Shown here: piece by piece, positions 1-64,000 of the stretch
Layout: each line of letters starts with the position of its first letter
How positions within the stretch are numbered: position 1 is the stretch's first letter
Source of the DNA: an uncultured Lachnospiraceae bacterium
Lineage (GTDB): Bacteria; Bacillota; Clostridia; Lachnospirales; Lachnospiraceae
NCBI GenBank assembly: GCA_934339135.1
Contig: CAKRHP010000003.1
Span: forward strand, 124,001-188,000
Length of the DNA: 64,000 nucleotides
Reading direction: 5' to 3'
Notes under the pieces: generated by a model
The model's database searches: none
The model's input: only the letters and a program-made list of their open reading frames with translations
Told to the model about the DNA's origin: nothing
Made by a program: the position numbers and the translations under genes

Positions 1-889
1 CCCTCTGGGCAAGCTCCGCTTCTGCAATCTCGTCCGTCACAATATTGCCAAAAAGTCGTTTCAACAACCCCGGCTTTTTCTCCACATCTCCCTGCACATC
101 CTCCGGAAGCACCGGTATATTCTCCTCAGACAAATCCTCCAACAGGGCCTGCATATCATCTGACGGGTTGTTTTCTTCTTCCTCCGGCTCCAATGCCAGG
201 ATATCGTCCAGACCAAAGGTCTCCTCATCCGGTTCTTCTTCCAAAACAGGTTCCTGCACCGGCTCCGGTTCTATATTCTCTATATCAGAGGATTGATCCG
301 GTTCCGATCCAAAATCCTTTAATATTTCTGAGTGATCCGGTTGTCCGCTTTCTTCTCCTGTCCCCACAGGATCAGCCACAGCATTCTCCAATTGTACCTC
401 TTGTGCGGCCGTCCCTGCCGAAGCATCCAGATCATCCAGAAAATCTCCAACCATATCATCCAGTGATTCCTCTCCAGATGTACTCTCCGGTACTTCAGCT
501 GCCGGAGTATTCGATTGTTCTTCAGAACCCGAGAACATTCCCAGATTCTCGATCTCACTCAGATCCGGCAGATCATCCAAAGATGCCATATCCGAATAAT
601 CCGGTTCTCTCTCCGGAGCATCATCCATTGATGCAACTTCTGTACTCTCCGGTGTTGTATCGTCCTTCGGCAAGTCCATCTGAAGCTGCGCAGCCTCATC
701 CTCCAGAATGCCATCTCCATCCAGATCAAGATCTGATATATCCCCCAGATCGTCTAAATCAGTAAAGTCATCCTCTCCCATCAAGCTGCTCAAATCTTCC
801 AGATCCACAAAATCGGCCAGATTTTCATATTCACTTTTTTCCTGTTCTGCAGCATCTCCTGCCACATCCTTTAAATCCTCTTCGCTCAA
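1..889 (-). CDS. Acidic low-complexity protein, 3' end outside window
   Basis: Reading leftward from a TTG start at 889, the frame stays open to the window edge (at least 296 codons). The start is supported by AAGGAG eight bases upstream. The protein is extremely rich in Asp, Glu, Ser and Pro, with recurrent 'LDDL' patches, so it is probably disordered for at least 240 residues; near the window edge it becomes basic and ordered (KKPGLLKRLFG). It lies 34 bp after cheV in the same direction, so it is probably the last gene of that operon. I do not recognise a family. A role with the chemotaxis apparatus is an inference from position only. No ATG-initiated frame covers it, so ATG-only gene callers would miss it. 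Confidence 0.75.
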   Translation of the reverse strand, partial: MSEEDLKDVAGDAAEQEKSEYENLADFVDLEDLSSLMGEDDFTDLDDLGDISDLDLDGDGILEDEAAQLQMDLPKDDTTPESTEVASMDDAPEREPDYSDMASLDDLPDLSEIENLGMFSGSEEQSNTPAAEVPESTSGEESLDDMVGDFLDDLDASAGTAAQEVQLENAVADPVGTGEESGQPDHSEILKDFGSEPDQSSDIENIEPEPVQEPVLEEEPDEETFGLDDILALEPEEEENNPSDDMQALLEDLSEENIPVLPEDVQGDVEKKPGLLKRLFGNIVTDEIAEAELAQR

Positions 890-923
890 GCTTCTATCTC
901 CTTAAATATCTGTTTCTATGATA

Positions 924-1862
924 TCAGACAGATGTTCCATCTGCATTTTCAATCTGCAGGATCTGGTCAATGGCTCCCACCAACTGACCAATCTCCGGCT
1001 TAGATAACTGCATATCTGCCCCAAGACTCTCTCCCTTTTTTCTCATTTCATCATTGATCAGGGAAGAGAAAATGATGACCGGAATATGCATCATTTGCTC
1101 ATCACTCTTGATCAGCTTTGTCAAATGATGTCCGTCCATCTGTGGCATCTCAATATCTGTGATCACACAGGCTACCTTCTGATCCAGAATGCCCTGCTCC
1201 TGATATGCCGAAAGCTTATCCCAGCATTCCTTACCGTTGTTCGTAAGGTCAATATTGACAAACCCGGCTCTTTTTAAGCAGTCCAAAAGCATTTTTCCAA
1301 GTAACGGAGAATCTTCTGCGATCAAAATCGGAGAATCCACTCTGGACCTGCCTGTCATATGCTCCACGTCAGATATTTTCAGTCCGGTTTCCGGATTAAT
1401 CTCTGCAACAATTTTTTCAAAATCCAAAATAATGATCAGCCTGTCATCAATCCTGACAATTCCTGTAGCCATTCCCATGCCGGAAGCATTGATCGTAGAA
1501 TCCGGCTCGATAATATCTCCCCATGACACACGGTGGATTCCCTCCACGCCTTGCACATGAAATGCTGTATTCAGATTATTAAAATTGGTAACGATATACA
1601 TATCCCCCGCTGCAGACCCGGCCGCCGGCAGATTCATCACCCTTGACAGATCAACAATAGAGATGATCTCATCCCTTGGCATAAAGATTCCCTCGATCCT
1701 CGCGTCCGCGTTTGGAATCGGTGTTGGTTTCTGATATGGTAAAATCTCTCTGATCTTCGCCACATTAATTCCATAATAATTATCACCAACCTGAAACTCC
1801 AAAATCTCCAGTTCATTCGTTCCACTCTCTAATAATATACCTGTCTCCATAATACTCACCAT
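924..1862 (-). CDS. cheV: Chemotaxis coupling protein CheV (CheW-REC)
   Basis: 312 aa. Residues about 15-160 form a CheW-like domain that couples chemoreceptors to CheA. Residues about 177-305 form a receiver domain with acidic pair E183-D184, phospho-acceptor D236 in TDIEMPQMDG and conserved K288 (SKPE). CheV proteins adapt receptor signalling through phosphorylation, so the organism is probably motile. The start at 1862 is preceded by a purine stretch very close to the ATG; the in-frame ATG four codons later (1850), preceded by GGTGAG, is an alternative. It follows the lipoprotein gene by 14 bp and precedes the acidic-protein gene. Confidence 0.9.
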   Translation of the reverse strand: MVSIMETGILLESGTNELEILEFQVGDNYYGINVAKIREILPYQKPTPIPNADARIEGIFMPRDEIISIVDLSRVMNLPAAGSAAGDMYIVTNFNNLNTAFHVQGVEGIHRVSWGDIIEPDSTINASGMGMATGIVRIDDRLIIILDFEKIVAEINPETGLKISDVEHMTGRSRVDSPILIAEDSPLLGKMLLDCLKRAGFVNIDLTNNGKECWDKLSAYQEQGILDQKVACVITDIEMPQMDGHHLTKLIKSDEQMMHIPVIIFSSLINDEMRKKGESLGADMQLSKPEIGQLVGAIDQILQIENADGTSV

Positions 1863-1876
1863 GCCTTTCTCTTCTC

Positions 1877-2578
1877 TTAATGTATTACCATTTCACCTGT
1901 CTTTTTGCCATCTGACACCTGAATGGACATATTCTGAAGCTTTTGCTTCTTATCTTTTTCAAAAACAAGCACTGCCTCTGAGCTTCTGCCCGGTGCCATT
2001 TTCTCTTTAAAATACTGCAGGTCATTTTGCAGGATCGTCATTAACGGACTCCCCACCGTTTCTCCATCGGCTGTCAGTGTATACTGCAGTTTTTTATTCA
2101 TCAGATTGACCTTCTGTCTGACAGAAGTCTTGTTTTTTATGCGAAAATGAACAATCAGAAGTTCTTTTCCCTTATGAGCACTGATGGCTGCGTCTGCTGA
2201 CCCATATGTATTTTTAACATCACCGGACATCAGCTTGATATCTATCTGATCCATCCCATATACCTTATCCGCCGTCACCTGCTCAACCTCGGGAGTATCT
2301 GCGGACGCCCCCGGATCAAGAGAACTCTGCAATGAACCGGAGACTGCCGGCGATACGGACGGTACCGGTGTCTTCGTCGGTTCTGGTGTCGGCGTTGCCT
2401 TCAACACGCTTCTGTCATAATCAAGCACATCCTCGTTGTTTTTATCGTACTTCAGCAATGCACCCGCCATATACTCGGCCTCCATGTTCCTGCTGACATC
2501 GTCCAGATTCGGTCCGGAACCACAGCCCGTCAGCGCAAGTGCTATCACTGCTGCTGTTACGATCACTCTCTTTTTCAT
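1877..2578 (-). CDS. Secreted lipoprotein with Pro/Thr linker
   Basis: 233 aa from the ATG at 2578 (an in-frame ATG lies four codons upstream at 2590). An N-terminal KKR tract, hydrophobic stretch and lipobox LTGC show export and lipid anchoring by signal peptidase II. A TPTPEPTKTPVPS linker around residues 60-80 separates the anchor from a C-terminal beta-rich domain (about 100-233) that resembles the DUF4352-like domains of Clostridial lipoproteins. Function unknown. First gene of a short unit with cheV; whether it serves chemotaxis or only shares the transcript cannot be told. Confidence 0.75.
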   Translation of the reverse strand: MKKRVIVTAAVIALALTGCGSGPNLDDVSRNMEAEYMAGALLKYDKNNEDVLDYDRSVLKATPTPEPTKTPVPSVSPAVSGSLQSSLDPGASADTPEVEQVTADKVYGMDQIDIKLMSGDVKNTYGSADAAISAHKGKELLIVHFRIKNKTSVRQKVNLMNKKLQYTLTADGETVGSPLMTILQNDLQYFKEKMAPGRSSEAVLVFEKDKKQKLQNMSIQVSDGKKTGEMVIH

Positions 2579-2712
2579 ATTAATAATCATGCCTTTCTCA
2601 AAATACTACATTTTACATATGCAGGCACACAAAAAACGCCTGTCAATCTGTTTATATGGTATCATATTTTCCTGTTTTACGCAATGATTTCCATTGTTGC
2701 AAACATATCACA

Positions 2713-4290
2713 TTATTCACTTTTCCGATCAAGATCAAACCAGAATTCCACACCATTCTGACAATTTCGGACCCCACACTGCTGATTCATGGATTCTACG
2801 ATTGCCTTGACAATAGACAAGCCGATTCCGCTTCCTCCATAGGCTCTCGTTCTCGCCTTATCAACTTTATAAAACTTGATCCAGATCTTATCCAGCTCAT
2901 CCTCCGGTATCTGCATTCCTGTATTAAAGACTCTCACACGGACGACATTTTCTCTCATTTCCAGAGTCACACGGATTCTTTTCTCCCCGTCCACATGATT
3001 AATGGCATTGCTGATATAATTGGTCACAATTTCTTCTACCATATATTCATCCGCCCAGACATAGACAGGCTCCGTCTCTTCCATATAAATTTCAGCTCCC
3101 TTTTGATCTGCCAAAAGAGTCGCCGACTGGATAACGGACCGCACCACCTGTACAAGATCAAACCGTTCAAATGTGATCTGATTCTTACCAAATTCAATCT
3201 GATTCAAGGTAAGAAGTTTTTTCACCATCTTATTCATTTTATTGGCTTCGTCCATGATCACGTCACAATAAAATTCCCGGCTCTCACTGTCATCATTAAT
3301 ATTATCATGAAGTCCCTCCGCATATCCCTGTATCAATGCAATTGGTGTCTTAAGCTCATGAGAAACATTCGACAGGAAATCCTTTCTCATCTCATCAATC
3401 TGTATTTTATTTTCAATATCCTTCTGCAGCTCATTATTGGCAGATTTCAGTTCCGAAATGGTTTCCTCCAGACGTTCTGATAAAATATTAATGCTGTTCC
3501 CCAGTCTGCCAATCTCGTCTTCTGTATTGACCGGATATTTTGCTTCAAAATCAAGCTGGGACATTCTCGTTGCAATATCAGTCAGATAAACGATCGGTTT
3601 TGTAAAGTTATTGCCGATCATAAAAAGCAAAATCCCGGATATCAACACAGCGATCACACCAATATATGCCAGAAAACGATTCGAAACTGCCACACTCTCC
3701 TTCATGCTCTGATAATTTGTACTAATATATACAAAATCACCGGAATCAATACGGCCGAACAACTCCAGATAATACGATCCGATCCTCTCATCATAGGATT
3801 TAAATACCTGATAATTTTTATTTCCTTTGATGAGTTCTCTTCCATCTCTCTCCACATAACCATTTACAAGACCAATGACATAATCCATCGTCTTATCACG
3901 TACATTTTCCTTTTGGATATTACTGAGACTGTCAGCCGACGGATAACAAAACGTATATTGCAGCATGCCTAAATAATCGCTGATCCGGAACAGATATGTG
4001 TTCATGGAGCCATTTTCCGTCAGAGAATCCAGCGTATTAATGCTCTTCTCAGAAAGACCATTTTGCCCTGCTCCCTTCTGAAATTCATTATCATTCTTCA
4101 CAATATTGTCAATCTTTCGAAAAGAATCCGACAATGTACTGATCTTACTATGTTGATAATACATTGGCAAAAACAACTGATTGGCAAGCCAGCATCCCAG
4201 AATGGTCAGCGCAAGTATACTGCACAATACCACGATGAGCTTTGTTTTGATCGACTGCATTTTCAGAAAAGACATCACTCTTTTATTCAT
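2713..4290 (-). CDS. Sensor histidine kinase
   Basis: 525 aa. Transmembrane helix about 17-40, extracytoplasmic sensor region 41-205, second helix 206-227, HAMP 228-280, dimerisation/phosphotransfer domain with H311 (SHELKTP), and a HATPase domain with the N box NYISNAINH and the G box GSGIGLSIVKA. The adjacent OmpR-type regulator is its likely partner. The ribosome binding site GAGGTG lies inside the last codons of the regulator gene, six bases apart, suggesting translational coupling. The preceding PPIase and peptidase genes suggest an envelope-stress role, which is inference. Confidence 0.93.
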   Translation of the reverse strand: MNKRVMSFLKMQSIKTKLIVVLCSILALTILGCWLANQLFLPMYYQHSKISTLSDSFRKIDNIVKNDNEFQKGAGQNGLSEKSINTLDSLTENGSMNTYLFRISDYLGMLQYTFCYPSADSLSNIQKENVRDKTMDYVIGLVNGYVERDGRELIKGNKNYQVFKSYDERIGSYYLELFGRIDSGDFVYISTNYQSMKESVAVSNRFLAYIGVIAVLISGILLFMIGNNFTKPIVYLTDIATRMSQLDFEAKYPVNTEDEIGRLGNSINILSERLEETISELKSANNELQKDIENKIQIDEMRKDFLSNVSHELKTPIALIQGYAEGLHDNINDDSESREFYCDVIMDEANKMNKMVKKLLTLNQIEFGKNQITFERFDLVQVVRSVIQSATLLADQKGAEIYMEETEPVYVWADEYMVEEIVTNYISNAINHVDGEKRIRVTLEMRENVVRVRVFNTGMQIPEDELDKIWIKFYKVDKARTRAYGGSGIGLSIVKAIVESMNQQCGVRNCQNGVEFWFDLDRKSE

Positions 4291-4296
4291 GTTCTA

Positions 4297-4968
4297 TCAC
4301 ACCTCAAACTTGTAACCCATTCCCCATATCGTCTTAATATATTCGCCTTTGTCTCCAAGCTTGCTTCTCAGCTTTTTGACATGGGTATCAATCGTTCTTG
4401 CATCCCCAAAATAATCATAGTTCCAGACATTATTTAAAATACGTTCTCTGGATAATGCCACACCCTGATTATTGATAAAATAGGTCAAAAGTTCAAATTC
4501 CTTGTAGCTCAGTTCAATATTCTTACCGTCAATTTTCACTTCATGTGCCGCCTGGTTTAATGAGATTCCTCCGACTTCCTTTACACCCTCTTCTAATGCA
4601 TTGGTCCGTCGCAAAATGGCTTCTACGCGGGCTACCAGGATCTTTGGACTAAACGGTTTGGAAATATATTCATCCACTCCAAGCTCAAATCCCTGCAGTT
4701 CGTCCTTTTCATCACTTTTGGCCGTCAGCATGATGATCGGTACCTGAGAATATTTTCTAATTTCCCGGCAAACCTGCCATCCGTCCATCTTAGGCATCAT
4801 TACGTCTAAAATGATCAGCGCGATATCTTTGTTCTCATAAAAGAGATCCACGGCTTCTTCCCCGTCTCCTGCTTCCATTACATCAAAGTTTTTCTTTACC
4901 AAAAAGTCTCTCACAAGCTTTCTCATTCTCTGCTCATCATCCACTACCAGAATTTTTAACCGCTCCAT
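4297..4968 (-). CDS. OmpR/PhoB-family response regulator
   Basis: 223 aa. N-terminal receiver domain with DDE near residue 10, phospho-acceptor D55 (LIILDVMMPKMDG) and KPF lysine near residue 105; C-terminal winged-helix DNA-binding domain (about 130-223) with the usual VWNYDYFGDARTIDTHVKKL pattern. I chose the ATG at 4968 because AAGGAAG sits eight bases upstream; an upstream in-frame ATG at 5022 would overlap the PPIase gene and lacks such a site. Partner of the histidine kinase that follows directly. Confidence 0.93.
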   Translation of the reverse strand: MERLKILVVDDEQRMRKLVRDFLVKKNFDVMEAGDGEEAVDLFYENKDIALIILDVMMPKMDGWQVCREIRKYSQVPIIMLTAKSDEKDELQGFELGVDEYISKPFSPKILVARVEAILRRTNALEEGVKEVGGISLNQAAHEVKIDGKNIELSYKEFELLTYFINNQGVALSRERILNNVWNYDYFGDARTIDTHVKKLRSKLGDKGEYIKTIWGMGYKFEV

Positions 4969-5002
4969 CTCACAGTCTTCCTTTCCATCTATTCTATCAC
5001 CA

Positions 5003-6115
5003 TCAGCCGGAATATTTCGCATGATCTGCGATCCAGTTTTTTACTTTTTCCAAAAGCATCTGTCTCTCCAAATAGTCCTTTCGATCCTTCTCAAATGCTT
5101 CCGGCGAATCATACTCCTCTGTCATATCTTCATACTGCTCTTTGATATATTCCTGTAATTCTTCTTTGGTGTAGCTGATGCCTTCCTTTTGTGCGATCAT
5201 TTGTGCTGCAAGGTACTCTTTCGCTGTATCTTTTGCCAGAGAAGTAAGATCTGAGTTTACAAACGCTTCCTCACTGTCATAACCAAACATTGGAAAAATC
5301 TCTTCTTTACTGCAGTTATAAACTGCTGCCATATCGTAATAACCCTGAAGCACCTCTTGCTTGCATGCCTCCAGAAGGGATTTCGGATACTTGTCCGCCT
5401 CACAGGTTTCTAACACATCAGACCAGGCATATTCTGCTTTTTGATCCTCATTTTCCTTATGCAGCTTTTTCTTGAGATATTCATTATACTCTGTTGTTGT
5501 CTTATATTTATTTTTTGACACTTTTTTTACAAAGCTATCCGAATATTCCGGAAGAAGCTCTTCTCCACAGATGTACAGAACCGTTGCATGAAACTCTACA
5601 TTCTTTCCGTCAATCGCCGGATCATCATAGGTTCCTTCCGGTACCGGTACGGTAAATACCACCGAATCACCTGTATTGACCCCGGTCAGATTTTCCTCAA
5701 AGCCATCCAGCCAGTCCCCGGACCCAAGCTCCACATAATCCTCCCCACAGGTATCATCCATTTTTTTCCCATCCACATATCCCTCAAAGGATGCCCTTAT
5801 GGTCTGACCCGTCTGGGTAGTTCCCGTCAACTGTTCATAAGAAGCATTATCTTCCCGTACATTATCAATCTCATCCTGAAGATCTTCCTCCGTAACCTCC
5901 AATGAAACCTGAACACCCTTATATTCTCCGACCTTAACATATTTTGCCGGATCATAATCCGGCTTTTCATCTACCGCACGATTTTTCTGCCAACAGACTA
6001 CTGCTCCGGCTGCAATCACCACAACAACCGCTGCGGCCACTCCGATTCCTATTTTCTTCTTTGATATTTTGCTCTGTCTCTTCTGTGAAGTTGCTTTCTT
6101 CTTATTCTTACTCAT
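5003..6115 (-). CDS. Membrane-anchored trigger-factor-like FKBP prolyl isomerase
   Basis: 370 aa. A basic N-terminus and one hydrophobic helix (about 23-43) anchor it with the bulk outside the membrane. Residues about 100-185 match the FKBP domain of trigger factor (ASFEGYVDG, LGSGDWLDGFE, TGDSV, and a final beta strand). The rest (about 190-365) is helical and charged like the trigger factor C-terminal chaperone domain. Probably folds exported proteins at the membrane, like PrsA in other Firmicutes. It starts 21 bp after the HAD-M3 gene and precedes the two-component system in one operon. Confidence 0.85.
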   Translation of the reverse strand: MSKNKKKATSQKRQSKISKKKIGIGVAAAVVVVIAAGAVVCWQKNRAVDEKPDYDPAKYVKVGEYKGVQVSLEVTEEDLQDEIDNVREDNASYEQLTGTTQTGQTIRASFEGYVDGKKMDDTCGEDYVELGSGDWLDGFEENLTGVNTGDSVVFTVPVPEGTYDDPAIDGKNVEFHATVLYICGEELLPEYSDSFVKKVSKNKYKTTTEYNEYLKKKLHKENEDQKAEYAWSDVLETCEADKYPKSLLEACKQEVLQGYYDMAAVYNCSKEEIFPMFGYDSEEAFVNSDLTSLAKDTAKEYLAAQMIAQKEGISYTKEELQEYIKEQYEDMTEEYDSPEAFEKDRKDYLERQMLLEKVKNWIADHAKYSG

Positions 6116-6136
6116 TCGAATACCCTTACCTTCCTT

Positions 6137-8494
6137 CTACTGTCCACTTAACTGCTGTACCATCTGCTGAATACAGGATTCTTCTAACGGATCCATTAAC
6201 CCCACATCCTGTATCATATCTGTAAAAAATCCACTTGCCGACATCCTGCAAAGTTTAAGATAACTTTTCCATGCCCTCTCATAATCCTGCTCCATCATAA
6301 GCTTATACTGTAATGCACAGATCTGAGCCAGACAATAATCAATATAATAAAACGGCATAGAATATATATGATGCTGTCTCTGCCACAAACCTCCCTTTTC
6401 AAAAAATGGCATTCCGTCCATGCTTAAATATGGACGGTACTGCTTCTCAAGCCGGCGCCAGACCTCATGACGCTGCTTCGGTGTAAGCTCGGGATACTCA
6501 TATATAATCTGTTGAAACTCATCCACCATGCACCCATAAGGAATAAAGCAGATCGCATCTTCCAGCTGCATCTGACGAAACGCAGGAGCATTCTCCCCAA
6601 AGAACAATTCCATCCACGGATTCGTAAAAAACTCCATGGACATAGAATGTGTCTCCGCCGTCTCCATTGTAATATTCCAATGCTCCCGGATATCATCCTT
6701 TCCTGCCAGATACCCCTGAAACGCATGACCACATTCGTGGGTGATCACATCCACATCACCGCTTGTTCCATTAAAGTTTGCAAAGATCAATGGCATTCTC
6801 GGCAATGGCAGAAACTCCATATATCCGCCCTGTTTCTTTCCGGGGTGACTTAAAACGTCAAACATCTCTCTGCGTACCATCTGTTCCATAAATTCTGCAG
6901 TTTCCACGGAAAGCTCCCGATACATTTTCAGACCGTTTTGCAGAATCTGTTCCGGTGTTCCCTCCGGGTGAGGATTTCCTTCCTTAAAATACAGACCATT
7001 ATCATATATATGAAGCTTTTCCAGTCCCAGTCTCCGCCTTCTCCGATCCTGTACCTCTGACGCCAGAGGTACCCAGTACTCCTTAACCCATTTGCGGAAC
7101 TGTTCGATCTGAGATGGATCATAACAATTTCTCTGCATCCGGTAATATCCCAGCTCCACAAAATTTTTATATCCGGCTTTTTCAGCCTGTTCTGTCCTGT
7201 TTTTCACCAGAGCATCATAAATCCGGTCCAACTTCTCCCCATTTGACTGCAGAAAATCCTGCAGCATGTTCCATGCTTCTTTGCGGATCTCCTGATCCGG
7301 GTTCGTCTGATATTTTTCCAGTCCTGCCATACTGATCGTATCACCATCCCAGAGAAATTCTGCGGATGCCAGAAGTTTTTCGTATTCATTCACCAGTTTA
7401 TTTTCTTCCTGCTGTAATTCCACAAGCTCCGGTGATGTAGATTTCATCTGAAGTTCCATATTCTTGAATGCAACTTTTCCAATAACCTTTTCCAGATCTT
7501 CTCGATATCGTGAATGATAGAGCACTTCATGATATTTCATATCCCATAATTCAAAATTGGGCAGATGCTCATCGTAATATGACATTTCTTCATCATAATA
7601 TGGATCCGTAGTGTCAATGGAATGACGGAACATTGCCAGCGCATACATCGTAGATACCCGATCACTGAGTTGATAATACTCCTGATGATATTTTATCTGC
7701 TCCGCCCCACTTTGCGCCTGTTCCTGCCGCCGGATCAGCTTTTTCAGATATTCTGCTGCCTGCTCCAGATCCACACGCTGATATTTCATTTCAGAAAGAG
7801 TTTCTCCCTGGAAATCCTTCGTCTCTGTCAGCTTTTCTGATGCTCCGGCAATCGCCACCATATCATCCACACTCCAGGCAATATGATCTGCTCCCGCTTT
7901 TTCCAGTTCTCCAATCTCCGCAAATCCATAATATACGCCCATTGACGCAATGCCACAGTCCTTTGCTCCCTGAATATCATGACGCCTGTCACCGATCATA
8001 AGCACCTGTTCTTTCTCTTCTTCTGATATTCCCAGACGACGCAGTGCTTCCTTTATCACTGCCGTTTTATTATTTCTGGATTCATCCATACTGGCTCCCA
8101 CTGCCACATCAAAATATTTCATCAGATTAAAATGCTGCAAAATCCGCACAGCGTACGTCTCCGGCTTAGACGTTGCCAGTGCCATAACCTTTCCCTGACT
8201 TTTTAAACGTGACAATGCCAAAGCAATCCCATCATATGGCTTATTTTCAAATAATCCGATAACACCATATCTTTCTCTGTATTTTGCAGTAGCCCGTACT
8301 GCCCCGGCATGATCCATCCCAATAATGTCCTGAAAACCTTCGATCAACGGCGGACCAACAAACTGCAGTAATGTTTCCCTGTCCGGAACCTCTATGCCTG
8401 CAGCCTCCAACGCATAGATCACACAATTTAATATTCCTTCACTGGAATCCGTCAGAGTACCATCCAGATCAAATAATAGATATTTCCAGCTCAT
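6137..8494 (-). CDS. HAD phosphatase fused to M3-family oligoendopeptidase
   Basis: 785 aa, one uninterrupted frame. Residues 1 to about 225 are a HAD-IA hydrolase of the phosphoglycolate-phosphatase type: DLDGT at 9-13, a cap domain, ATSKPE (motif II) and GDRRHD (motif IV). From about residue 240 it is a complete M3 oligoendopeptidase with the zinc motif HECGH at 586-590 and a downstream Glu near residue 614 (ETAETHS). Each half has its catalytic residues. Both are cytosolic families, and no signal peptide is visible. The ATG at 8494 is preceded by AGAGG; a promoter at 8563-8591 predicts a transcript start close to 8556, which argues against the longer frame from 8560. A fusion is unusual, but no stop or frameshift separates the halves. 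Confidence 0.9.
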   Translation of the reverse strand: MSWKYLLFDLDGTLTDSSEGILNCVIYALEAAGIEVPDRETLLQFVGPPLIEGFQDIIGMDHAGAVRATAKYRERYGVIGLFENKPYDGIALALSRLKSQGKVMALATSKPETYAVRILQHFNLMKYFDVAVGASMDESRNNKTAVIKEALRRLGISEEEKEQVLMIGDRRHDIQGAKDCGIASMGVYYGFAEIGELEKAGADHIAWSVDDMVAIAGASEKLTETKDFQGETLSEMKYQRVDLEQAAEYLKKLIRRQEQAQSGAEQIKYHQEYYQLSDRVSTMYALAMFRHSIDTTDPYYDEEMSYYDEHLPNFELWDMKYHEVLYHSRYREDLEKVIGKVAFKNMELQMKSTSPELVELQQEENKLVNEYEKLLASAEFLWDGDTISMAGLEKYQTNPDQEIRKEAWNMLQDFLQSNGEKLDRIYDALVKNRTEQAEKAGYKNFVELGYYRMQRNCYDPSQIEQFRKWVKEYWVPLASEVQDRRRRRLGLEKLHIYDNGLYFKEGNPHPEGTPEQILQNGLKMYRELSVETAEFMEQMVRREMFDVLSHPGKKQGGYMEFLPLPRMPLIFANFNGTSGDVDVITHECGHAFQGYLAGKDDIREHWNITMETAETHSMSMEFFTNPWMELFFGENAPAFRQMQLEDAICFIPYGCMVDEFQQIIYEYPELTPKQRHEVWRRLEKQYRPYLSMDGMPFFEKGGLWQRQHHIYSMPFYYIDYCLAQICALQYKLMMEQDYERAWKSYLKLCRMSASGFFTDMIQDVGLMDPLEESCIQQMVQQLSGQ

Positions 8495-8562
8495 ACTTCC
8501 TCTTTCCCACACAATATACCTGTGTGCCATTATTCCTTTGATAATACATTCCATTACCATAT

Positions 8563-8591
8563 AATATAGAATATTTTGCCATTGTCCGCAA
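8563..8591 (-). promoter_or_regulatory. Promoter of the HAD-M3 / PPIase / two-component operon
   Basis: On the minus strand, TTGCGG (8586-8591) and TATATT (8563-8568) are separated by exactly 17 bp. The transcript would start about 60 bases before the chosen start at 8494. Confidence 0.45.
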
Positions 8592-8679
8592 GCATCCTGA
8601 CCGGATTTATCGGATTATCTTCCTTAATTATAGAAACTATAGAATCTTTTATGCTCCTCTCCCATTTCTTTTATAAATC

Positions 8680-8764
8680 AAAAAGAGCCCCGAAGGGCTC
8701 TTTTGTGGATAACTCTCGTTATCCAGCGTATAATAGGGTGGGAGTAGAAAGTTTTCACTTTCTG
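8680..8764 (-). ncRNA. Candidate small RNA with C-rich single-stranded segment
   Basis: On the minus strand a TATAAT (8771-8776) is followed by three perfect hairpins: AGAAAGT/ACTTTCT (8746-8763, 4-nt loop), TGGATAAC/GTTATCCA with GAGA loop (8706-8725), and GAGCCC-TTCG-GGGCTC followed by five T (8680-8701), a classic intrinsic terminator. Between the first two hairpins is an unpaired CUACUCCCACCCUA. C-rich loops that pair with Shine-Dalgarno sequences are typical of RsaE/RoxS-like regulators of Gram-positive bacteria. No open reading frame is associated. The -35 element is weak. It could also be merely a leader/terminator remnant. Confidence 0.5.
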
Positions 8765-8841
8765 GAATCCATTATACGGATTCTTTGTGTCTAAAATATG
8801 TTCATATTGTAAACAATTTGTTCATATTTTGCATTTTTTCC

Positions 8842-8874
8842 ATACTTGTATACACGCATTTTGTATACAAGTAT
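8842..8874 (+). promoter_or_regulatory. 12-bp perfect inverted repeat upstream of gdhA
   Basis: ATACTTGTATAC (8842-8853) and GTATACAAGTAT (8863-8874) are perfect complements around a 9-nt loop, followed by seven T (8874-8880). It could be an AT-rich terminator of a leader transcript or an operator: TTGTATACAA resembles sites bound by GntR-family regulators. It lies about 60 bp upstream of the gdhA -35 box. Confidence 0.5.
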
Positions 8875-8934
8875 TTTTTTGTCTATTTTCACAACTTTAC
8901 TCGAAAAAAAATAAGGTTTTTTTAGAAAAAATTG

Positions 8935-8963
8935 TTGAAATCTCACTAATTTTATGCGATACT
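8935..8963 (+). promoter_or_regulatory. gdhA promoter
   Basis: TTGAAA (8935-8940), 17-bp spacer, GATACT (8958-8963). The expected start near 8970 gives a leader of about 65 nt before the AAGGAGG site and ATG at 9035. The stretch 8561-9034 otherwise holds the small RNA, the inverted repeat and AT-rich sequence. Confidence 0.55.
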
Positions 8964-9013
8964 TGTTTTAATGTGTTGCGTTAATCACACACAACATACA
9001 CAATCAAAAATAA

Positions 9014-10387
<1,374 letters not shown>

Positions 10388-10424
10388 TTATCACACCTTC
10401 ATTCATACGACATGAAATAAATGA

Positions 10425-10456
10425 GGGCTTCCACTTTTACAGTGGAGGCCCTTTTT
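10425..10456 (+). terminator. gdhA terminator
   Basis: GGGCTTCCACT (10425-10435) pairs with AGTGGAGGCCC (10441-10451) with one G-T pair and a TTTAC loop, then TTTTT. Confidence 0.9.
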
Positions 10457-10470
10457 CTCTCTGTCTGCTT

Positions 10471-10752
10471 TCAATCCTTCACCTCGAAGCTTCTCTCGTC
10501 CTCCTGGGGCACCAGATTTTTGATATCCATATCCACAATATCAATATAGCGGTCCTGCTGCAGGATCTGCAGCATCCGGTCTATGGATACCTCATCGCCC
10601 TGTACCTCCATGGTCACCGTGCCATCCTCCTCATTGCGTACCCATCCGGTAAGCCGAAGGCCCTCCGCTGCATATCGGGCATGATAGCGAAATCCTACTC
10701 CCTGTACTCTTCCATAAAACAAAATTTTTCTTCGGGTCACTTTTCTTTCCAT
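10471..10752 (-). CDS. acyP: Acylphosphatase
   Basis: 93 aa, the family's usual size. It hydrolyses carboxyl-phosphate bonds of acylphosphates in the cytosol. The signature GRVQGVGFRYHA gives catalytic R22 and the phosphate loop, and N40 lies in GWVRNEEDG. The ATG at 10752 follows GGAGGAAGGTCAGG; an upstream in-frame ATG at 10812 lacks support. Convergent with gdhA and sharing its terminator region. No operon partner is evident. Confidence 0.92.
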   Translation of the reverse strand: MERKVTRRKILFYGRVQGVGFRYHARYAAEGLRLTGWVRNEEDGTVTMEVQGDEVSIDRMLQILQQDRYIDIVDMDIKNLVPQEDERSFEVKD

Positions 10753-10825
10753 CCTGACCTTCCTCCAATTCCCATAAAAATATTTCATTACCATTTCGGA
10801 ACATATGTTCACTCATTCATCTGCT

Positions 10826-10864
10826 AAAAAAATACCCCACAATATATTAAAGTATATCGTGAGG
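10826..10864 (-). terminator. Terminator of the flavin oxidoreductase gene
   Basis: On the minus strand CCTCACGATATA pairs with TATATTGTGGGG with two mismatches and is followed by TATTTTTTT. Confidence 0.7.
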
Positions 10865-10891
10865 CATCCTGCTGTGTCAATATTTCTCCGA

Positions 10892-11950
10892 TTATTCAAA
10901 CCCTTTTCCCAGCTCCATCATAAGATCGTGCACCGTAGTCATTTCATGAATTCTTCCAATCTCTGCTCCACAAAAAATCAATCCATTCTCCACATCACCA
11001 CGAACCGCTTTTGTCAATGCATCAGTAATACAATATGGAATCTCGTTGATATTGCACTTACGCATACACCCATAACATTTTTTTACCGGAATCCGTCCCT
11101 TCTGCACTTTTTCCAGAAAATGATTGTGAAGTGCCCGTCCCGGCATGCCAACAGGACTTTTAATGATCTCTATCTGATCTGCCGTACCATGGATATATGC
11201 CTCTTTGTATGCCTGCGACGCATCGCATTCCTTTGTGACAACAAACCTCGAAGCAACCTGAACTCCATCAGCCCCAAGATCTACGGCATGTTTTACGTCC
11301 TTCGCCGTAAAAATTCCACCAGCTACAATCACCGGAATTTTTTGTTGAAAATGCGTTTCAAATTCCTGTACAGTCTGAATGATTTCCCGGATCCTGTTAT
11401 CATAGTCAAGTCCATCTATATCCTTTAATTCTTCTCTGGAAAATCCAAGATGACCGCCGGCTTTTGGTCCTTCAATCACTATAAAATCTGCAGTTCTCTG
11501 ATATTTCTTTTCCCAGCGCTGCAAAAGCACTCTGGCAGCCTTTGCCGAAGAAACAATTGGAGCGATCTTTGTACTACTCCCTTTTACGTATTCCGGAAGC
11601 TTTGCCGGAATCCCTGCGCCACTAATGATCACATCTGCACCTGCAGCAACTGCTGCTCTCACATGCTCCGCATAATCCTGAAGGGCAACCATAATATTGA
11701 CCCCCACCATTCCCCCGGCCGCCTTTTCCTTAGCCAAAGAAAGATGCTTTTCAATTGCTTTACGATTGGTCTTTACCGGATCTGTTTCAAACCCATCCTC
11801 ATCATAACCAATCTGTGCTGTTGATATAATCCCAATTCCTCCTTCTCTCGCTACAGCTCCTGCCAAATTTGATCTGCTGACACCAACTCCCATTCCTCCC
11901 TGTATAATAGGAATTCTTGCAATTTTCTCTCCAATCCTTAATACTTTCAT
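10892..11950 (-). CDS. NAD(P)H-dependent flavin oxidoreductase (nitronate monooxygenase / FabK-like)
   Basis: 352 aa, TIM-barrel flavoprotein. Visible features: N-terminal IPIIQGGMGVGVS, the EGPKAGGHLGF loop with the catalytic-type His, VIVAGGI, GADGVQVASRF (FMN phosphate site), and a C-terminal extension with cysteines (KKCYGCMRKC). The same fold serves enoyl-ACP reductase FabK and nitronate monooxygenases; the Cys-rich tail and lack of a fatty-acid operon favour the nitronate-monooxygenase-like group, but the substrate cannot be assigned. The start has AAGAGG upstream. Confidence 0.85.
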   Translation of the reverse strand: MKVLRIGEKIARIPIIQGGMGVGVSRSNLAGAVAREGGIGIISTAQIGYDEDGFETDPVKTNRKAIEKHLSLAKEKAAGGMVGVNIMVALQDYAEHVRAAVAAGADVIISGAGIPAKLPEYVKGSSTKIAPIVSSAKAARVLLQRWEKKYQRTADFIVIEGPKAGGHLGFSREELKDIDGLDYDNRIREIIQTVQEFETHFQQKIPVIVAGGIFTAKDVKHAVDLGADGVQVASRFVVTKECDASQAYKEAYIHGTADQIEIIKSPVGMPGRALHNHFLEKVQKGRIPVKKCYGCMRKCNINEIPYCITDALTKAVRGDVENGLIFCGAEIGRIHEMTTVHDLMMELGKGFE

Positions 11951-12130
11951 AAATAATCCTCTTTTCTGTCACAGAATATTTTTATAACCAATAAAATACT
12001 GATTACATCTTCTGTTCTGTAATTATATTAATCATTTATGGCTCTCGTGTCAATATGTCATTTTCTCTTTTACTGTTTCATATGGTTTTCAATACCACAT
12101 GTATCTTAAGAATCAAAAAATTATTTAAAC

Positions 12131-12177
12131 AAAAAAATATGTCCCCCTTATAGATTTCTCCATAAAGAAGACATATT
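12131..12177 (-). terminator. Terminator of the GH5 gene
   Basis: On the minus strand AATATGTC (12170-12177) pairs with GACATATT (12136-12143), with further inner A-T pairing, followed by seven T (12131-12137). It lies about 50 bp after the glucanase stop. Confidence 0.65.
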
Positions 12178-12223
12178 CTTTAAGATTATAGAACATTTTG
12201 CAAAAAATGATCCATTCTTATTT

Positions 12224-14560
12224 TCATTCTACCGTATCCAGAATCTCAATCTTTGCAATCGATGCTCCCTCTGTCGGAGAGGTGAACTCAACCCAATTCT
12301 TCACTCCGGAAAGCTTCTCACTGTTCAATCCCAATACCGCACCATTATAGGTATCATGATCCATAACATTGAAGTAAGTAGCTCCCTCACCTTCAGCTGT
12401 ACCTTTACAATATGCAAACTGGAAATCAGCCTGACTACTTGTTGCATCGGTTGCCATAGTAACACGGATGGCCGGTGTTTTCAGAGTAGACCAGTCATAT
12501 GTCATAAATAACTGCCAAAAATATGGATTACTCCACATGGTCAAACCATCCGAGCAGCTTGTCGTCTCGAATTTTCCAATCTCTCCCTTGTCAAGATCCG
12601 GCTTTCCATCAGAGGTAATACCCTTGTTATTCGTACGGGTCCAGGTTCCATCCCATGTAGCAACCACTTTCATCTTTGCCGCTTCTTCATCACTGAGCTT
12701 TTCAAGTATTGCAGAACCGGTATTGATCGCTCCATCCTCTAAAGGAACATTTACAACACCCGTTACCTTTGTCATCATTTCTCCAAAATCTTTAAAGCAG
12801 AGAACAAAATCATTTCGATCAAATACGGAATTATTCCACAGAATCGGAGCTGCTCCAACCTTTGGACCATATGTCATTACTTCCTTCACAAACTGTGTGA
12901 CATTCTTTTTATCAGTAGAACCAAAGCCGTACTCTCCAATAATAATACCATATCCGGCATTAGAAAACTTCTTTAATTTGTCAAACTGTGCATGAAGATA
13001 GTCATAATCTGACTGTGTTCCCCATATATTTCTGTACAGCGGATCTGTCTTATCCTCGCAAAGCGCATAACCATACGGTGAATAATAATGTACAGATACA
13101 CTAAGCTTTGTTTTTTCTTTATTCTCCTCTACAGGATCTGTTGGCATTACCCAGCGATCATCGCATGTCTTATCAATATCCGTTGCAAAACCTGCCAGCA
13201 GGAGCTGTCTGTATTTATTGTTCTCACAGCCCTTTTTGCTTGCACTATCACGAATGATTTTTACAAACTCCTGATTGATCTGATTCGATACTTCGTATGC
13301 CTGATCATTGGTAAGATTACCCTCAACACCTTCGTATGCGGTATTCAGTCCCTTATTGTCTCCGCCGACCAGATCACTCAATTCCTCATTGGCTGACTCG
13401 AAGATCAGACGATCGCCATACTCGCCATACCGCTCTGCAAGCTGTGTCCATACTGCACGATACTTTTTCCATGCCTCCTGACGTACATCCTCTCTGGCAT
13501 TTCCATCTTTATCTGCAGCACCGAACATGCCCCACCATCCACCGTCATAATGGATGTTCAATACGACATACATATCATTTTCAAAGCAGTAATTCATTAC
13601 TTTTTCTACACGATCCATATACTTGGTGCTTAATGTATAGGTACCATCTGTAGACATCATATTGGACCATGCTACCGGGATACGAACCGTCTTAAACCCA
13701 CTCTGTCTTACGGCTTTCATAAGCTGTTTCTTTGTTTCAGGCTGTCCCCATCCTGTCTCAAAAAGATCTGTTTTAATGTCAGCAGGTTTTAAACCTGATG
13801 TATTAATTCCACAGCTCTCCAACGTATTTCCAAGATTCCATCCCTGTCCCATCTTCTGGATCAGCTCAGGTGCTGTCATATCCTTGTCCATGGTGCCATC
13901 ATCGTATTTCGTAATACCATTCTTAGATTTGCCCTGTTTTGGAATTGTTGTGATCGTTGGTTCCGGTACCGGTGTTGCATCCGGATCCTCAGAAGGAGTA
14001 ATGATCGGACCATCCGGTACCCAAGGACTTGCCTTTGGAGATGGAGATACCGTCGGCTCCGGTTCTCCACTTGGTGATGGGGAAGCTACAGGCGATGCGT
14101 TTGGTGATGCCGGTGCCTGACTGACCGTCACTGCTGCTGTAGATGCAGGTGTGGATGTCTCGGAAGTCTCCGTTGTTGTTGTTTTCTTAGCCTTTTTCAC
14201 CGTCACCTTGCAGTTTAATTTTTTGGTTACTGACTTTTTCGCTCCGGTTTTTTTATACTTAACCTTTGCAGTAATGGTTGTCTTTCCGGCTTTCTTTCCG
14301 GTAACAACACCCTTTTTTGTAACTGCCGCTACCTTCTTATTTTTGCTGGACCACTTGCAGGAAACTACTTTCACTGCCTTTTTCTTCTTTACCTTTAAGG
14401 TAACTTTACCACCCTTTTTTACAGATACAGAAGACTTGTTCAGTTTGACAACTGCCTTAGCTGCCTGTACCTGACCGGCGTTCCAGTTAACCCCTGTTAA
14501 ACTTGAAACAGCCATTGCAGCAGACATCGCCACTGCCATTATTTTTTTACTTTTCCTCAT
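12224..14560 (-). CDS. Secreted GH5 endoglucanase with N-terminal Ig-like domain
   Basis: 778 aa. Signal peptide 1 to about 33 ending in an AXA site, a Lys-rich bacterial Ig-like (Big_2) domain about 36-125 (KKAGKTTITAKVK), a Ser/Pro/Thr linker about 130-215, a GH5 catalytic domain about 225-600, and a C-terminal beta-sandwich (about 630-778) that looks like a carbohydrate-binding module. GH5 marks: QGWNLGNTLE, HYDGGWWG, acid/base E392 (ESANE) and nucleophile E543 (IIGEYGFG). The family cleaves beta-1,4-glucans or mannans; the exact substrate is not readable. The lysine-rich Ig domain suggests binding to the cell wall. Start preceded by AAAGGAG; own promoter. Confidence 0.93.
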   Translation of the reverse strand: MRKSKKIMAVAMSAAMAVSSLTGVNWNAGQVQAAKAVVKLNKSSVSVKKGGKVTLKVKKKKAVKVVSCKWSSKNKKVAAVTKKGVVTGKKAGKTTITAKVKYKKTGAKKSVTKKLNCKVTVKKAKKTTTTETSETSTPASTAAVTVSQAPASPNASPVASPSPSGEPEPTVSPSPKASPWVPDGPIITPSEDPDATPVPEPTITTIPKQGKSKNGITKYDDGTMDKDMTAPELIQKMGQGWNLGNTLESCGINTSGLKPADIKTDLFETGWGQPETKKQLMKAVRQSGFKTVRIPVAWSNMMSTDGTYTLSTKYMDRVEKVMNYCFENDMYVVLNIHYDGGWWGMFGAADKDGNAREDVRQEAWKKYRAVWTQLAERYGEYGDRLIFESANEELSDLVGGDNKGLNTAYEGVEGNLTNDQAYEVSNQINQEFVKIIRDSASKKGCENNKYRQLLLAGFATDIDKTCDDRWVMPTDPVEENKEKTKLSVSVHYYSPYGYALCEDKTDPLYRNIWGTQSDYDYLHAQFDKLKKFSNAGYGIIIGEYGFGSTDKKNVTQFVKEVMTYGPKVGAAPILWNNSVFDRNDFVLCFKDFGEMMTKVTGVVNVPLEDGAINTGSAILEKLSDEEAAKMKVVATWDGTWTRTNNKGITSDGKPDLDKGEIGKFETTSCSDGLTMWSNPYFWQLFMTYDWSTLKTPAIRVTMATDATSSQADFQFAYCKGTAEGEGATYFNVMDHDTYNGAVLGLNSEKLSGVKNWVEFTSPTEGASIAKIEILDTVE

Positions 14561-14600
14561 AAATAATCTCCTTTCTCAGATTAATATAATTTGCCCTATC

Positions 14601-14629
14601 ATTATACACTTTTTGTTATCTTTTGGCAA
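14601..14629 (-). promoter_or_regulatory. Promoter of the GH5 gene
   Basis: On the minus strand TTGCCA (14624-14629), 17-bp spacer, TATAAT (14601-14606); expected start about 35 nt before the ATG. Confidence 0.7.
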
Positions 14630-14662
14630 TCTGAGCATAGAAGAAATCTATTTATATGCAGC

Positions 14663-15856
14663 TCATTCCACATGGATCACATCCCGCAGCACATAATGAA
14701 ATGTCGGTGCGGAACTCTTTTCATTTTCCTGATATCCCTCCTTCAAAGAAATCACATCTTCTTTATTGTCCGGATCGACCCCGGTATAATCTCCCTGAAA
14801 TACATTGATCTCTTTCTTTTTAAAGCTGCCGATCAGTTTTTCTACCTTTTCTTTGGTTCCCGGTGCCGCGATCAGTTCATTCACCTCCAGCATCTGAACC
14901 CATCCCTGATCAAATCCGGCTCCTGCATCGTTTCCGTTAATATTGGCATCCAGGAAACCCTCAATATCCTTCTCCGACAATACTGCCTCCACCGCTGCTG
15001 ATATATATGGTTCCCAGTTGATCCGGCATCCGGTCAGATAAGTGGTTGGAGCAACATCTGCCATACTCTGGTTGTATCCCACATGATATACCACATGTTT
15101 TCCCTTGACCTCCTCACATGCCACAGCCGGTCCCGTGGTATCGGAATGCTGCGAAATGATCACACAACCTTCGTTGATCAGCTGCATCGCATATTTTTTT
15201 TCTAATGCATAGCTGCCCCAGGTATTGGTGTATTTTACGGTCATTTCTGCCTGGGGCACAACGGATCTTACCCCAAGAAAAAATGCGGTATAACCGGAAA
15301 TCACTTCGGCATATGGATACGCTCCCACGTATCCCACCTGTGCCTGGTCCGCTGTTATGGTTCCTTCATCGATCAACTGTTTCAGTTTCATCCCGGCAGC
15401 TACACCGGAAATATAACGTCCCTGATAGATTGCTCCCATATAAGTATGATAATTATCAAGCTTCGGTTTTTCATTGGCATTAGAACAGGTAGACTGGCAA
15501 AACTGAATCTTCGGATATTTCTTTGCCCACTGCTTCGCCTTTTCGCCAAACCCAAAGCTTGTGGTAAAAATAATATCGCACCCTTCCTCCACCAGATCCT
15601 TTAAAATGCCGTCCTCGCTTCCCTCGGTAACATTAAACCGGGCAATGGTGCGCACCCTGCTGCCGTATTTCTTTTCTACCGCCTTCTGTGCCTTGACGAA
15701 GTTTCCCGTATACGCAGTACTGGTATCCCCCACGTAAACAAAACCTGCCGTGATCGTGCGTTGCTCACTGTCATCCTGCAGCAGCAGATGCAGTCCGAAC
15801 ACCGCCAGTATCACAAACAATGCACTGCTGACCGTTATGATATATATCCTTTTCAT
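14663..15856 (-). CDS. BMP/PnrA-type substrate-binding protein
   Basis: 397 aa. The periplasmic-binding fold of the BMP family (nucleoside-binding PnrA/TmpC relatives) is recognisable from AGFVYVGDTSTAYTGN, the GYVGAYP segment, the SQHSDTTGP loop and GYNQSMADVAP. The N-terminus has one hydrophobic helix (about 6-26) but no lipobox cysteine, so it is probably membrane-tethered. No ABC permease or ATPase is nearby; instead it starts 90 bp after the giant HD-GYP sensor gene in the same direction. That suggests it presents a ligand (perhaps a nucleoside) to the sensor rather than feeding a transporter, which is inference. RBS AGAGGA before the ATG. Confidence 0.85.
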   Translation of the reverse strand: MKRIYIITVSSALFVILAVFGLHLLLQDDSEQRTITAGFVYVGDTSTAYTGNFVKAQKAVEKKYGSRVRTIARFNVTEGSEDGILKDLVEEGCDIIFTTSFGFGEKAKQWAKKYPKIQFCQSTCSNANEKPKLDNYHTYMGAIYQGRYISGVAAGMKLKQLIDEGTITADQAQVGYVGAYPYAEVISGYTAFFLGVRSVVPQAEMTVKYTNTWGSYALEKKYAMQLINEGCVIISQHSDTTGPAVACEEVKGKHVVYHVGYNQSMADVAPTTYLTGCRINWEPYISAAVEAVLSEKDIEGFLDANINGNDAGAGFDQGWVQMLEVNELIAAPGTKEKVEKLIGSFKKKEINVFQGDYTGVDPDNKEDVISLKEGYQENEKSSAPTFHYVLRDVIHVE

Positions 15857-15946
15857 TCGAATCCTCTACCCCTTTCCCAGCCCGAAAGCTTTGGGCTGCC
15901 GACACAATATTTCCTGATTTCATTCCATTTGCTTCATGAGAATCTA

Positions 15947-18900
15947 TTATTCACCCGTTTCGTATAATCTCTCCACATCTATGGTGCCATCCTCCAAAAG
16001 CTCCAGCAGGATATCTACTAACCCCGGATCAAACTGTGTTCCTCTCCCTTTCCGAAGCTCCTCCAGCACAAAATCAAGATCCAACTTTTTGCGGTAAACA
16101 CGGTTGGCCGTCATGGCATCAAATGCATCAGCAATTCCAATGATCCTGGCATTCAGAGGAATCTCCTCTCCCTTCAGACCATTTACATACCCTTTGCCAT
16201 CATATCGTTCATGATGATAAAGTGCCCCCTCATCCACATGTTCAATAAACGTAAAATGCTTTAATATCTCCGCTCCCCGGAGTACGTGAGACTTCATCAC
16301 TCCATACTCTTCATCGGTCAGCCGCCCCGCTTTATTCAGAATGCGATCCGGGATGGCAATCTTTCCAATGTCATGAAGAAGTGCGGTTTTACGAAGCACC
16401 TCCTGATCCTCTTTACTGTATCCCAGTTTCTCTGCAATCATTACAGAATACTCTGAAACTCTCTGGGAATGCTGGCTGGTGTTTTCATCCTTGGCATCCA
16501 CCGTTCTTGCAATCGTAATGATCGTTTCATTACCCATCTGGATCTGATTTCTGGCAAGTTCCAATTCCTTCTTTTGAAGATTCAGCTTTTTCTGGATCTG
16601 TGTCCGGACGAGCAGCCAGGTCAGATATACGATTGCCAGCACCAGTACAATTCCATAATAGACATAAAACCACCAGTGGTCATAAATTTCTTTGTCCTTA
16701 ATGATCTGATATGTGCTTTCCTCGATCACCTTCGTCTTCTGATGATCGTACACCGCCATGTGGAAAACATAATCCCCCGTGGGCAGATTGGTATAGACAA
16801 TATTCTTTAGTTCACTCTGGGGAAGGACCGTCGGCTCCTTGTCATACCCTTCCAGCCACACCCGGACGTAAGGATCGTTAATAGAATAATTGACCACCTC
16901 CGGTATAATTTCCACCCGGTTCACACCTCTGGAAATATGAAATGGCTCTCCTCTCTCCACATAAGAGGTTTCCCCATCCATTTTGATGGACTTCATCAGC
17001 ATACGATAAGAAAAATTGTGGGAATTATAATCGTTCATATTCATATATACTGCACCAAACCCACCGGACAAATATAAATTATCGTTCCCATCAATATAAT
17101 TCCATGCATTGGGGGTCAGAGACTCCTGCAGACCTTTCGTAGCATTTAACAGATCATAATCCAGCTTTTCTCCATTTACCAATTTCTTTTTATCTACAAC
17201 GTAAATTCCTGCGGAACTGAGTACAAAAAGCTCCCCCTTCTTTCCCTCCACGACATCGTAATTGTTATAATATGGAAAATTATCCAGAATACGGATCTTG
17301 TCGTTTTTCATAAAGCAGAGACCGTTGCTTGTTACAATGATCAGACCTCCGTTATCTGTATCTTCTACCATGCGCAGGATGACATCTGAACTTAATCCGT
17401 TCCCCTTCTTGTAATAACTCTGCACTTTATGATCACGGATCACTGCAATTCCATTTCCATCTGTACCTGCCAGAAGAGTACCATCCTCCTGCTGGAACAT
17501 ACACAATATCTTGGGATTCGATAATCCATTCATGACACCGATATTCTCCGACACCGTTCCATTCTGTACAAAAGAAATTCCCAGATCTCCTGCCAGTGCA
17601 ACCGTCCCATCACTTAATTCCAATGCCGTACGGAATTTATCTCCCAAAAGACCGTCTTTTCCGGTATAAATCCGGATCGATCCATCCTCTGATACTTTCC
17701 AGACACCTTCTCCGGAAGTACATATCCAGAGATTCCCCCGGCTGTCTTCTGTCAGACATCGCACACGGATTCCATTGAGTTTCTGAGATAAAGCAGTATG
17801 TCTTTGTTTGGTCATGGCACTGTCCACAACCTTCAGGCCGCTGTCTGTCCCAAAATATACATCGCCCTTCCACCGGATCACCGTATTGACAACATCCTCC
17901 TCCAGTCCTGCCTCGGTAAAGATCTCCGTAAAGATCGACCGGCACAGCCGGAGCAGTCCCAGCCGGGATGAAGTAAACCAGAGATTTCCCTGATAATCTA
18001 TAAGCATATGATCAATGGAACTGTTAAACTTGTTGGTATTCACACTGTGATATGTCCCATCCCCATCCAGAAAACCGGTGCCATTGTCCGTGCAGACAAA
18101 AATCTCCTGATTCTCAGACATATGAAGGGATTTTATATTTACCAGATTCCCACAGGATATCGTCTGGAGCTTCTGCAGCTTTTCTCCCTTTACTTTATAA
18201 ACCTCAATGCGGTTATCCGTCCTGCCCACATATAATCTGCCCCGATCATCAAACATACAACAGGAATATACTGCCTTGTATGTCTTTTTCTGCAGATGCT
18301 GAATCACTTTCCCCTTAGAAAGCAGATACAGACTTCCTTCATCCGTCACTGCCGCCACATGATCCTTCTGATCTGCCGACAGACTTTTCGTATAGGTAAT
18401 GTCAGAAACAATGTCACTGACAAAAAGACCACCGGACAGCGAAACAATCGCAAGGGCATCCGAAGTCCCCACGTAAAAGGTACCATCAGAACATTCCGTA
18501 ATGCATCGTACCGAATCCGCCGGAAGCCCCTGGGAAGAATCTACGACATTGGATATCTCCTCATTGATGCAGATAGACACGCCGCTGTCGTTGGTGCCAA
18601 TCCAAAGTCTGCCCGCCTCATCCGTATACAGACAGTTTACGTTTTTGACAGAATCATAATGATCCATCCACTGAAACCTGCTTCCATTATACCGGTAAAG
18701 TCCACCGTAGGTACCGATCCATAAAATACCATCCTTTGTCTGGGCAATATCATTGGCCTTGCCACCCGGAAGTCCGTTCGCATCATTGTAAATCGTCTGT
18801 ACATACGTATTATAGGAATGATCCTGTGTTGTCTGTGCAGACACAGCCACAGAATCCCAAAAAACCGATCCCAAAAGCAAAAAACCGATGATAATACCGG

Positions 18901-19498
18901 TTTTAATATGATTCGGACTGATATTATGTGCTGTTTCCTTCTTCTGACATGCTTTATATCCATGCCATAAACGAAGTCCCAAATAAAGAGCTGCCAACGT
19001 AACGACCTTATCCAAAAAATCCACATAAAACTCACCGATCACGCCCCGCATCCAGGAATGCATCCCCATCTGTCCCAGCAGATCGCTCACTCCGTCTCCC
19101 CAGATATTACCTGTTTTCCCGCCAAAAAATGCATAATTTAACGGAACAGATACTACAATGGAGAGTATCGTGATCAGAAAACTCAGAGACATCGTCTTAA
19201 ATAAATCCTTTAAATATCCCTTCGCCGCATAATGACCGGTCAATACGCCGACCGCAATATTGGTCAAGGCGTAAATATAAGATGACTTATGATAAAATCC
19301 ATAGATCACATTCGTTGCCGCTCCCACAACTGCCCCACAAAACGGTCCCAAAGCGTATGCACTGCATACGGTTCCAAATGAATCCATCCATACCGGAAGC
19401 TTCAAGACTGCCGCGATCCATTTTCCAAGACAATTTACCAGAATACACCCTATAACAAACAGACTGATCTGATAATTCTTCCTGTGCTGCATTTTCAT
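15947..19498 (-). CDS. Giant sensor: membrane domain, beta-propellers, Y_Y_Y and HD-GYP phosphodiesterase
   Basis: 1183 aa. Residues 1 to about 185 hold several hydrophobic helices and resemble an ECF-type S-component; a further helix lies at 203-222. From about 230 to 830 there are repeated 'Reg_prop' propeller blades (DGILWIGTYGGLYRY, GRLWIGT, GNLWFTS, GNLWICT), then a Y_Y_Y-type Ig domain, a transmembrane helix 942-964, a short coiled coil, and a C-terminal HD-GYP domain with H1042-D1043 and HHERYDGKGYV, where the 'GYP' proline is Val. HD-GYP enzymes hydrolyse cyclic di-GMP. The extracellular part is laid out like hybrid two-component sensors of Bacteroidetes, but the output is c-di-GMP turnover. 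Start preceded by AAAGAGG. Confidence 0.9.
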   Translation of the reverse strand: MKMQHRKNYQISLFVIGCILVNCLGKWIAAVLKLPVWMDSFGTVCSAYALGPFCGAVVGAATNVIYGFYHKSSYIYALTNIAVGVLTGHYAAKGYLKDLFKTMSLSFLITILSIVVSVPLNYAFFGGKTGNIWGDGVSDLLGQMGMHSWMRGVIGEFYVDFLDKVVTLAALYLGLRLWHGYKACQKKETAHNISPNHIKTGIIIGFLLLGSVFWDSVAVSAQTTQDHSYNTYVQTIYNDANGLPGGKANDIAQTKDGILWIGTYGGLYRYNGSRFQWMDHYDSVKNVNCLYTDEAGRLWIGTNDSGVSICINEEISNVVDSSQGLPADSVRCITECSDGTFYVGTSDALAIVSLSGGLFVSDIVSDITYTKSLSADQKDHVAAVTDEGSLYLLSKGKVIQHLQKKTYKAVYSCCMFDDRGRLYVGRTDNRIEVYKVKGEKLQKLQTISCGNLVNIKSLHMSENQEIFVCTDNGTGFLDGDGTYHSVNTNKFNSSIDHMLIDYQGNLWFTSSRLGLLRLCRSIFTEIFTEAGLEEDVVNTVIRWKGDVYFGTDSGLKVVDSAMTKQRHTALSQKLNGIRVRCLTEDSRGNLWICTSGEGVWKVSEDGSIRIYTGKDGLLGDKFRTALELSDGTVALAGDLGISFVQNGTVSENIGVMNGLSNPKILCMFQQEDGTLLAGTDGNGIAVIRDHKVQSYYKKGNGLSSDVILRMVEDTDNGGLIIVTSNGLCFMKNDKIRILDNFPYYNNYDVVEGKKGELFVLSSAGIYVVDKKKLVNGEKLDYDLLNATKGLQESLTPNAWNYIDGNDNLYLSGGFGAVYMNMNDYNSHNFSYRMLMKSIKMDGETSYVERGEPFHISRGVNRVEIIPEVVNYSINDPYVRVWLEGYDKEPTVLPQSELKNIVYTNLPTGDYVFHMAVYDHQKTKVIEESTYQIIKDKEIYDHWWFYVYYGIVLVLAIVYLTWLLVRTQIQKKLNLQKKELELARNQIQMGNETIITIARTVDAKDENTSQHSQRVSEYSVMIAEKLGYSKEDQEVLRKTALLHDIGKIAIPDRILNKAGRLTDEEYGVMKSHVLRGAEILKHFTFIEHVDEGALYHHERYDGKGYVNGLKGEEIPLNARIIGIADAFDAMTANRVYRKKLDLDFVLEELRKGRGTQFDPGLVDILLELLEDGTIDVERLYETGE

Positions 19499-19542
19499 AC
19501 CTCTCTTTCCTGATGTCCGAATTTCTCCTTCGTGCTACGACA

Positions 19543-19571
19543 ATTATAAACATTTTTTTATAATGAGACAA
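19543..19571 (-). promoter_or_regulatory. Promoter of the HD-GYP / BMP unit
   Basis: On the minus strand TTGTCT (19566-19571), 17-bp spacer, TATAAT (19543-19548). It lies about 45 bp upstream of the start codon. Confidence 0.65.
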
Positions 19572-19742
19572 GCTGTTTCATTATATTTCTTTTTTGATTT
19601 TGTATTTTTATGATATGTGTGATAAACTCAAGCGTGATAAAACAAGTTTCTGTACAAAATAACCATATGGTGCAAAGGTAACGGCAGATCTGTCTGTAGA
19701 TACGCCAAACCGCAGATGTCTGCAGCAAGGGGAGGAAGCAAT

Positions 19743-20687
19743 ATGATTTCTATTGATCTGATCACAGGATTTCTGGGATCCGGCAAAACAACTTTTATTA
19801 AAAAATACGCAAAATATCTGATCGATCAGGGAAAAAACATTGGGATATTAGAAAATGATTTCGGTGCTGTAAACGTGGATGCAATGCTGCTTCAGGATAT
19901 TCTTGGAGAGAATTGCACTTTGGAAATGGTGGCAGGCGGGTGTGACGCAGACTGTCACCGGCGCCGCTTTAAAACAAAACTCATCGCTATGGGTATGTGC
20001 GGATACGACCGTGTTCTGGTGGAACCTTCCGGCATCTTTGATATGGATGAGTTTTTTGATGTACTGCATGAAGACCCGTTGGACCGCTGGTACGAAATCG
20101 GAAGTGTGATCACCGTCATTGATGCTAACCTGGATACCACACTCTCCGAATCCTCCCGTTTTCTGCTGGCTTCCCAGGCCGCCCAGGCAGGTACGATCCT
20201 TTACAGCCATGTGCAGGAAACGCAGGACTGCGTCCTTTCCGCTACGAAACAGTATGTGGCAGATCTTATGGAGAGCCTCCGGTGTTCTGCCCCATCCGGT
20301 CAGTTTATCCTACAAAAGGACTGGGATAAACTGCTTCCGGCTGACTTTGAAAACATCATGCATTCCGGTTATCATTCCGCCGATTACCGCAAGATGTGGC
20401 TGGACGAAAAAAAGACCTATGACAGTCTTTATTTTATGAACATGGAATTCACCGAAAGCTTTCTCCGGGAATCCTGTACCCAAATATTAAAAGACCCTGC
20501 CTGCGGCAAGGTCTTTCGTATCAAAGGATTCCAAAAACTCCCGGATAACACCTGGATCGCCGTCAATGCAACCCATCAGAATACAGAGATCCATCCGGTT
20601 CCAAACGGACAGGCAATCCTGATCGTCATCGGGGAGGGACTGCATCCGGAAGCAATCGAGGCCTGCTGGGGAAAGTCAAATCCTTAA
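19743..20687 (+). CDS. CobW/G3E-family GTP-binding protein (divergent)
   Basis: 314 aa. Walker A GFLGSGKTT near residues 8-16 and the VEPSG switch region identify a G3E GTPase, a family of metallochaperones and cobalamin- or nickel-insertion proteins. In place of the classic CxCC metal motif it has GGCDADCHRRR, and where an NKxD base-recognition motif is expected it reads LYSHVQE. The C-terminal CobW_C-like part (about 220-310) is shortened. The ATG at 19743 follows GGGAGGAAG; an upstream frame start at 19716 has no such site. It probably handles a metal or corrinoid cofactor. The Cys-rich gene at 22348-23304 may be a functional partner. Confidence 0.85.
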   Translation: MISIDLITGFLGSGKTTFIKKYAKYLIDQGKNIGILENDFGAVNVDAMLLQDILGENCTLEMVAGGCDADCHRRRFKTKLIAMGMCGYDRVLVEPSGIFDMDEFFDVLHEDPLDRWYEIGSVITVIDANLDTTLSESSRFLLASQAAQAGTILYSHVQETQDCVLSATKQYVADLMESLRCSAPSGQFILQKDWDKLLPADFENIMHSGYHSADYRKMWLDEKKTYDSLYFMNMEFTESFLRESCTQILKDPACGKVFRIKGFQKLPDNTWIAVNATHQNTEIHPVPNGQAILIVIGEGLHPEAIEACWGKSNP

Positions 20688-20722
20688 CCCCCCCGACAAA
20701 ACATCTTCACAAAAATCTGCCC

Positions 20723-20744
20723 CTCTTTCATCCGGTGGAAAGAG
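20723..20744 (-). terminator. Weak terminator after the MATE gene
   Basis: CTCTTTC/GAAAGAG inverted repeat. On the minus strand it is followed after a few bases by TTTTT. It lies in the short convergent gap between the CobW-like and MATE genes. Confidence 0.35.
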
Positions 20745-20780
20745 CCAAATGAATATATGCAGCATTCCCCATAGAGTCTC

Positions 20781-22169
20781 CTATACCTCCTCCGGAATCT
20801 TCTGGATGATCGTACGGTAGATCCGGATCAGGAATGTCAATGATACTGCAAAAGAAATAAGCTCTGCGATCGGGAAGGACCACCATACCATATGAAGTCC
20901 GCCGATCCTTGCCAGAATATATGCTGCAGGTATCAGCACGAATAACTGACGCATGATCGATACGATCATACTGAATACAGCTTTGCCGAGTGCCTGGAAT
21001 ACCGTGCCGGCAATGATACAAAACCATGCGATCAGATAATGGATCCCGATGATCCGAAGTGCCGGTACACCGATCGCCAGGAGATTGTCAGAAGCATTGA
21101 ACAGTCCCAGAAGCGTCTGGGGAATTGTCTCAAACAAAAGGAATCCGATAAAAGTCAGGCAGAATGCAACCGTCATACTGAGCTTAATGGTATGTACCAT
21201 ACGCTTTCTTTTCTGCGCACCATAATTGTATGCAATGATCGGAGTGATCCCGTTGTTTAGTCCAAACACCGGCATAAAGAAAAAGCTCTGCAACTTAAAA
21301 TATACTCCAAATACCGCGGTTGCCGTCGCCGAGAAATCAATCAGAATACGGTTCATACAATACGTCATGATAGATCCGATGGACTGCATAATGATGGACG
21401 GAATCCCGACGGCATAGATATTCCCGATAATCTTTCTATCCGGCCGGAAGCCCTTGAGCTCCACATTGACCTCATGATTAAATTTATGATGGCAAGTTCC
21501 TGCTACGACTCCGGCAACACACTGTCCGATGACGGTAGCAGCCGCTGCTCCTGTCACACCCATTTTCGGAGCACCGCACAGACCAAAGATCAGGATCGGA
21601 TCCAGGATAATATTGGTGAGTGCACCGGTCAACTGGGAAGTCATACTAAAGATCGTCTTTCCTGTGGAAGTCAGCAGACGCTCAAAGAAAAACTGGGCAA
21701 ACAAACCGAAAGAAAAGATCATAACCGTACTGAGATACTCAATTCCCATGGTCATGATCTCCGGATCCGCCTTGCCGGCCTGGCTGGCATAAAACGGTCT
21801 CACCACAGTAAATCCAAGGATCAGGAATAAAATATAACTCAGCATATAAATAAATGCACCATTGGTTGCAATCCTGTCCGCCAGCTTCCGGTTCTTCTCT
21901 CCCAAAGATCTGGAAACCAGGGCATTCATGCCAACACCGGTACCGGCTCCCACGGCGATCAAAAGCGTCTGGAGCGGAAATGCCAGAGATACGGCTGTCA
22001 GTGCATTTTCCGAAAGCTTTGCCACAAATATACTGTCCACAATATTGTACAGTGCCTGCACCAGCATGGAAACCATCATCGGCAGTGACATATTAAAAAC
22101 CAATTTTCCGATTGGCATTATCCCCATTTTATTTTCTGCAACAGGGGCAGCATTCTGATGTTCATTCAT
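20781..22169 (-). CDS. MATE-family multidrug/metabolite exporter
   Basis: 462 aa from the ATG at 22169, the normal size for MATE transporters with twelve membrane helices. Family marks: PMMVSMLVQALYNIVDSIFVAKL at the start of the first repeat and the inner symmetrical repeat beginning around GNIYAVGIPSIIMQ. It uses Na+ or H+ gradients to export cationic compounds. A longer open frame to 22475 overlaps the 3' end of the next gene and lies upstream of the promoter, so I rejected the extension. The leader carries a perfect palindrome (22234-22255). Confidence 0.92.
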   Translation of the reverse strand: MNEHQNAAPVAENKMGIMPIGKLVFNMSLPMMVSMLVQALYNIVDSIFVAKLSENALTAVSLAFPLQTLLIAVGAGTGVGMNALVSRSLGEKNRKLADRIATNGAFIYMLSYILFLILGFTVVRPFYASQAGKADPEIMTMGIEYLSTVMIFSFGLFAQFFFERLLTSTGKTIFSMTSQLTGALTNIILDPILIFGLCGAPKMGVTGAAAATVIGQCVAGVVAGTCHHKFNHEVNVELKGFRPDRKIIGNIYAVGIPSIIMQSIGSIMTYCMNRILIDFSATATAVFGVYFKLQSFFFMPVFGLNNGITPIIAYNYGAQKRKRMVHTIKLSMTVAFCLTFIGFLLFETIPQTLLGLFNASDNLLAIGVPALRIIGIHYLIAWFCIIAGTVFQALGKAVFSMIVSIMRQLFVLIPAAYILARIGGLHMVWWSFPIAELISFAVSLTFLIRIYRTIIQKIPEEV

Positions 22170-22233
22170 AATCGTCTTACATTCCTTTCTATCTGCCCGC
22201 AAACGTATTTGAGAGCAATCTGTGGTATCAGAT

Positions 22234-22255
22234 GGGACAAAATAACTTTTGTCCC
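22234..22255. promoter_or_regulatory. Palindromic operator candidate in the MATE leader
   Basis: GGGACAAAA and TTTTGTCCC are perfect complements separated by TAAC. The site lies about 20 bp downstream of the predicted transcript start and 65 bp upstream of the MATE start, a place where a repressor would block transcription. Confidence 0.5.
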
Positions 22256-22281
22256 TGACATTTCTATATGTCCAAATGAAT

Positions 22282-22311
22282 ATTCTATCATGAATCGGAT
22301 TACTTTGGCAA
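22282..22311 (-). promoter_or_regulatory. Promoter of the MATE gene
   Basis: On the minus strand TTGCCA (22306-22311), 18-bp spacer, TAGAAT (22282-22287). Confidence 0.55.
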
Positions 22312-22347
22312 CTTTTTAAAGGGAACTTGATACGAAAATCTTTCTTT

Positions 22348-23304
22348 TTACTGTTTAATGTGCTTTTTCTGATCATTGGCACAGAACCGGCAGCCCTCAC
22401 TCCCTCCGATACAACTGGCACAATCCCCGCAATCTGACAGAATATCCTCTCTGCTGACCAGATAGATTCCCACAATGCTCATCAACGGATCCATCTTCCC
22501 GTCCTTCCAGCAGATTCCAGACTTTGGTGTATCCATCAGCCCTAAAAGCTTTGGTGCCGCCGCAAGCTCCATCCCATAAAATCCGGGACCAAAGGAAGGG
22601 CTGCAATAGTGTCTGCTCATAACGCTGTGCTTTCTCTCCAGATATCCCTGCAGCCACTCTCTGACCACATCCATACAGGCAATCTGAAAAATCTCCAGAT
22701 AATACTGCGTCAGCAGCGAATCCGTCTCCTCCATTTCAAATAACGGTGCGTGAAAGGCATATACATATCCTGTCTCAATCTGGCTGCGCTCAATGCGTTC
22801 CAGCACATTGCAGAAGATCTCCTGCCCGCCAAACACAAAGCGGTCTTCCCGGACACACTCCTTCGCAAAGGGCTGTATCAATACGTTCAGGCGATAGAGA
22901 TATTTATGCTTTTCCAGAATATTTGTAATGCTGCTGATCGCCGCTGCCCGGTGCTGCCGATACATCTCCGGCTCCATCTGCTCCCAGGATGCGATCTGTG
23001 CCATCCTGTCCCATATCTGCTCCCGCAGATTCCATATGTTGATAGAAATTTCCTGATCCTGCTGCCCAAGTTGCTCCAATATTTTTTCATACATTTCCGG
23101 CCGGTGCACCACCGTACAGCCGCTGCAATCCTTGATACGCTGACCTTTGGCGTTCAGGATATAATCCGGATGCCCGAGACAATTTTCCTTCAGATATAAC
23201 GGACAGTAACAGAACAGGCAGTTGAATAAAGATGAGTCTGCAACGTCGTGACAGGGGAAGTATTCACATTGTTTGTTTTGGTAAAATTTGTAGGTGTTGT
23301 TCAT
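22348..23304 (-). CDS. Cys-rich zinc-type domain fused to MetH-activation-like domain
   Basis: 318 aa. The first ~75 residues carry many paired cysteines and histidines (CEYFPCHD, CLFCYCPLY, CSGC) and match the 'cysteine-rich small domain' found beside cobalamin genes. The remainder resembles the activation domain of B12-dependent methionine synthase: the substrate loop appears as RHYCSPSFGPGFYGM in place of RxSPGYG, and the C-terminus has CGDCASC and CRFC pairs, possibly for a metal or Fe-S cluster. A corrinoid-reactivation role is inferred. Start at 23304 (GGAG five bases upstream). With the CobW-like GTPase nearby it hints at a small metal/corrinoid module. Confidence 0.65.
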   Translation of the reverse strand: MNNTYKFYQNKQCEYFPCHDVADSSLFNCLFCYCPLYLKENCLGHPDYILNAKGQRIKDCSGCTVVHRPEMYEKILEQLGQQDQEISINIWNLREQIWDRMAQIASWEQMEPEMYRQHRAAAISSITNILEKHKYLYRLNVLIQPFAKECVREDRFVFGGQEIFCNVLERIERSQIETGYVYAFHAPLFEMEETDSLLTQYYLEIFQIACMDVVREWLQGYLERKHSVMSRHYCSPSFGPGFYGMELAAAPKLLGLMDTPKSGICWKDGKMDPLMSIVGIYLVSREDILSDCGDCASCIGGSEGCRFCANDQKKHIKQ

Positions 23305-23374
23305 ATTGACTCCTTCGTTATGATATTGCAAATCTGCTTCTTGTCGGTGTTTGTCAACTCATTATATCATGTTA

Positions 23375-23403
23375 TTGAAAAATTTCCCAAAAAACGGTAT
23401 AGT
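23375..23403 (+). promoter_or_regulatory. Promoter of the AGCS symporter
   Basis: TTGAAA (23375-23380), 17-bp spacer, TATAGT (23398-23403), about 55 bp before the start codon. Confidence 0.65.
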
Positions 23404-23459
23404 ATAAAAGTGCGTTTTACATGGATAACACGCAAATTATACACAGGAAGGATAAAATA

Positions 23460-24881
23460 ATGTGGAAAACAATCAATGATTTACTCGTTCATATCGACAA
23501 CCTTGTATGGGGTGTCCCGCTTATGGTACTGATCTTATCAGGAGGTATCTTATTGACACTGCGTCTGGGATTTCTTCAGATCAAAAAGCTTCCATTAGCA
23601 TTAAAATGGATGGTAAAAAACGAAGAGGGTGGCGAAGGCGAAATTTCCAGCTTCTCCGCACTCTGCACAGCACTAAGTGCCACCATCGGTACCGGTAATA
23701 TCGTCGGCGTTGCAACTGCCGTAGGTACCGGAGGACCGGGAGCACTTTTCTGGATGATCGTAGCCGCTTTCTTTGGAATGGCAACCAAATTTTCCGAGGG
23801 TCTTCTCGCTGTCAAGTATCGTATCGTCGGCGAGGATGGACATAGTCTCGGCGGCCCGTTTTATTATATTGAACAGGGCATGGGTAAGAAATGGAAATGG
23901 CTTGCAAAGCTGTTCGCCTTTTTCGGCGTATGTGTCGGACTTTTCGGTATTGGAACTTTCAGTCAGGTAAACGGAATCGCCAGTGCTGTTCACGGATTTT
24001 TTGATCCGAATGATAAGCATTGTATACAGATTTTTTCTCTTGGCCAATATTCCTGGTCTGTTGTTATAGCATCCCTGATCCTTGCATTCTGCGTAGCAGC
24101 CGTGCTGATCGGCGGCATCAAACGTATTGCAAGTGTCAGTCAGGTGGTCGTGCCTTTTATGGCGATTATCTATTTCCTTTTTGCAGCAATCCTGATCATT
24201 ACCAATATCACACAGATACCTGCTGCGATCAAGATCATCATAAAAGCAGCATTTACTCCAAAGGCTGTAACCGGCGGTGCCGTGGGCAGCATGTTTATAG
24301 CAATGCAGAAGGGTGTTGCCAGAGGTATCTTCTCCAACGAAGCGGGTCTTGGTAGTGCACCGATCGCTGCAGCTGCTGCCCAGACAAAGGAGCCTGTCCG
24401 TCAGGGTCTCGTCAGCATGACCGGCACCTTTATTGATACCATCGTGATCTGTACTCTGACCGGCCTTTCCATCGTACTGACCGGCGCATGGCAGGTAGAT
24501 GGTCTGGAGGGTGTTGCTGTGACAACATATGCATTCCAGAAAGGACTTCCTTTCCCGGCAGAAGTGTCCTCCTTCATTTTGATGCTGTGTCTTGTATTCT
24601 TTGCATTTACCACAATTCTCGGCTGGGATTACTACAGTGAGCGTTGTCTGGAATACTTAAGCGGCGGCAATATGAAGCATGTTAAGATTTACCGCTGGAT
24701 ATACATTCTGGCAGTATTTATCGGACCTTATATGACGGTCAGTGCCGTCTGGACCATCGCAGATATCTTTAACGGACTGATGGCGATTCCAAATATGATC
24801 GCACTCTTTGTATTAAACGGTGTCATTGTAAAAGAAACGAAAGATTTCTTTGAAAGACATGAACGCGGGGATTTCAATTAA
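23460..24881 (+). CDS. Sodium:alanine/glycine symporter (AGCS family)
   Basis: 473 aa, typical length, ten or eleven hydrophobic helices. Family signatures: GGILLTLRLGFLQIKKL near the start, SALCTALSATIGTGNIVGVATA, FSEGLLAVKYR, and GIFSNEAGLGSAPIAAAAA. It imports alanine or glycine with Na+. The ATG at 23460 follows AGGAAGG; the earlier in-frame ATG at 23421 lies too close to the promoter's transcript start. Monocistronic with terminator. Confidence 0.95.
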   Translation: MWKTINDLLVHIDNLVWGVPLMVLILSGGILLTLRLGFLQIKKLPLALKWMVKNEEGGEGEISSFSALCTALSATIGTGNIVGVATAVGTGGPGALFWMIVAAFFGMATKFSEGLLAVKYRIVGEDGHSLGGPFYYIEQGMGKKWKWLAKLFAFFGVCVGLFGIGTFSQVNGIASAVHGFFDPNDKHCIQIFSLGQYSWSVVIASLILAFCVAAVLIGGIKRIASVSQVVVPFMAIIYFLFAAILIITNITQIPAAIKIIIKAAFTPKAVTGGAVGSMFIAMQKGVARGIFSNEAGLGSAPIAAAAAQTKEPVRQGLVSMTGTFIDTIVICTLTGLSIVLTGAWQVDGLEGVAVTTYAFQKGLPFPAEVSSFILMLCLVFFAFTTILGWDYYSERCLEYLSGGNMKHVKIYRWIYILAVFIGPYMTVSAVWTIADIFNGLMAIPNMIALFVLNGVIVKETKDFFERHERGDFN

Positions 24882-24898
24882 TTTAAGCTTCTTTAAAC

Positions 24899-24945
24899 AA
24901 GCTCTCCATTTTCTTACGATCACGCAGAAAATGGGGAGCTTTATT
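24899..24945 (+). terminator. Terminator of the AGCS symporter
   Basis: AAGCTCTCCATTTTCT (24899-24914) pairs with AGAAAATGGGGAGCTT (24926-24942) with one bulged base, then TTATTC. Confidence 0.8.
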
Positions 24946-25116
24946 CGTATATTATCCTGCCACATGCCAAAAAAAAGCATAAAAAATCCATCGTCAATAA
25001 TCGTCCGCAAAACATACCTCTCACGGCTTCCGTAAAACGATGGAAAAGGCTTATCTTATATCTGATCCGGCTCCGCTAACAGACACTTGATTTCATATCA
25101 ATTTATGTATTCTCCG

Positions 25117-25338
25117 TCACACTCTCCTCTGGCCGGAAACAATAAATGCCACCACCAATGCAGCTATCAGCAACGGAAATGCTGCAGATAATAATCCTGC
25201 TAACAGCATACCGATCAGGATCACCGGAAGAAATACAACAAACGCCACAATCTTTGTCAGTCCCCATGCCATCTTTATTGCGAAGAAAAACAATTTCACT
25301 GCCAAAATAAAAGTCCCTATGACAAATAATGTAATCAT
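25117..25338 (-). CDS. Small membrane protein, two hydrophobic segments
   Basis: 73 aa. Nearly all of the protein is hydrophobic: a helix about 2-22, a second long hydrophobic stretch about 28-68, and a basic tail QRRV. GGGGAGG precedes the ATG by three bases, which supports a real gene. No family recognised; no operon partner. Confidence 0.65.
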   Translation of the reverse strand: MITLFVIGTFILAVKLFFFAIKMAWGLTKIVAFVVFLPVILIGMLLAGLLSAAFPLLIAALVVAFIVSGQRRV

Positions 25339-25546
25339 ATGCCTCCCCTTCTTTCCTTTGTTTATTTACCGATTATACCGCTTTGCATGACATAGCGCAA
25401 GAAAAATACACTACTCCGCCCGGAAACAAGCTCCTCTTTGCTGTAGGTTTACGGATGATTTTGTGAAAAATCACGATTTTCCTTTTCTTTCCGGTGCATT
25501 TATTGTATAATATCAATCAGAAATCTATCAGAAGAGGTGAAATTCA

Positions 25547-26851
25547 ATGTTTAGTCAATTATTTGGAAAATATCTTGTAGAAAAGCAGATCATCACCCTC
25601 GATGAATACCGTGCTTCCATTGAGAAGCAGTTATCCGTTCGTGTAAAGCTTGGTACCATTGCGATTGCAGAGGGCTTGCTCTCAGAGGCAGACGTAGATA
25701 TGATCAATAAGCTGCAGATGCAGTTTGATAAGCGTTTCGGCGATATCGCCCAGGAGAAGGGTCTCCTGACCGATGCCCAGATCGGAGAGCTTCTTCAGAA
25801 GCAGGGTAACCCATATATGCAGTTTACACAGGCTCTGACCGAATGTACGAAGCTGACGGCATCCGTCATCGACAAGACGTTATCCGCATTTCAGAAGGAG
25901 CATGGCTTCTCCGATACGGATATGGCCGCTTTAAAGGCAGATGACCTGGATGCACTGATCCCGGTCTTTGCATGTGCGGCTAATTCTTCCATTACAGATC
26001 TGGCAGGTCTGGTGGTCCGCAATATCAACCGTTTTGTCACCAGAGATTTTTATATCGGTCAGATCAAGCATATAAAGTCTCTGTCCTACCATTCTCTCGC
26101 CGGACAGAAATTATCCGGAGACGGTCATTTTTATCTGGCTCTTGCTGATGATGCCGATGCGAAGGCATTCTCCCTGATCGCTGATCATTTTTCCGGAGAC
26201 AGACAGAACGATACGGCCGATATCTTCGATGCTGTCTGTGAGTTTATTAACGTCAGCAACGGTCTCTTTGCTTCCGAGCAGAGCGAGAAGGAGAAGGAAT
26301 TCGAATTAGAGCCTGTATTTGCTTATCAGGATCAGACCATAGAGGGAGATTTTCATGTATTACCTGTTTACATAGAGGATCACCGTATCCATCTTGTGAT
26401 CGCAGACAATGATCAGCTTAAACTCGGAGATACTCCTTATCATTTTGCTTCCAATGAAAAGCAGGTTTATGATGTACATACCGATTCCAGGGGATCTGTA
26501 TTAGTCGTAGATGATTCCAGAATGTCCCGTATGATCATGAAAAATCTTCTGGAGGAGGAAGGTTACTCTGTGATCGGCGAGGCAACAAACGGTGAGGAAG
26601 CCGTAGAGATGTTTAAGCAGCATCCGGCAGATCTTACGACACTTGATATCACCATGCCAAAGATGGACGGTATCGAGGCATTGCAAAAGATCCTGGAGAT
26701 CGATCCGGAAGCAAAAGTCATTATGATCACCGCTGCGGGTCAGCAGTCTAAGGTGTTAGCCGCTTTGAAATACGGTGCAAAGCAATTTATCACCAAACCA
26801 TTTGAAAAGGATGTTGTATTAAACAACATCAAAGAAGTTCTCGGCAAATAG
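25547..26851 (+). CDS. CheX-like phosphatase fused to CheY-like receiver
   Basis: 434 aa. Residues 1 to about 95 contain two short helical repeats of the kind seen in GspE/MshE N-terminal domains (LGTIAIAEGLLSEADVD, FGDIAQEKGLLTDAQI). The middle (about 145-300) resembles CheX, with the catalytic E-x2-N motif as E232-F-I-N235. The C-terminus (about 315-434) is a receiver with DD near 322, phospho-acceptor D367 (TLDITMPKMDG) and a KPF lysine. CheX dephosphorylates CheY-P, so this protein probably tunes a chemotaxis-type signal and can itself be phosphorylated. MshEN-type repeats bind c-di-GMP in some proteins; here that is only a possibility. GAGGTG precedes the ATG. Confidence 0.8.
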   Translation: MFSQLFGKYLVEKQIITLDEYRASIEKQLSVRVKLGTIAIAEGLLSEADVDMINKLQMQFDKRFGDIAQEKGLLTDAQIGELLQKQGNPYMQFTQALTECTKLTASVIDKTLSAFQKEHGFSDTDMAALKADDLDALIPVFACAANSSITDLAGLVVRNINRFVTRDFYIGQIKHIKSLSYHSLAGQKLSGDGHFYLALADDADAKAFSLIADHFSGDRQNDTADIFDAVCEFINVSNGLFASEQSEKEKEFELEPVFAYQDQTIEGDFHVLPVYIEDHRIHLVIADNDQLKLGDTPYHFASNEKQVYDVHTDSRGSVLVVDDSRMSRMIMKNLLEEEGYSVIGEATNGEEAVEMFKQHPADLTTLDITMPKMDGIEALQKILEIDPEAKVIMITAAGQQSKVLAALKYGAKQFITKPFEKDVVLNNIKEVLGK

Positions 26852-26914
26852 CACCGGGAACAGAGCATTATTTACTGAATATTTTATCTTAACTCGATAC
26901 TCCTAACATAATAG

Positions 26915-26951
26915 CAGCCACCGGTCAGATACTATTTCTGACCGGTGGCTG
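26915..26951. terminator. Bidirectional terminator
   Basis: CAGCCACCGGTCAG and CTGACCGGTGGCTG form a perfect 14-bp stem with a 9-nt loop between two convergent genes. The flanks are AT-rich but without a long T tract. Confidence 0.7.
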
Positions 26952-26968
26952 TTATCATATTATCATTC

Positions 26969-29074
26969 TCACTTTTTCCTTTGTTCCATCCAGACAAGCA
27001 GATCCTCCAGCTTCAATGGCTTGCTGTAAAGATACCCCTGAAATGCATTACATCCCAGTCTCTCCAGTTCATCTCTCTGCTCCCTGGTCTCCACATACTC
27101 TGCTATGATCTTAAAATCAAGTGACTGACCCAGATATACAATGGAACCAATAATATCGCTATTTCTCTCATTGTCCAGAATATCTCTCGTCAATGATCCA
27201 TCCAGCTTCACCACATTAAAGTAGCTGGTCTGCAGATACATTAATGAGGTATGTCCCATACCAAAATCATCAATCAGGAACTTATGTCCCTTTGCCTTCA
27301 GATTCTTTATCTTGTCCGCAATATCAATAGATGTCGAAAGGGCATCCTGTTCCGTAATCTCCAGACAAAACCATTCGTTCGGAATATGATACTTCTCTAC
27401 CACATCTGCAATACACTGCTCAATGCCGTCCCATTCCAGAGACTCATTGGTAATATTGACAGATACTTTAAACTCTGAAGAGGTCTCAGGCTTCATCTGA
27501 GTGACTGCCCTGGCCGCCTCATCAAAAATAAACTGTTCCAGCTTATGCAGGATATGTGCCTCCTTTGCCAGCTGGATGATCAACGGCGGATAGATAAATC
27601 CAAGCTCCGGATGATTCCAGCGGATCAATGCTTCCACACCGATACATTCGCCATCACAATTTACCTGCGGCTGATACATCATAAATAGTTCTTTGTTGTG
27701 TACTGCCTCTGCCAGCTCCGATGCCAATACTCTCGCCACATACCCCAGATCGTCCTCTCTCTTAGTTAGAATGCCAATGGAATTGTTCTCCTCTTCCTGC
27801 TGCATCTCCTCTACTAACCGTTTCACATCTCTGGCAATACGGAGCCGGCTCTGCTCCTCATAAATCCGCACAAACGGCCGGTAGATCAGAACACCCGCCG
27901 TCAGACAGACAACCTGAAGCACAGCTCCTCTCCAGGATCCCGTTGCCTGATAACCACTTAACAAAATCGGCGTAGTCCAGTCCACTTCATTGATAATATG
28001 TGGCACGATTCCACTGTAAATCGCTCCATAGGTAATGAGAAAATTGGCAATCGGCACCAGAATAAACGGCACCAGAAAGACCGGGTTAAAAATAACCGGA
28101 ATACCAAAAAGTGCAATCTCACTGATATTAAAAATCACCGTTGGTGCTGCCATGGACGCCAGATGACGGACATCCTTCTTTCTTGCAAAAAGAAGGATCG
28201 CGATCACCAGACAGAGCATCGCCCCGGTACCTCCCAGCAGTACAAAAACATCCTGCATGGTTTTGCTGAAAATCCCCGCCGTCACATCAGTAAAGTGCTG
28301 TTTGATCACTGTATCCAGCATGTTATGACCATGAAAACCAAGGAACCACAATCCATGGGTCAAAAAGATCACAATGAGTCCGGATCCCAGACCGTTTTTC
28401 ATCGGAGTCAGCAAATAATTAAATATCTGCTCTATGAGTTCCTGAACCCCATCCACTCCGAAACACACGTCGAAAAACTGATGCAGCAGAGAAAAGAACC
28501 CAATAATGATCACAGCCGGCCCTATCCCTTCAATGGCCGCAATATAAACGCTGTCCGTATTCATCCCATGTTGTCCGGTCATCTGAAAAAGTCCTCTGCC
28601 CTTTAAAGCATAATATACCTCACCGGAGATCAATGCTACCAGAAGGGCACTGAACGTATGCATATTGCTGAACTTATCAACCGAAAAATCATCATACTGG
28701 ATGCCGGAATATCCTGCAAATGCTGCCAATGTTATGATCACAAGAATGATGATACTTCCCGCGCTCTCATTGACTCCCTTTTTGCGTCTCATCATAATGG
28801 AATAACCGACACTGACAGCTGCCGCCAAAAAAATAGAAAAGAAACGATTCACGCAGGAATAGAGACACAGAAAAAACTCCTCCACACGTCCGCCTAACAA
28901 ATGGTGCATAAAACTCTGGTACGCAGAGATTGGAAGATTCACCAGCATTGCTGACAAATACCCCACGACCAGCAACGGTATCATCATGATCATCCCCTGC
29001 CTTATCGCACCTAGTACACAACTGTTTTCCATTTTATCTGTAATATGCATAAGTACTTTTTTTATCTGATCCAT
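26969..29074 (-). CDS. PTS EIIC-like membrane domain fused to EAL c-di-GMP phosphodiesterase
   Basis: 701 aa. Residues 1 to about 415 look like the EIIC permease of the lactose/cellobiose PTS family (GAIRQGMIMMIPLLVVGYLS, GGTGAMLCLVIAILLFARKK, FNISEIALFGIPVIFNP). From about 450 it is an EAL domain: E481 in GVEALIRWNHPELG, ITEQDAL, DDFGMGHTSL, KLDGSL and AEYVET, so the catalytic residues for c-di-GMP hydrolysis appear intact. No EIIA/EIIB genes are nearby. I infer that the permease-like part senses a sugar or PTS state and controls c-di-GMP. Own promoter; the accessory region begins 130 bp upstream. Confidence 0.9.
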   Translation of the reverse strand: MDQIKKVLMHITDKMENSCVLGAIRQGMIMMIPLLVVGYLSAMLVNLPISAYQSFMHHLLGGRVEEFFLCLYSCVNRFFSIFLAAAVSVGYSIMMRRKKGVNESAGSIIILVIITLAAFAGYSGIQYDDFSVDKFSNMHTFSALLVALISGEVYYALKGRGLFQMTGQHGMNTDSVYIAAIEGIGPAVIIIGFFSLLHQFFDVCFGVDGVQELIEQIFNYLLTPMKNGLGSGLIVIFLTHGLWFLGFHGHNMLDTVIKQHFTDVTAGIFSKTMQDVFVLLGGTGAMLCLVIAILLFARKKDVRHLASMAAPTVIFNISEIALFGIPVIFNPVFLVPFILVPIANFLITYGAIYSGIVPHIINEVDWTTPILLSGYQATGSWRGAVLQVVCLTAGVLIYRPFVRIYEEQSRLRIARDVKRLVEEMQQEEENNSIGILTKREDDLGYVARVLASELAEAVHNKELFMMYQPQVNCDGECIGVEALIRWNHPELGFIYPPLIIQLAKEAHILHKLEQFIFDEAARAVTQMKPETSSEFKVSVNITNESLEWDGIEQCIADVVEKYHIPNEWFCLEITEQDALSTSIDIADKIKNLKAKGHKFLIDDFGMGHTSLMYLQTSYFNVVKLDGSLTRDILDNERNSDIIGSIVYLGQSLDFKIIAEYVETREQRDELERLGCNAFQGYLYSKPLKLEDLLVWMEQRKK

Positions 29075-29160
29075 CTTTAGTACCCCTTACATTCCCTGTA
29101 TTTTACCTATCTCATACGCTTCTTATCCCAATTCATTTCTCCACATCCCTGTACAAGTAT

Positions 29161-29189
29161 ATTTTACCACTTTGTAAATGGCAAAACAA
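29161..29189 (-). promoter_or_regulatory. Promoter of the EIIC-EAL gene
   Basis: On the minus strand TTGTTT (29184-29189), 17-bp spacer, TAAAAT (29161-29166). It sits 12 bp from the 16-bp core repeat, so the accessory region was inserted just beyond the promoter. The rest of 29075-29405 holds the core, a truncated phosphatase start and the integration arm. Confidence 0.55.
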
Positions 29190-29192
29190 GAT

Positions 29193-29234
29193 TTATACGA
29201 TGCCGTGGCAGATGAAAAGCACTCGTATACTCAT
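29193..29234 (-). pseudogene. Start of a low-molecular-weight protein tyrosine phosphatase gene (truncated, copy 1)
   Basis: AAAGGAG followed by an ATG and 13 codons reading MSIRVLFICHGIV, then stop. VLFICHG is the conserved start of LMW-PTP with the catalytic Cys loop. Only the first codons exist; no continuation of the enzyme is present. The last shared bases are the 16-bp core, so this looks like an integration-site scar. Confidence 0.6.
29201..29216. repeat. 16-bp core repeat, copy 1 (candidate attachment site)
   Basis: TGCCGTGGCAGATGAA is identical at 36715-36730. In both places it encodes (minus strand) the FICHG codons of the phosphatase start. To its right lies a ~170-bp arm that ends in TCGTAGT; the second copy has a diverged arm of similar length. 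This arm contains CTGTACA/TGTACAG inverted repeats around TTGCAAAATTTTGC. Confidence 0.55.
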
Positions 29235-29405
29235 ATAAACTCCTTTCAAAAGACGCTTTTCTGCTGCCATTTGCAGCATTTTGCGCGGTGTTAATTTTTC
29301 TTTATGTATTGGCCATTTCTGTACATAAAATGCAAATCTTAGCAAAATTTTGCAAGATGTGTACAGTAATCGTAGTAGAAACGGAGTAAAAATCGGGTGG
29401 GGTTA

Positions 29406-31088
29406 CTACTCAATTTTGACAAAAATCTCATATCCTTTTTCCAGTTCAATATCGGTCACTATTCCAACCTCACCATTATCTACTTGATCTACATCCTTAT
29501 CATTAAGCTGTATACTTACAATAGAAGTACAAATCCATTTTCCATCTTTTTTTGCATATATCATTTTTCCAACTTCCAATTTAACATTGTTAAGTGTCAA
29601 TATACCTGCTTTAGGTTTCTTAAAATATTCCTCATAAATCCCCACTCTAATTAAATTCTTTGGAAGTAACGAAATAAGCCCCCATTTATCTAGTGATTCT
29701 CTTGTTTCTTTTTTCGTAAATATACCATTTTCTATCAACTTATATTGATTGTAAAGCTGCCATGTAGTAAGAAGACCTCTTTCATCATTTTTAGCATAAT
29801 CTATTTGATTATCACTAAATGGAGGATTTTGTCTTAATGAAGGCCTTATATACCTTTGATGATTCACAATATAAATTGGCAATATTTCTTTGTCACGATG
29901 CTCTTTTTCTCTTCTTCGTCTATGTTTTGCTACCTGTGAACATTCTGCATCTGTAGATGTTCCCCCAATACCTTTAACTTCAATAATAAATAATTTATCA
30001 TCTTCCAAAATCTGTATATCTTCTCTTAAAATATCTTCATTTCCATCAATTGCTTCTACATTTGCAAAACCAAGCCACTTGAAGTATGTACATACAGCTT
30101 GAACTAACTTATCCCCTGTTTCTATCAACAAATCATTCAAAAATTTATACTTCTGGTCAATAGCATTTCTTCTCTCATTCAATGACTTAATTTTCGAATT
30201 ATATTGTTCTTGAATTAAAGTCCGTTCTTTCTCAAGTTCAAGTATTTCTTTAGGTAAAAAATCTTGTTCTTTTATCCATTCAAACTCTTTTGATTCAGGA
30301 AAAAAATCTGGCAATATTTCTGGCAATACAGATGTTACTAACCTTTCAATCAATTCATCCTTCTTTTCACAAAACGGAAGCAACAGTTCATAGCCTGAAT
30401 TTTCTGAATATCCTATATACGAAACTACCTCTCCATCTTGATTTTTTAACAATGGTAAGAAATTAGGATCTGCCATTGATTTTTGATAAGTTCTATCCCA
30501 TTTTGTTGGTAACTCAAAAATTACATTATATCCTTTAACATATTTTGCTATTAAATTTGCAAGATTGCTATTGTCTGATATTATTTTCTTTCCGAATTTT
30601 GATGTTGCACTAGCTTGAATAGTTTCATATATGTTATGTACTTCTTCACTCGGATAGCTATATTGATTTTGTTTTAACACTTCTATAATATTATATTTTT
30701 CCGAATAACTACTTCCCGCAAAAATAATTTTCAGTACTTTTGTTTTTAACTTGTCTTTCATAATGCTCAAAACAAGAGGACTAGGTCTAAATTCTTTCTG
30801 AGGAAAACTCAACTCAAATAAATATGGTATACCATCCGGTTCATCATCCTCTAAACAGTGTCTTGTATCATTCTCATTTTGTAAATCAATTATGACCACA
30901 CTATATTCATGCAAATTACTTATCATACTATATTCTAGGTCAACATATCTCTTATTCACATATTCTTCGTACTCAACAGTTTTAGCCACTCCCAGATCAC
31001 CAGTTGCAACAATATAATTCTGACTCAACCTTTCTGTTATTTCTCTGTTATTAACTATATATATTTGTGGTTCTTTATACTTTTCCAT
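29406..31088 (-). CDS. Unknown protein with PD-(D/E)xK-type nuclease domain
   Basis: 560 aa, AT-rich. The first ~200 residues show alternating strands and helices without a known motif. A coiled-coil-like stretch (about 285-330) leads into a nuclease-like domain: GFANVEAIDGNEDILREDI with D357, then FIIEVKG with E370 and K372, the usual D...ExK arrangement of restriction-type nucleases. The C-terminal ~90 residues are beta-rich. I do not know the family. The position between an integrase and an attachment core, together with the next gene, suggests a defence cargo. RBS GGAG before the ATG. Base composition unlike the chromosome suggests transfer. Confidence 0.6.
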   Translation of the reverse strand: MEKYKEPQIYIVNNREITERLSQNYIVATGDLGVAKTVEYEEYVNKRYVDLEYSMISNLHEYSVVIIDLQNENDTRHCLEDDEPDGIPYLFELSFPQKEFRPSPLVLSIMKDKLKTKVLKIIFAGSSYSEKYNIIEVLKQNQYSYPSEEVHNIYETIQASATSKFGKKIISDNSNLANLIAKYVKGYNVIFELPTKWDRTYQKSMADPNFLPLLKNQDGEVVSYIGYSENSGYELLLPFCEKKDELIERLVTSVLPEILPDFFPESKEFEWIKEQDFLPKEILELEKERTLIQEQYNSKIKSLNERRNAIDQKYKFLNDLLIETGDKLVQAVCTYFKWLGFANVEAIDGNEDILREDIQILEDDKLFIIEVKGIGGTSTDAECSQVAKHRRRREKEHRDKEILPIYIVNHQRYIRPSLRQNPPFSDNQIDYAKNDERGLLTTWQLYNQYKLIENGIFTKKETRESLDKWGLISLLPKNLIRVGIYEEYFKKPKAGILTLNNVKLEVGKMIYAKKDGKWICTSIVSIQLNDKDVDQVDNGEVGIVTDIELEKGYEIFVKIE

Positions 31089-31118
31089 TTATCTTTCATC
31101 TCCAATCATAAGAAAGTA

Positions 31119-32198
31119 TTATTCACATTCGTTTGTCTCTTTATGTTTTAATCTAAGCAAATACAACATTGCATAAGCACGATTATACAAGTATTCGATA
31201 AACAGTGAATCATTTAACGCCTCTCTCTTTTCTTTTGCCGCATTCAAATAATCATTGTGTCTTACATCAAAATACTCATTAGATAATTTCATTAATTCTT
31301 CCAACTCTTTTTTTACAACAGCATAAACTTTGCCATCCATATTATCACTCACACTCAAAGCCAATGTTTTATACTGCTCATTTCTACTGTCTCCTTGAGT
31401 AGATATAAGATATTGCAGTGCATCAATAATAAAATCTAACGCACTTTTCTTTTCCATCAAATCTTTGCTATTAATCATATCTTCCGAAAACTGTATTTTA
31501 CGCTCAAACATCCTATAATTAATTATTTTATCAATAGGAAATGTTGTTTTATATCCTTGCTTTATTACAATCCCACTTTGTAATCTATATGGTAATTTAA
31601 ATATTTTAAATCTATCATTTACTTCTATAGTGAATTTGTAATGACATTCTCCGGAGTTAATAATCCAATACTTATATGCAATCTCTATAAATGCCTTTAT
31701 ATCATTAAAATCACCTGTATTATTTTTCAACGAATCTGGATAAACTGTACCTCTATACAAGGTAAATTCATGGTCATAATCCAAATCTAAAAGCCATATT
31801 CCTCCATCCCAATTATCCCATCGCAAATATTTACCATCCAACAGTTCCAAACCAGGTAATTCTGTTTCAAACCAATGAATAAACGAATTCCAAAATCTTT
31901 TCTCATTTACATTTTCTTCGATGCTTTTACCTTTATATTCGATTCCGCTGTCAGCCAAATACTTTATCAGTATTGCTCTCGTAGTGTTTGCATCTCTTAT
32001 TTCTGTTCCTGTCCTTATCAATAAACTTCCTTGTAAATTTGGTATATCATTTTCAAAAACATTTACTATTTCAATTAACAAATTAACGATTTCTTCATCT
32101 GGTTCTATTGCCGAATTATAATTATCAATTGCCATATCAATTTTCTTTATATAATCATTAATCAATTTTTCTTTAACCGAATTAATTTTATTTGACAT
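31119..32198 (-). CDS. Unknown protein paired with the nuclease-like gene
   Basis: 359 aa, AT-rich, mostly helical at both ends with a Trp-rich beta segment in the middle (YLRWDNWDGGIWLLDLDYD). The C-terminal helices contain RHNDYLNAAKEKREALNDS, a pattern only loosely like HEPN ribonucleases; I would not assign that. Start at 32198 after AGAGGTG; a longer frame from 32228 lacks an RBS. The two genes are 30 bp apart and must be co-transcribed. No recognised function. Confidence 0.6.
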   Translation of the reverse strand: MSNKINSVKEKLINDYIKKIDMAIDNYNSAIEPDEEIVNLLIEIVNVFENDIPNLQGSLLIRTGTEIRDANTTRAILIKYLADSGIEYKGKSIEENVNEKRFWNSFIHWFETELPGLELLDGKYLRWDNWDGGIWLLDLDYDHEFTLYRGTVYPDSLKNNTGDFNDIKAFIEIAYKYWIINSGECHYKFTIEVNDRFKIFKLPYRLQSGIVIKQGYKTTFPIDKIINYRMFERKIQFSEDMINSKDLMEKKSALDFIIDALQYLISTQGDSRNEQYKTLALSVSDNMDGKVYAVVKKELEELMKLSNEYFDVRHNDYLNAAKEKREALNDSLFIEYLYNRAYAMLYLLRLKHKETNECE

Positions 32199-32336
32199 TT
32201 GTTCACCTCTACACAATATAACATTCAAATTATCTTCTTAATCCTATATGCTATTTATTATATCGCCATTTTCTTCTCTTTTCCATAACAAAAACGCCCC
32301 AGCCTATCGCCAGAGCGCCTCCAAACAAACCTATCC

Positions 32337-32650
32337 CTATATTGCTTTAAACATCTTCTGTGACACCGGCTTCTCCCCTTGCGTCCGTTCCAGTTCTTTT
32401 CTGGCATTCTGCAAGTCCTCCAGCCTTCTCAATTCATCCTCTGCATCCTCAAGGCCTAAATGCGTATAGGTATTAAGTGTAACTCCTATATCACTATGTC
32501 CCATAAGATACTGCAGCGTTTTTGGATTCATACCGGATTTCGCCATATTGCTGCAATACGTGTGCCGGCAAACATGCGGCGTAATATTCGGCATCTGTAC
32601 CCGATAGATATCGTTGTACCGCTTCACCATGTGGTTAAAGCGATGTTCCC
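32337..32650 (-). pseudogene. C-terminal remnant of a tyrosine integrase
   Basis: About 104 residues match residues 322-426 of the intact integrase at 39296-40576 almost position by position (WEHRFNHMV, MPNITPHVCRHTYCSNMAKSGMNPKTLQYLMGHSDI). It keeps the HxxR, GHS and Tyr parts of the active site but lacks the first catalytic Arg and the DNA-binding domains. The frame continues a few codons beyond 32650 into unrelated sequence that belongs to a capsid gene on the other strand. It cannot be active. Confidence 0.85.
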
Positions 32651-32920
32651 AATAACAATTACCTGTGGCGGCAGTCTGATGACACAATCCATAGCAGGCC
32701 AGTGGTTATCTCGCCATATATGCCGGATATAGCAGCCGGCAGTATTCCTGTTGCATTTGGCGATTTGTCCTATTTCTGGATATTAGAACGACAGCCACTG
32801 TCCGTAAAGATCTTAACTGAACTGTATTCTCGCGAGAATTTGACCGGTTATGCTGCTTATGAGCGCATTAATGGAAAGCTCATTAGACCAGAGGCAGTCA
32901 AGCTTTTGAAAGTAAAATAA
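32643..32920 (+). pseudogene. C-terminal remnant of an HK97-type phage major capsid protein
   Basis: On the plus strand, just after an in-frame stop at 32636-32638, the frame reads NNNYLWRQSDDTIHSRPVV, then ISPYMPDIAAGSIPVAFGD, LSYFWILERQPLSVKILTEL and GYAAYERINGKLIRPEAVKL. This is the typical end of HK97-fold capsid proteins (YLWQ...RPVV...P...FGDFSYYxIxDR). The N-terminal two thirds are missing. It abuts the integrase remnant head to head, so a deletion or recombination joined the two: a prophage scar. Confidence 0.75.
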
Positions 32921-32962
32921 TACAGGGCATCGCTCCAACACCCCGCACCAAAGAAATATCTT

Positions 32963-33625
32963 TTATGCTTTACGAAACGCTGCATTTCCTGAAAGATTTT
33001 TAAGAAGAATCCGGCGAGCAGCTTTGCTATCGTCACCGATAAATCCTAATCGCAATAAGAAACATCGGAATGCATATTTTTCATTCTCAACTTCTTTATC
33101 CTTCAGCGCTACTCGTTTTAGTTTTATTGCTAATTCGCATAACTTGGAAATAAATTCTGTATATGCACTCACAGCATCCGGCTCGGACGCAAGTGGAAAC
33201 CAGGGAAATGAAACCTGATTCTCGGTAATAGCAACCTCCAACTGCTCCACTCGGAATGCGTGTTTAAAAAGCGTTTGCTTCCCTTCTATCAACTTCTGCA
33301 AATTATCCAGCTTATCATCTGTAAACATGTTTCTTGGAACTGATATGCTTAGTGCATCTGCTTTCACCGTTTCATCCACTGGCAGCTCTGATTGTTGTAT
33401 GGGCTCACCTTTGTAAAACCGTTCTAAAATCAATTCCAATTTACTTTCTGACAAATCCCCGGATGTATGAAACACTCCATTCTTATCCAGAATGCAGCCC
33501 CCAATCAGATAATCAAACTTGGGTGTTCTAGTATACTTCACCGGCATTCCAAGCAATTCACCTATGGCATAAGCCAGCTTCTTTCGTTCCTCTCCTTTAA
33601 CCTTAAAATCAATCTCTGTAATCAT
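32963..33625 (-). CDS. 'Virulence-related' protein of mobile elements
   Basis: 220 aa from the ATG at 33625 (GGTGG eight bases upstream). The start ITEIDFKVKGEERKKLAYAI and YLIGGCILDKNGVF match a family usually annotated 'virulence-related protein' in Firmicute prophages and conjugative elements. Its biochemical role is not known to me. A long C-terminal helical part includes KLCELAIKLKRVALKDKE. It is not obviously co-transcribed with neighbours and probably came with the prophage remnant. Confidence 0.55.
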   Translation of the reverse strand: MITEIDFKVKGEERKKLAYAIGELLGMPVKYTRTPKFDYLIGGCILDKNGVFHTSGDLSESKLELILERFYKGEPIQQSELPVDETVKADALSISVPRNMFTDDKLDNLQKLIEGKQTLFKHAFRVEQLEVAITENQVSFPWFPLASEPDAVSAYTEFISKLCELAIKLKRVALKDKEVENEKYAFRCFLLRLGFIGDDSKAARRILLKNLSGNAAFRKA

Positions 33626-33795
33626 TGCACATACCACCTTTCTTTTTGGTATGTACATATATCACTCTAACTGAATAATAAAGCAAGTCAATTCTGAAAT
33701 ACTTTTACACAAAACGCCATATTATTCGCGCAGAAGTATTTCTAAAACATCCTTTAAATGCAGGGTTTTCCAGGCAAATATTCGCCAAGAGAATA

Positions 33796-33834
33796 CCCCC
33801 TCTGCAATTTCGCGAAAATGCGTGTGAGAGGGGG
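33796..33834. repeat. Nested inverted repeat between two accessory genes
   Basis: CCCCCTCT (33796-33803) and AGAGGGGG (33827-33834) form a perfect 8-bp stem around an inner GCAATTTCGC/GCGAAAATGC hairpin. It lies about 50 bp after the restriction-modification gene. A terminator is possible, though the following T tract is poor. Confidence 0.45.
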
Positions 33835-33886
33835 CATCGGTCTTAAAAGAGAAAATTGACAGAGATTTAATCCGCCCCTACCATTT

Positions 33887-36442
33887 TTATTTGAGCTTAT
33901 CTAATAAAAGTTCTTTTGCTTCTCGCTGGGACTTAATTGATTTTTCCAATTCATCAATCGATTCAATAACCGCATTTCCGATTCTTTCCAAAACTTTCTT
34001 ATCTTTTGGAACAGGTATTGGTATATCAGCTATTATATCTGGCTCAAGGTGTTCTTGGTTTGTTCCATATGCATTTTTTAGCATCAAACTTTGACCTAAG
34101 TCGCTTTGTAAAAATTCATACAAATATCCACGCAAAGGTAAATCGTCTACTACTATTCTAATCAAATTGTTTGTTGCAACATGACCATCATGCTGTTCAA
34201 GCGCATATGTAACTCTTCCCAAAGTTCCAGAATCAGATACCAAAATATACCCTTTATAAATAGTCAATTCATCCAGTTGTCTTTTTTGAACTTCGCTAGC
34301 TTTTGCACTATCTAAATATTTGACATTATCAGAATTCAACTGTGTTAATGCTGTTCCTGTGAAATACTTACGAATTGTATCTCCTTCAGTTACTCCTAAG
34401 TCCGCATATGGACGTTTAAATCGCGGTCCATTAAAAACTTTTGCAAGATCTCCAAGTCGATGAATTTCAAAATCTTCACCCTCCCCAAGAGTTATCACCT
34501 TCTTAAGCGCAGCATTATGCTGTGGAAGATAATGAACTGGATTAAAAGAAAGAGAATCTTTATCTAATTCAGAAAATGAAACTGTATATCTGAATTCGTT
34601 TTCATTAAGTTCCCCCTTCTGAAAATCCCAATAACACTGTGCTATATCCGACAAATCCTCATCCAATACATGTTGCCCATTAACAACGATAGGTTTTCCC
34701 TCACTATCCTTTTTTAGAATAGCTTCTCCTCGACTTGTTTGACCAACTTTATTTGATATAGCCATAAATATCTTGTAATCCTCGGCTATTTTCTTCTTTT
34801 TCTGTAAAAAAATCACTGACGCCTTCGAACCACAAAACGGCTCAAATGTATCCTCATGCAAATTAACTACTGCTAATATTTGAGCTTGTCTACAAACACT
34901 TTTTCTGACTGCCAGTGCCTCTCTATTATCTAACTGCCCTTTTGCCATAACAATTCCTATTATTCCATCTTCTTTTATCCATTGAAGACATTTTTCCAAA
35001 AATAGTAGCTCTGGAGCAACACCTTGTCGATCATTTAATTTTTCATAATACTCAACTTCCTTATTATCTGTAATGTCCCACTGGTGTCCTGCAGGATATT
35101 GACTTAGGATCATTTTATCTTTTATTCGTAAATCATGACCCGAACCAAACGGTGGGTTAGTTAATATTATATCCGGTTTCCCTATACCGCAAATATCATT
35201 AAATCTTGCTGAAAGTTTATCTACAGAATCTAAACTATTTGCATGTTCAATACCACCATGACCATCTTTTCCTAATAACATATTTGCTTTAGCAATTTTT
35301 ACCAATTTTGGCGATATATCAACGCCAAATAATTGATGAACAACATTCCTTTTTAACACTTCCTTTGCTGTTGCATTACGCGCTGAATTATCAATTGTAT
35401 CAAAAATATAATTCATGGATGCTAATATAAAACCCCCACTTCCACAAGCTGGATCCAATATTATATCTTTAGCTGTAGGGTTCGCCATTTTCACCATCAT
35501 ATTTACAACTAAACGGTTTGTAAAATACTGCCCCCTTTCTCCTTTCAAATGTGATGCTACATATATTTCATATGCAGTACCAATAACATCATGAGGAGAA
35601 TCAATAAATGAATATTGTTGCAACTGTGATATAACTATTGCTAACTGCGAATTAGATGCTGTAATCTCTTCTGTAGAAGAAAATACATCCTTATATCGGT
35701 CTCTCACTGCATAAAATAATTTTCGAACTCTTTCACAAGCTGCATTTCTAGCCGTCTCATTCTTAAATTCTTCTGGTGTTATATGAAAGTCACATTCTTC
35801 TTTAGCACTTGATTCATCTTCTATCTTTGACAGAATAATTCTTACCATGTCTAATGCAATATCCTCAGAATCAATTCCAGATCGATATATAGCGTTGTGG
35901 CATCTTCTAAATGCAAGCTTCAAATCAACTGGAATAATCAAATCGCTTTTTTTATACTTTCCTATGCTGTCCCAGGCCTGTTCAAATTTAGGAATCCCTA
36001 ACCAAGAATCTATTTGACCCGTTCCTAAATCTTTTCTAAAAAAATCTATTTTATTGCCATTAGTCCAAAATCCTCCTTGTGCTGATGTCGCACTAATGTA
36101 TGATGCAAGTTGTCCATCCGACTCTATAACTGTAGGAGCTTTAATTTCAGCTATAATAAAAATATTTCCTTGATCATTGCTTGCACACGCTTCCGCAGAA
36201 TTAAAAATCAAAACATCCGGACGTTTTTTTTCTCTTCCAATGTTTATCTCCCTTTCAACTGCCATCATTTCTTTAGGATAATCAAACTCGCAATGTAAAA
36301 TCTGTACCATTTTCTGACGAATTCGTTCCTCCGGGTTATTAGGTCGATGTACTGTCGAATCTAAATAGTCAATAATTTTCCCTTGAGCATCTAATTTAAT
36401 TTGAAATTCTTGAGCTTCAACCCAACTATCTATATCTGCCAC
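33887..36442 (-). CDS. Single-chain restriction-modification protein (nuclease-N6 methylase-specificity)
   Basis: 851 aa. The N-terminal ~170 residues resemble the HsdR_N nuclease with KRPDVLIF and FIIAEIKAP (D...ExK). The centre is an N6-adenine methylase with motif I at D330 (DPACGSGGF) and catalytic motif IV at N429 (NPPFGSG). The C-terminal ~230 residues form one HsdS-type target-recognition domain (GPRFKRPYADLGVT, DILV-like GYILVSDSGTLGR, HVATNNLIRI). No helicase/translocase is present, so it is closest to type IIG/IIL enzymes that cut and modify with one chain. Starts: GTG at 36442 with AAGGA ten bases upstream fits better than the GTG at 36451. Confidence 0.85.
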   Translation of the reverse strand: MADIDSWVEAQEFQIKLDAQGKIIDYLDSTVHRPNNPEERIRQKMVQILHCEFDYPKEMMAVEREINIGREKKRPDVLIFNSAEACASNDQGNIFIIAEIKAPTVIESDGQLASYISATSAQGGFWTNGNKIDFFRKDLGTGQIDSWLGIPKFEQAWDSIGKYKKSDLIIPVDLKLAFRRCHNAIYRSGIDSEDIALDMVRIILSKIEDESSAKEECDFHITPEEFKNETARNAACERVRKLFYAVRDRYKDVFSSTEEITASNSQLAIVISQLQQYSFIDSPHDVIGTAYEIYVASHLKGERGQYFTNRLVVNMMVKMANPTAKDIILDPACGSGGFILASMNYIFDTIDNSARNATAKEVLKRNVVHQLFGVDISPKLVKIAKANMLLGKDGHGGIEHANSLDSVDKLSARFNDICGIGKPDIILTNPPFGSGHDLRIKDKMILSQYPAGHQWDITDNKEVEYYEKLNDRQGVAPELLFLEKCLQWIKEDGIIGIVMAKGQLDNREALAVRKSVCRQAQILAVVNLHEDTFEPFCGSKASVIFLQKKKKIAEDYKIFMAISNKVGQTSRGEAILKKDSEGKPIVVNGQHVLDEDLSDIAQCYWDFQKGELNENEFRYTVSFSELDKDSLSFNPVHYLPQHNAALKKVITLGEGEDFEIHRLGDLAKVFNGPRFKRPYADLGVTEGDTIRKYFTGTALTQLNSDNVKYLDSAKASEVQKRQLDELTIYKGYILVSDSGTLGRVTYALEQHDGHVATNNLIRIVVDDLPLRGYLYEFLQSDLGQSLMLKNAYGTNQEHLEPDIIADIPIPVPKDKKVLERIGNAVIESIDELEKSIKSQREAKELLLDKLK

Positions 36443-36650
36443 TATAAACACATCCTTTCTACTTCTTCATTATACTTTATAATCGATTTTTTGACAATTT
36501 TATTTCATATTCTCTTTCAAGCTAAATTTTCGTGTGTATCAAAATTGCAGACACTTCAAAATCTGCTTATTTATTCCTTGTATGTTTGTACATTCCTTCC
36601 TAATTGTTTACTTCTCTTATCCGTATAAAAAACGTAGTCCAGCTCCTATC

Positions 36651-36690
36651 ACTCTACCACGCTTTACCACGCTTTATCGCACTTCATCGC
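36651..36690. repeat. Four degenerate 10-bp tandem repeats
   Basis: ACTCTACCAC, GCTTTACCAC, GCTTTATCGC and ACTTCATCGC follow each other without spacing, in phase with the DNA helix. They lie between the RM gene and the second phosphatase-start scar, within the non-coding stretch 36452-36973. The ten-base period suggests protein binding sites. Confidence 0.5.
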
Positions 36691-36745
36691 CACTTATAAC
36701 TGTACTCAAAGCCCTGCCGTGGCAGATGAATAGAACTTTTATCAT
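36674..36745 (-). pseudogene. Start of a low-molecular-weight protein tyrosine phosphatase gene (truncated, copy 2)
   Basis: AGGAG, then an ATG and MIKVLFICHG as in LMW-PTP, after which the frame reads 13 unrelated residues (RALSTVISGDEVR) and stops within the tandem repeats. The break is exactly at the end of the 16-bp core shared with copy 1. Confidence 0.6.
36715..36730. repeat. 16-bp core repeat, copy 2 (candidate attachment site)
   Basis: Identical to 29201-29216 and in the same orientation. The arm to the right (to about 36905) has ACTACACA/GTGTAGT inverted repeats and ends, as in copy 1, with TCGTAGT. The 7.5 kb between the two copies is therefore bounded by direct repeats. Confidence 0.55.
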
Positions 36746-36973
36746 AAATTTCTCCTGTTCTGAAATGCCCTGTAATGCCGAGTTTTGCGTTGCTTTATCA
36801 GCTTTTCCGGGCATCGTATTTTTCTTGTTTATAACTACACTTTTTGCAAAATACTTCAAAATGGTGCAATTCAAAGCAATGTGTAGTAGTCAAATCGTAG
36901 TCAGTTAAGGGGGTTCAGACTACTGATGGGGTGTGCATTATTTAACGAAAGGGGGTGAAATAGGTATGCCTTT

Positions 36974-37789
36974 TTATGCTAATTCTTCTGCCTTCACAAA
37001 CCACTCTGACTCAATGCATTCATCATCTGGAAGCCTTAATATGAGATTCTCATCACAAATAAAACTACTTCCTAGCCATTCATCATACAATCTTAATATT
37101 GCCTGTTTCAAAAATTCCACAGTCTTTTCACAGTCAGTTTCTGGCGGATTCCCCATATCAAAAATCACCTTCGACATAGGTATCAAATACTCAATGCAAT
37201 AATATTTGCTATTACTATAATAATCAGCACACATTCCCTGGATTCCGAGAAGCCTTTCGATGTTACCCACCAATTCAGGACAACTCGCCAACGAAGAATA
37301 ATAATGATTTTCCTCTAAATATGAGCGAAATGCAAACCCATTTACACAATAATCTTGATTTTTGAAATATCCAAGTCTGGATTTCACATAACAAACATTG
37401 CCATCATTATACGCAAATTCATTATCAAGAGATTGTAGTATTCCATTATAATACAAATTAATGTGTCCTTCACCAGATTCAAAAGTTATCTTATACTTTC
37501 TAAAAAAATTAGACAGCGGAGAACTCCCTAATAAGAGTTTCTCTAGATTGTTGTTAGCTTTCAAGTCAGTTCCATTCAGCCTTCGTGACAAATGAAACAT
37601 TTGAATATATTCAAGTTTCTCATCTACAATGTGTTCAGAAAGAAAATCTTCAACGCACTCCCACGGTTCCCTTTCCGTATCTTCATAAACAGAAACAAAT
37701 AACTCTATCAATCCACCTGCAGAAAGGTTTAAGAATTCCATTACACCCTGTTTTAAGCCATCTTGTGTTCTTGCATCTATATATTTCAT
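36974..37789 (-). CDS. Unknown cargo protein of the second integrase module
   Basis: 271 aa, no recognised domain. Mixed alpha/beta, acidic, with several Tyr-rich stretches (EENHYYSSLASCPEL, CADYYSNSKYYCIEYL). GGCGGTG lies in front of the ATG. It follows the zinc-ribbon/nuclease gene by 36 bp and is co-transcribed with it. In position it corresponds to the nuclease-like gene at 29406-31088 of the first module, but the proteins are unrelated by eye. Confidence 0.55.
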   Translation of the reverse strand: MKYIDARTQDGLKQGVMEFLNLSAGGLIELFVSVYEDTEREPWECVEDFLSEHIVDEKLEYIQMFHLSRRLNGTDLKANNNLEKLLLGSSPLSNFFRKYKITFESGEGHINLYYNGILQSLDNEFAYNDGNVCYVKSRLGYFKNQDYCVNGFAFRSYLEENHYYSSLASCPELVGNIERLLGIQGMCADYYSNSKYYCIEYLIPMSKVIFDMGNPPETDCEKTVEFLKQAILRLYDEWLGSSFICDENLILRLPDDECIESEWFVKAEELA

Positions 37790-37825
37790 TTACAATCACC
37801 GCCTTAAATTTATATATGTGTTAAC

Positions 37826-39112
37826 CTAAATAATATGGTTATTTCGTAATATAGATTCTACTATTTCATATTTTTTATTCTTATATGAAATTTCAATCAG
37901 CTTTATTTCATGTTCTTTAGCATACTTTCGCTTTTCTTCATCATTTCTTTGTTGAATAGCAAACCTTCTCTCTCCACCAAATTCAGTAACAGGCTTATAG
38001 TGCTGCTCACCTTGACATTCAATAAATGCAACAATTTTCCCTTGTTTATAAACTGCAAAGTCATATCTCAAAGGAGTTTCATTATCTATTCCATATACCC
38101 CGTCAACTGTTACTTCAACTCTATAATTGATCCCATTTTTTATTAAAATATCATTTACAATCCATTGAAAAGAAGATATCTTATGGCATTCACAAGAAAC
38201 AGCACTCCAATATCCATTGTAAGCTCTGTAACCATACTCAGTTGGTGGAAAGATACCAAACTTATCACAAGTCACCATTTTTTTATTTCCACATAGATAA
38301 CATTGACATTTATATTCTTTATAGACAATAATATCTTGATATTTCTTTTGATGTCTTTGCGTATAATAAGGAATTGGGACACTTTCCAATTTATCGTTTA
38401 CACATTCAAGCACCTCTAGTGACTCATATATCAATCCCGTATAATCTTTATCATAATTTATTGCATTTTTTCTTGGAATTGATGCAATAATCTGGGCATC
38501 TTTTTCTGCCTGTTTGAATAACTCTTTCTCTCGCTTATCATTCCAAGCACTACAATATTCATCTGCAGGAATAACAGCCTCATTATCATCCACTAGACAT
38601 ACTGCCTCATTATTCTCGTACTTCTTTCTTTTATTATAATTGGCATTACTTGCCTTTATAGAATAAGTAAACCTTGACGAACAATATACAGGTTTGTAAC
38701 AAACCTTAGGTTCTGTCTGCAATGTTTCTTCAGAATAATATCTTATCTTTCCACATTTTCTACATCTACATTTATAATGTTTTACTCCTGTACTCTTCTG
38801 TAACTCTTCAATTGCTTTATCAAAATCAGAAAATGTTACTGACTCTCCATACACGTTAAAATTAATCGGCTTATATATATATGCTGATGTAACAATTGTC
38901 TTTCCACCATCCCATCCAGTCCAATCTCTTCGAACATATTTACCTTCTTTCACAGCTTGAAGAAACTCCATCTTTTCTTCTTTAATATCTAAAATACACG
39001 TTTCTTTCATTTGCAAATATTCCGTGCCATCATCCAAGATTTGCAAACACCCAAACTTCATTCCAACCTTTACATCTATTTTCTTAACAGAGGTATCTAA
39101 AATAAAAATCAC
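37826..39112 (-). CDS. Zinc-ribbon protein with C-terminal endonuclease-like domain
   Basis: 428 aa. Two Cys clusters look like zinc ribbons: CRCRKCG with CYKPVYC (about 135-165), and CQCYLCG with CDKF and CEC downstream (about 265-310). The last ~100 residues form a restriction-like fold: D351 in RYDFAVYKQG, E365-C-Q367 in AFIECQGEQHY, then FGGERRFAIQQRNDEEKRKYA and LIEISYKNK. This layout occurs in phage and mobile-element endonucleases. The GTG start at 39112 is immediately preceded by AGGAAGG, tight spacing, so the true start is uncertain. Likely a DNA-targeting defence or homing protein. Confidence 0.6.
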   Translation of the reverse strand: MIFILDTSVKKIDVKVGMKFGCLQILDDGTEYLQMKETCILDIKEEKMEFLQAVKEGKYVRRDWTGWDGGKTIVTSAYIYKPINFNVYGESVTFSDFDKAIEELQKSTGVKHYKCRCRKCGKIRYYSEETLQTEPKVCYKPVYCSSRFTYSIKASNANYNKRKKYENNEAVCLVDDNEAVIPADEYCSAWNDKREKELFKQAEKDAQIIASIPRKNAINYDKDYTGLIYESLEVLECVNDKLESVPIPYYTQRHQKKYQDIIVYKEYKCQCYLCGNKKMVTCDKFGIFPPTEYGYRAYNGYWSAVSCECHKISSFQWIVNDILIKNGINYRVEVTVDGVYGIDNETPLRYDFAVYKQGKIVAFIECQGEQHYKPVTEFGGERRFAIQQRNDEEKRKYAKEHEIKLIEISYKNKKYEIVESILRNNHII

Positions 39113-39237
39113 CCTTCCTCATAATATTCAAAAAATAATAATATGCATTAAGCAGCCTTTACATTTCAATTTTGTTAGCCCCTATAAATTCCCCTTAACA
39201 AAATTATTCTACCATACCAACTGAATTCACACCATAT

Positions 39238-39273
39238 AAAAAGCACTCAACCCAAACAGGCTGAGTGCTTTTT
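39238..39273 (-). terminator. Terminator of the integrase gene
   Basis: AAAAAGCACTCA and TGAGTGCTTTTT are perfect complements with a 12-nt loop. It works in either direction by its symmetry. Confidence 0.8.
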
Positions 39274-39295
39274 ATATTTCTTCCTTATTATATTA

Positions 39296-40576
39296 TCATA
39301 CCACCTTGAACATATTCTGTTTCAAAGGCTTATCATCCATATCCGAAATTCCCATCTCTTTTCTGGCATTTTCCAGTCCCTGCATCTTCTGAAGTTCCTT
39401 TTCTGCATCCTCAAGTCCTACATGGGTATACACATTGAGCGTCACAGCTATATCCGAATGTCCCATCAAATACTGCAGTGTTTTAGGATTCATGCCGGAC
39501 TTTGCCATATTGGAACAATATGTATGTCTGCAAACATGAGGGGTAATATTGGGCATCTGCACCTTATAGATTTCATTATACCTGCTGACCATATGATTGA
39601 ATCTGTGTTCCCAATGCATGGCTACAAGTGGCATTCCATCCTTGTCCAGAAAAAGGAATCCCGTGTAACCATCTACCACTTTTTCAACCTTATAATCTGG
39701 TCTATCCTCAATAATTGCTCGAAACATCTCTGTCACTTCATTTGTCATTGGAATAACCCTTGTTCCGGCATTTGTTTTTGTTGGCTCAATTACATACTCT
39801 CTTTTGGAAGTTCTTTGCAGCTGATGATCAATATTGATGGTTCTTTTCTCTAAATCAATATCCCTCATCGTAAGTCCACAAAATTCCGAAATTCTCATTC
39901 CAGTGTGAAAAAGGATATAAATCACTTCATAGTATTTACAATAAACCACATCATCATGTATAAATTTCAAAAGTTTTCGCATCTGGTCTTTTGTAACTGC
40001 TTCCCTTGTAACAGCATCATTGACTACCACTCCTGCTAATTCAAACTGGAAGGAATTTTTCATAAGCACATCATCATCCACAGCCATCTGAAATGCCGGA
40101 CGAAGAACTCCTCGTACTGTCTTTATCGTGCTGTGCCCTCTCCCATCTTCCTGCTGCATCTTTATCAGAAACAATTTTGCATCAGATGTCTTTATTTTTG
40201 ATATCTTTTGACTTCCAAAAGGCTCATTTTTAAGAATGTTTCTCACAAAATTGTAATTGGCTAATGTATTTGGTCGCCTTCCCACCTTAGTCTTAAGATA
40301 TCCCTCCACCAATTCATTTACAGTAATATTCTTTCCCAACGGATCCAATCGATTATCAAGGTCGTAACCTATCTGTTTTTCCAGTTCTCTCAGAGAAAGA
40401 CATGGCTTTTTACCAACTGGGAGCGGATCAGTTGGTTCTAATCTCCAACTATAAACAAAATGTGGTTTCCCACCTATATGATACTTAAACTGATACTTTC
40501 CATTTGCTCTTATTGATTCGCCCCTTCGGATTACTCTGTGTTTTGAGTCTCTTCGCAATCCTGATTTTCCTGCCAT
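39296..40576 (-). CDS. Tyrosine integrase (Tn916-type)
   Basis: 426 aa, full length. N-terminal arm-binding domain (about 15-75), core-binding SAM-like domain (about 83-185), catalytic domain with R228 (HTGMRISE), H347/R350 (HVCRHTYC), H373 (GHSD) and nucleophile Y383 (NVYTHV). It cuts and joins attachment sites during integration and excision. AAGGAGG precedes the ATG. The 5' end overlaps the excisionase gene by 46 bp. All catalytic residues present, so it may still be active. Confidence 0.95.
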   Translation of the reverse strand: MAGKSGLRRDSKHRVIRRGESIRANGKYQFKYHIGGKPHFVYSWRLEPTDPLPVGKKPCLSLRELEKQIGYDLDNRLDPLGKNITVNELVEGYLKTKVGRRPNTLANYNFVRNILKNEPFGSQKISKIKTSDAKLFLIKMQQEDGRGHSTIKTVRGVLRPAFQMAVDDDVLMKNSFQFELAGVVVNDAVTREAVTKDQMRKLLKFIHDDVVYCKYYEVIYILFHTGMRISEFCGLTMRDIDLEKRTINIDHQLQRTSKREYVIEPTKTNAGTRVIPMTNEVTEMFRAIIEDRPDYKVEKVVDGYTGFLFLDKDGMPLVAMHWEHRFNHMVSRYNEIYKVQMPNITPHVCRHTYCSNMAKSGMNPKTLQYLMGHSDIAVTLNVYTHVGLEDAEKELQKMQGLENARKEMGISDMDDKPLKQNMFKVV

Positions 40577-40755
40577 GCTCGTTCCCTCCTTCGTATTTCT
40601 GGGTGTTCTTTCAGATACCTTTCAAATTCTTTTTTCAGAATCAGCCTCCTGCCATTATAATAAAAGGCTATAAATTCCAATCCTTCTTGATGCAACAATT
40701 CATGAAATTTTCTACGGCTCAGTTTATAATAGGTAAGCGAATAACAGATATCCAT
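40531..40755 (-). CDS. Excisionase-like DNA-binding protein
   Basis: 74 aa. A winged-helix pattern as in Tn916-type excisionases (LSRRKFHELLHQEGLEFIAFYYNGRRLILKKEFERYL). It overlaps the integrase gene by 46 bp in a different frame, the usual arrangement. It would steer the integrase toward excision. No clear RBS before the ATG. Confidence 0.75.
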   Translation of the reverse strand: MDICYSLTYYKLSRRKFHELLHQEGLEFIAFYYNGRRLILKKEFERYLKEHPEIRRRERAWQENQDCEETQNTE

Positions 40756-40820
40756 TTAAAAGCAGATTTATTTGCATAATCCACACCCTTAACATCATCT
40801 TGTCACCGTTACAGATAGTA

Positions 40821-40886
40821 CCCAGTACCATATGGCGAAACGCCATATCACTGGGCAATGGCTGCCGCCCTTAACCTGCTAAGGGC
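40821..40886. repeat. Two hairpins upstream of the excisionase gene
   Basis: CCCAGT...ATATGGCG-AAA-CGCCATAT...ACTGGG (40821-40855) and GCCCTTA/TAAGGGC (40867-40886). They sit 70-130 bp upstream of xis, in a 480-bp stretch (40756-41236) without a gene. They could be regulatory RNA folds or processing sites of the element (origin or transfer). Nothing else was seen there apart from the dinD terminator. Confidence 0.45.
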
Positions 40887-41181
40887 TTCGCCACTTAACC
40901 CCAGCAAGGTGTTGCCACCCTTTGCATTCCTGACACAAAGGACTTCCAGCCCTCTGTACTCCCGGCAGACAAAACGAAACTACTGCCGCTGTCTCTTCGG
41001 CATGTTTTCCGTTCTGCCTGTTTTTCAAAAATCCTCTATTTTGGATTTTGTGAAAATAAAAAAGCCGACGCAATTTCAACTTTTACAAAAGTCCAAATAC
41101 ATCGACTCAATCTTTTGACCTAATCGGTCGTTATTCATTTTTTCCGACTGGCTCATACAGTCCATTTTTAATAATGAGCAG

Positions 41182-41214
41182 AACAAAAGGCACTAACTTT
41201 TTACGGTTAATGCC
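41182..41214 (-). terminator. Terminator of dinD
   Basis: On the minus strand GGCATTAAC pairs with GTTAGTGCC (one G-T pair), followed by TTTTGTT. Confidence 0.75.
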
Positions 41215-41236
41215 CTTTTGCGTTAATACTATTAAA

Positions 41237-42097
41237 TTATTCGTCCAACATCAACTTGCCTTTCTTAGCCTTATTTTTTAATCTCTGCATCTGTTCTTTT
41301 TCTATCTGCTGGATGCTTTTTTCCGGTGTTGGCAAATCTTCCGGCATAGTTCCTCCAATCTTTTCAATCGCAGTTCTTACCTCTTTTCCAACATTATAAT
41401 GCACTGATGTTGCGGTTTCCGCACCGACAATTTTATCTTTTCTTAATTTTTCTTCTGTCTGTGATATTCGGAACAGATTAGCAATCAATTCTGTACTTCC
41501 CATGTAATCAAGAATTTTCTGTCCTACTTCTAATTGTTTTTTCGTATGAATGTCATCAACATCTAATCCACCGTATAGTCCCATATATCCGGCATTTTGA
41601 AAAATTGCAAATTCCTCATTCGTAATAACTCCTGCATTATGTGCTGTCTCTGCCAACATTTGATTCCACTGTTTGATGTCTCCCCTGACAACAAGTCTTC
41701 TGTTATCTTCGTCCAGTTCATTAAAGTGGTCAGCAACTTCCTGCCTGTATGTCTGGATTGCAAAATATGTCTGTCCTAATGCAATGACCTCTTTTCTTGG
41801 ATCTCCATTCTGAACGATCAGATAACATGCATATCTTGACAGTTCATAATCTTTTTTGGGTTTCGTGGTGACTCCAGCTTCAACGATTTTCCTGACCTCA
41901 GGAAAATCGTCTGGAATGCTATGCCCGCTGTTTTCACATGCGATCATTGCTCTTTTAATTACTTTTGCAAAATTCTCCCATTTTGCATAATCAAGTGCCG
42001 GTCCCAATTCTCTCGCACTCCAATACTCGCTTCCATCTTCCCGGATATGCTTGATATCTTCAAATCGTTTATACTCTATTCCTTTTAAATCACTCAT
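41237..42097 (-). CDS. dinD: DNA-damage-inducible protein D homologue
   Basis: 286 aa from the ATG at 42097 (AAGGAG eight bases upstream). Recognised by the DinD pattern FEDIKHIREDGSEYWSARELG, then LDYAKWENFAKVIKRAMIACENSG, KDYELSRYACYLIVQNGDPRK and GVITNEEFAIFQNAGYMGLYGG. The N-terminal part belongs to the BRO-N family of DNA-binding proteins common in phages. In E. coli, DinD is SOS-induced and inhibits RecA filaments. Within this accessory region it may protect or time a mobile element. I saw no LexA box directly in front; one lies about 730 bp upstream. Confidence 0.88.
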   Translation of the reverse strand: MSDLKGIEYKRFEDIKHIREDGSEYWSARELGPALDYAKWENFAKVIKRAMIACENSGHSIPDDFPEVRKIVEAGVTTKPKKDYELSRYACYLIVQNGDPRKEVIALGQTYFAIQTYRQEVADHFNELDEDNRRLVVRGDIKQWNQMLAETAHNAGVITNEEFAIFQNAGYMGLYGGLDVDDIHTKKQLEVGQKILDYMGSTELIANLFRISQTEEKLRKDKIVGAETATSVHYNVGKEVRTAIEKIGGTMPEDLPTPEKSIQQIEKEQMQRLKNKAKKGKLMLDE

Positions 42098-42251
42098 TCT
42101 CTTGCTCCTTATCAAACTTTCGGCTGTATATGAAAAATGTAATCTCCACGCACAACCGGAACCATCTAACACTATGCTTTCTATTCACAGATTCGTTCTT
42201 AAAGTATATCACAGGATAATCTCGTAATCTATATTTTTACCTGCTAACTTC

Positions 42252-42671
42252 TTAACTATTTTCCAGATACTTACGATAGTTATCCATGACAGAATCCGTA
42301 ACACCGTTTTTGTACACTTTTCGGATATCATCAATTTTTTCATCTTTCAGTGCTTTTAGCCAATCCAACAAATCTTTTCTGCTGTTTGCAAAATTACAGC
42401 GTCTTTCGTCTGCGCTGTTTCGATGTTCGATGAACGTGTCTTCCCGTACTCGCCTCAGGGGGGGATTCAGGTATTTCAAAGGGCACTTTCGCACTCGCTG
42501 GTGTTTACGCTGCGTCTTTTGCAGCGTTATGCACCACTGCGTAGTGCGACGTAGCGGGAGCGTGCCCACTGAAATAACTGAGCCCACCCTGGAGGCTCGA
42601 TCGTCCAGACACATATTCATCGAAACATTGCAAAGCAAAGACTTCCGGGCAAGCCTACTGATCTGCGGCAA
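42252..42671 (-). pseudogene. Open frame over a mobile-element remnant
   Basis: A 139-codon frame with a TTG start. The first two thirds are Arg-rich and unlike a folded protein and read through inverted sequences (GCACTACGCAGTGGTGC around 42535-42550, and GCAACGCTGC-like pairs nearby). Only the last ~50 residues (RKDLLDWLKALKDEKIDDIR) look like a real protein end. Probably a truncated gene fused to non-coding element sequence. Identity unknown. Confidence 0.35.
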
Positions 42672-42801
42672 TTTCCAGATTACAGCCTTCCGGGGGCATT
42701 CTTCTTAGGAGCCAAGAATCATATTGAAAACCGTGCCACATCAGAAACAGTCTGGGCACAATTTGTTTTCTGGTGTGGGAAGTTTGAGTTACTCACATAT
42801 A

Positions 42802-42837
42802 AGTATAACTCATTTTACGAAATCGAACAAGCGTTTG
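42802..42837 (-). promoter_or_regulatory. Promoter overlapped by a consensus LexA (SOS) box
   Basis: CGAACAAGCGTTTG (42824-42837) fits the Gram-positive LexA box CGAACRNRYGTTYG at every position. On the minus strand TTGTTC (42825-42830), 17-bp spacer and TATACT (42802-42807) form a good promoter whose -35 lies inside the box. It points at 42.7 kb, where only gene debris remains. The rest of 42672-43022 shows no gene. Confidence 0.65.
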
Positions 42838-43022
42838 TTTATTCATTCCTATTTCCTCCCATAATATGGAAAATTATATCATTCGTGAGGAACATTTACA
42901 ATACAAAGTTCCACTTATCCAACTGTATTTTTACATAAGAAAAGATCCCTTTGTAACAGCCAAAACGCACTGCTTTCCAAAAGAACCTTTTCCTAAAATT
43001 TATTTACTTTAACCTGTGTTTA

Positions 43023-46000
43023 TCAGCTTTCAAAGGAAGCATTCTTGCTGATTCCCCGTTTTTTGAGGAGCTTTTTGTATGCCTCCAGTTTTTTCTTTGA
43101 AGTCTTTACAATAACTTCATCAGAACCATTTGCAAATGCGTTTTTGCCGACATTGCCTGCTTTCAGTTTTTCAGATTTAATGATTATCTTTTTCAGATTT
43201 TTACATCCGTCAAAAGCATTTTTTCCAATGGATTTAATTTGCTTTCCAATCGTTATCTCGTTAATAGTAGTATTATTCTTAAAAGCGTTATCATCAATGG
43301 AAGTTACCTGATATTTTACTCCCGCAACCGTAACACTCTTCGGAATAATAATTTTACTCTTTTTTGATTTCTTGGAAATCTTATACGCCACCGTCGGCTT
43401 ATCCTTTTTGCTACTGGTGATTATATACTGTACTCCATTTTTTCCTTTCAGCTTGCTTCCTACCTTCTGCGGTTTTGCCGCAACCTTTGCAGAAGTTTTC
43501 GGCGATGTCTGCGGTGTCTCACTTGGCTTTGCTGTTGGCTCCGCCGTTGGTTTCACAGATGCTCCCGGGGTCGGCTGGGCTGTCTCTACAGGTTTTGTTG
43601 TCTCTCCCGGCTTTTCGGTCGGCTCTGTCGTTGGCACCTCAGATGTTCCCGGTGCCGGCTGAGTTGGCTGGGCTGTCTCTCCCGGCTTTCCGGTCGGCTC
43701 TGTCGTTGGCACCTCAGATGTTCCCGGTTCCGGCTGGGTTATCTCTCCCGGCTTTGTTGTCTCTCCCGGTTTTGTTGTCTCTCCCGGCTTTGTCGTCTCT
43801 GCAGGCTGGGCTGTCTCTCCCGGTTTTGTCGTCTCTCCCGGCTTTGTTGTCTCCCCCGGCTTTCCGGTCGGCTCTGTCGTTGGTACTACAGTCGGCTCAG
43901 GAGATTTGGTCGGTGTGATCACACTCGTCTTGTCTGAGATTTCTTTTTCCCCTGCTTCATCGTAAAAGTAACCATCACACTCCTGACATTTATAATATGC
44001 GATATTTCCTGTTTCCTGCAGTGTTGCATTCTTCGCCGGAACCAACTCCAGTGTATGAGGTTTTTTTCCCACAGAAACATCTGTCTTCATTATATCTCCA
44101 CACAATTTACATTCCGTATGACCGGTTCCCGCTGCAGTACAGGTCGGTGCATATTCCCCATCTCCGGTATATAAAACCTCCGGATCTTCTTCACATGCTT
44201 TTCGGGTTATTGTTATTTGTTTCCCGATCGTCTTATAACAATCCTTATCATCCCCTGTATAAACCGCTGTAAGGGTCACACTGCCACCGGCAGGAATTGT
44301 CTTTGCTTTGACCGCGTCCAATGATCCACCGGAAGTCTCCGGTGTCCATCCACTGTTTGTCACATCATCTGTAAAAATAAGTTTTCCGGCTTCTTCCACT
44401 GTTTTGACCGTATTCTCTACCATAAGATCTGTCGGTGCATTGTCAGGAATCTCTGCCTTGTTAATCGTCCACTGCCTCGTGATCACGACCGAATTATCCG
44501 AAGTATTTTCAAGATGATATCGATCCGTGTATTCACTCTTCACGGAGATGATCGCCGTCGCTGTGCAAATCCCCGCCCGGGTTGCCACGTTTCCGGAGAG
44601 TGCTACCGTAAGCTGTTCCGGCAACTTATCTGTATCTGCAAGTGAAATGCTCTTCTGAGTGCCATCATAAACGAACGGTTCCTCCGGCGTATTCCATTTC
44701 AGATCCGGAACGCTGATATCCTTTATCCTGTATTTCTCTTGAGGTGTATTCTTATTACTATACACGTCAACTATTTTTCCCTTCGATTGGCAATGACAAT
44801 CCTGATCCTGCTCCCAGCTATATACCCTTTCTCCATTCACCACCGGATATGACTGTTTGTACTTACCTTCCAATGTCTGTCCCCAGACCTCTGCGCTGAC
44901 CTGTTCACCATAAACCGTTCCGCTCCAGCCGCATGACAGCTTATATGCAAGCTCTCCGGAGCTGATCTGTGCTGCAGTAACTCCAACGGGCTCCTTCAGA
45001 TCCTCTGTAGTCATCCAAGTACACTCGCCAATGGCTTGTATTGTCTGGCCGTTACTATCAGCGGACACATCTGTCTGATAATAACAATCAGACATCTCTG
45101 CACCATTTTGTTTTCCAAGCACAGTGCCTTTCTTACTCGTATCTGAACCCATCACCTTGCATTGTGTATAACAATTATGTATGTAGGCATTCGCGGTTGG
45201 ATACCCTGCCCAGCCGGCAATTCCACCTACATGCGCATTACCATTAACGATTCCCTGAAAGGAACAATTTGCCACGAAAGCATCTGAGCAACTACGAATA
45301 ATCCCCCCTACGTCCCCTCCTTTACTGTAAAAATAGGAATCGGCAATCCTTAGATTTTTCACGGTTCCATTTGAGTCTATTTTCCAAAAAAAACCAACAC
45401 CATGGTCTTCCTGAGAACAACAATATAATCCGCTGATCGTATGACCGTCGCCATCAAAAAATATCGTTGATGTGCAATAAGTACCAATTGTCGTCCAGGA
45501 GAAAAATTTATTGTTATCGTTCTCGTAATCCTCTTCCGTTAAGCGGTCTATCAAATTATAATTAACCGTAATGTCCTTCGTAAGCTTTGCGCAAATAACA
45601 TCCGGTTCTTCTTGACACTTATCTGCATACCAATAAAGATTTCCTACGCTTTCTATTTCATAAGGACTCTCTTTTGTACCTGCTCCTTCTGGTTTGATTC
45701 GTTTTAAATAATCACTTTTCGCTGCATCACACTGCGTACATTTTCCATCTGTTCCAAAGTCATGTCCCGTTGCCGGATCATCCGGATCATCCTTCTCGTC
45801 GACAGCCTGACACCTGGTACATGTGCTTATAATTTTTCCATTTTCGGTACAGGTATGTGCTTCTGTGCCTGTCTCCTCCCAAACATGCCCCAGAGCCGGT
45901 GCCCCACCGGACTTAGACACCCATCGTGTTTCCTCACAAGCAAGACACTTCTCTTCCTGAAGCTCCCCTTCCGTACATGTTGCCTCTTTCGTCTGTCCGA

Positions 46001-46724
46001 TCGCTCCCCACCGATGAGCAGCCGGTATGATTGTGGTAATTTCTCGCTTACAATTTTTGCAGGATTTCTTCTGAAAGCCATCCTTTGTGCAGGTAGCTGC
46101 CTGCGTTTCACCATTCACCCATTCATGGTCACATACGTTATAATCAAACAGGATCTCACTCAGCTGCATAACATCTGCACCCTGGTTTGCAGTAAATTCA
46201 AACTTATAATATTGATATTTCGTTTCATTACCATCTACTGAAAACGGATACGAAGTATAGTTTTTATTCTCCATCGTAGTATCCCCGGTCACAGAAGCAA
46301 TCTCTGTCCATGAATTATCCTCATCTTCGGATCTATATGCCTCACATCCATACAGCTTCCAGGTCTTTGGATTTCTTCCACTTTCGCGTGCGTTATCATT
46401 TCCTGTGACAAAGGTATAACCGCCGATCCACACCGGTTCAGATGCTTCAATGATCACATACGCAGAATCAGAAAAGTCACAGCACCATTTTGTGCCATCT
46501 GATTCTGTATATTTTCCATCGAAAAGACTTTCATATCCTTCCCCGTAACTACATCCACTTGTTCCATCAATTCCTTCAAATGTTACCGTTTGCGTCGACT
46601 CTGCCGTGTTTTCCTCTGCCGCAGCTTTAACCGCTGTCAATGTCAGATCCGTCATCATTCCTAACAACATCGCCATGCTGACCAACAGAGCCAGCGTTTT
46701 CTTCCATTTTCCTCTCACTTTCAT
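43023..46724 (-). CDS. Large secreted surface protein (discoidin-like, GLUG, BspA LRR)
   Basis: 1233 aa. Signal peptide about 1-31; an F5/8-type discoidin-like domain about 45-190; Cys/His-rich 'zinc-ribbon-like' repeats with HEWVNGETQAATCTKDGF patterns about 195-330; GLUG-type repeats about 430-520 (GGIIRSCSDAFVANCSFQGI); Ig-like/cadherin-like domains about 670-850; a long PGETTKPGETT linker about 925-1050; and a C-terminal BspA-type leucine-rich domain (INEITIGKQIKSIGKNAF). No LPXTG or SLH motif is visible, so the attachment mode is unknown. Probably an adhesin. The ATG at 46724 follows GGAGG; its promoter and upstream repeats suggest LytTR control. Confidence 0.85.
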   Translation of the reverse strand: MKVRGKWKKTLALLVSMAMLLGMMTDLTLTAVKAAAEENTAESTQTVTFEGIDGTSGCSYGEGYESLFDGKYTESDGTKWCCDFSDSAYVIIEASEPVWIGGYTFVTGNDNARESGRNPKTWKLYGCEAYRSEDEDNSWTEIASVTGDTTMENKNYTSYPFSVDGNETKYQYYKFEFTANQGADVMQLSEILFDYNVCDHEWVNGETQAATCTKDGFQKKSCKNCKREITTIIPAAHRWGAIGQTKEATCTEGELQEEKCLACEETRWVSKSGGAPALGHVWEETGTEAHTCTENGKIISTCTRCQAVDEKDDPDDPATGHDFGTDGKCTQCDAAKSDYLKRIKPEGAGTKESPYEIESVGNLYWYADKCQEEPDVICAKLTKDITVNYNLIDRLTEEDYENDNNKFFSWTTIGTYCTSTIFFDGDGHTISGLYCCSQEDHGVGFFWKIDSNGTVKNLRIADSYFYSKGGDVGGIIRSCSDAFVANCSFQGIVNGNAHVGGIAGWAGYPTANAYIHNCYTQCKVMGSDTSKKGTVLGKQNGAEMSDCYYQTDVSADSNGQTIQAIGECTWMTTEDLKEPVGVTAAQISSGELAYKLSCGWSGTVYGEQVSAEVWGQTLEGKYKQSYPVVNGERVYSWEQDQDCHCQSKGKIVDVYSNKNTPQEKYRIKDISVPDLKWNTPEEPFVYDGTQKSISLADTDKLPEQLTVALSGNVATRAGICTATAIISVKSEYTDRYHLENTSDNSVVITRQWTINKAEIPDNAPTDLMVENTVKTVEEAGKLIFTDDVTNSGWTPETSGGSLDAVKAKTIPAGGSVTLTAVYTGDDKDCYKTIGKQITITRKACEEDPEVLYTGDGEYAPTCTAAGTGHTECKLCGDIMKTDVSVGKKPHTLELVPAKNATLQETGNIAYYKCQECDGYFYDEAGEKEISDKTSVITPTKSPEPTVVPTTEPTGKPGETTKPGETTKPGETAQPAETTKPGETTKPGETTKPGEITQPEPGTSEVPTTEPTGKPGETAQPTQPAPGTSEVPTTEPTEKPGETTKPVETAQPTPGASVKPTAEPTAKPSETPQTSPKTSAKVAAKPQKVGSKLKGKNGVQYIITSSKKDKPTVAYKISKKSKKSKIIIPKSVTVAGVKYQVTSIDDNAFKNNTTINEITIGKQIKSIGKNAFDGCKNLKKIIIKSEKLKAGNVGKNAFANGSDEVIVKTSKKKLEAYKKLLKKRGISKNASFES
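43540..43905 (-). repeat. Coding repeats for the PGETTKPGETT linker
   Basis: Dozens of near-identical codon blocks (Pro-Gly-Glu-Thr-Thr-Lys and TTEPTGKPGET). Such DNA is prone to length change by slippage. Confidence 0.7.
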
Positions 46725-46766
46725 ACAATACCTCCATTTGTGCATTCATCAATCAGGCCTGCTTTG

Positions 46767-46796
46767 ATTATACTATGCAGCGTCTGATAAATACAA
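46767..46796 (-). promoter_or_regulatory. Promoter of the large surface protein
   Basis: On the minus strand TTGTAT (46791-46796), 18-bp spacer, TATAAT (46767-46772). Confidence 0.6.
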
Positions 46797-46824
46797 CACA
46801 AAAAGAGCTTTTTCGCCTGTAAAA

Positions 46825-46886
46825 CGGTATAAATTTCACTTCAAACCGGTACAAATCCTTCCAATTATCACATAAAGCGGTACAAA
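46825..46886 (-). promoter_or_regulatory. Three direct repeats, LytTR-like binding sites
   Basis: On the minus strand TTTGTACCG (46878-46886), TTTGTACCG (46847-46855) and TTTATACCG (46825-46833), spaced by 31 and 22 bp, that is by about three and two helical turns. LytTR regulators bind paired ~9-bp direct repeats with a period near 21-22 bp. The nearest copy ends about 30 bp upstream of the -35 box, an activator position. A LytTR regulator gene lies directly upstream. Confidence 0.5.
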
Positions 46887-46950
46887 ACTGTTTTTCAGAT
46901 ATTTTCTTCCCGGTCGAATATAAAGTTAAGCCGGCATTTTCCTATACACT

Positions 46951-46993
46951 AAAAAAGCCGCCAGACTACGGATATACTCCACAGCCTGACGGC
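46951..46993 (-). terminator. Terminator of the gal/LytTR operon
   Basis: On the minus strand GCCGTCAGGCT pairs with AGTCTGGCGGC over 11 bp (two G-T pairs), then six T. Confidence 0.85.
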
Positions 46994-47006
46994 GGTTTGG
47001 TTTCTA

Positions 47007-47792
47007 TTATGATCTTCCAAAAAGCATTTTTACGACTCCATCCGGTTCGCATTCACTCCGGATATGCAAAACATCATCCTGATTCAGCAGGATGCAGCCA
47101 CAATGTCCCTCAAAAGTCGGAAAACATACGATCAGCAGATCCGCATCGATCTCCGGACTATACTCATTCATGGACAGCGTTTCTCCATACAAAATCGTCC
47201 GCTCGTATCCCCGAAGCCACTTTTCATCCATATCCGGAAAGATACTTCGAAAGCTGTGACCGATCATCTTTTCCAAGGGCATTCCTTCCAGTCTCGCCAA
47301 TGCAGGGTTTCCATACCGGAATACCCAGTCGATCGCCCGGAAATCGTCCTCAAATATCATCTCAATATCCGCAAAGGCAAAGGGCATATGCTCAAACCCT
47401 TTATAGTATTCACAATATTCGGCGGTAGAAACAGGCGTCCCTATCGTTGAAAATCCCCGTATGACCCTTTTTCTCTGACGATACAGCTTTTCATCAATCT
47501 CCTTTTTGCGGCTTTGGGTATAATCCAGTATTTCCCCGTTATTCAGATTGATGGTATCGGTAATACTGTATACCGCGATCGCAGACACAAGACACCCCCG
47601 GCGCACCTCGATAAAAGCTGCCCCGAGCAGTTCCGAAAGCTCCCTATAGGTCATTCTCGTTTCCAGAACCTCACCGCGGTTCATATGTATATCTGCATAC
47701 TTCCGGCGCATATGAACGTATAGGATATCCCGTACCGAAATTGTCACCCTGCGACGATGGGAAATGATCGTAATTTTTTGTTCTTTCTGCAT
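47007..47792 (-). CDS. LytTR DNA-binding domain with C-terminal PAS domain
   Basis: 261 aa. Residues about 5-100 are a LytTR domain (ILYVHMRRKYADIHMN, TYRELSELLGAAFIEVRRGCLV). Residues about 130-245 look like a PAS sensor (MPFAFADIEMIF, DWVFRYGNPALARLEGMP, MIGHSFRSIFPD). Usually a sensor or receiver precedes LytTR; here the order is reversed and no receiver is present, so it probably responds to a small ligand or redox signal rather than a kinase. It starts one base after galE stops, so it is made with the galactose enzymes. It may activate the surface-protein gene downstream. Confidence 0.8.
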   Translation of the reverse strand: MQKEQKITIISHRRRVTISVRDILYVHMRRKYADIHMNRGEVLETRMTYRELSELLGAAFIEVRRGCLVSAIAVYSITDTINLNNGEILDYTQSRKKEIDEKLYRQRKRVIRGFSTIGTPVSTAEYCEYYKGFEHMPFAFADIEMIFEDDFRAIDWVFRYGNPALARLEGMPLEKMIGHSFRSIFPDMDEKWLRGYERTILYGETLSMNEYSPEIDADLLIVCFPTFEGHCGCILLNQDDVLHIRSECEPDGVVKMLFGRS

Positions 47793-47793
47793 T

Positions 47794-48819
47794 TTATTGA
47801 TTCTCTGTATTGTATCCGTCCGGATTCATGGTCTGCCATCTCCAGGAATCTGCACACATTTCCTCAATCCCATACTGTGCCTCCCAGCCCAGCTCCTTTT
47901 TGGCTAAGGATGCATCGGAGTAGCATGTCGCAATATCACCGGGACGTCTCGCCTTGATCTGATATGGAATCTCCTTGCCGCAGGCTTTTCCGAATGCCTT
48001 GATCACATCAAGAACACTGTATCCCTTTCCGGTTCCCAGGTTGTAGATCTTAACTCCCGGATGCTCCATCAGCTTGTTGATCGCCTTCACATGACCTCTC
48101 GCCAGATCTACTACATGAATATAATCACGTACTCCGGTTCCGTCCGGTGTATCATAGTCATTCCCGAAGACACCGACACACTCCAGCTTACCGATCGCCA
48201 CCTGTGCCACATAAGGGAGCAGGTTGTTTGGGATACCCTTCGGATCCTCGCCGATCAGACCGCTTTTGTGGGCTCCGATCGGATTGAAATAACGAAGAAG
48301 GATCACGTTCCACTCATCGTCTGCTGTATGGAAGTCCGTCAGGATCTGCTCCAGCATATGCTTTGTCCAGCCGTAAGGATTGGTACATACGCCCTTTGGA
48401 CATTCCTCTGTGATCGGGATAAATGCAGGGTCTCCATAAACCGTTGCAGAAGATGAAAAGATAATGTTTTTGCAGCCGTTTTCCCGCATCGCTTTACACA
48501 GATTCAGGGTGCCGCCGATATTATTTTCATAGTACTCCAATGGCTTGGAGACAGACTCTCCCACTGCCTTAAGCCCCGCAAAATGGATCACGGCATCGGG
48601 CTTTTCCTTTGAAAAAATGCTGCTCATCGCATTATAGTCTCTGATATCACTGTTATAGAAGGTCAGCTCCTTCCCGGTAATCTCCTGCACTCTCTGTACC
48701 GCCTTCTCACTGGCATTGTACAGGTTATCCACGATAACTACCTCATAACCTTCATTTAAAAGCTCCACGCAGGTATGACTTCCTATGTATCCTGCTCCAC
48801 CTGTAACTAAAATCTTCAT
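47794..48819 (-). CDS. galE: UDP-glucose 4-epimerase
   Basis: 341 aa. NAD-binding VTGGAGYIGSH at residues 5-15, catalytic Ser/Tyr/Lys region (FSSSATVYG, NPYGWTK), and NPIGAHKSGLIGEDP. It interconverts UDP-galactose and UDP-glucose, the last step of the Leloir pathway and the source of UDP-Gal for surface sugars. Follows galK by 48 bp; purine-rich RBS before the ATG. No galT is seen here. Confidence 0.97.
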   Translation of the reverse strand: MKILVTGGAGYIGSHTCVELLNEGYEVVIVDNLYNASEKAVQRVQEITGKELTFYNSDIRDYNAMSSIFSKEKPDAVIHFAGLKAVGESVSKPLEYYENNIGGTLNLCKAMRENGCKNIIFSSSATVYGDPAFIPITEECPKGVCTNPYGWTKHMLEQILTDFHTADDEWNVILLRYFNPIGAHKSGLIGEDPKGIPNNLLPYVAQVAIGKLECVGVFGNDYDTPDGTGVRDYIHVVDLARGHVKAINKLMEHPGVKIYNLGTGKGYSVLDVIKAFGKACGKEIPYQIKARRPGDIATCYSDASLAKKELGWEAQYGIEEMCADSWRWQTMNPDGYNTENQ

Positions 48820-48867
48820 AGCGAACCTCCCTTTCGTCCTTGCTTTTATGTCTATCTGAAGGGTTCA

Positions 48868-50151
48868 TCATAAAACTCGTATGCCACCCTGCAAACGCAC
48901 CTTTAATACGTGACAGCTGTCGTCCCCGTAGATTGCTTCGATCTGCTCCTTGTAAGCAGCCACTGCTTCATTTTTTACAAATGCCTGGATCGTGCCGGCA
49001 AAACCGCCGCCATGGACACGGCACACACCGTTCTTCCCCAGAATACTCTCACTGACTGCCAGAGCAACGGTTACATTCTGGGAATCCACATCCCTTGGAC
49101 TGTAAATGTTCTGCAGGTATTTTGCAGAGGAATCTCCGCTTGCCTTGATCACACCTAAAAATCCCGGATAATCAGACTCCTCCAGTGATTTCACTCCCCG
49201 CAGAACCCGCTCTTCTTCCTCATAGAAATGAATGGCACGAAGTACCGCTCTGCCGGAAGTCTCTTTCCAAAGCTTAGGAAGCTCTTTAAAAAATGTCTCC
49301 CTCGGCACCTCTCTTAAATGCTCCCTGCCCAGAGCCTGTGCCACCTGATTCATCTCTGCCGGCACCGCAGCATAGTCCGGTGTCAGATCGGCATGAGATC
49401 CCTTGGTATCCACAATACAAAGGCTTAAACCTGCCTTTTCAAAATCGGTGTGTACCTGCCTGACCTCCGGATGCTCCTTCTCCTTAAAGTCAATAAAGAT
49501 CATACCGCCAACACTACAAGCCATCTGGTCCATCAGACCACATGGCTTGCCAAAATATATATTCTCTGCATACTGGCCGATCTGGGCAATCTCGATGCTG
49601 GATACTTTCATAGCATTGTAAAGTCCGGAAAGGATCGTACCGATCAGGCTCTCAAATGCTGCCGAAGAAGACATCCCGGCTCCCATCAGCACATCACTGG
49701 TAATATATGCCGTAAAGCCGCCGACCTTGTGGCCACGCTCCTTCATCCCCGCTGCAACTCCGCGGATCAATGCTGTGGTGGTACTTTGCTCCTCTTCCTT
49801 CATAGAAAGATCCGCTATATCAACCTCCTCCATCGGGAAATCTCCGGATACCAGACGGATCACCGGCTCCTCTGCCTTTGCCACGATCGCAATGGCGTCC
49901 AGATTGATCGAAGTCGCAAGCACCATACCATTCTGATGGTCCGTATGATTGCCACATACTTCACTGCGCCCCGGCGCACTGTATATCTCAATTTCCTTTT
50001 CGGAAGGGAATAATTCGGTAAACCGGTCGATCGCCCGGATATACCGCTCTCTATTATAAGGAACTCTCTGCTCATCCACATAAATCTCCCTGATCTTCTG
50101 ATCCAGTGATCCCTGCTCCAGAGATTCCCGTACACTCATGATATTCTGCAT
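48868..50151 (-). CDS. galK: Galactokinase
   Basis: 427 aa, GHMP kinase. The galactose signature appears as SAPGRSEVCGNHTDHQNG (GEHTDY in many others), the ATP loop as MGAGMSSSAAFESL, and motif 3 as CRVHGGGFAGTIQAF. It phosphorylates galactose at C1. First gene of galK-galE-lytTR. GGAGG lies before the ATG. Its N-terminal ~45 residues are longer than the short E. coli form, as in other Clostridial homologues. Confidence 0.95.
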   Translation of the reverse strand: MQNIMSVRESLEQGSLDQKIREIYVDEQRVPYNRERYIRAIDRFTELFPSEKEIEIYSAPGRSEVCGNHTDHQNGMVLATSINLDAIAIVAKAEEPVIRLVSGDFPMEEVDIADLSMKEEEQSTTTALIRGVAAGMKERGHKVGGFTAYITSDVLMGAGMSSSAAFESLIGTILSGLYNAMKVSSIEIAQIGQYAENIYFGKPCGLMDQMACSVGGMIFIDFKEKEHPEVRQVHTDFEKAGLSLCIVDTKGSHADLTPDYAAVPAEMNQVAQALGREHLREVPRETFFKELPKLWKETSGRAVLRAIHFYEEEERVLRGVKSLEESDYPGFLGVIKASGDSSAKYLQNIYSPRDVDSQNVTVALAVSESILGKNGVCRVHGGGFAGTIQAFVKNEAVAAYKEQIEAIYGDDSCHVLKVRLQGGIRVL

Positions 50152-50185
50152 GTCTTTTCCTCCATGTTATATTGTTACCTCATAA

Positions 50186-50214
50186 AGTGTACCATATCAG
50201 GTTTCGTAATGCAA
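50186..50214 (-). promoter_or_regulatory. Promoter of the galK-galE-LytTR operon
   Basis: On the minus strand TTGCAT (50209-50214), 17-bp spacer, TACACT (50186-50191), about 35 bp before the galK start. Confidence 0.55.
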
Positions 50215-50311
50215 CAAAACTGGCGGAATCAATCTCTTGCCATCCCCAACCACCTGTATTTAAACAATCATCTCCATTCCCGTTTACTTTTCACGACCTT
50301 GCGAAACACGT

Positions 50312-51619
50312 TCAGATAAATGCAATCATATAAAGCGGCAACGTAATGATCCCCTCTTCACTGATACCAATATTGCTGTCTGCTAATTTATATCCGTAAG
50401 AAATATTACTCTTATTCTTCATAAGTGATTTCAAGGAATTCGCCCGCGTATTACCGCTCTTAACCTCGATAGGAACTACTATTCCATCTTTTTGGATAAT
50501 AATATCAATTTCATGTTTTGTCGTTTCATTTTTATAAAAATATAATGCATACCCCTTCTTATACAATGCATCTGCGATTGCACATTCGTAGATCCCCCCT
50601 TTGGAGTTTCCCTCTAACGTATTTTCAACAATATGCTGTTTGATTGAAAAGTCTTTCATCGCCATCAATAATGATAAATCTGTCGTATAGGCTCTAAAAA
50701 AATCTTCTCTTGCATAATCATCCAGATCAAATCTGACATCTGTCACGCGTTTACTCAAATGTACCATGTCCGCACGAAGAAGCCACTCAATACTGGAAAA
50801 ATATTTTTGTGCTCTGCCACCATGCTCAACTTCCTTATATTGAAATTTATGATTTTCCTTATCTAGTAATTGTTTTGCAAGAGAAAGATAGCATTTCTCT
50901 GCTTTTACCTTCTCTTCCGCTGTTGCATAATGTGCTATATCGTACTGATATCCCTGTAAGAGATTTCTCTGAATCTTATCAACTTCCCTGAAATCCTGTG
51001 TATCTATATATTTCTGCACTGCTTCGGGCATCCCTCCGATTGCAATATATTGTCTGTAGTAATTCATCATCCTCGAATGAATTGCCTCAGGTATCGCAGT
51101 TTTAGAATGCAAATAACCACACAAACTCTCTATCATATCTTCAGAGATTCCCATTCCCCATACAAACTCTTCAAAATCAATCCCATACATTTTCAGATAA
51201 TCAACATACCCAACCGGATAAGAAGATGCCCGTTTATAGTCTATTCCAAGAAGAGATCCCGATGCGATCACATCATATCTGTTGTCGATCGCCCAAAATT
51301 TAAGTGATGTAATCGCTTCCTGACATTCCTGAATCTCATCCAAAAAAATCAGAGTTTTCCCCGGTATGATTTTCTTTCCGGGGAAACGAAACCGCATCGC
51401 CATAACCATGTTGTCTACCGTGAGATCACCGTCGAACATCTCCATCGCAGACGGCAGCTGTTTAAAATTAATTTCAACAAATTCCTCGTATTCCGCTTCC
51501 GCAAAATGCTCAATTATATATGTCTTACCGGTTTGTCGGGCTCCTTGCACAACAAGACATTTCTTATCCTTAGTATGAACCCATTGATCAATAAAAGTTG
51601 TTATTTTTCTTTTCAGCAT
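50312..51619 (-). CDS. AAA ATPase with DUF4143-type nuclease-like C-terminus
   Basis: 435 aa. Walker A GARQTGKTY at 26-34, Walker B TLIFLDEIQEC, and a sensor-type IASGSLLG. The C-terminal part has HEIDIIIQKDGIVVPIEVKSG, the D...ExK pattern of the DUF4143 domain. Such ATPases are very common in gut anaerobes, often in variable copy number; their role is unknown (mobile or defence functions have been proposed). The ATG at 51619 follows GAGGTG. The promoter region consists of 32-bp tandem repeats. A C-terminal scrap of a similar gene lies at 52690-52803. Confidence 0.88.
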   Translation of the reverse strand: MLKRKITTFIDQWVHTKDKKCLVVQGARQTGKTYIIEHFAEAEYEEFVEINFKQLPSAMEMFDGDLTVDNMVMAMRFRFPGKKIIPGKTLIFLDEIQECQEAITSLKFWAIDNRYDVIASGSLLGIDYKRASSYPVGYVDYLKMYGIDFEEFVWGMGISEDMIESLCGYLHSKTAIPEAIHSRMMNYYRQYIAIGGMPEAVQKYIDTQDFREVDKIQRNLLQGYQYDIAHYATAEEKVKAEKCYLSLAKQLLDKENHKFQYKEVEHGGRAQKYFSSIEWLLRADMVHLSKRVTDVRFDLDDYAREDFFRAYTTDLSLLMAMKDFSIKQHIVENTLEGNSKGGIYECAIADALYKKGYALYFYKNETTKHEIDIIIQKDGIVVPIEVKSGNTRANSLKSLMKNKSNISYGYKLADSNIGISEEGIITLPLYMIAFI

Positions 51620-51653
51620 AACGCACCTCAAATTCCTATAGCGAAACATATTT

Positions 51654-51732
51654 CAACATTTTGGAATACAAAAATTGCATTCCATCAACATTTTGGAATA
51701 CAAAAATTGCATTCCATCAACATTTTGGAATA
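51654..51732. repeat. 2.5 copies of a 32-bp tandem repeat
   Basis: Units start at 51654, 51686 and 51718 (partial). Each contains TGGAAT...ATTCCA, an inverted repeat around an A-rich loop. Units are identical and directly adjacent, so this is not a CRISPR array. It lies right in front of the ATPase gene and could be an operator series or a slippage minisatellite. Confidence 0.75.
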
Positions 51733-51817
51733 TTATACTATAACTGCTCCTTATTGTCACCTGTTGTCTGAGCTGTTTTTATTCCGATGCTTCCTCCTTA
51801 CTACTCGTGACACGATC

Positions 51818-52459
51818 TTATTCTGCCGGAACAAACGGAAGCTCAATCGTGTCAGAGTCTTTCTTGCCGGAATCCTTGCTGTCGGTGTCCTTGCTGTCGG
51901 TATCTTTACTACCAGAGTCTTTGCTGTCAGATCCCTTACTTTCGGTATTTTTGCTGCCGGAAGCTTTGCTGTCAGAGTCCTTGCTGTCGGTATCTTTGCT
52001 GCCGGTGTCTTGGTTATCGGAATCATTCTTACCGTTATCCCGGCTTGTATCATCCTTCTGACCAGATGGTGCCTGGGATGGCTTATTATCATTATCCGCA
52101 GCAGGCGTTTTCCTATTCTTCTTTGCGGTTCTCTGATCCGCCGGATTTCTTTTTTCTGATGCATTCCGGTTCGTGTCATCTGCGGATGTCGGATTCTCCC
52201 CGGAAGATCCTTCCGTCAAAGAGCTGTCTGCTGTCCCATCCTTCGCATCTCCGGCAGCCATCGACACAACCGGAAGATCATTGTCCGCTGCTTTTTCATC
52301 GTCCCCGGAGGCCGGATCTGTTGCAGTCTGTTCTGATCTATCCGGTTCCCCGGCAGTCTTTTGACCGGATTGCTTCATCACGACCGCAGTCACTATGACT
52401 GCCAGCAAAAGCACAAGACCGGTCGCTGTAATGATAATTGCCTTTTTCTTATTTTTCAT
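51818..52459 (-). CDS. Single-pass membrane protein with Ser/Asp/Lys repeat tail
   Basis: 213 aa. Basic N-terminus and a helix about 7-28 (AIIITATGLVLLLAVIVTAVV), then a long exported low-complexity region. Its last third is built of KDSDSKDSGSKDTDSK-type repeats, and it ends in ELPFVPAE. No enzymatic domain. It could be a wall-spanning stalk or phosphate/calcium-binding tail. The ATG at 52459 follows GAGAGGAG. Role unknown. Confidence 0.7.
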   Translation of the reverse strand: MKNKKKAIIITATGLVLLLAVIVTAVVMKQSGQKTAGEPDRSEQTATDPASGDDEKAADNDLPVVSMAAGDAKDGTADSSLTEGSSGENPTSADDTNRNASEKRNPADQRTAKKNRKTPAADNDNKPSQAPSGQKDDTSRDNGKNDSDNQDTGSKDTDSKDSDSKASGSKNTESKGSDSKDSGSKDTDSKDTDSKDSGKKDSDTIELPFVPAE

Positions 52460-52689
52460 GAACAATCTCCTCTCCGAATAACCTATCACCATAAAAACAT
52501 TATTATAGCAAGTTTATCATAGCGGCACATAGACCGCAATGAAAATGACTGATATTCAGGCATTGATACGAGGGGAAGTCTGAGTCCTCAATATTGCAAT
52601 ACCAGAAACAAAAAATGGTCCATACAATATTGCAAAAAAAGTCGATTTTTAGAAGTTTATGCACTTTAGTGCAAAAACTTGCTCCTCTC

Positions 52690-52803
52690 CCAAAAATCAA
52701 TGACAATTATAAGAAGATCATTCTTTCCCTGAATCCCGGAATGGATTCTTCCTATGAGGGCATAAAATCCATCTATTTAATTGACTGGCTGATCGAGGGA
52801 TAG
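52690..52803 (+). pseudogene. C-terminal scrap of a DUF4143-type ATPase
   Basis: On the plus strand the last residues of a 69-codon frame read INDNYKKIILSLNPGMDSS and YEGIKSIYLIDWLIEG, the usual ending of these ATPases (DNYPKYVLTLD...GI..xxVIDFLL). No upstream part is present. It ends just before the shared terminator. Confidence 0.4.
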
Positions 52804-52810
52804 ATACTAA

Positions 52811-52845
52811 AACTTCCCACACCGGATCATCCGGTGTGGGAAGCT
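52811..52845. terminator. Bidirectional terminator
   Basis: CTTCCCACACCGG (52813-52825) and CCGGTGTGGGAAG (52831-52843) form a perfect 13-bp stem with an ATCAT loop. On the minus strand it is followed by TTTTAG and ends the surface-protein/peptide transcript. Confidence 0.8.
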
Positions 52846-52865
52846 TTGGTTACAGATCAATCTTT

Positions 52866-52973
52866 TTATTGAGTATCCATGCCCACTGGTGGGAGATCAT
52901 TACTGCCCGTAATGATATCCTCTGTTTCAAACTCTACAATCTCCATCTCCGGTGTTTCGTATCTTTCTTTCAT
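52866..52973 (-). CDS. 35-aa acidic peptide co-transcribed with a surface protein
   Basis: A perfect AAAGGAGG eight bases before the ATG and a 35-codon frame: it begins MKERYETPEMEIVEFETED and ends PPVGMDTQ. It starts 15 bp after the stop of the GLUG protein gene and is followed by the terminator. The pattern 'Y..PEMEIVEFE.EDIIT.S' recurs, from memory, in small uncharacterised proteins of Lachnospiraceae. No Cys and no signal peptide. It could be a peptide substrate, a small regulator or a RiPP-like precursor; no maturation enzyme is visible nearby. Confidence 0.7.
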   Translation of the reverse strand: MKERYETPEMEIVEFETEDIITGSNDLPPVGMDTQ

Positions 52974-52988
52974 GTTCTTTTACCTCCT

Positions 52989-55900
52989 TTAATTATTACC
53001 ATCGTTTTTGTAGGATTCATATACTTGTGCACAGCTGCCATATGCATAAAGTGCCTTGACAACTTCTCTGAGTGATTCAATATTATTGATATTATCACAC
53101 GCACTGCTCATGACCGTGTATGCATAACTGGTTGCGCCATATTCAAGTACTGCCTGTTCCGTATCAGACAACTCCACATAAAAAACATACTTCTCATTCA
53201 ACTGACTTGCTTTCACTCCGTGTAATGTTATCTTATAACAGTTCTCTTCATTGACTTTTGTTACCTCATACTGATCCTTTGATATTTGATCTGTATTACA
53301 CCAAATTGCAAACATATCTTCCTTCACTGTCACATCATCCGCAAACTGCACAGAAACACATAGATCTGTCGTAGAATTCAATGATAAATACGCGGATTTA
53401 AATGTAACTTTAGCGTTAGCACACTTAACAAAAGCTTTATTTGCATCATTCGTTATATTATTTATAATGCTTGTATCATTAAACACTGTTCCTGTCAGAG
53501 TCAAGCCATCTGACGCAAGCTTATCTGTCTTATATCCAAAATATTTCTGCGCTGCACCACCATAGTTTAACATACCCTTTACCAACTGTATCGTTGCTTT
53601 ACTGATGTCACTTTCCTCTGCAGACATATGTGACAGTATATAATCTGCATACTCTTTTACCGTGTATGTATACACTTTTCCTGTCTTTTCACCATTGTTA
53701 CCAATCATCTGCGCCTGAATATCTGAAGTCATTTCTTTGGCGGCAACTTCACAGGTAAAGACATAATACGTCACACCATTCTTTACTGTTGTATCATCGG
53801 TTGTGGCGGTCGAACCGTCTTCATGCGTTCCACTTACATATACCTTTGATGTCGTACCATTTGGCAAGGTAAAATTCATATATGCGGATTCATCATTTAC
53901 AATGTCATCCGACAACTCCATGTAGAAGTTGACGCCGATATTACCGGTAAGACTTAAGGAATAACCGGCGAGTTTTGCGCCGATGCCGTCTATGATTGCA
54001 GAACAATTATCACATCTTCCATCACTGTCCGCATCCGGATGGTCACCATAGGTATTCTTCTCTGTATTGGAATATTTATAGGACACTGGCTCTCCCGGTT
54101 TGCCCTCGCATCCTTTATAGGTAGCATTCTTGTAAACTTTAGATCCACCTAAAGTCGGATAAGTGTCTTTTCCGATGGTCTGTCCCCAGATTGTGCCATC
54201 ATAAGTCACTTCATCGATTGTGCAGCCCTGTGACAGGAGATAAGCAATTTCACCGGTCTTAAACTCATCTATCGTTTTGCCTTCGACTTTTGTAACTGTT
54301 CCGCTGCCATTCTTGCCTATCGCATTTCCTGTATAAATGGTACTGTCATAATAACAGTTTGTGATGGTTCCTCCATAATTTTCTCCACTCACACCCCCTA
54401 CATAGCCTGTACCACTGACACTACCGGCATTATAACAGTTTGTGGTGGTTCCTTTATTACATCCGTTCACTCCTCCTACATAACGTTCTGTACCACTGAC
54501 ACTACCGGCATTATAACTATTTGTGATAGTTCCTCCGTCATTATATCCGTTCACTCCTCCCACATTATCGTCGCTACCACTGACGCTACCGATATTATAA
54601 CAGTCTGTGATGCTTCCGGTATAATTAATTCCGTTCACTCCTCCTACATAGCCATTACCACTGACGCTACCGGCATTATAACAGTTTGTGATGGTTCCTT
54701 TATTACGTCCGTTCACTCCTCCTACAAAATCTTGACTACCACTGACGTTTCCGGTATTATAGCAATCTGTGATGCTTCCGGTATAATTATATCCGCTCAC
54801 TCCTCCTACACTTCCTATACCACTGACGCTGCCGGTATTATAACAGTTTGTGATAGTTCCTCCGTCATTATATCCGTTCACTCCTCCTACATTGCTGGCA
54901 CCATAGAAATAAGAGTCCAGAATACCTGCATTGGCAATCTTACCACTGTTACAACCGAACAATCCTATATCATAACTATTCTCTTGATTGAAATACAATC
55001 CACTGATTGTGTAGTTTCGTCCGTCAAATGTACCAGTGTATACGTTAGGGCTTGTTTCACCCGTCCCAATCGGTGTCCATTCCTTAAATGTTCCATCATT
55101 CAAGGTTCCATCTGACTTCAGAACATTTTTATTCACAACAATATCTTTTGTCAGAACTGCATTGGCTGATGTATTCTGCGCTACGCCTGAAAGTGTTCCA
55201 TTTACAAGTCCTGCAAACCAGTAAAGCTGACCAGCATTGCTGATCTCGTAAACCGCATCCTTGCTATCGTCCCCATTAATATCATACTTGTCTGTGGTGA
55301 GCTTTGCCGGCTGGTATGCATCACACAACGTACAGAAACCGTTCTCGCCGATGCTGTGAGTTTCCGTTTCTTTCGTCATATATCCGATCGGACAGTCCTT
55401 GCATGCCACATTTTTTATATGTTCATTGTCATCTTTCCAAGTGTATGTAACTGAGCCGCCGGTATTATGCATGTGCTTTTCACCAGTTGTTTCTACATCC
55501 TCGATCATATGGCCATTTACTAATATGTTTGCCCCATCTTCAACTGCAAGCAGTTCCTGATTCGTAATGCTTGCCCCTTGCATAAACACGATAGTTCCAT
55601 TATTTGGTATCGTTAATTTTTCTATCAACGATGCAGTACCATATACAACTGACTTCGTGACATTATTTCCATATTGTTTTGTAACGACTGCATTACTAAA
55701 ACTACCACCATATATTACCTGATTTTCATATCCTCTACTATTACATGCCATGATCTGACTATTTGACACAACGAGTTCTTTTTTTGATAAAATTGCAAAA
55801 TCACTATCTTGTTCTATCTTTGCTTCAACATAACTGTTTGCAATAGATATATCACAGCCAGCATTAATTGCATAACTGGCACTGTCTCCACTAGAAACAA

Positions 55901-56477
55901 TTACATGACTATTCTCAATCTTCAAGCTGCCTATACATGAAATTTCCGGTGCATGTACCGTAGCATCTGTAATTTTCAGATTCATTTGCTTACCAGATCC
56001 GTCTGGTATAGTTCCATCACCGATTCGTGTTCCAACCGTCAAACTTCCACTATTATCACTCTTTAATTCCAGCGTATGTTCCCCATTGCTTGACTTTGAT
56101 GTAATATTACCACTTACTGTATTTTCCCCGGATAACAAAACAGTAAGATCACCACCTTCAACAGTAATATGTTGAACAGACGCATTTTGGAGTACAAGCT
56201 GATTCTTCGTGCTGTCATAATACCAATTCGTTCCCTGATATATCGCAGTATCATTACTAGAAACTTTATCATCTTGAAGTTTCCCGTTACTAATAATACT
56301 ACCTATTGACGCATCTTTTCCCATTATGGACAAGGATTGTGGAATGGTTCCCACCGCAGTATCCTCCGCCTTTGCATTCATCACGCCCCAGCCGCTCACA
56401 TCCACCGCCGACAGCACCATAAGAGCCGCCATGGCTCCTGCAAATATCCGTCTTGCTCCTCGTTTTCTTCGTTTCAT
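52989..56477 (-). CDS. Large secreted GLUG-repeat surface protein
   Basis: 1162 aa. Signal peptide about 1-32 (AGAMAALMVLSAVDVSG, cleavage after NAKA). Residues about 60-330 form repetitive beta strands (possible right-handed beta helix: NSYVEAKIEQD, NSQIMACNS). A Cys-containing spacer about 340-390 is followed by at least eight GLUG repeats about 480-690 (VGGVNGYNDGGTITNCYNTG). The C-terminal ~330 residues have no named domain. Similar N-terminal and GLUG regions occur in the 43-46.7 kb protein, so the two are related. No sortase motif. ATG at 56477 with GGAGG five bases upstream. Probably an adhesin or glycan-binding protein. Confidence 0.85.
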   Translation of the reverse strand: MKRRKRGARRIFAGAMAALMVLSAVDVSGWGVMNAKAEDTAVGTIPQSLSIMGKDASIGSIISNGKLQDDKVSSNDTAIYQGTNWYYDSTKNQLVLQNASVQHITVEGGDLTVLLSGENTVSGNITSKSSNGEHTLELKSDNSGSLTVGTRIGDGTIPDGSGKQMNLKITDATVHAPEISCIGSLKIENSHVIVSSGDSASYAINAGCDISIANSYVEAKIEQDSDFAILSKKELVVSNSQIMACNSRGYENQVIYGGSFSNAVVTKQYGNNVTKSVVYGTASLIEKLTIPNNGTIVFMQGASITNQELLAVEDGANILVNGHMIEDVETTGEKHMHNTGGSVTYTWKDDNEHIKNVACKDCPIGYMTKETETHSIGENGFCTLCDAYQPAKLTTDKYDINGDDSKDAVYEISNAGQLYWFAGLVNGTLSGVAQNTSANAVLTKDIVVNKNVLKSDGTLNDGTFKEWTPIGTGETSPNVYTGTFDGRNYTISGLYFNQENSYDIGLFGCNSGKIANAGILDSYFYGASNVGGVNGYNDGGTITNCYNTGSVSGIGSVGGVSGYNYTGSITDCYNTGNVSGSQDFVGGVNGRNKGTITNCYNAGSVSGNGYVGGVNGINYTGSITDCYNIGSVSGSDDNVGGVNGYNDGGTITNSYNAGSVSGTERYVGGVNGCNKGTTTNCYNAGSVSGTGYVGGVSGENYGGTITNCYYDSTIYTGNAIGKNGSGTVTKVEGKTIDEFKTGEIAYLLSQGCTIDEVTYDGTIWGQTIGKDTYPTLGGSKVYKNATYKGCEGKPGEPVSYKYSNTEKNTYGDHPDADSDGRCDNCSAIIDGIGAKLAGYSLSLTGNIGVNFYMELSDDIVNDESAYMNFTLPNGTTSKVYVSGTHEDGSTATTDDTTVKNGVTYYVFTCEVAAKEMTSDIQAQMIGNNGEKTGKVYTYTVKEYADYILSHMSAEESDISKATIQLVKGMLNYGGAAQKYFGYKTDKLASDGLTLTGTVFNDTSIINNITNDANKAFVKCANAKVTFKSAYLSLNSTTDLCVSVQFADDVTVKEDMFAIWCNTDQISKDQYEVTKVNEENCYKITLHGVKASQLNEKYVFYVELSDTEQAVLEYGATSYAYTVMSSACDNINNIESLREVVKALYAYGSCAQVYESYKNDGNN
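54340..54900 (-). repeat. Tandem coding repeats for GLUG units
   Basis: Blocks of about 60-70 bp alternate between two types (GGTITNCYN and TGSITDCYN). The near-identity of the copies at DNA level points to recent duplication. Confidence 0.7.
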
Positions 56478-56558
56478 ATCTTCCTCCTTTTCTTTCATTG
56501 TCTATGCAACACTTATTTCCTTCGTCGGCACACACAACAAACATTGACTCCCTCTCTG

Positions 56559-57209
56559 TCACTCAGAGGTTTTTGCATAATTTAAGATCATTTCCTTGAT
56601 CCTGAGTAACTCCGGAGTATAATCCTTGTTGTCCTCTGATCCCCAGATAAATCCGCTGGCACAGTACGTACAAGCCGTCATCATTGTATGCACTGTCACA
56701 CGAAAAAATTCCTCCTTCGGAATATCCGTACGAAATGTGTGATCCTCCTTTGCTTTCTCATACATCCATTCCAGTCTCGTATCGACCGAATAAAGGGATG
56801 CATGAAACTCCTCAAGCTGCTCCTCCTTCACTCCCTCATGGGTGACATAATGGTTGAAGTTGTCATTATACTGCAATAAATCCTTGTGATGCCGGTACAT
56901 GTCGATATAACTGTCCAGCGTGAAGGTAAACCGGTCGATCGCCGGAATATCTCCAATGGATTCCAGCGGACGCTTCGCATCCAGTGCATCCAGATACTCT
57001 TTCCATTTGGCAGCACACACCGCGATCACTAACTCCAGCTTATTCGGATAATAGCGGAATAATGTCGCGCGTCCTACTCCCGCTGCCTCTGCAATCTCTC
57101 CCATACTGACCGGCTCAATTTTCTTCTCAACAAAGGTTTGGAATGCCGCATTGATAATTGCTTTTCTTCTGTGATCTTTTATACTGCTTTTTTTCTGTGT
57201 CATATTCAT
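56559..57209 (-). CDS. TetR-family transcriptional regulator
   Basis: 216 aa. The N-terminal helix-turn-helix is clear (AIINAAFQTFVEKKIEPVS, IAEAAGVGRATLFRYYPNKLEL). The C-terminal ligand domain has no recognised subfamily. AAAGGA lies eight bases before the ATG. It is divergent to the second TetR gene across a 160-bp regulatory gap, and it may control itself, the other regulator or the acyl-ligase operon. Confidence 0.9.
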   Translation of the reverse strand: MNMTQKKSSIKDHRRKAIINAAFQTFVEKKIEPVSMGEIAEAAGVGRATLFRYYPNKLELVIAVCAAKWKEYLDALDAKRPLESIGDIPAIDRFTFTLDSYIDMYRHHKDLLQYNDNFNHYVTHEGVKEEQLEEFHASLYSVDTRLEWMYEKAKEDHTFRTDIPKEEFFRVTVHTMMTACTYCASGFIWGSEDNKDYTPELLRIKEMILNYAKTSE

Positions 57210-57242
57210 AAAATAATCCTTTCCTTGATACTTCCTGTCTCA

Positions 57243-57271
57243 AGCATACAGAAAGATCCGTGTATTGTCAA
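57243..57271 (-). promoter_or_regulatory. Promoter of the first TetR gene
   Basis: On the minus strand TTGACA (57266-57271), 17-bp spacer, TATGCT (57243-57248). Confidence 0.7.
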
Positions 57272-57301
57272 CAACAATGATACGAGGTTTGAGAAAATGA
57301 T

Positions 57302-57330
57302 TTGACCAATCCGTCAACTCATGCTATGGT
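57302..57330 (+). promoter_or_regulatory. Promoter of the second TetR gene with overlapping inverted repeat
   Basis: TTGACC (57302-57307), 17-bp spacer, TATGGT (57325-57330). TTGAC and GTCAA (57302-57306, 57312-57316) form an inverted repeat across the -35 box, a plausible auto-operator. Confidence 0.6.
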
Positions 57331-57371
57331 TTCATTGTAAACTTTATGTAAAATCAAAAACGGGGGCTCTT

Positions 57372-57965
57372 ATGAATAAAAATATACAGGATGAGCGGTT
57401 TCTCGTGGCAGAGGAGGCGATCTGCCAGGCATTCTATGAAATTGCCCAAAAAAAGACACTGGAGCGGATCACAGTGTCTGATGTTATTAAAAAAGCCGGG
57501 ATCGTCCGGAGTACCTTTTATAATCATTACGAAGGAATTCCCGATCTGTTGGACGCAGTGGAGGATCAGACGATCCACCATCTCTTTACGATGATGGATC
57601 AGTTCCATGTCAAAAAACACACCCCGCAGGATAATTCTGTCATTATCCTCCGTTTTTATCAGAATTTATGCAGCTATATCCGGGAAAATCCTTTTCTGGC
57701 ACAGCTGCTTGGCAGTCCCCGCGGTGATGCATTCTTTGAGAAAACTCTGACCATGTTTCACCGGTATGTCAGAGACGCAGCCGATCTCACCGGCTCCACC
57801 GTACATTCCAGACAGGAGGTGTCTTTCGCGATCGCTTATTCCATTGGCGGAGCACTTGGCATTCTCCACAAATGGACAAAGGAGGATTTTGCAGCTCCGG
57901 CAGATACCGTTGCAAAGCTGTTGGCAGACTCCTTTTCAAAAGCCACACTCCCCTATCTGGATTGA
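57372..57965 (+). CDS. TetR-family transcriptional regulator
   Basis: 197 aa. Helix-turn-helix RITVSDVIKKAGIVRSTFYNHYEGI; the C-terminal domain resembles the TetR_C subgroup common in Firmicutes (DhaS-like). The ATG at 57372 follows GGGGG; a frame from 57321 would begin upstream of the -10 box. Its 3' end overlaps the end of the acyl-ligase gene by 13 bp, tail to tail, so regulator and operon are physically tied. Confidence 0.9.
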   Translation: MNKNIQDERFLVAEEAICQAFYEIAQKKTLERITVSDVIKKAGIVRSTFYNHYEGIPDLLDAVEDQTIHHLFTMMDQFHVKKHTPQDNSVIILRFYQNLCSYIRENPFLAQLLGSPRGDAFFEKTLTMFHRYVRDAADLTGSTVHSRQEVSFAIAYSIGGALGILHKWTKEDFAAPADTVAKLLADSFSKATLPYLD

Positions 57966-59512
57966 TCATCTGCTTCATCTATATTTACTTTTGCACGGAC
58001 AATCTTGCCCGTTGCATTGCGCACAAATGGATTTTTGCGGACAACCAGCCCCGTGATCTGACGGTAGGTTGGTTGTTTTTTGTTGTATTCATCCAGTACA
58101 TCCTGAAGTTTTTTGTGTATCATCTGTTCATCGGGTGACATCGCTTCCACAACCGCCTGCTCCGGATAAATGTGGGCAGACAGCCCCTGATCTTCCCCGG
58201 TGATGATGACTTCTCCCACCAGAGGATCCAGTCCGATCTTATTTTCTATTTCCTCCGGGGATATATTCTCTCCATTGGAAAGAATGATCAGATTTTTGAC
58301 ACGTCCGTTGATAAACAGGAATCCATCCTCATCCAGATATCCCTTGTCTCCGGTATGCAGCCAGCCTCCCCGGAGTGCCTCTTTTGTTTCCTGCGGCATT
58401 TTGTAATATCCTTTCATCACGCTGCTTCCCCGCACCAGGATCTCACCATTTTCAAAGGAAACCTCTACATTGGACAGTGGCCTTCCGATGGAGCCCGCCT
58501 TGTGGTCTTCCACGGAATTTGTACTGATCACGGGAGAGCATTCCGACATGCCATATCCCTCCAGCACCTGCACACCGTACTCCTCAAACTTTCCGATATA
58601 GAAAGGATCCAGATGTGCCCCGCCGGTAAATATGGTATGGAGAGCCGGTCCAAACACCGCTCCTGCCACAGCCTTTGGGGGAAGGGATGCATCTGCCATG
58701 CTGAGCTTTTTGTACAGTGTCTCTATCATCATCGGCACCATCAGCATCATCTCCGGCTGGAAGATGCCCATATTCCGCACCATATGCATAAAGGAATCAT
58801 TGATACAAAGCGTTGCTCCCAGGGAGAAGCCCTTGAGCCAGTCCATGACAAGACAAAATGCATGATGGATCGGAAGCACGCTCAGCACCTTCGTTCCGGG
58901 TTTGACGGAAATCGTCACGGACAATACGTTCTGTGCCAGATTTGCCTGTGTGAGCATAACGCCCTTGCTTTTGCCTGTGGTTCCGGACGTATAGATGATC
59001 GTTGCAATGTCCTCTGCCCTGACCTGCTTCTCTGGATCCTCTGCCTGTTCTCCTTCTTCCAAAAGTCGTGCTAACGGAAAGACCCTGTCTGCCGGTTCCT
59101 CTCCCTGTCCCTGAAGCATCCAGATCTGTTTCAGCTTCGGACAGGATGATAAGATCCCCGGGATCAGGGAACGATTCTTTTCACTGATAAATAATGCCTC
59201 ACTGTCCGACCTGTTTAACAGTTCTTCCAGATCTTCTGCCGGCAGTCCCGCATCTAATGGCACTGCCACACTGCCGCCGGTAATCACTGCGAGATAGCTT
59301 TCGATCCATTCCGGACTACTGCTTCCGATCAGAGCAATATGCTTTCCTTTCATCTCTTTTCCCTGCAGTCCCCGTCGGATCCTGCCGATCCGCTCCCAGA
59401 GTTCCCCATAGGTCTCTCCGCACACTTCTCGTTTTTTCAGCCACTGGACTGCTGTAACATCCCTATGTTCCCGGACACTGTTGTCCAGTATTTCTCCAAT
59501 CAGCATACTCAT
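57953..59512 (-). CDS. Acyl-AMP / acyl-CoA ligase (AMP-binding family)
   Basis: 519 aa. ANL-superfamily motifs: P loop TIIYTSGTTGKSKGVML, GYGMSECSP, LHTGDKGYLDEDGFLFINGRVKN and the C-terminal catalytic Lys in NATGKIVRAKV. It activates a carboxylic acid with ATP and passes it to CoA or to a carrier. The gene starts inside the stop of the ACP gene (ATGA overlap), so translation is coupled and the neighbouring ACP is the likely acceptor. The substrate is not readable; no signal peptide. Third gene of the condensation-domain operon. Confidence 0.93.
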   Translation of the reverse strand: MSMLIGEILDNSVREHRDVTAVQWLKKREVCGETYGELWERIGRIRRGLQGKEMKGKHIALIGSSSPEWIESYLAVITGGSVAVPLDAGLPAEDLEELLNRSDSEALFISEKNRSLIPGILSSCPKLKQIWMLQGQGEEPADRVFPLARLLEEGEQAEDPEKQVRAEDIATIIYTSGTTGKSKGVMLTQANLAQNVLSVTISVKPGTKVLSVLPIHHAFCLVMDWLKGFSLGATLCINDSFMHMVRNMGIFQPEMMLMVPMMIETLYKKLSMADASLPPKAVAGAVFGPALHTIFTGGAHLDPFYIGKFEEYGVQVLEGYGMSECSPVISTNSVEDHKAGSIGRPLSNVEVSFENGEILVRGSSVMKGYYKMPQETKEALRGGWLHTGDKGYLDEDGFLFINGRVKNLIILSNGENISPEEIENKIGLDPLVGEVIITGEDQGLSAHIYPEQAVVEAMSPDEQMIHKKLQDVLDEYNKKQPTYRQITGLVVRKNPFVRNATGKIVRAKVNIDEADDQSR

Positions 59513-59739
59513 TCCATACACTCCTTTTCCAGTAATTCCAATGCCTCGCCGATCGTCCGGACCTGCAGGGCATCTTCTTCCTCCAGCTCTATATCAAAGG
59601 TATCCTCCAGTTCTCCCAACAGAGACATAAAGTCCAGCGAGCTGAATCCCAGATCCTCCCGGAATCTTTTTTCCGGATCCATATCCTCCGGCTTTGTTTC
59701 GCAGTATCTTGCCACAATTTCTTTAAATGTCTGTTCCAT
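59509..59739 (-). CDS. Acyl carrier protein
   Basis: 76 aa from the ATG at 59739 (GGAGG eight bases upstream; a longer in-frame start at 59757 is possible). A four-helix acidic carrier with phosphopantetheine Ser S34 in DLGFSSLDFM. Asp before this Ser is replaced by Ser, a mild variation of the DSL motif. Dedicated ACP of this cluster, not the fatty-acid ACP, as no fab genes are near. Confidence 0.92.
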   Translation of the reverse strand: MEQTFKEIVARYCETKPEDMDPEKRFREDLGFSSLDFMSLLGELEDTFDIELEEEDALQVRTIGEALELLEKECME

Positions 59740-59769
59740 CGTCTCATCCTCCATCACTATGTTATTTCC

Positions 59770-61158
59770 TCAAACTTTTTCCATGATCTCTCCCAGTGTT
59801 ATTTCCGGATCTTCCATGCCGGCAAATAAAACACGCATGAGATAATAGTACATGATCTCCATATCCTTTTCGCAAAGATGTGCCGTCTGATAATGGAAGG
59901 AAAAGCATGTTCCGCCATCCGGCGTATGGGATACCGTAAGATACATCTTTTTGGTTGCCGCTCCATTGGCAAACCACCGTGCATGGGTCCTGATCCCCTC
60001 CAGATAAGGATTATCCACAGATACCGGCATCGGCTGATAGGTCAGATAACAACTCTCATACGCCGTGTGCTCCGGTGTATGATACCTGCGCTTCATTTCC
60101 TGTACGATCAGCTCCGGATCATAATTGCTGTGAAGGTATATCCGGTTCTGTACATTCTGGATCTCGTATGCCGCATCGAGAAACTCCGTATCCGGTGTCA
60201 TCACTGTACGGCACGGAAACATAATGGTCCTGCTGCCTCCCGAGGTCCATTCTGCCTTGGTGGAACGCCTGGAAATGAAATTCTGTATGGTAATGTCTTC
60301 CTGACCGTGATTAACCTTTGACAGATATGTCCTGATCCCCAAAAGCAAAAGATTGGTCACGGAAATCTGGTGTGTCTGGCAAAAATCCATCATCCTCCCG
60401 GTCGGCTCCGGCTCGAGGATATAGTCTTTGACCTGCACAAACAGGTTCTCCATCTCTATATCCGCTGCACGCAGCGTGGGATCGTTATGCTTTTTTCTCG
60501 CCCGGGCAAGCACCTCCGGACCCTGAATATCCGAATAAAGCGGTTCGCCCCATGTATCCAGCTGATCCTCCCAGAATTTTTTATCCTTTAAAAATCTCTT
60601 CTGACGTGATGCTTTTGCAAGATCCGTCCGGAGTACTTCCTCGTAGTCCGCCAGCGGTTCCGGCTTTGGTGCCTGAAAACGGTAATGCGTATACAGCTTC
60701 ATCACATCATTGATCATGACCACCAGACCACAGGAGTCGATCAGGCGGTGATCCATATGAATAAAGAAGCCTTCGTAACCTTCCGGCAGCTTCATCAGCC
60801 GGATCTCACACATAGGCACATCGTCCCCCTCAAAGGTTTCATATGCCCATCCCTGCATGATTTCATCTGCTTTTTCCATCGTCATATCAGACAGATCAAA
60901 CGTCTTCAGCTTCCGGTTGTCTCTTTTCATGATATACTGTTGTACTTCGCCGTGTTTATCCGGTCCGGTAAAACGTACTCTCATACACCCATATCTGCAG
61001 ATCTCTTCCCGAAGGCATTTTTCCAGCAATGCCATGTCCAGTTCTGCCTGTAACGATGCCACAACACTGACACCGGAAACCTGCTGGGTATGATACCGGT
61101 TGATCCAGTGATGATGCATCTTTTGAGCCGCTGTCAGCGGATAATATGTTCTCTCCAT
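59770..61158 (-). CDS. Standalone condensation-domain protein
   Basis: 462 aa, the length of one NRPS condensation (C) domain, with nothing fused. The active-site motif HHxxxDG is present as DHRLIDS (residues 136-142): the catalytic second His (H137) and the Asp (D141) are kept, while the first His is Asp and the Gly is Ser. The latch motif region SRRSTKAEW is visible. C domains and related acyltransferases join an acyl-carrier thioester to an amine or alcohol. With the ACP and ligase it should transfer an acyl group to an unknown acceptor. The ATG at 61158 follows AAGGGG. First gene of the operon. Confidence 0.85.
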   Translation of the reverse strand: MERTYYPLTAAQKMHHHWINRYHTQQVSGVSVVASLQAELDMALLEKCLREEICRYGCMRVRFTGPDKHGEVQQYIMKRDNRKLKTFDLSDMTMEKADEIMQGWAYETFEGDDVPMCEIRLMKLPEGYEGFFIHMDHRLIDSCGLVVMINDVMKLYTHYRFQAPKPEPLADYEEVLRTDLAKASRQKRFLKDKKFWEDQLDTWGEPLYSDIQGPEVLARARKKHNDPTLRAADIEMENLFVQVKDYILEPEPTGRMMDFCQTHQISVTNLLLLGIRTYLSKVNHGQEDITIQNFISRRSTKAEWTSGGSRTIMFPCRTVMTPDTEFLDAAYEIQNVQNRIYLHSNYDPELIVQEMKRRYHTPEHTAYESCYLTYQPMPVSVDNPYLEGIRTHARWFANGAATKKMYLTVSHTPDGGTCFSFHYQTAHLCEKDMEIMYYYLMRVLFAGMEDPEITLGEIMEKV

Positions 61159-61211
61159 ACAATTCCCCTTTTCCTGCCAGATCATTTATTGTTTCTGCAA
61201 GTCAGAGTAAC

Positions 61212-61240
61212 ACAATAGAAATTACATTTCTACCCTGCAA
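61212..61240 (-). promoter_or_regulatory. Promoter of the condensation/ACP/ligase operon
   Basis: On the minus strand TTGCAG (61235-61240), 17-bp spacer, TATTGT (61212-61217). Confidence 0.65.
61216..61232. promoter_or_regulatory. 17-bp palindrome between -35 and -10
   Basis: TAGAAAT-TAC-ATTTCTA, two perfect 7-bp arms, nearly filling the promoter spacer. This is a usual place for a TetR-type repressor operator; two TetR genes lie at the other end of the operon. Confidence 0.7.
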
Positions 61241-61259
61241 GACGCTTAACGGACACCAT

Positions 61260-61292
61260 AAAAAAAAGTGTCCGGAACTTACCGTACACTTT
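61260..61292 (-). terminator. Terminator of the hydrolase gene
   Basis: On the minus strand AAAGTGT-A-CGG pairs with CCG-G-ACACTTT, followed by a run of T. It separates the hydrolase/nucleotidyltransferase unit from the condensation operon. Confidence 0.8.
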
Positions 61293-61323
61293 CTCGTTTT
61301 ATGTTTGATATTTCCGGACATAT

Positions 61324-62223
61324 CTATCTTATTCCGGCTCCTGCATCATACTTTTCAAAGAATTGGAGCAGCGACTGATGATATTTTTCCCATTGCTGAA
61401 AAGCACAGCACAGATGTCTCGCCCCGCCGATGATCACAAGTCTTTTGGGAGCACGGCACATCTGATAATTTTTTACCGACTGATCCGGATGGACAAAGCC
61501 GTCCCTGGAACCATGAAAAAACAAAACCGGTCTGTGGTTGACTGCCATGGCATGTGTGGTATCTGCATCCTTCATGGAAAAATGAGCCTGAAGACGGCAC
61601 CTGACCGATAACCGCCATAACAGCACCGGAATATGAGGAAGATGAAACCAGCTTGCAGCCATGTGCTGAAACTGTGATTTCATGGATACAAATCCGCAGT
61701 CTGCAATGATCCCCTTTACATAATGAGGTAATTCCTTTCCGGATGCCATAAGCACTGCGGAGGCTCCCATGGATTTGCCAAACAGATAGATTGGAAGCCG
61801 CTTTTTGTTTCGTTTTGCCAGATACCAGCACCACCGTTTCACATCCTCCTGCTCCAAAGCTCCAAATGTGATATATCCTCCCTCACTGGCTCCACAGCTT
61901 CTCTGATCGATAAACAGCAGATTGCACCCGTGTTCATGTAAAAAACGGGCATCCGGTGCAAAGTCCCCAAATCCGCTTCCGCGGTACCCATGGGACAGAA
62001 GTATCGTGCGTACGGCATTTTCTGCCGGCAGATAGAAGGCATGCAGCTGCAGTCCGTCATGGCTTCTTACAAAACAATGCTGCATATGCTGCTCCATGCA
62101 CCACTGTTTCCCCTGCTCATACTCCTCCGGAAACCAGACACGCGGATGATTGATCTTCATTTTACGGGGTTTGAATCCTTCCCCGTTTCCTGCTTTCGTC
62201 CTTTTTTTATTTTTAACGACCAT
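61324..62223 (-). CDS. Alpha/beta hydrolase
   Basis: 299 aa from the ATG at 62223. Catalytic triad visible: Ser in GKSMGAS, Asp in HGSRDGFV, His in GGARHLCC; oxyanion region HGYRGSG. Such hydrolases cleave esters or thioesters. A GTG at 62247 would be an alternative start. It overlaps the end of the nucleotidyltransferase gene by 11 bp, so the two are co-transcribed. In the context it might release or edit the acyl product, which is inference. No clear signal peptide, though the N-terminus is basic. Confidence 0.85.
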   Translation of the reverse strand: MVVKNKKRTKAGNGEGFKPRKMKINHPRVWFPEEYEQGKQWCMEQHMQHCFVRSHDGLQLHAFYLPAENAVRTILLSHGYRGSGFGDFAPDARFLHEHGCNLLFIDQRSCGASEGGYITFGALEQEDVKRWCWYLAKRNKKRLPIYLFGKSMGASAVLMASGKELPHYVKGIIADCGFVSMKSQFQHMAASWFHLPHIPVLLWRLSVRCRLQAHFSMKDADTTHAMAVNHRPVLFFHGSRDGFVHPDQSVKNYQMCRAPKRLVIIGGARHLCCAFQQWEKYHQSLLQFFEKYDAGAGIR

Positions 62224-63454
62224 TCGAAATAAAATCACATCCGCCACCTCTCTTTCCGGATTTTTTCACAATTTTTACTTCATGCAATATCCTGCTTCTG
62301 CGCTCTTTGCAAAGGATCATCCGGAAAGCCCGGTACACCCAGTAAAACGGCAGCAGCCAGTGATGTCTTTCCAAAGCCGGACAATAATCGTAATGCTCTT
62401 TTCCCGGAAACAGCCTCTTTAATACATAAGAAGCTTTTGAAATCCTTCCGTCCTGTTTCCGGTACCGGCTCATATTGTTTAGGACTCTGCGCTCTGTCGT
62501 GCCATATGCACCGGAAGTCATATAGTAACAGAGCAGCTTTTTCTCTTCCGTTGAAAGGGCGTAGCGAAATCTCCCCGTTCCTTCCTCTGCGAGAGTATCG
62601 TTCATCCGGAACACTTTCTTGCAAAGAATCCTGTTTGCTTGTTCAAAATCAGCAATCCCCAGGATCCCGCACTGCTTGTCAATATAATGAAAATCAAGGG
62701 TATCTTCCAGCCGGTTCAGATACACATACTGATCCAGCAGAGAACGGATCCCCGTCCCGCTTCCGTCAAAGTGCTTGAAGGTATGTGTCATGATATATAC
62801 ATAGAAATCCTCATCTGTAAACCGGTATTCGAAACGATTCCCTATGGGGTGCAGACGATCTTTGATCCTATCATAATAGGTTATCCACTCATTATGATGA
62901 CCGGCTCCGTAAAGGGAAGTATGCATTTCAAAATTATAGACCGGTTCCTTTTCATAGACATCATGATTGCCCTGATCAAAGGCTTCCACCTCATAACCGC
63001 GGCTTACCATGTAATCCCGAATCTGACCGGCATATGCCTGATCAAACAAAATGTCATTGTCCGACATCTGCCGCATGCCGATGGATGGATAGAAGTCCTT
63101 TAATATCATGCCTTTTAATGGCATATGCCAGATCTCCTGCTCATCCATATAAGAAAAGATCTCCGCCCGCTCCTGATCGAACAGGATGACCTTGCGGATG
63201 GCTTTGGCAATGCTCTGTTCCCACTCTGCCGGAAGCTTCACTCCGGCCTTTTTCAGTACGGTTCCGGTCAGTGCATCCACAAAATGAGCCTTGCTGAATT
63301 GATACAGCGTCTGCAGCCTGTCTGCGTCGTATGCTTTCTGAAATGCTGCGATATAAGCCTTTGCGGGCATTTTGTCATTTACGCCACACCCCAGCAGATA
63401 AAGCAGATCACACATGATATCGGAAAGGTCAGCGTTTTTCATTTCATTTTCCAT
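62213..63454 (-). CDS. Nucleotidyltransferase-family protein (NTP_transf_5-like)
   Basis: 413 aa. The family pattern PLKGMILKDFYPSIGMRQMSDNDILF is clear, with the Asp pair of the metal site in SDNDI, followed by the long helical part. Members are found in biosynthetic clusters, among them lasso-peptide clusters, and are thought to nucleotidylate small molecules or peptides. AAAGGAG lies before the ATG. Here next to an ACP-dependent acyl pathway it may tailor the same product. Basic C-terminus. Confidence 0.8.
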   Translation of the reverse strand: MENEMKNADLSDIMCDLLYLLGCGVNDKMPAKAYIAAFQKAYDADRLQTLYQFSKAHFVDALTGTVLKKAGVKLPAEWEQSIAKAIRKVILFDQERAEIFSYMDEQEIWHMPLKGMILKDFYPSIGMRQMSDNDILFDQAYAGQIRDYMVSRGYEVEAFDQGNHDVYEKEPVYNFEMHTSLYGAGHHNEWITYYDRIKDRLHPIGNRFEYRFTDEDFYVYIMTHTFKHFDGSGTGIRSLLDQYVYLNRLEDTLDFHYIDKQCGILGIADFEQANRILCKKVFRMNDTLAEEGTGRFRYALSTEEKKLLCYYMTSGAYGTTERRVLNNMSRYRKQDGRISKASYVLKRLFPGKEHYDYCPALERHHWLLPFYWVYRAFRMILCKERRSRILHEVKIVKKSGKRGGGCDFISNGR

Positions 63455-63532
63455 GCTTTTCTCCTTTCACAGCAGTAATTCTTAACAGACCTTTTATAAT
63501 CTATTACTGTTCTTATATTTTGTAGAGTTACA

Positions 63533-63990
63533 TTACAATAATCCATCTGGATTAGGATGTGTTTTAAAGTAGATATGTAAATTAGTATGTCTCTCCAAAG
63601 AATGTAAACCTTCTTTGATATACCTCCATGATGCACCTATATTATTAGGTGCTCCATTTACAACATCTGACTCCAGAAATGCAGGAAATAAATATTCTTT
63701 TCCTATAAATTTCTCATAAAATTCATCCGCATATTCTTGCTTTAATTTTTTGTCTAAATTAATCTCATTGTACAAGGCATGATCCAGATTGCAAGACATA
63801 AAATACATTTCATATGGAAATGATTTTATCATCGTCTGATTCAATAAATATTCCAATATATCTCTCTTATGGTAAATCCAAAATCAATTTCCTTATTCCT
63901 TCTGTATATTTTTTTAAAAATATTTTCTAAAGCTGCCTTATCTGACGAACCTTCAACAATAAAAATAATCTCTTTTTTCTCTTTTGCCAT
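63533..63990 (-). pseudogene. TOPRIM-like protein with internal deletion and frameshift
   Basis: From an ATG at 63990 the frame reads KEIIFIVEGSSDKAALEN, a TOPRIM-type start (E in VEG, then SDK), and runs 45 codons to a stop. A second frame, shifted and starting near 63856, continues with MSCNLDHALYNEINLDKK, SWRYIKEGLHSLERHTNLH, as expected for the C-terminal half of the same family. The middle, including the metal-binding DxD region, is missing. Function before decay: probably an OLD/RloB-like defence-type nuclease, inferred. Confidence 0.65.
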
Positions 63991-64000
63991 AGTTACCCCC

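What the first reader, a model, noticed from the sequence alone, without database searches (positions are those of the whole stretch)
57953..63454. Minimal acyl-ACP / standalone condensation-domain pathway with nucleotidyltransferase
Three tightly linked genes give an acid-activating ligase (ATGA-coupled to) a dedicated ACP and a single, unfused C-domain protein with a DHxxxD active site. No adenylation domain for amino acids and no PKS/NRPS chain is present, so the pathway would move one acyl group from ACP onto a free acceptor. A co-oriented hydrolase and an NTP_transf_5-like enzyme adjoin, and two TetR genes flank it. I know of no characterised product with this gene set.
Basis: partly seen in the sequence, partly recalled or inferred. 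Interest (0 to 1): 0.72.

Follow-up and report, generated by a model that had tools for sequence, protein, structure and literature searches.

The report
Gut-bacterial fatty acid amide gene cluster
This is a gene cluster of a kind already known from gut Clostridia, whose enzymes join a fatty acid to a small amine to make lipid signal molecules; comparing its relatives suggests two further partners, a hydrolase gene and a dedicated switch in front of the synthesis genes.

Summary
The genes are real and placed as described: ligase, ATGA-coupled ACP and a stand-alone condensation (C) protein with DHRLIDS. The pathway is not uncharacterised. The C protein matches OaaC of Coprococcus eutactus over its full length (PDB 12kh; 563 bits, 51% identity), which with its ACP and ligase makes fatty acid amides in vitro. 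The triplet is intact in 68 of 68 related loci with enough sequence. The nucleotidyltransferase is a chance neighbour (0 of 80 loci; no co-occurrence in 348 genomes), and so is the second TetR gene (0 of 80). The alpha/beta hydrolase (57 of 71 testable loci) and the first TetR (66 of 80) do belong. Found here: a ~90-bp element directly upstream of the C gene (77 of 80 loci; window 61310-61202) with two tandem palindromes, usually 33 bp apart where both are seen; the exact form of the first is found in 7 of 18 genomes searched, only at this promoter. A distant sister group of C proteins has its own hydrolase, TetR, operator pair and an SCP2 lipid carrier, apparently recruited independently. The product's amine and acyl chain are unknown. 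Verdict: new member of a known kind, with a better-defined accessory module.

The parts
59770..61158 (-). stand-alone condensation protein (462 aa, motif DHRLIDS), homologue of OaaC
   Evidence: Pfam Condensation 119.7 bits; phmmer to PDB 12kh (OaaC) 562.7 bits, E 5.9e-168; 51.3% identity over 460 columns; in one clade with OaaC on the tree
59509..59757 (-). acyl carrier protein (82 aa from GTG, 76 aa from ATG 59739), attachment Ser in GFSSLDF
   Evidence: Pfam PP-binding 52.6 bits; ACP seen in 77 of 80 relatives' loci, after C
57953..59512 (-). AMP-forming fatty-acid ligase that would load the ACP; ATGA overlap with the ACP gene
   Evidence: Pfam AMP-binding 223 bits; amino-acid adenylation model TIGR01733 far below its cut-off, 143 against 317 bits; ATGA read; motifs TSGTTGKSKG, GYGMSE, TGD
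61202..61310 (-). conserved promoter element with two tandem palindromes: site 1 TATCAAACA-N13-TGTACGGTA 61310-61280 (right half degenerate here), site 2 CCGGACA-N13-TGTCCGTTA 61275-61247, then GGGTAGAAAT 61235-61226 and TGTGTTACT 61214-61206
   Evidence: profile built without the window: 42.1 bits, E 3.4e-12 at 61292-61202; 77 of 80 relatives; sites
61324..62238 (-). alpha/beta hydrolase (304 aa, GTG start, triad S156-D246-H275); lacks the N-terminal hydrophobic helix seen in most relatives
   Evidence: Pfam Hydrolase_4; present near C in 57 of 71 testable loci, 48 directly upstream; alignment A2; model pLDDT 88.7, folds as esterase / monoglyceride lipase / thioesterase
57372..57965 (+). TetR-A, locus-linked TetR-family regulator, convergent with the ligase gene
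   Evidence: Pfam TetR_C_8 26.8 bits, cut-off 26.1; 66 of 80 loci; 11 of 12 clade-1 C genomes against 4 of 336 others

Best explanation
A fatty acid amide (N-acyl amide) biosynthesis cluster of the OaaC type in an unnamed bacterium, by its relatives probably a gut Lachnospiraceae. The ligase activates a free fatty acid with ATP and loads it onto the phosphopantetheine arm of the ACP. The unfused C protein then transfers the acyl group to a freely diffusing small amine and releases the amide. TetR-A probably controls the C-ACP-ligase operon through two palindromes upstream of a weak -35 box, which is the geometry of an activator. The hydrolase probably works in the same pathway; I favour release of the fatty acid from an ester or thioester, or editing of mis-loaded ACP. 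Shown here: genes, motifs, homology, conserved linkage, conserved element. Shown by others on the homologue: the chemistry. Inferred: that this copy is active, the identity of amine and acyl chain, that TetR-A binds the element, and what the hydrolase does.
For: C protein full-length homologue of OaaC, whose reconstitution with OaaA and OaaACP makes oleoyl-, palmitoleoyl- and lauroyl-amides of aminovaleric acid or GABA (PMC13142362, section read). DHxxxDS is the motif given there for OaaC-like FAA C domains. C-ACP-ligase order kept in 68 of 68 loci with at least 2.2 kb after C. No amino-acid adenylation domain or acceptor carrier protein among the genes of the cluster. Element in 77 of 80 loci (49 of 52 held out of the profile). 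The zero-mismatch form of its first palindrome is in 7 of 18 genomes and only at this promoter. TetR-A and the element go together: of 59 loci with enough sequence after C, 55 have both, 2 neither, 1 the element alone and 1 TetR alone; that last one is L051, whose contig starts at the C gene.
Against: No product was made. The C protein shares only 51% identity with OaaC, so amine and chain may differ. 14 of 71 testable loci have no hydrolase nearby, so it is not essential everywhere. In the window a hairpin with a T-run lies between hydrolase and C, so the two may not be co-transcribed. The consensus scan reports no sigma-70-type promoter at the element. No phosphopantetheinyl transferase gene was sought in the window's genome, which is not held. 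The TetR-A/element link is correlational.
Confidence: 0.88

Rival explanations
1. The C protein acylates a different kind of free acceptor, for example an amino acid, a polyamine, an alcohol or a sugar-nucleotide, so the product is not a classical fatty acid amide.
For: The window belongs to a tight core group separate from OaaC on the tree, and amine specificity cannot be read from sequence. The 80 loci include many from rumen and wild-animal samples by their titles, not only human gut.
Against: Same motif (DHxxxDS) and same gene trio as OaaC; PMC13142362 states that these C domains are selective for certain amines while excluding amino acids (introduction).
Confidence: 0.12
2. One reading: the nucleotidyltransferase supplies or modifies the acceptor, so this is a new acyl-transfer pathway.
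For: NTP_transf_5 overlaps the hydrolase frame by 26 bp and is co-oriented, so the two may be co-transcribed here.
Against: 0 of 80 related loci have it. In 348 genomes it occurs in 3 of 47 C-bearing and 31 of 301 other genomes (p 0.60), in the 3 not on the same contig as C.
Confidence: 0.03
3. The hydrolase and the TetR gene are only conserved neighbours, with no role in amide synthesis.
For: In clade 1 the hydrolase lies upstream of the operon promoter and is missing in 14 of 71 testable loci.
Against: A second, distant C clade has a hydrolase from another branch of the family (AU p 0.011 against one clade), in 16 of 16 loci read and ending 23-63 nt before the C match in 15 of them. Close hydrolase relatives (47% identity or more, a limit set after seeing the list) occur in 6 of 12 clade-1 genomes and 0 of 336 others (p 4e-10). 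The second clade also has a linked TetR gene, one that does not cluster with TetR-A.
Confidence: 0.2

Closest known systems
Oaa cluster of Coprococcus eutactus (OaaA, OaaACP, OaaC; oleoyl aminovaleric acid), PMC13142362 (preprint; read: abstract, introduction, the first 2 of 8 text parts, sections 7, 8, 9, 10, 19, 24, the figure legends, and passages found by term) and PDB 12kh, which that paper names as OaaC
   Same: Stand-alone C protein with DHxxxDS, separate ACP and separate ligase; alignment over residues 10-469 with one gap, including the stretch that holds the described insertion helix.
   Different: 51% identity in C; OaaC branches at the base of the clade. 'hydrolase' and 'TetR' have 0 occurrences in that paper's main text, and the promoter element is not in the parts I read. 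I did not see the Oaa locus itself.
FAA clusters of gut Clostridia, Chang et al. 2021, Nat Microbiol 6:792 (title and reference seen; paper not held; content recalled and as described in PMC13142362)
   Same: Gene set and proposed chemistry.
   Different: Whether that paper shows the window's own species, the hydrolase or the regulator could not be checked.
DhaS-type TetR regulators (TIGR02366)
   Same: Best NCBIfam hit of TetR-A, 37.8 bits; I recall operators with GGACA...TGTCC-like halves, but one search found no paper to check this.
   Different: Far below the family cut-off of 129 bits, so not filed as DhaS.
Monoglyceride lipases, PF2001 esterase and DcsB thioesterase
   Different: 12-20% sequence identity; a shared fold does not give the substrate.

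Membership tests
FAA (fatty acid amide) NRPS-like cluster | unfused C protein with (D/H)HxxxD and S/A/G after the Asp | tested here: met
   DHRLIDS at residue 136 of the 462-aa protein
FAA (fatty acid amide) NRPS-like cluster | C protein falls in the FAA clade | tested here: inconclusive
   562.7 bits to OaaC against at most 23.8 bits to any other chain in the PDB; groups with OaaC on a tree of stand-alone C proteins, but no starter or LCL domains were included
FAA (fatty acid amide) NRPS-like cluster | separate ACP and fatty-acid ligase beside C | tested here: met
   68 of 68 relatives with enough sequence
FAA (fatty acid amide) NRPS-like cluster | no acceptor carrier protein or amino-acid A domain in the cluster | tested here: met
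   open frames at 53000-64000 and Pfam on eight of them; ligase below the amino-acid adenylation cut-off
FAA (fatty acid amide) NRPS-like cluster | makes an acyl amide from acyl-ACP and free amine | not testable with these tools
   needs LC-MS reconstitution
FAA (fatty acid amide) NRPS-like cluster | homodimer opened by holo- or acyl-ACP (OaaC) | not tested
   no complex prediction was run
DhaS regulator (TIGR02366) | score above the equivalog cut-off | tested here: not met
   37.8 bits against 129
TetR family with TetR_C_8 domain | Pfam PF14278 above cut-off | tested here: met
   26.8 bits against 26.1; the DNA-binding domain model TetR_N scores 20.9, under its cut-off of 24

The most novel reading that the evidence does not exclude
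FAA synthesis in gut Lachnospiraceae is a switched five-part module, not a three-gene one. A dedicated TetR senses a lipid or amine ligand and turns the operon on through a tandem operator used nowhere else in the genome, and a dedicated hydrolase supplies or edits the acyl donor. The same module was assembled twice from unrelated TetR and hydrolase branches, the second time with an SCP2 lipid carrier and a repressor-type operator pair.
Probability: 0.45. Interest if true: 0.6.

Novelty: new member of a known kind. Interest (0 to 1): 0.42.

Why it matters
FAA clusters make lipids that act on human G-protein-coupled receptors (PMC13142362). In the parts I read, that paper discusses control by carrier-protein state but no transcriptional control, and 'TetR' does not occur in it. 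A locus-specific regulator with a conserved operator would make inducers searchable: a reporter behind 61310-61159 could be screened with gut fatty acids and amines. The hydrolase is a candidate enzyme for where the free fatty acid comes from. The window's core group (67-73% identity to the window in 79 of the 80 loci) probably shares one conserved product that can be looked for in culture.

Tried and rejected
Nucleotidyltransferase as part of the pathway: rejected. Second TetR (56559-57209) and the GLUG-repeat protein (52989-56498) as part of it: queried against the 80 loci at E 1e-4 and not found in any. Truncation of the window's hydrolase by a rearrangement: rejected as a fresh event, because near-identical and sister proteins (P0121-P0125) begin in the same way; it looks like an older loss of the N-terminal helix in this lineage. 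Terminator between hydrolase and C: the hairpin is unusual by energy (z -3.3), but most of it lies inside the conserved element, so it may be the operator. The tool's own scan lists no terminator there, and promoter-like (13 found, 13.4 expected) and terminator-like (6 found, 5.8 expected) sites in 56400-64000 are no more than chance. Perfect palindromes of short spacing upstream of C or TetR-A: at most 4 of 80 C regions and 2 of 67 TetR-A regions share one. The first site count for the sister clade used a wrong pattern and found none; corrected. Rfam: 0 matches in the window. A guessed sequence pattern gave 0 matches and is not used. Hydrolase function from fold: esterase, lipase and thioesterase all fit, not resolved. 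FAAL versus acyl-ACP synthetase class of the ligase: not resolved.

Limits: the 80 loci come from exact peptide patterns of the window's own protein, so they are close relatives by design. The half-site rule for the palindromes was set after looking at the sequences, on regions picked by a profile that holds them, and its control is a plain base shuffle. Trees are quick ones without bootstrap, and long branches meet. To the hydrolase tree I gave 25 hydrolases from the 80 loci, the window's, one more clade-1, 13 clade-2 and 18 unlinked ones; to the C tree 72 of 136 C rows. The N-terminal helix was judged by eye. SCP2 was confirmed by Pfam in 2 of the 12 clustered proteins.
Full report
What is there. 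On the minus strand of 57953-63454 lie, in order of transcription, NTP_transf_5 (63454-62213), an alpha/beta hydrolase (62238-61324), a C protein (61158-59770), an ACP (59757-59509) and a ligase (59512-57953). All frames are intact, and Pfam assigns all five above their cut-offs. The ligase start overlaps the ACP stop as ATGA. The C motif is DHRLIDS, the ACP has GFSSLDF, and the hydrolase keeps Ser, Asp and His. TetR-A (57372-57965, plus strand) converges on the ligase and overlaps its end by 13 bp; TetR-B follows further on.

What it is. The C protein matches PDB 12kh over its full length with 562.7 bits; the next chain in the PDB has 23.8 bits. 12kh is OaaC of Coprococcus eutactus (PMC13142362, data availability). 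That preprint (parts read: abstract, introduction, the first two of eight text parts, sections 7, 8, 9, 10, 19, 24 and the figure legends) describes the same three-protein set and its reconstitution: fatty acid + ATP + ligase -> acyl-ACP -> C -> amide with aminovaleric acid or GABA. It credits the discovery of such clusters in gut Clostridia to Chang et al. 2021, which is not held. The window is therefore a further FAA cluster. Identity to OaaC is 51.3% over 460 columns. On the tree OaaC sits at the base of the clade and the window in a tight core group with Blautia, Butyrivibrio and Eubacterium relatives, so the product need not be the OaaC product.

Is the set conserved? C-ACP-ligase is intact in 68 of 68 loci with at least 2.2 kb after C. 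Clustering the frames in the 80 loci leaves ligase, TetR-A, hydrolase and ACP recurring at set places around C, besides two families of antisense frames over the ACP region; the next family, an ABC ATPase by its sequence, is in 15 loci at scattered places. Of 80 loci, 9 have under 1.5 kb before C. Of the other 71, 48 have the hydrolase directly upstream on the same strand, 9 have it elsewhere within 5.2 kb (2 of them on the other strand), and 14 lack it. TetR-A is seen in 66 of 80, NTP_transf_5 in 0 of 80, TetR-B in 0 of 80.

Whole genomes. In 348 genomes of one family, 47 have a C match at E <= 1e-20: 12 at 50% identity or more (clade 1) and 35 weaker, 27-40%. Hydrolases at 47% identity or more occur in 6 of the 12 clade-1 genomes and 0 of 336 others; the limit was set after seeing the list, and 21 more genomes have weaker hydrolase matches. 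TetR-A matches occur in 11 of 12 against 4 of 336, one of the 11 being a short fragment on another contig. NTP_transf_5 occurs in 3 of 47 C-bearing and 31 of 301 other genomes, p 0.60. In 216 genomes of the wider class, 10 have a C match at E <= 1e-30, two of which are also in the family set.

A second group. Among the weaker matches are C proteins with DHxxxDA or close variants; PMC13142362 counts alanine there in 36% of its FAA set and serine in 42%. In the 16 such loci read, hydrolase, ACP and ligase are beside C in 16 of 16. In 13 longer stretches (L111-L122, L150), a small protein family is seen before the hydrolase in 12 and a divergent TetR gene that does not cluster with TetR-A in 11. 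The small protein is SCP2 by Pfam in the two examples tested. Between that TetR gene and the SCP2 gene, 9 of 10 loci hold two GACC-N3-GGTC-like sites, 43-54 bp apart and 44 in seven, the first overlapping a TTGACC -35-like box. The hydrolases of the two groups are each one clade (SH-aLRT 99 and 99), and a tree that joins them is rejected (AU p 0.011). Two separate recruitments of a hydrolase next to C is the best argument I have that it belongs to the pathway.

The promoter element. Upstream of C, 77 of 80 loci share an element of about 90 bp at E <= 1; 49 of the 52 loci not used to build the profile have it, 48 of these at E < 1e-3. The 3 without it are L051 (no upstream sequence), L057 and L077. 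It was not found in the second group or in the outlying lineages L123-L125. A profile built without the window finds it at 61292-61202 with 42.1 bits, E 3.4e-12; the reversed-sequence control reaches at most 8.1 bits. It holds palindromes of the form TATCAAACA-N13-TGTTTGATA and CGGTCA-N13-TGTTTGTTA; in the window the right half of the first is degenerate. At least one is in 75 of 78 regions (shuffles: mean 8.7, highest 18). A tandem pair is in 36 of 78 (shuffles: mean 0.04, highest 1), at 33 bp in 35 and 31 bp in one. In 18 whole genomes the first palindrome, with one mismatch allowed, is found in 11, and in 10 of these at the C promoter. The zero-mismatch form is in 7 genomes and only there; 4 one-mismatch places lie elsewhere, in G004, G011 and G013, and the backward control pattern hits only in G003. 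A sequence model of the element searched in 348 genomes gives 23 with a match at E <= 0.01: 7 at E < 1e-6, all directly upstream of a clade-1 C gene (at least two of them, G208 and G128, appear to be in the training set by contig and coordinates), 3 weak matches at the right place, and 15 weak matches elsewhere. The palindromes lie upstream of the -35-like GGGTAGAAAT, which fits an activator; that TetR-A is the binder is inferred from linkage alone.

Verdict. The claim of no characterised product and the nucleotidyltransferase link are not borne out. What remains of interest is the defined accessory module and its dedicated switch. I found no paper in the held library that describes hydrolase or TetR partners of these clusters, but the key 2021 paper could not be read, so this is no claim that it is unpublished.

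Noticed in passing
   Followed up: partly
L129:8072-9475 and L130:8441-9829: Orphan C proteins (40% identity, DHRIMDS) with no ACP, ligase or hydrolase match near them.
   Followed up: no
L111-L122, about 1.2 kb before C: SCP2-family small protein as first gene of the second group's operon; a possible carrier for fatty acid or product.
   Followed up: partly
L019:8001-10144: TetR-A homologue follows C directly, with no ACP or ligase found; deletion or assembly fault.
   Followed up: no
window 61232-61216: Palindrome TAGAAATGTAATTTCTA overlapping the -35-like region of the C promoter; not among those shared by relatives.
   Followed up: partly
window 52989-56498: 1169-aa protein with GLUG repeats and, by eye, a signal-like start; the region also has a BspA-type leucine-rich-repeat protein (43023-46745).
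   Followed up: no
window 26969-29074: One frame with a PTS EIIC domain and an EAL domain: a sugar-transporter-like membrane part fused to a cyclic-di-GMP phosphodiesterase domain.
   Followed up: no
window 33887-36451: Restriction-modification-like protein joining HSDR_N, N6 methylase and type I specificity domains in one chain.
   Followed up: no
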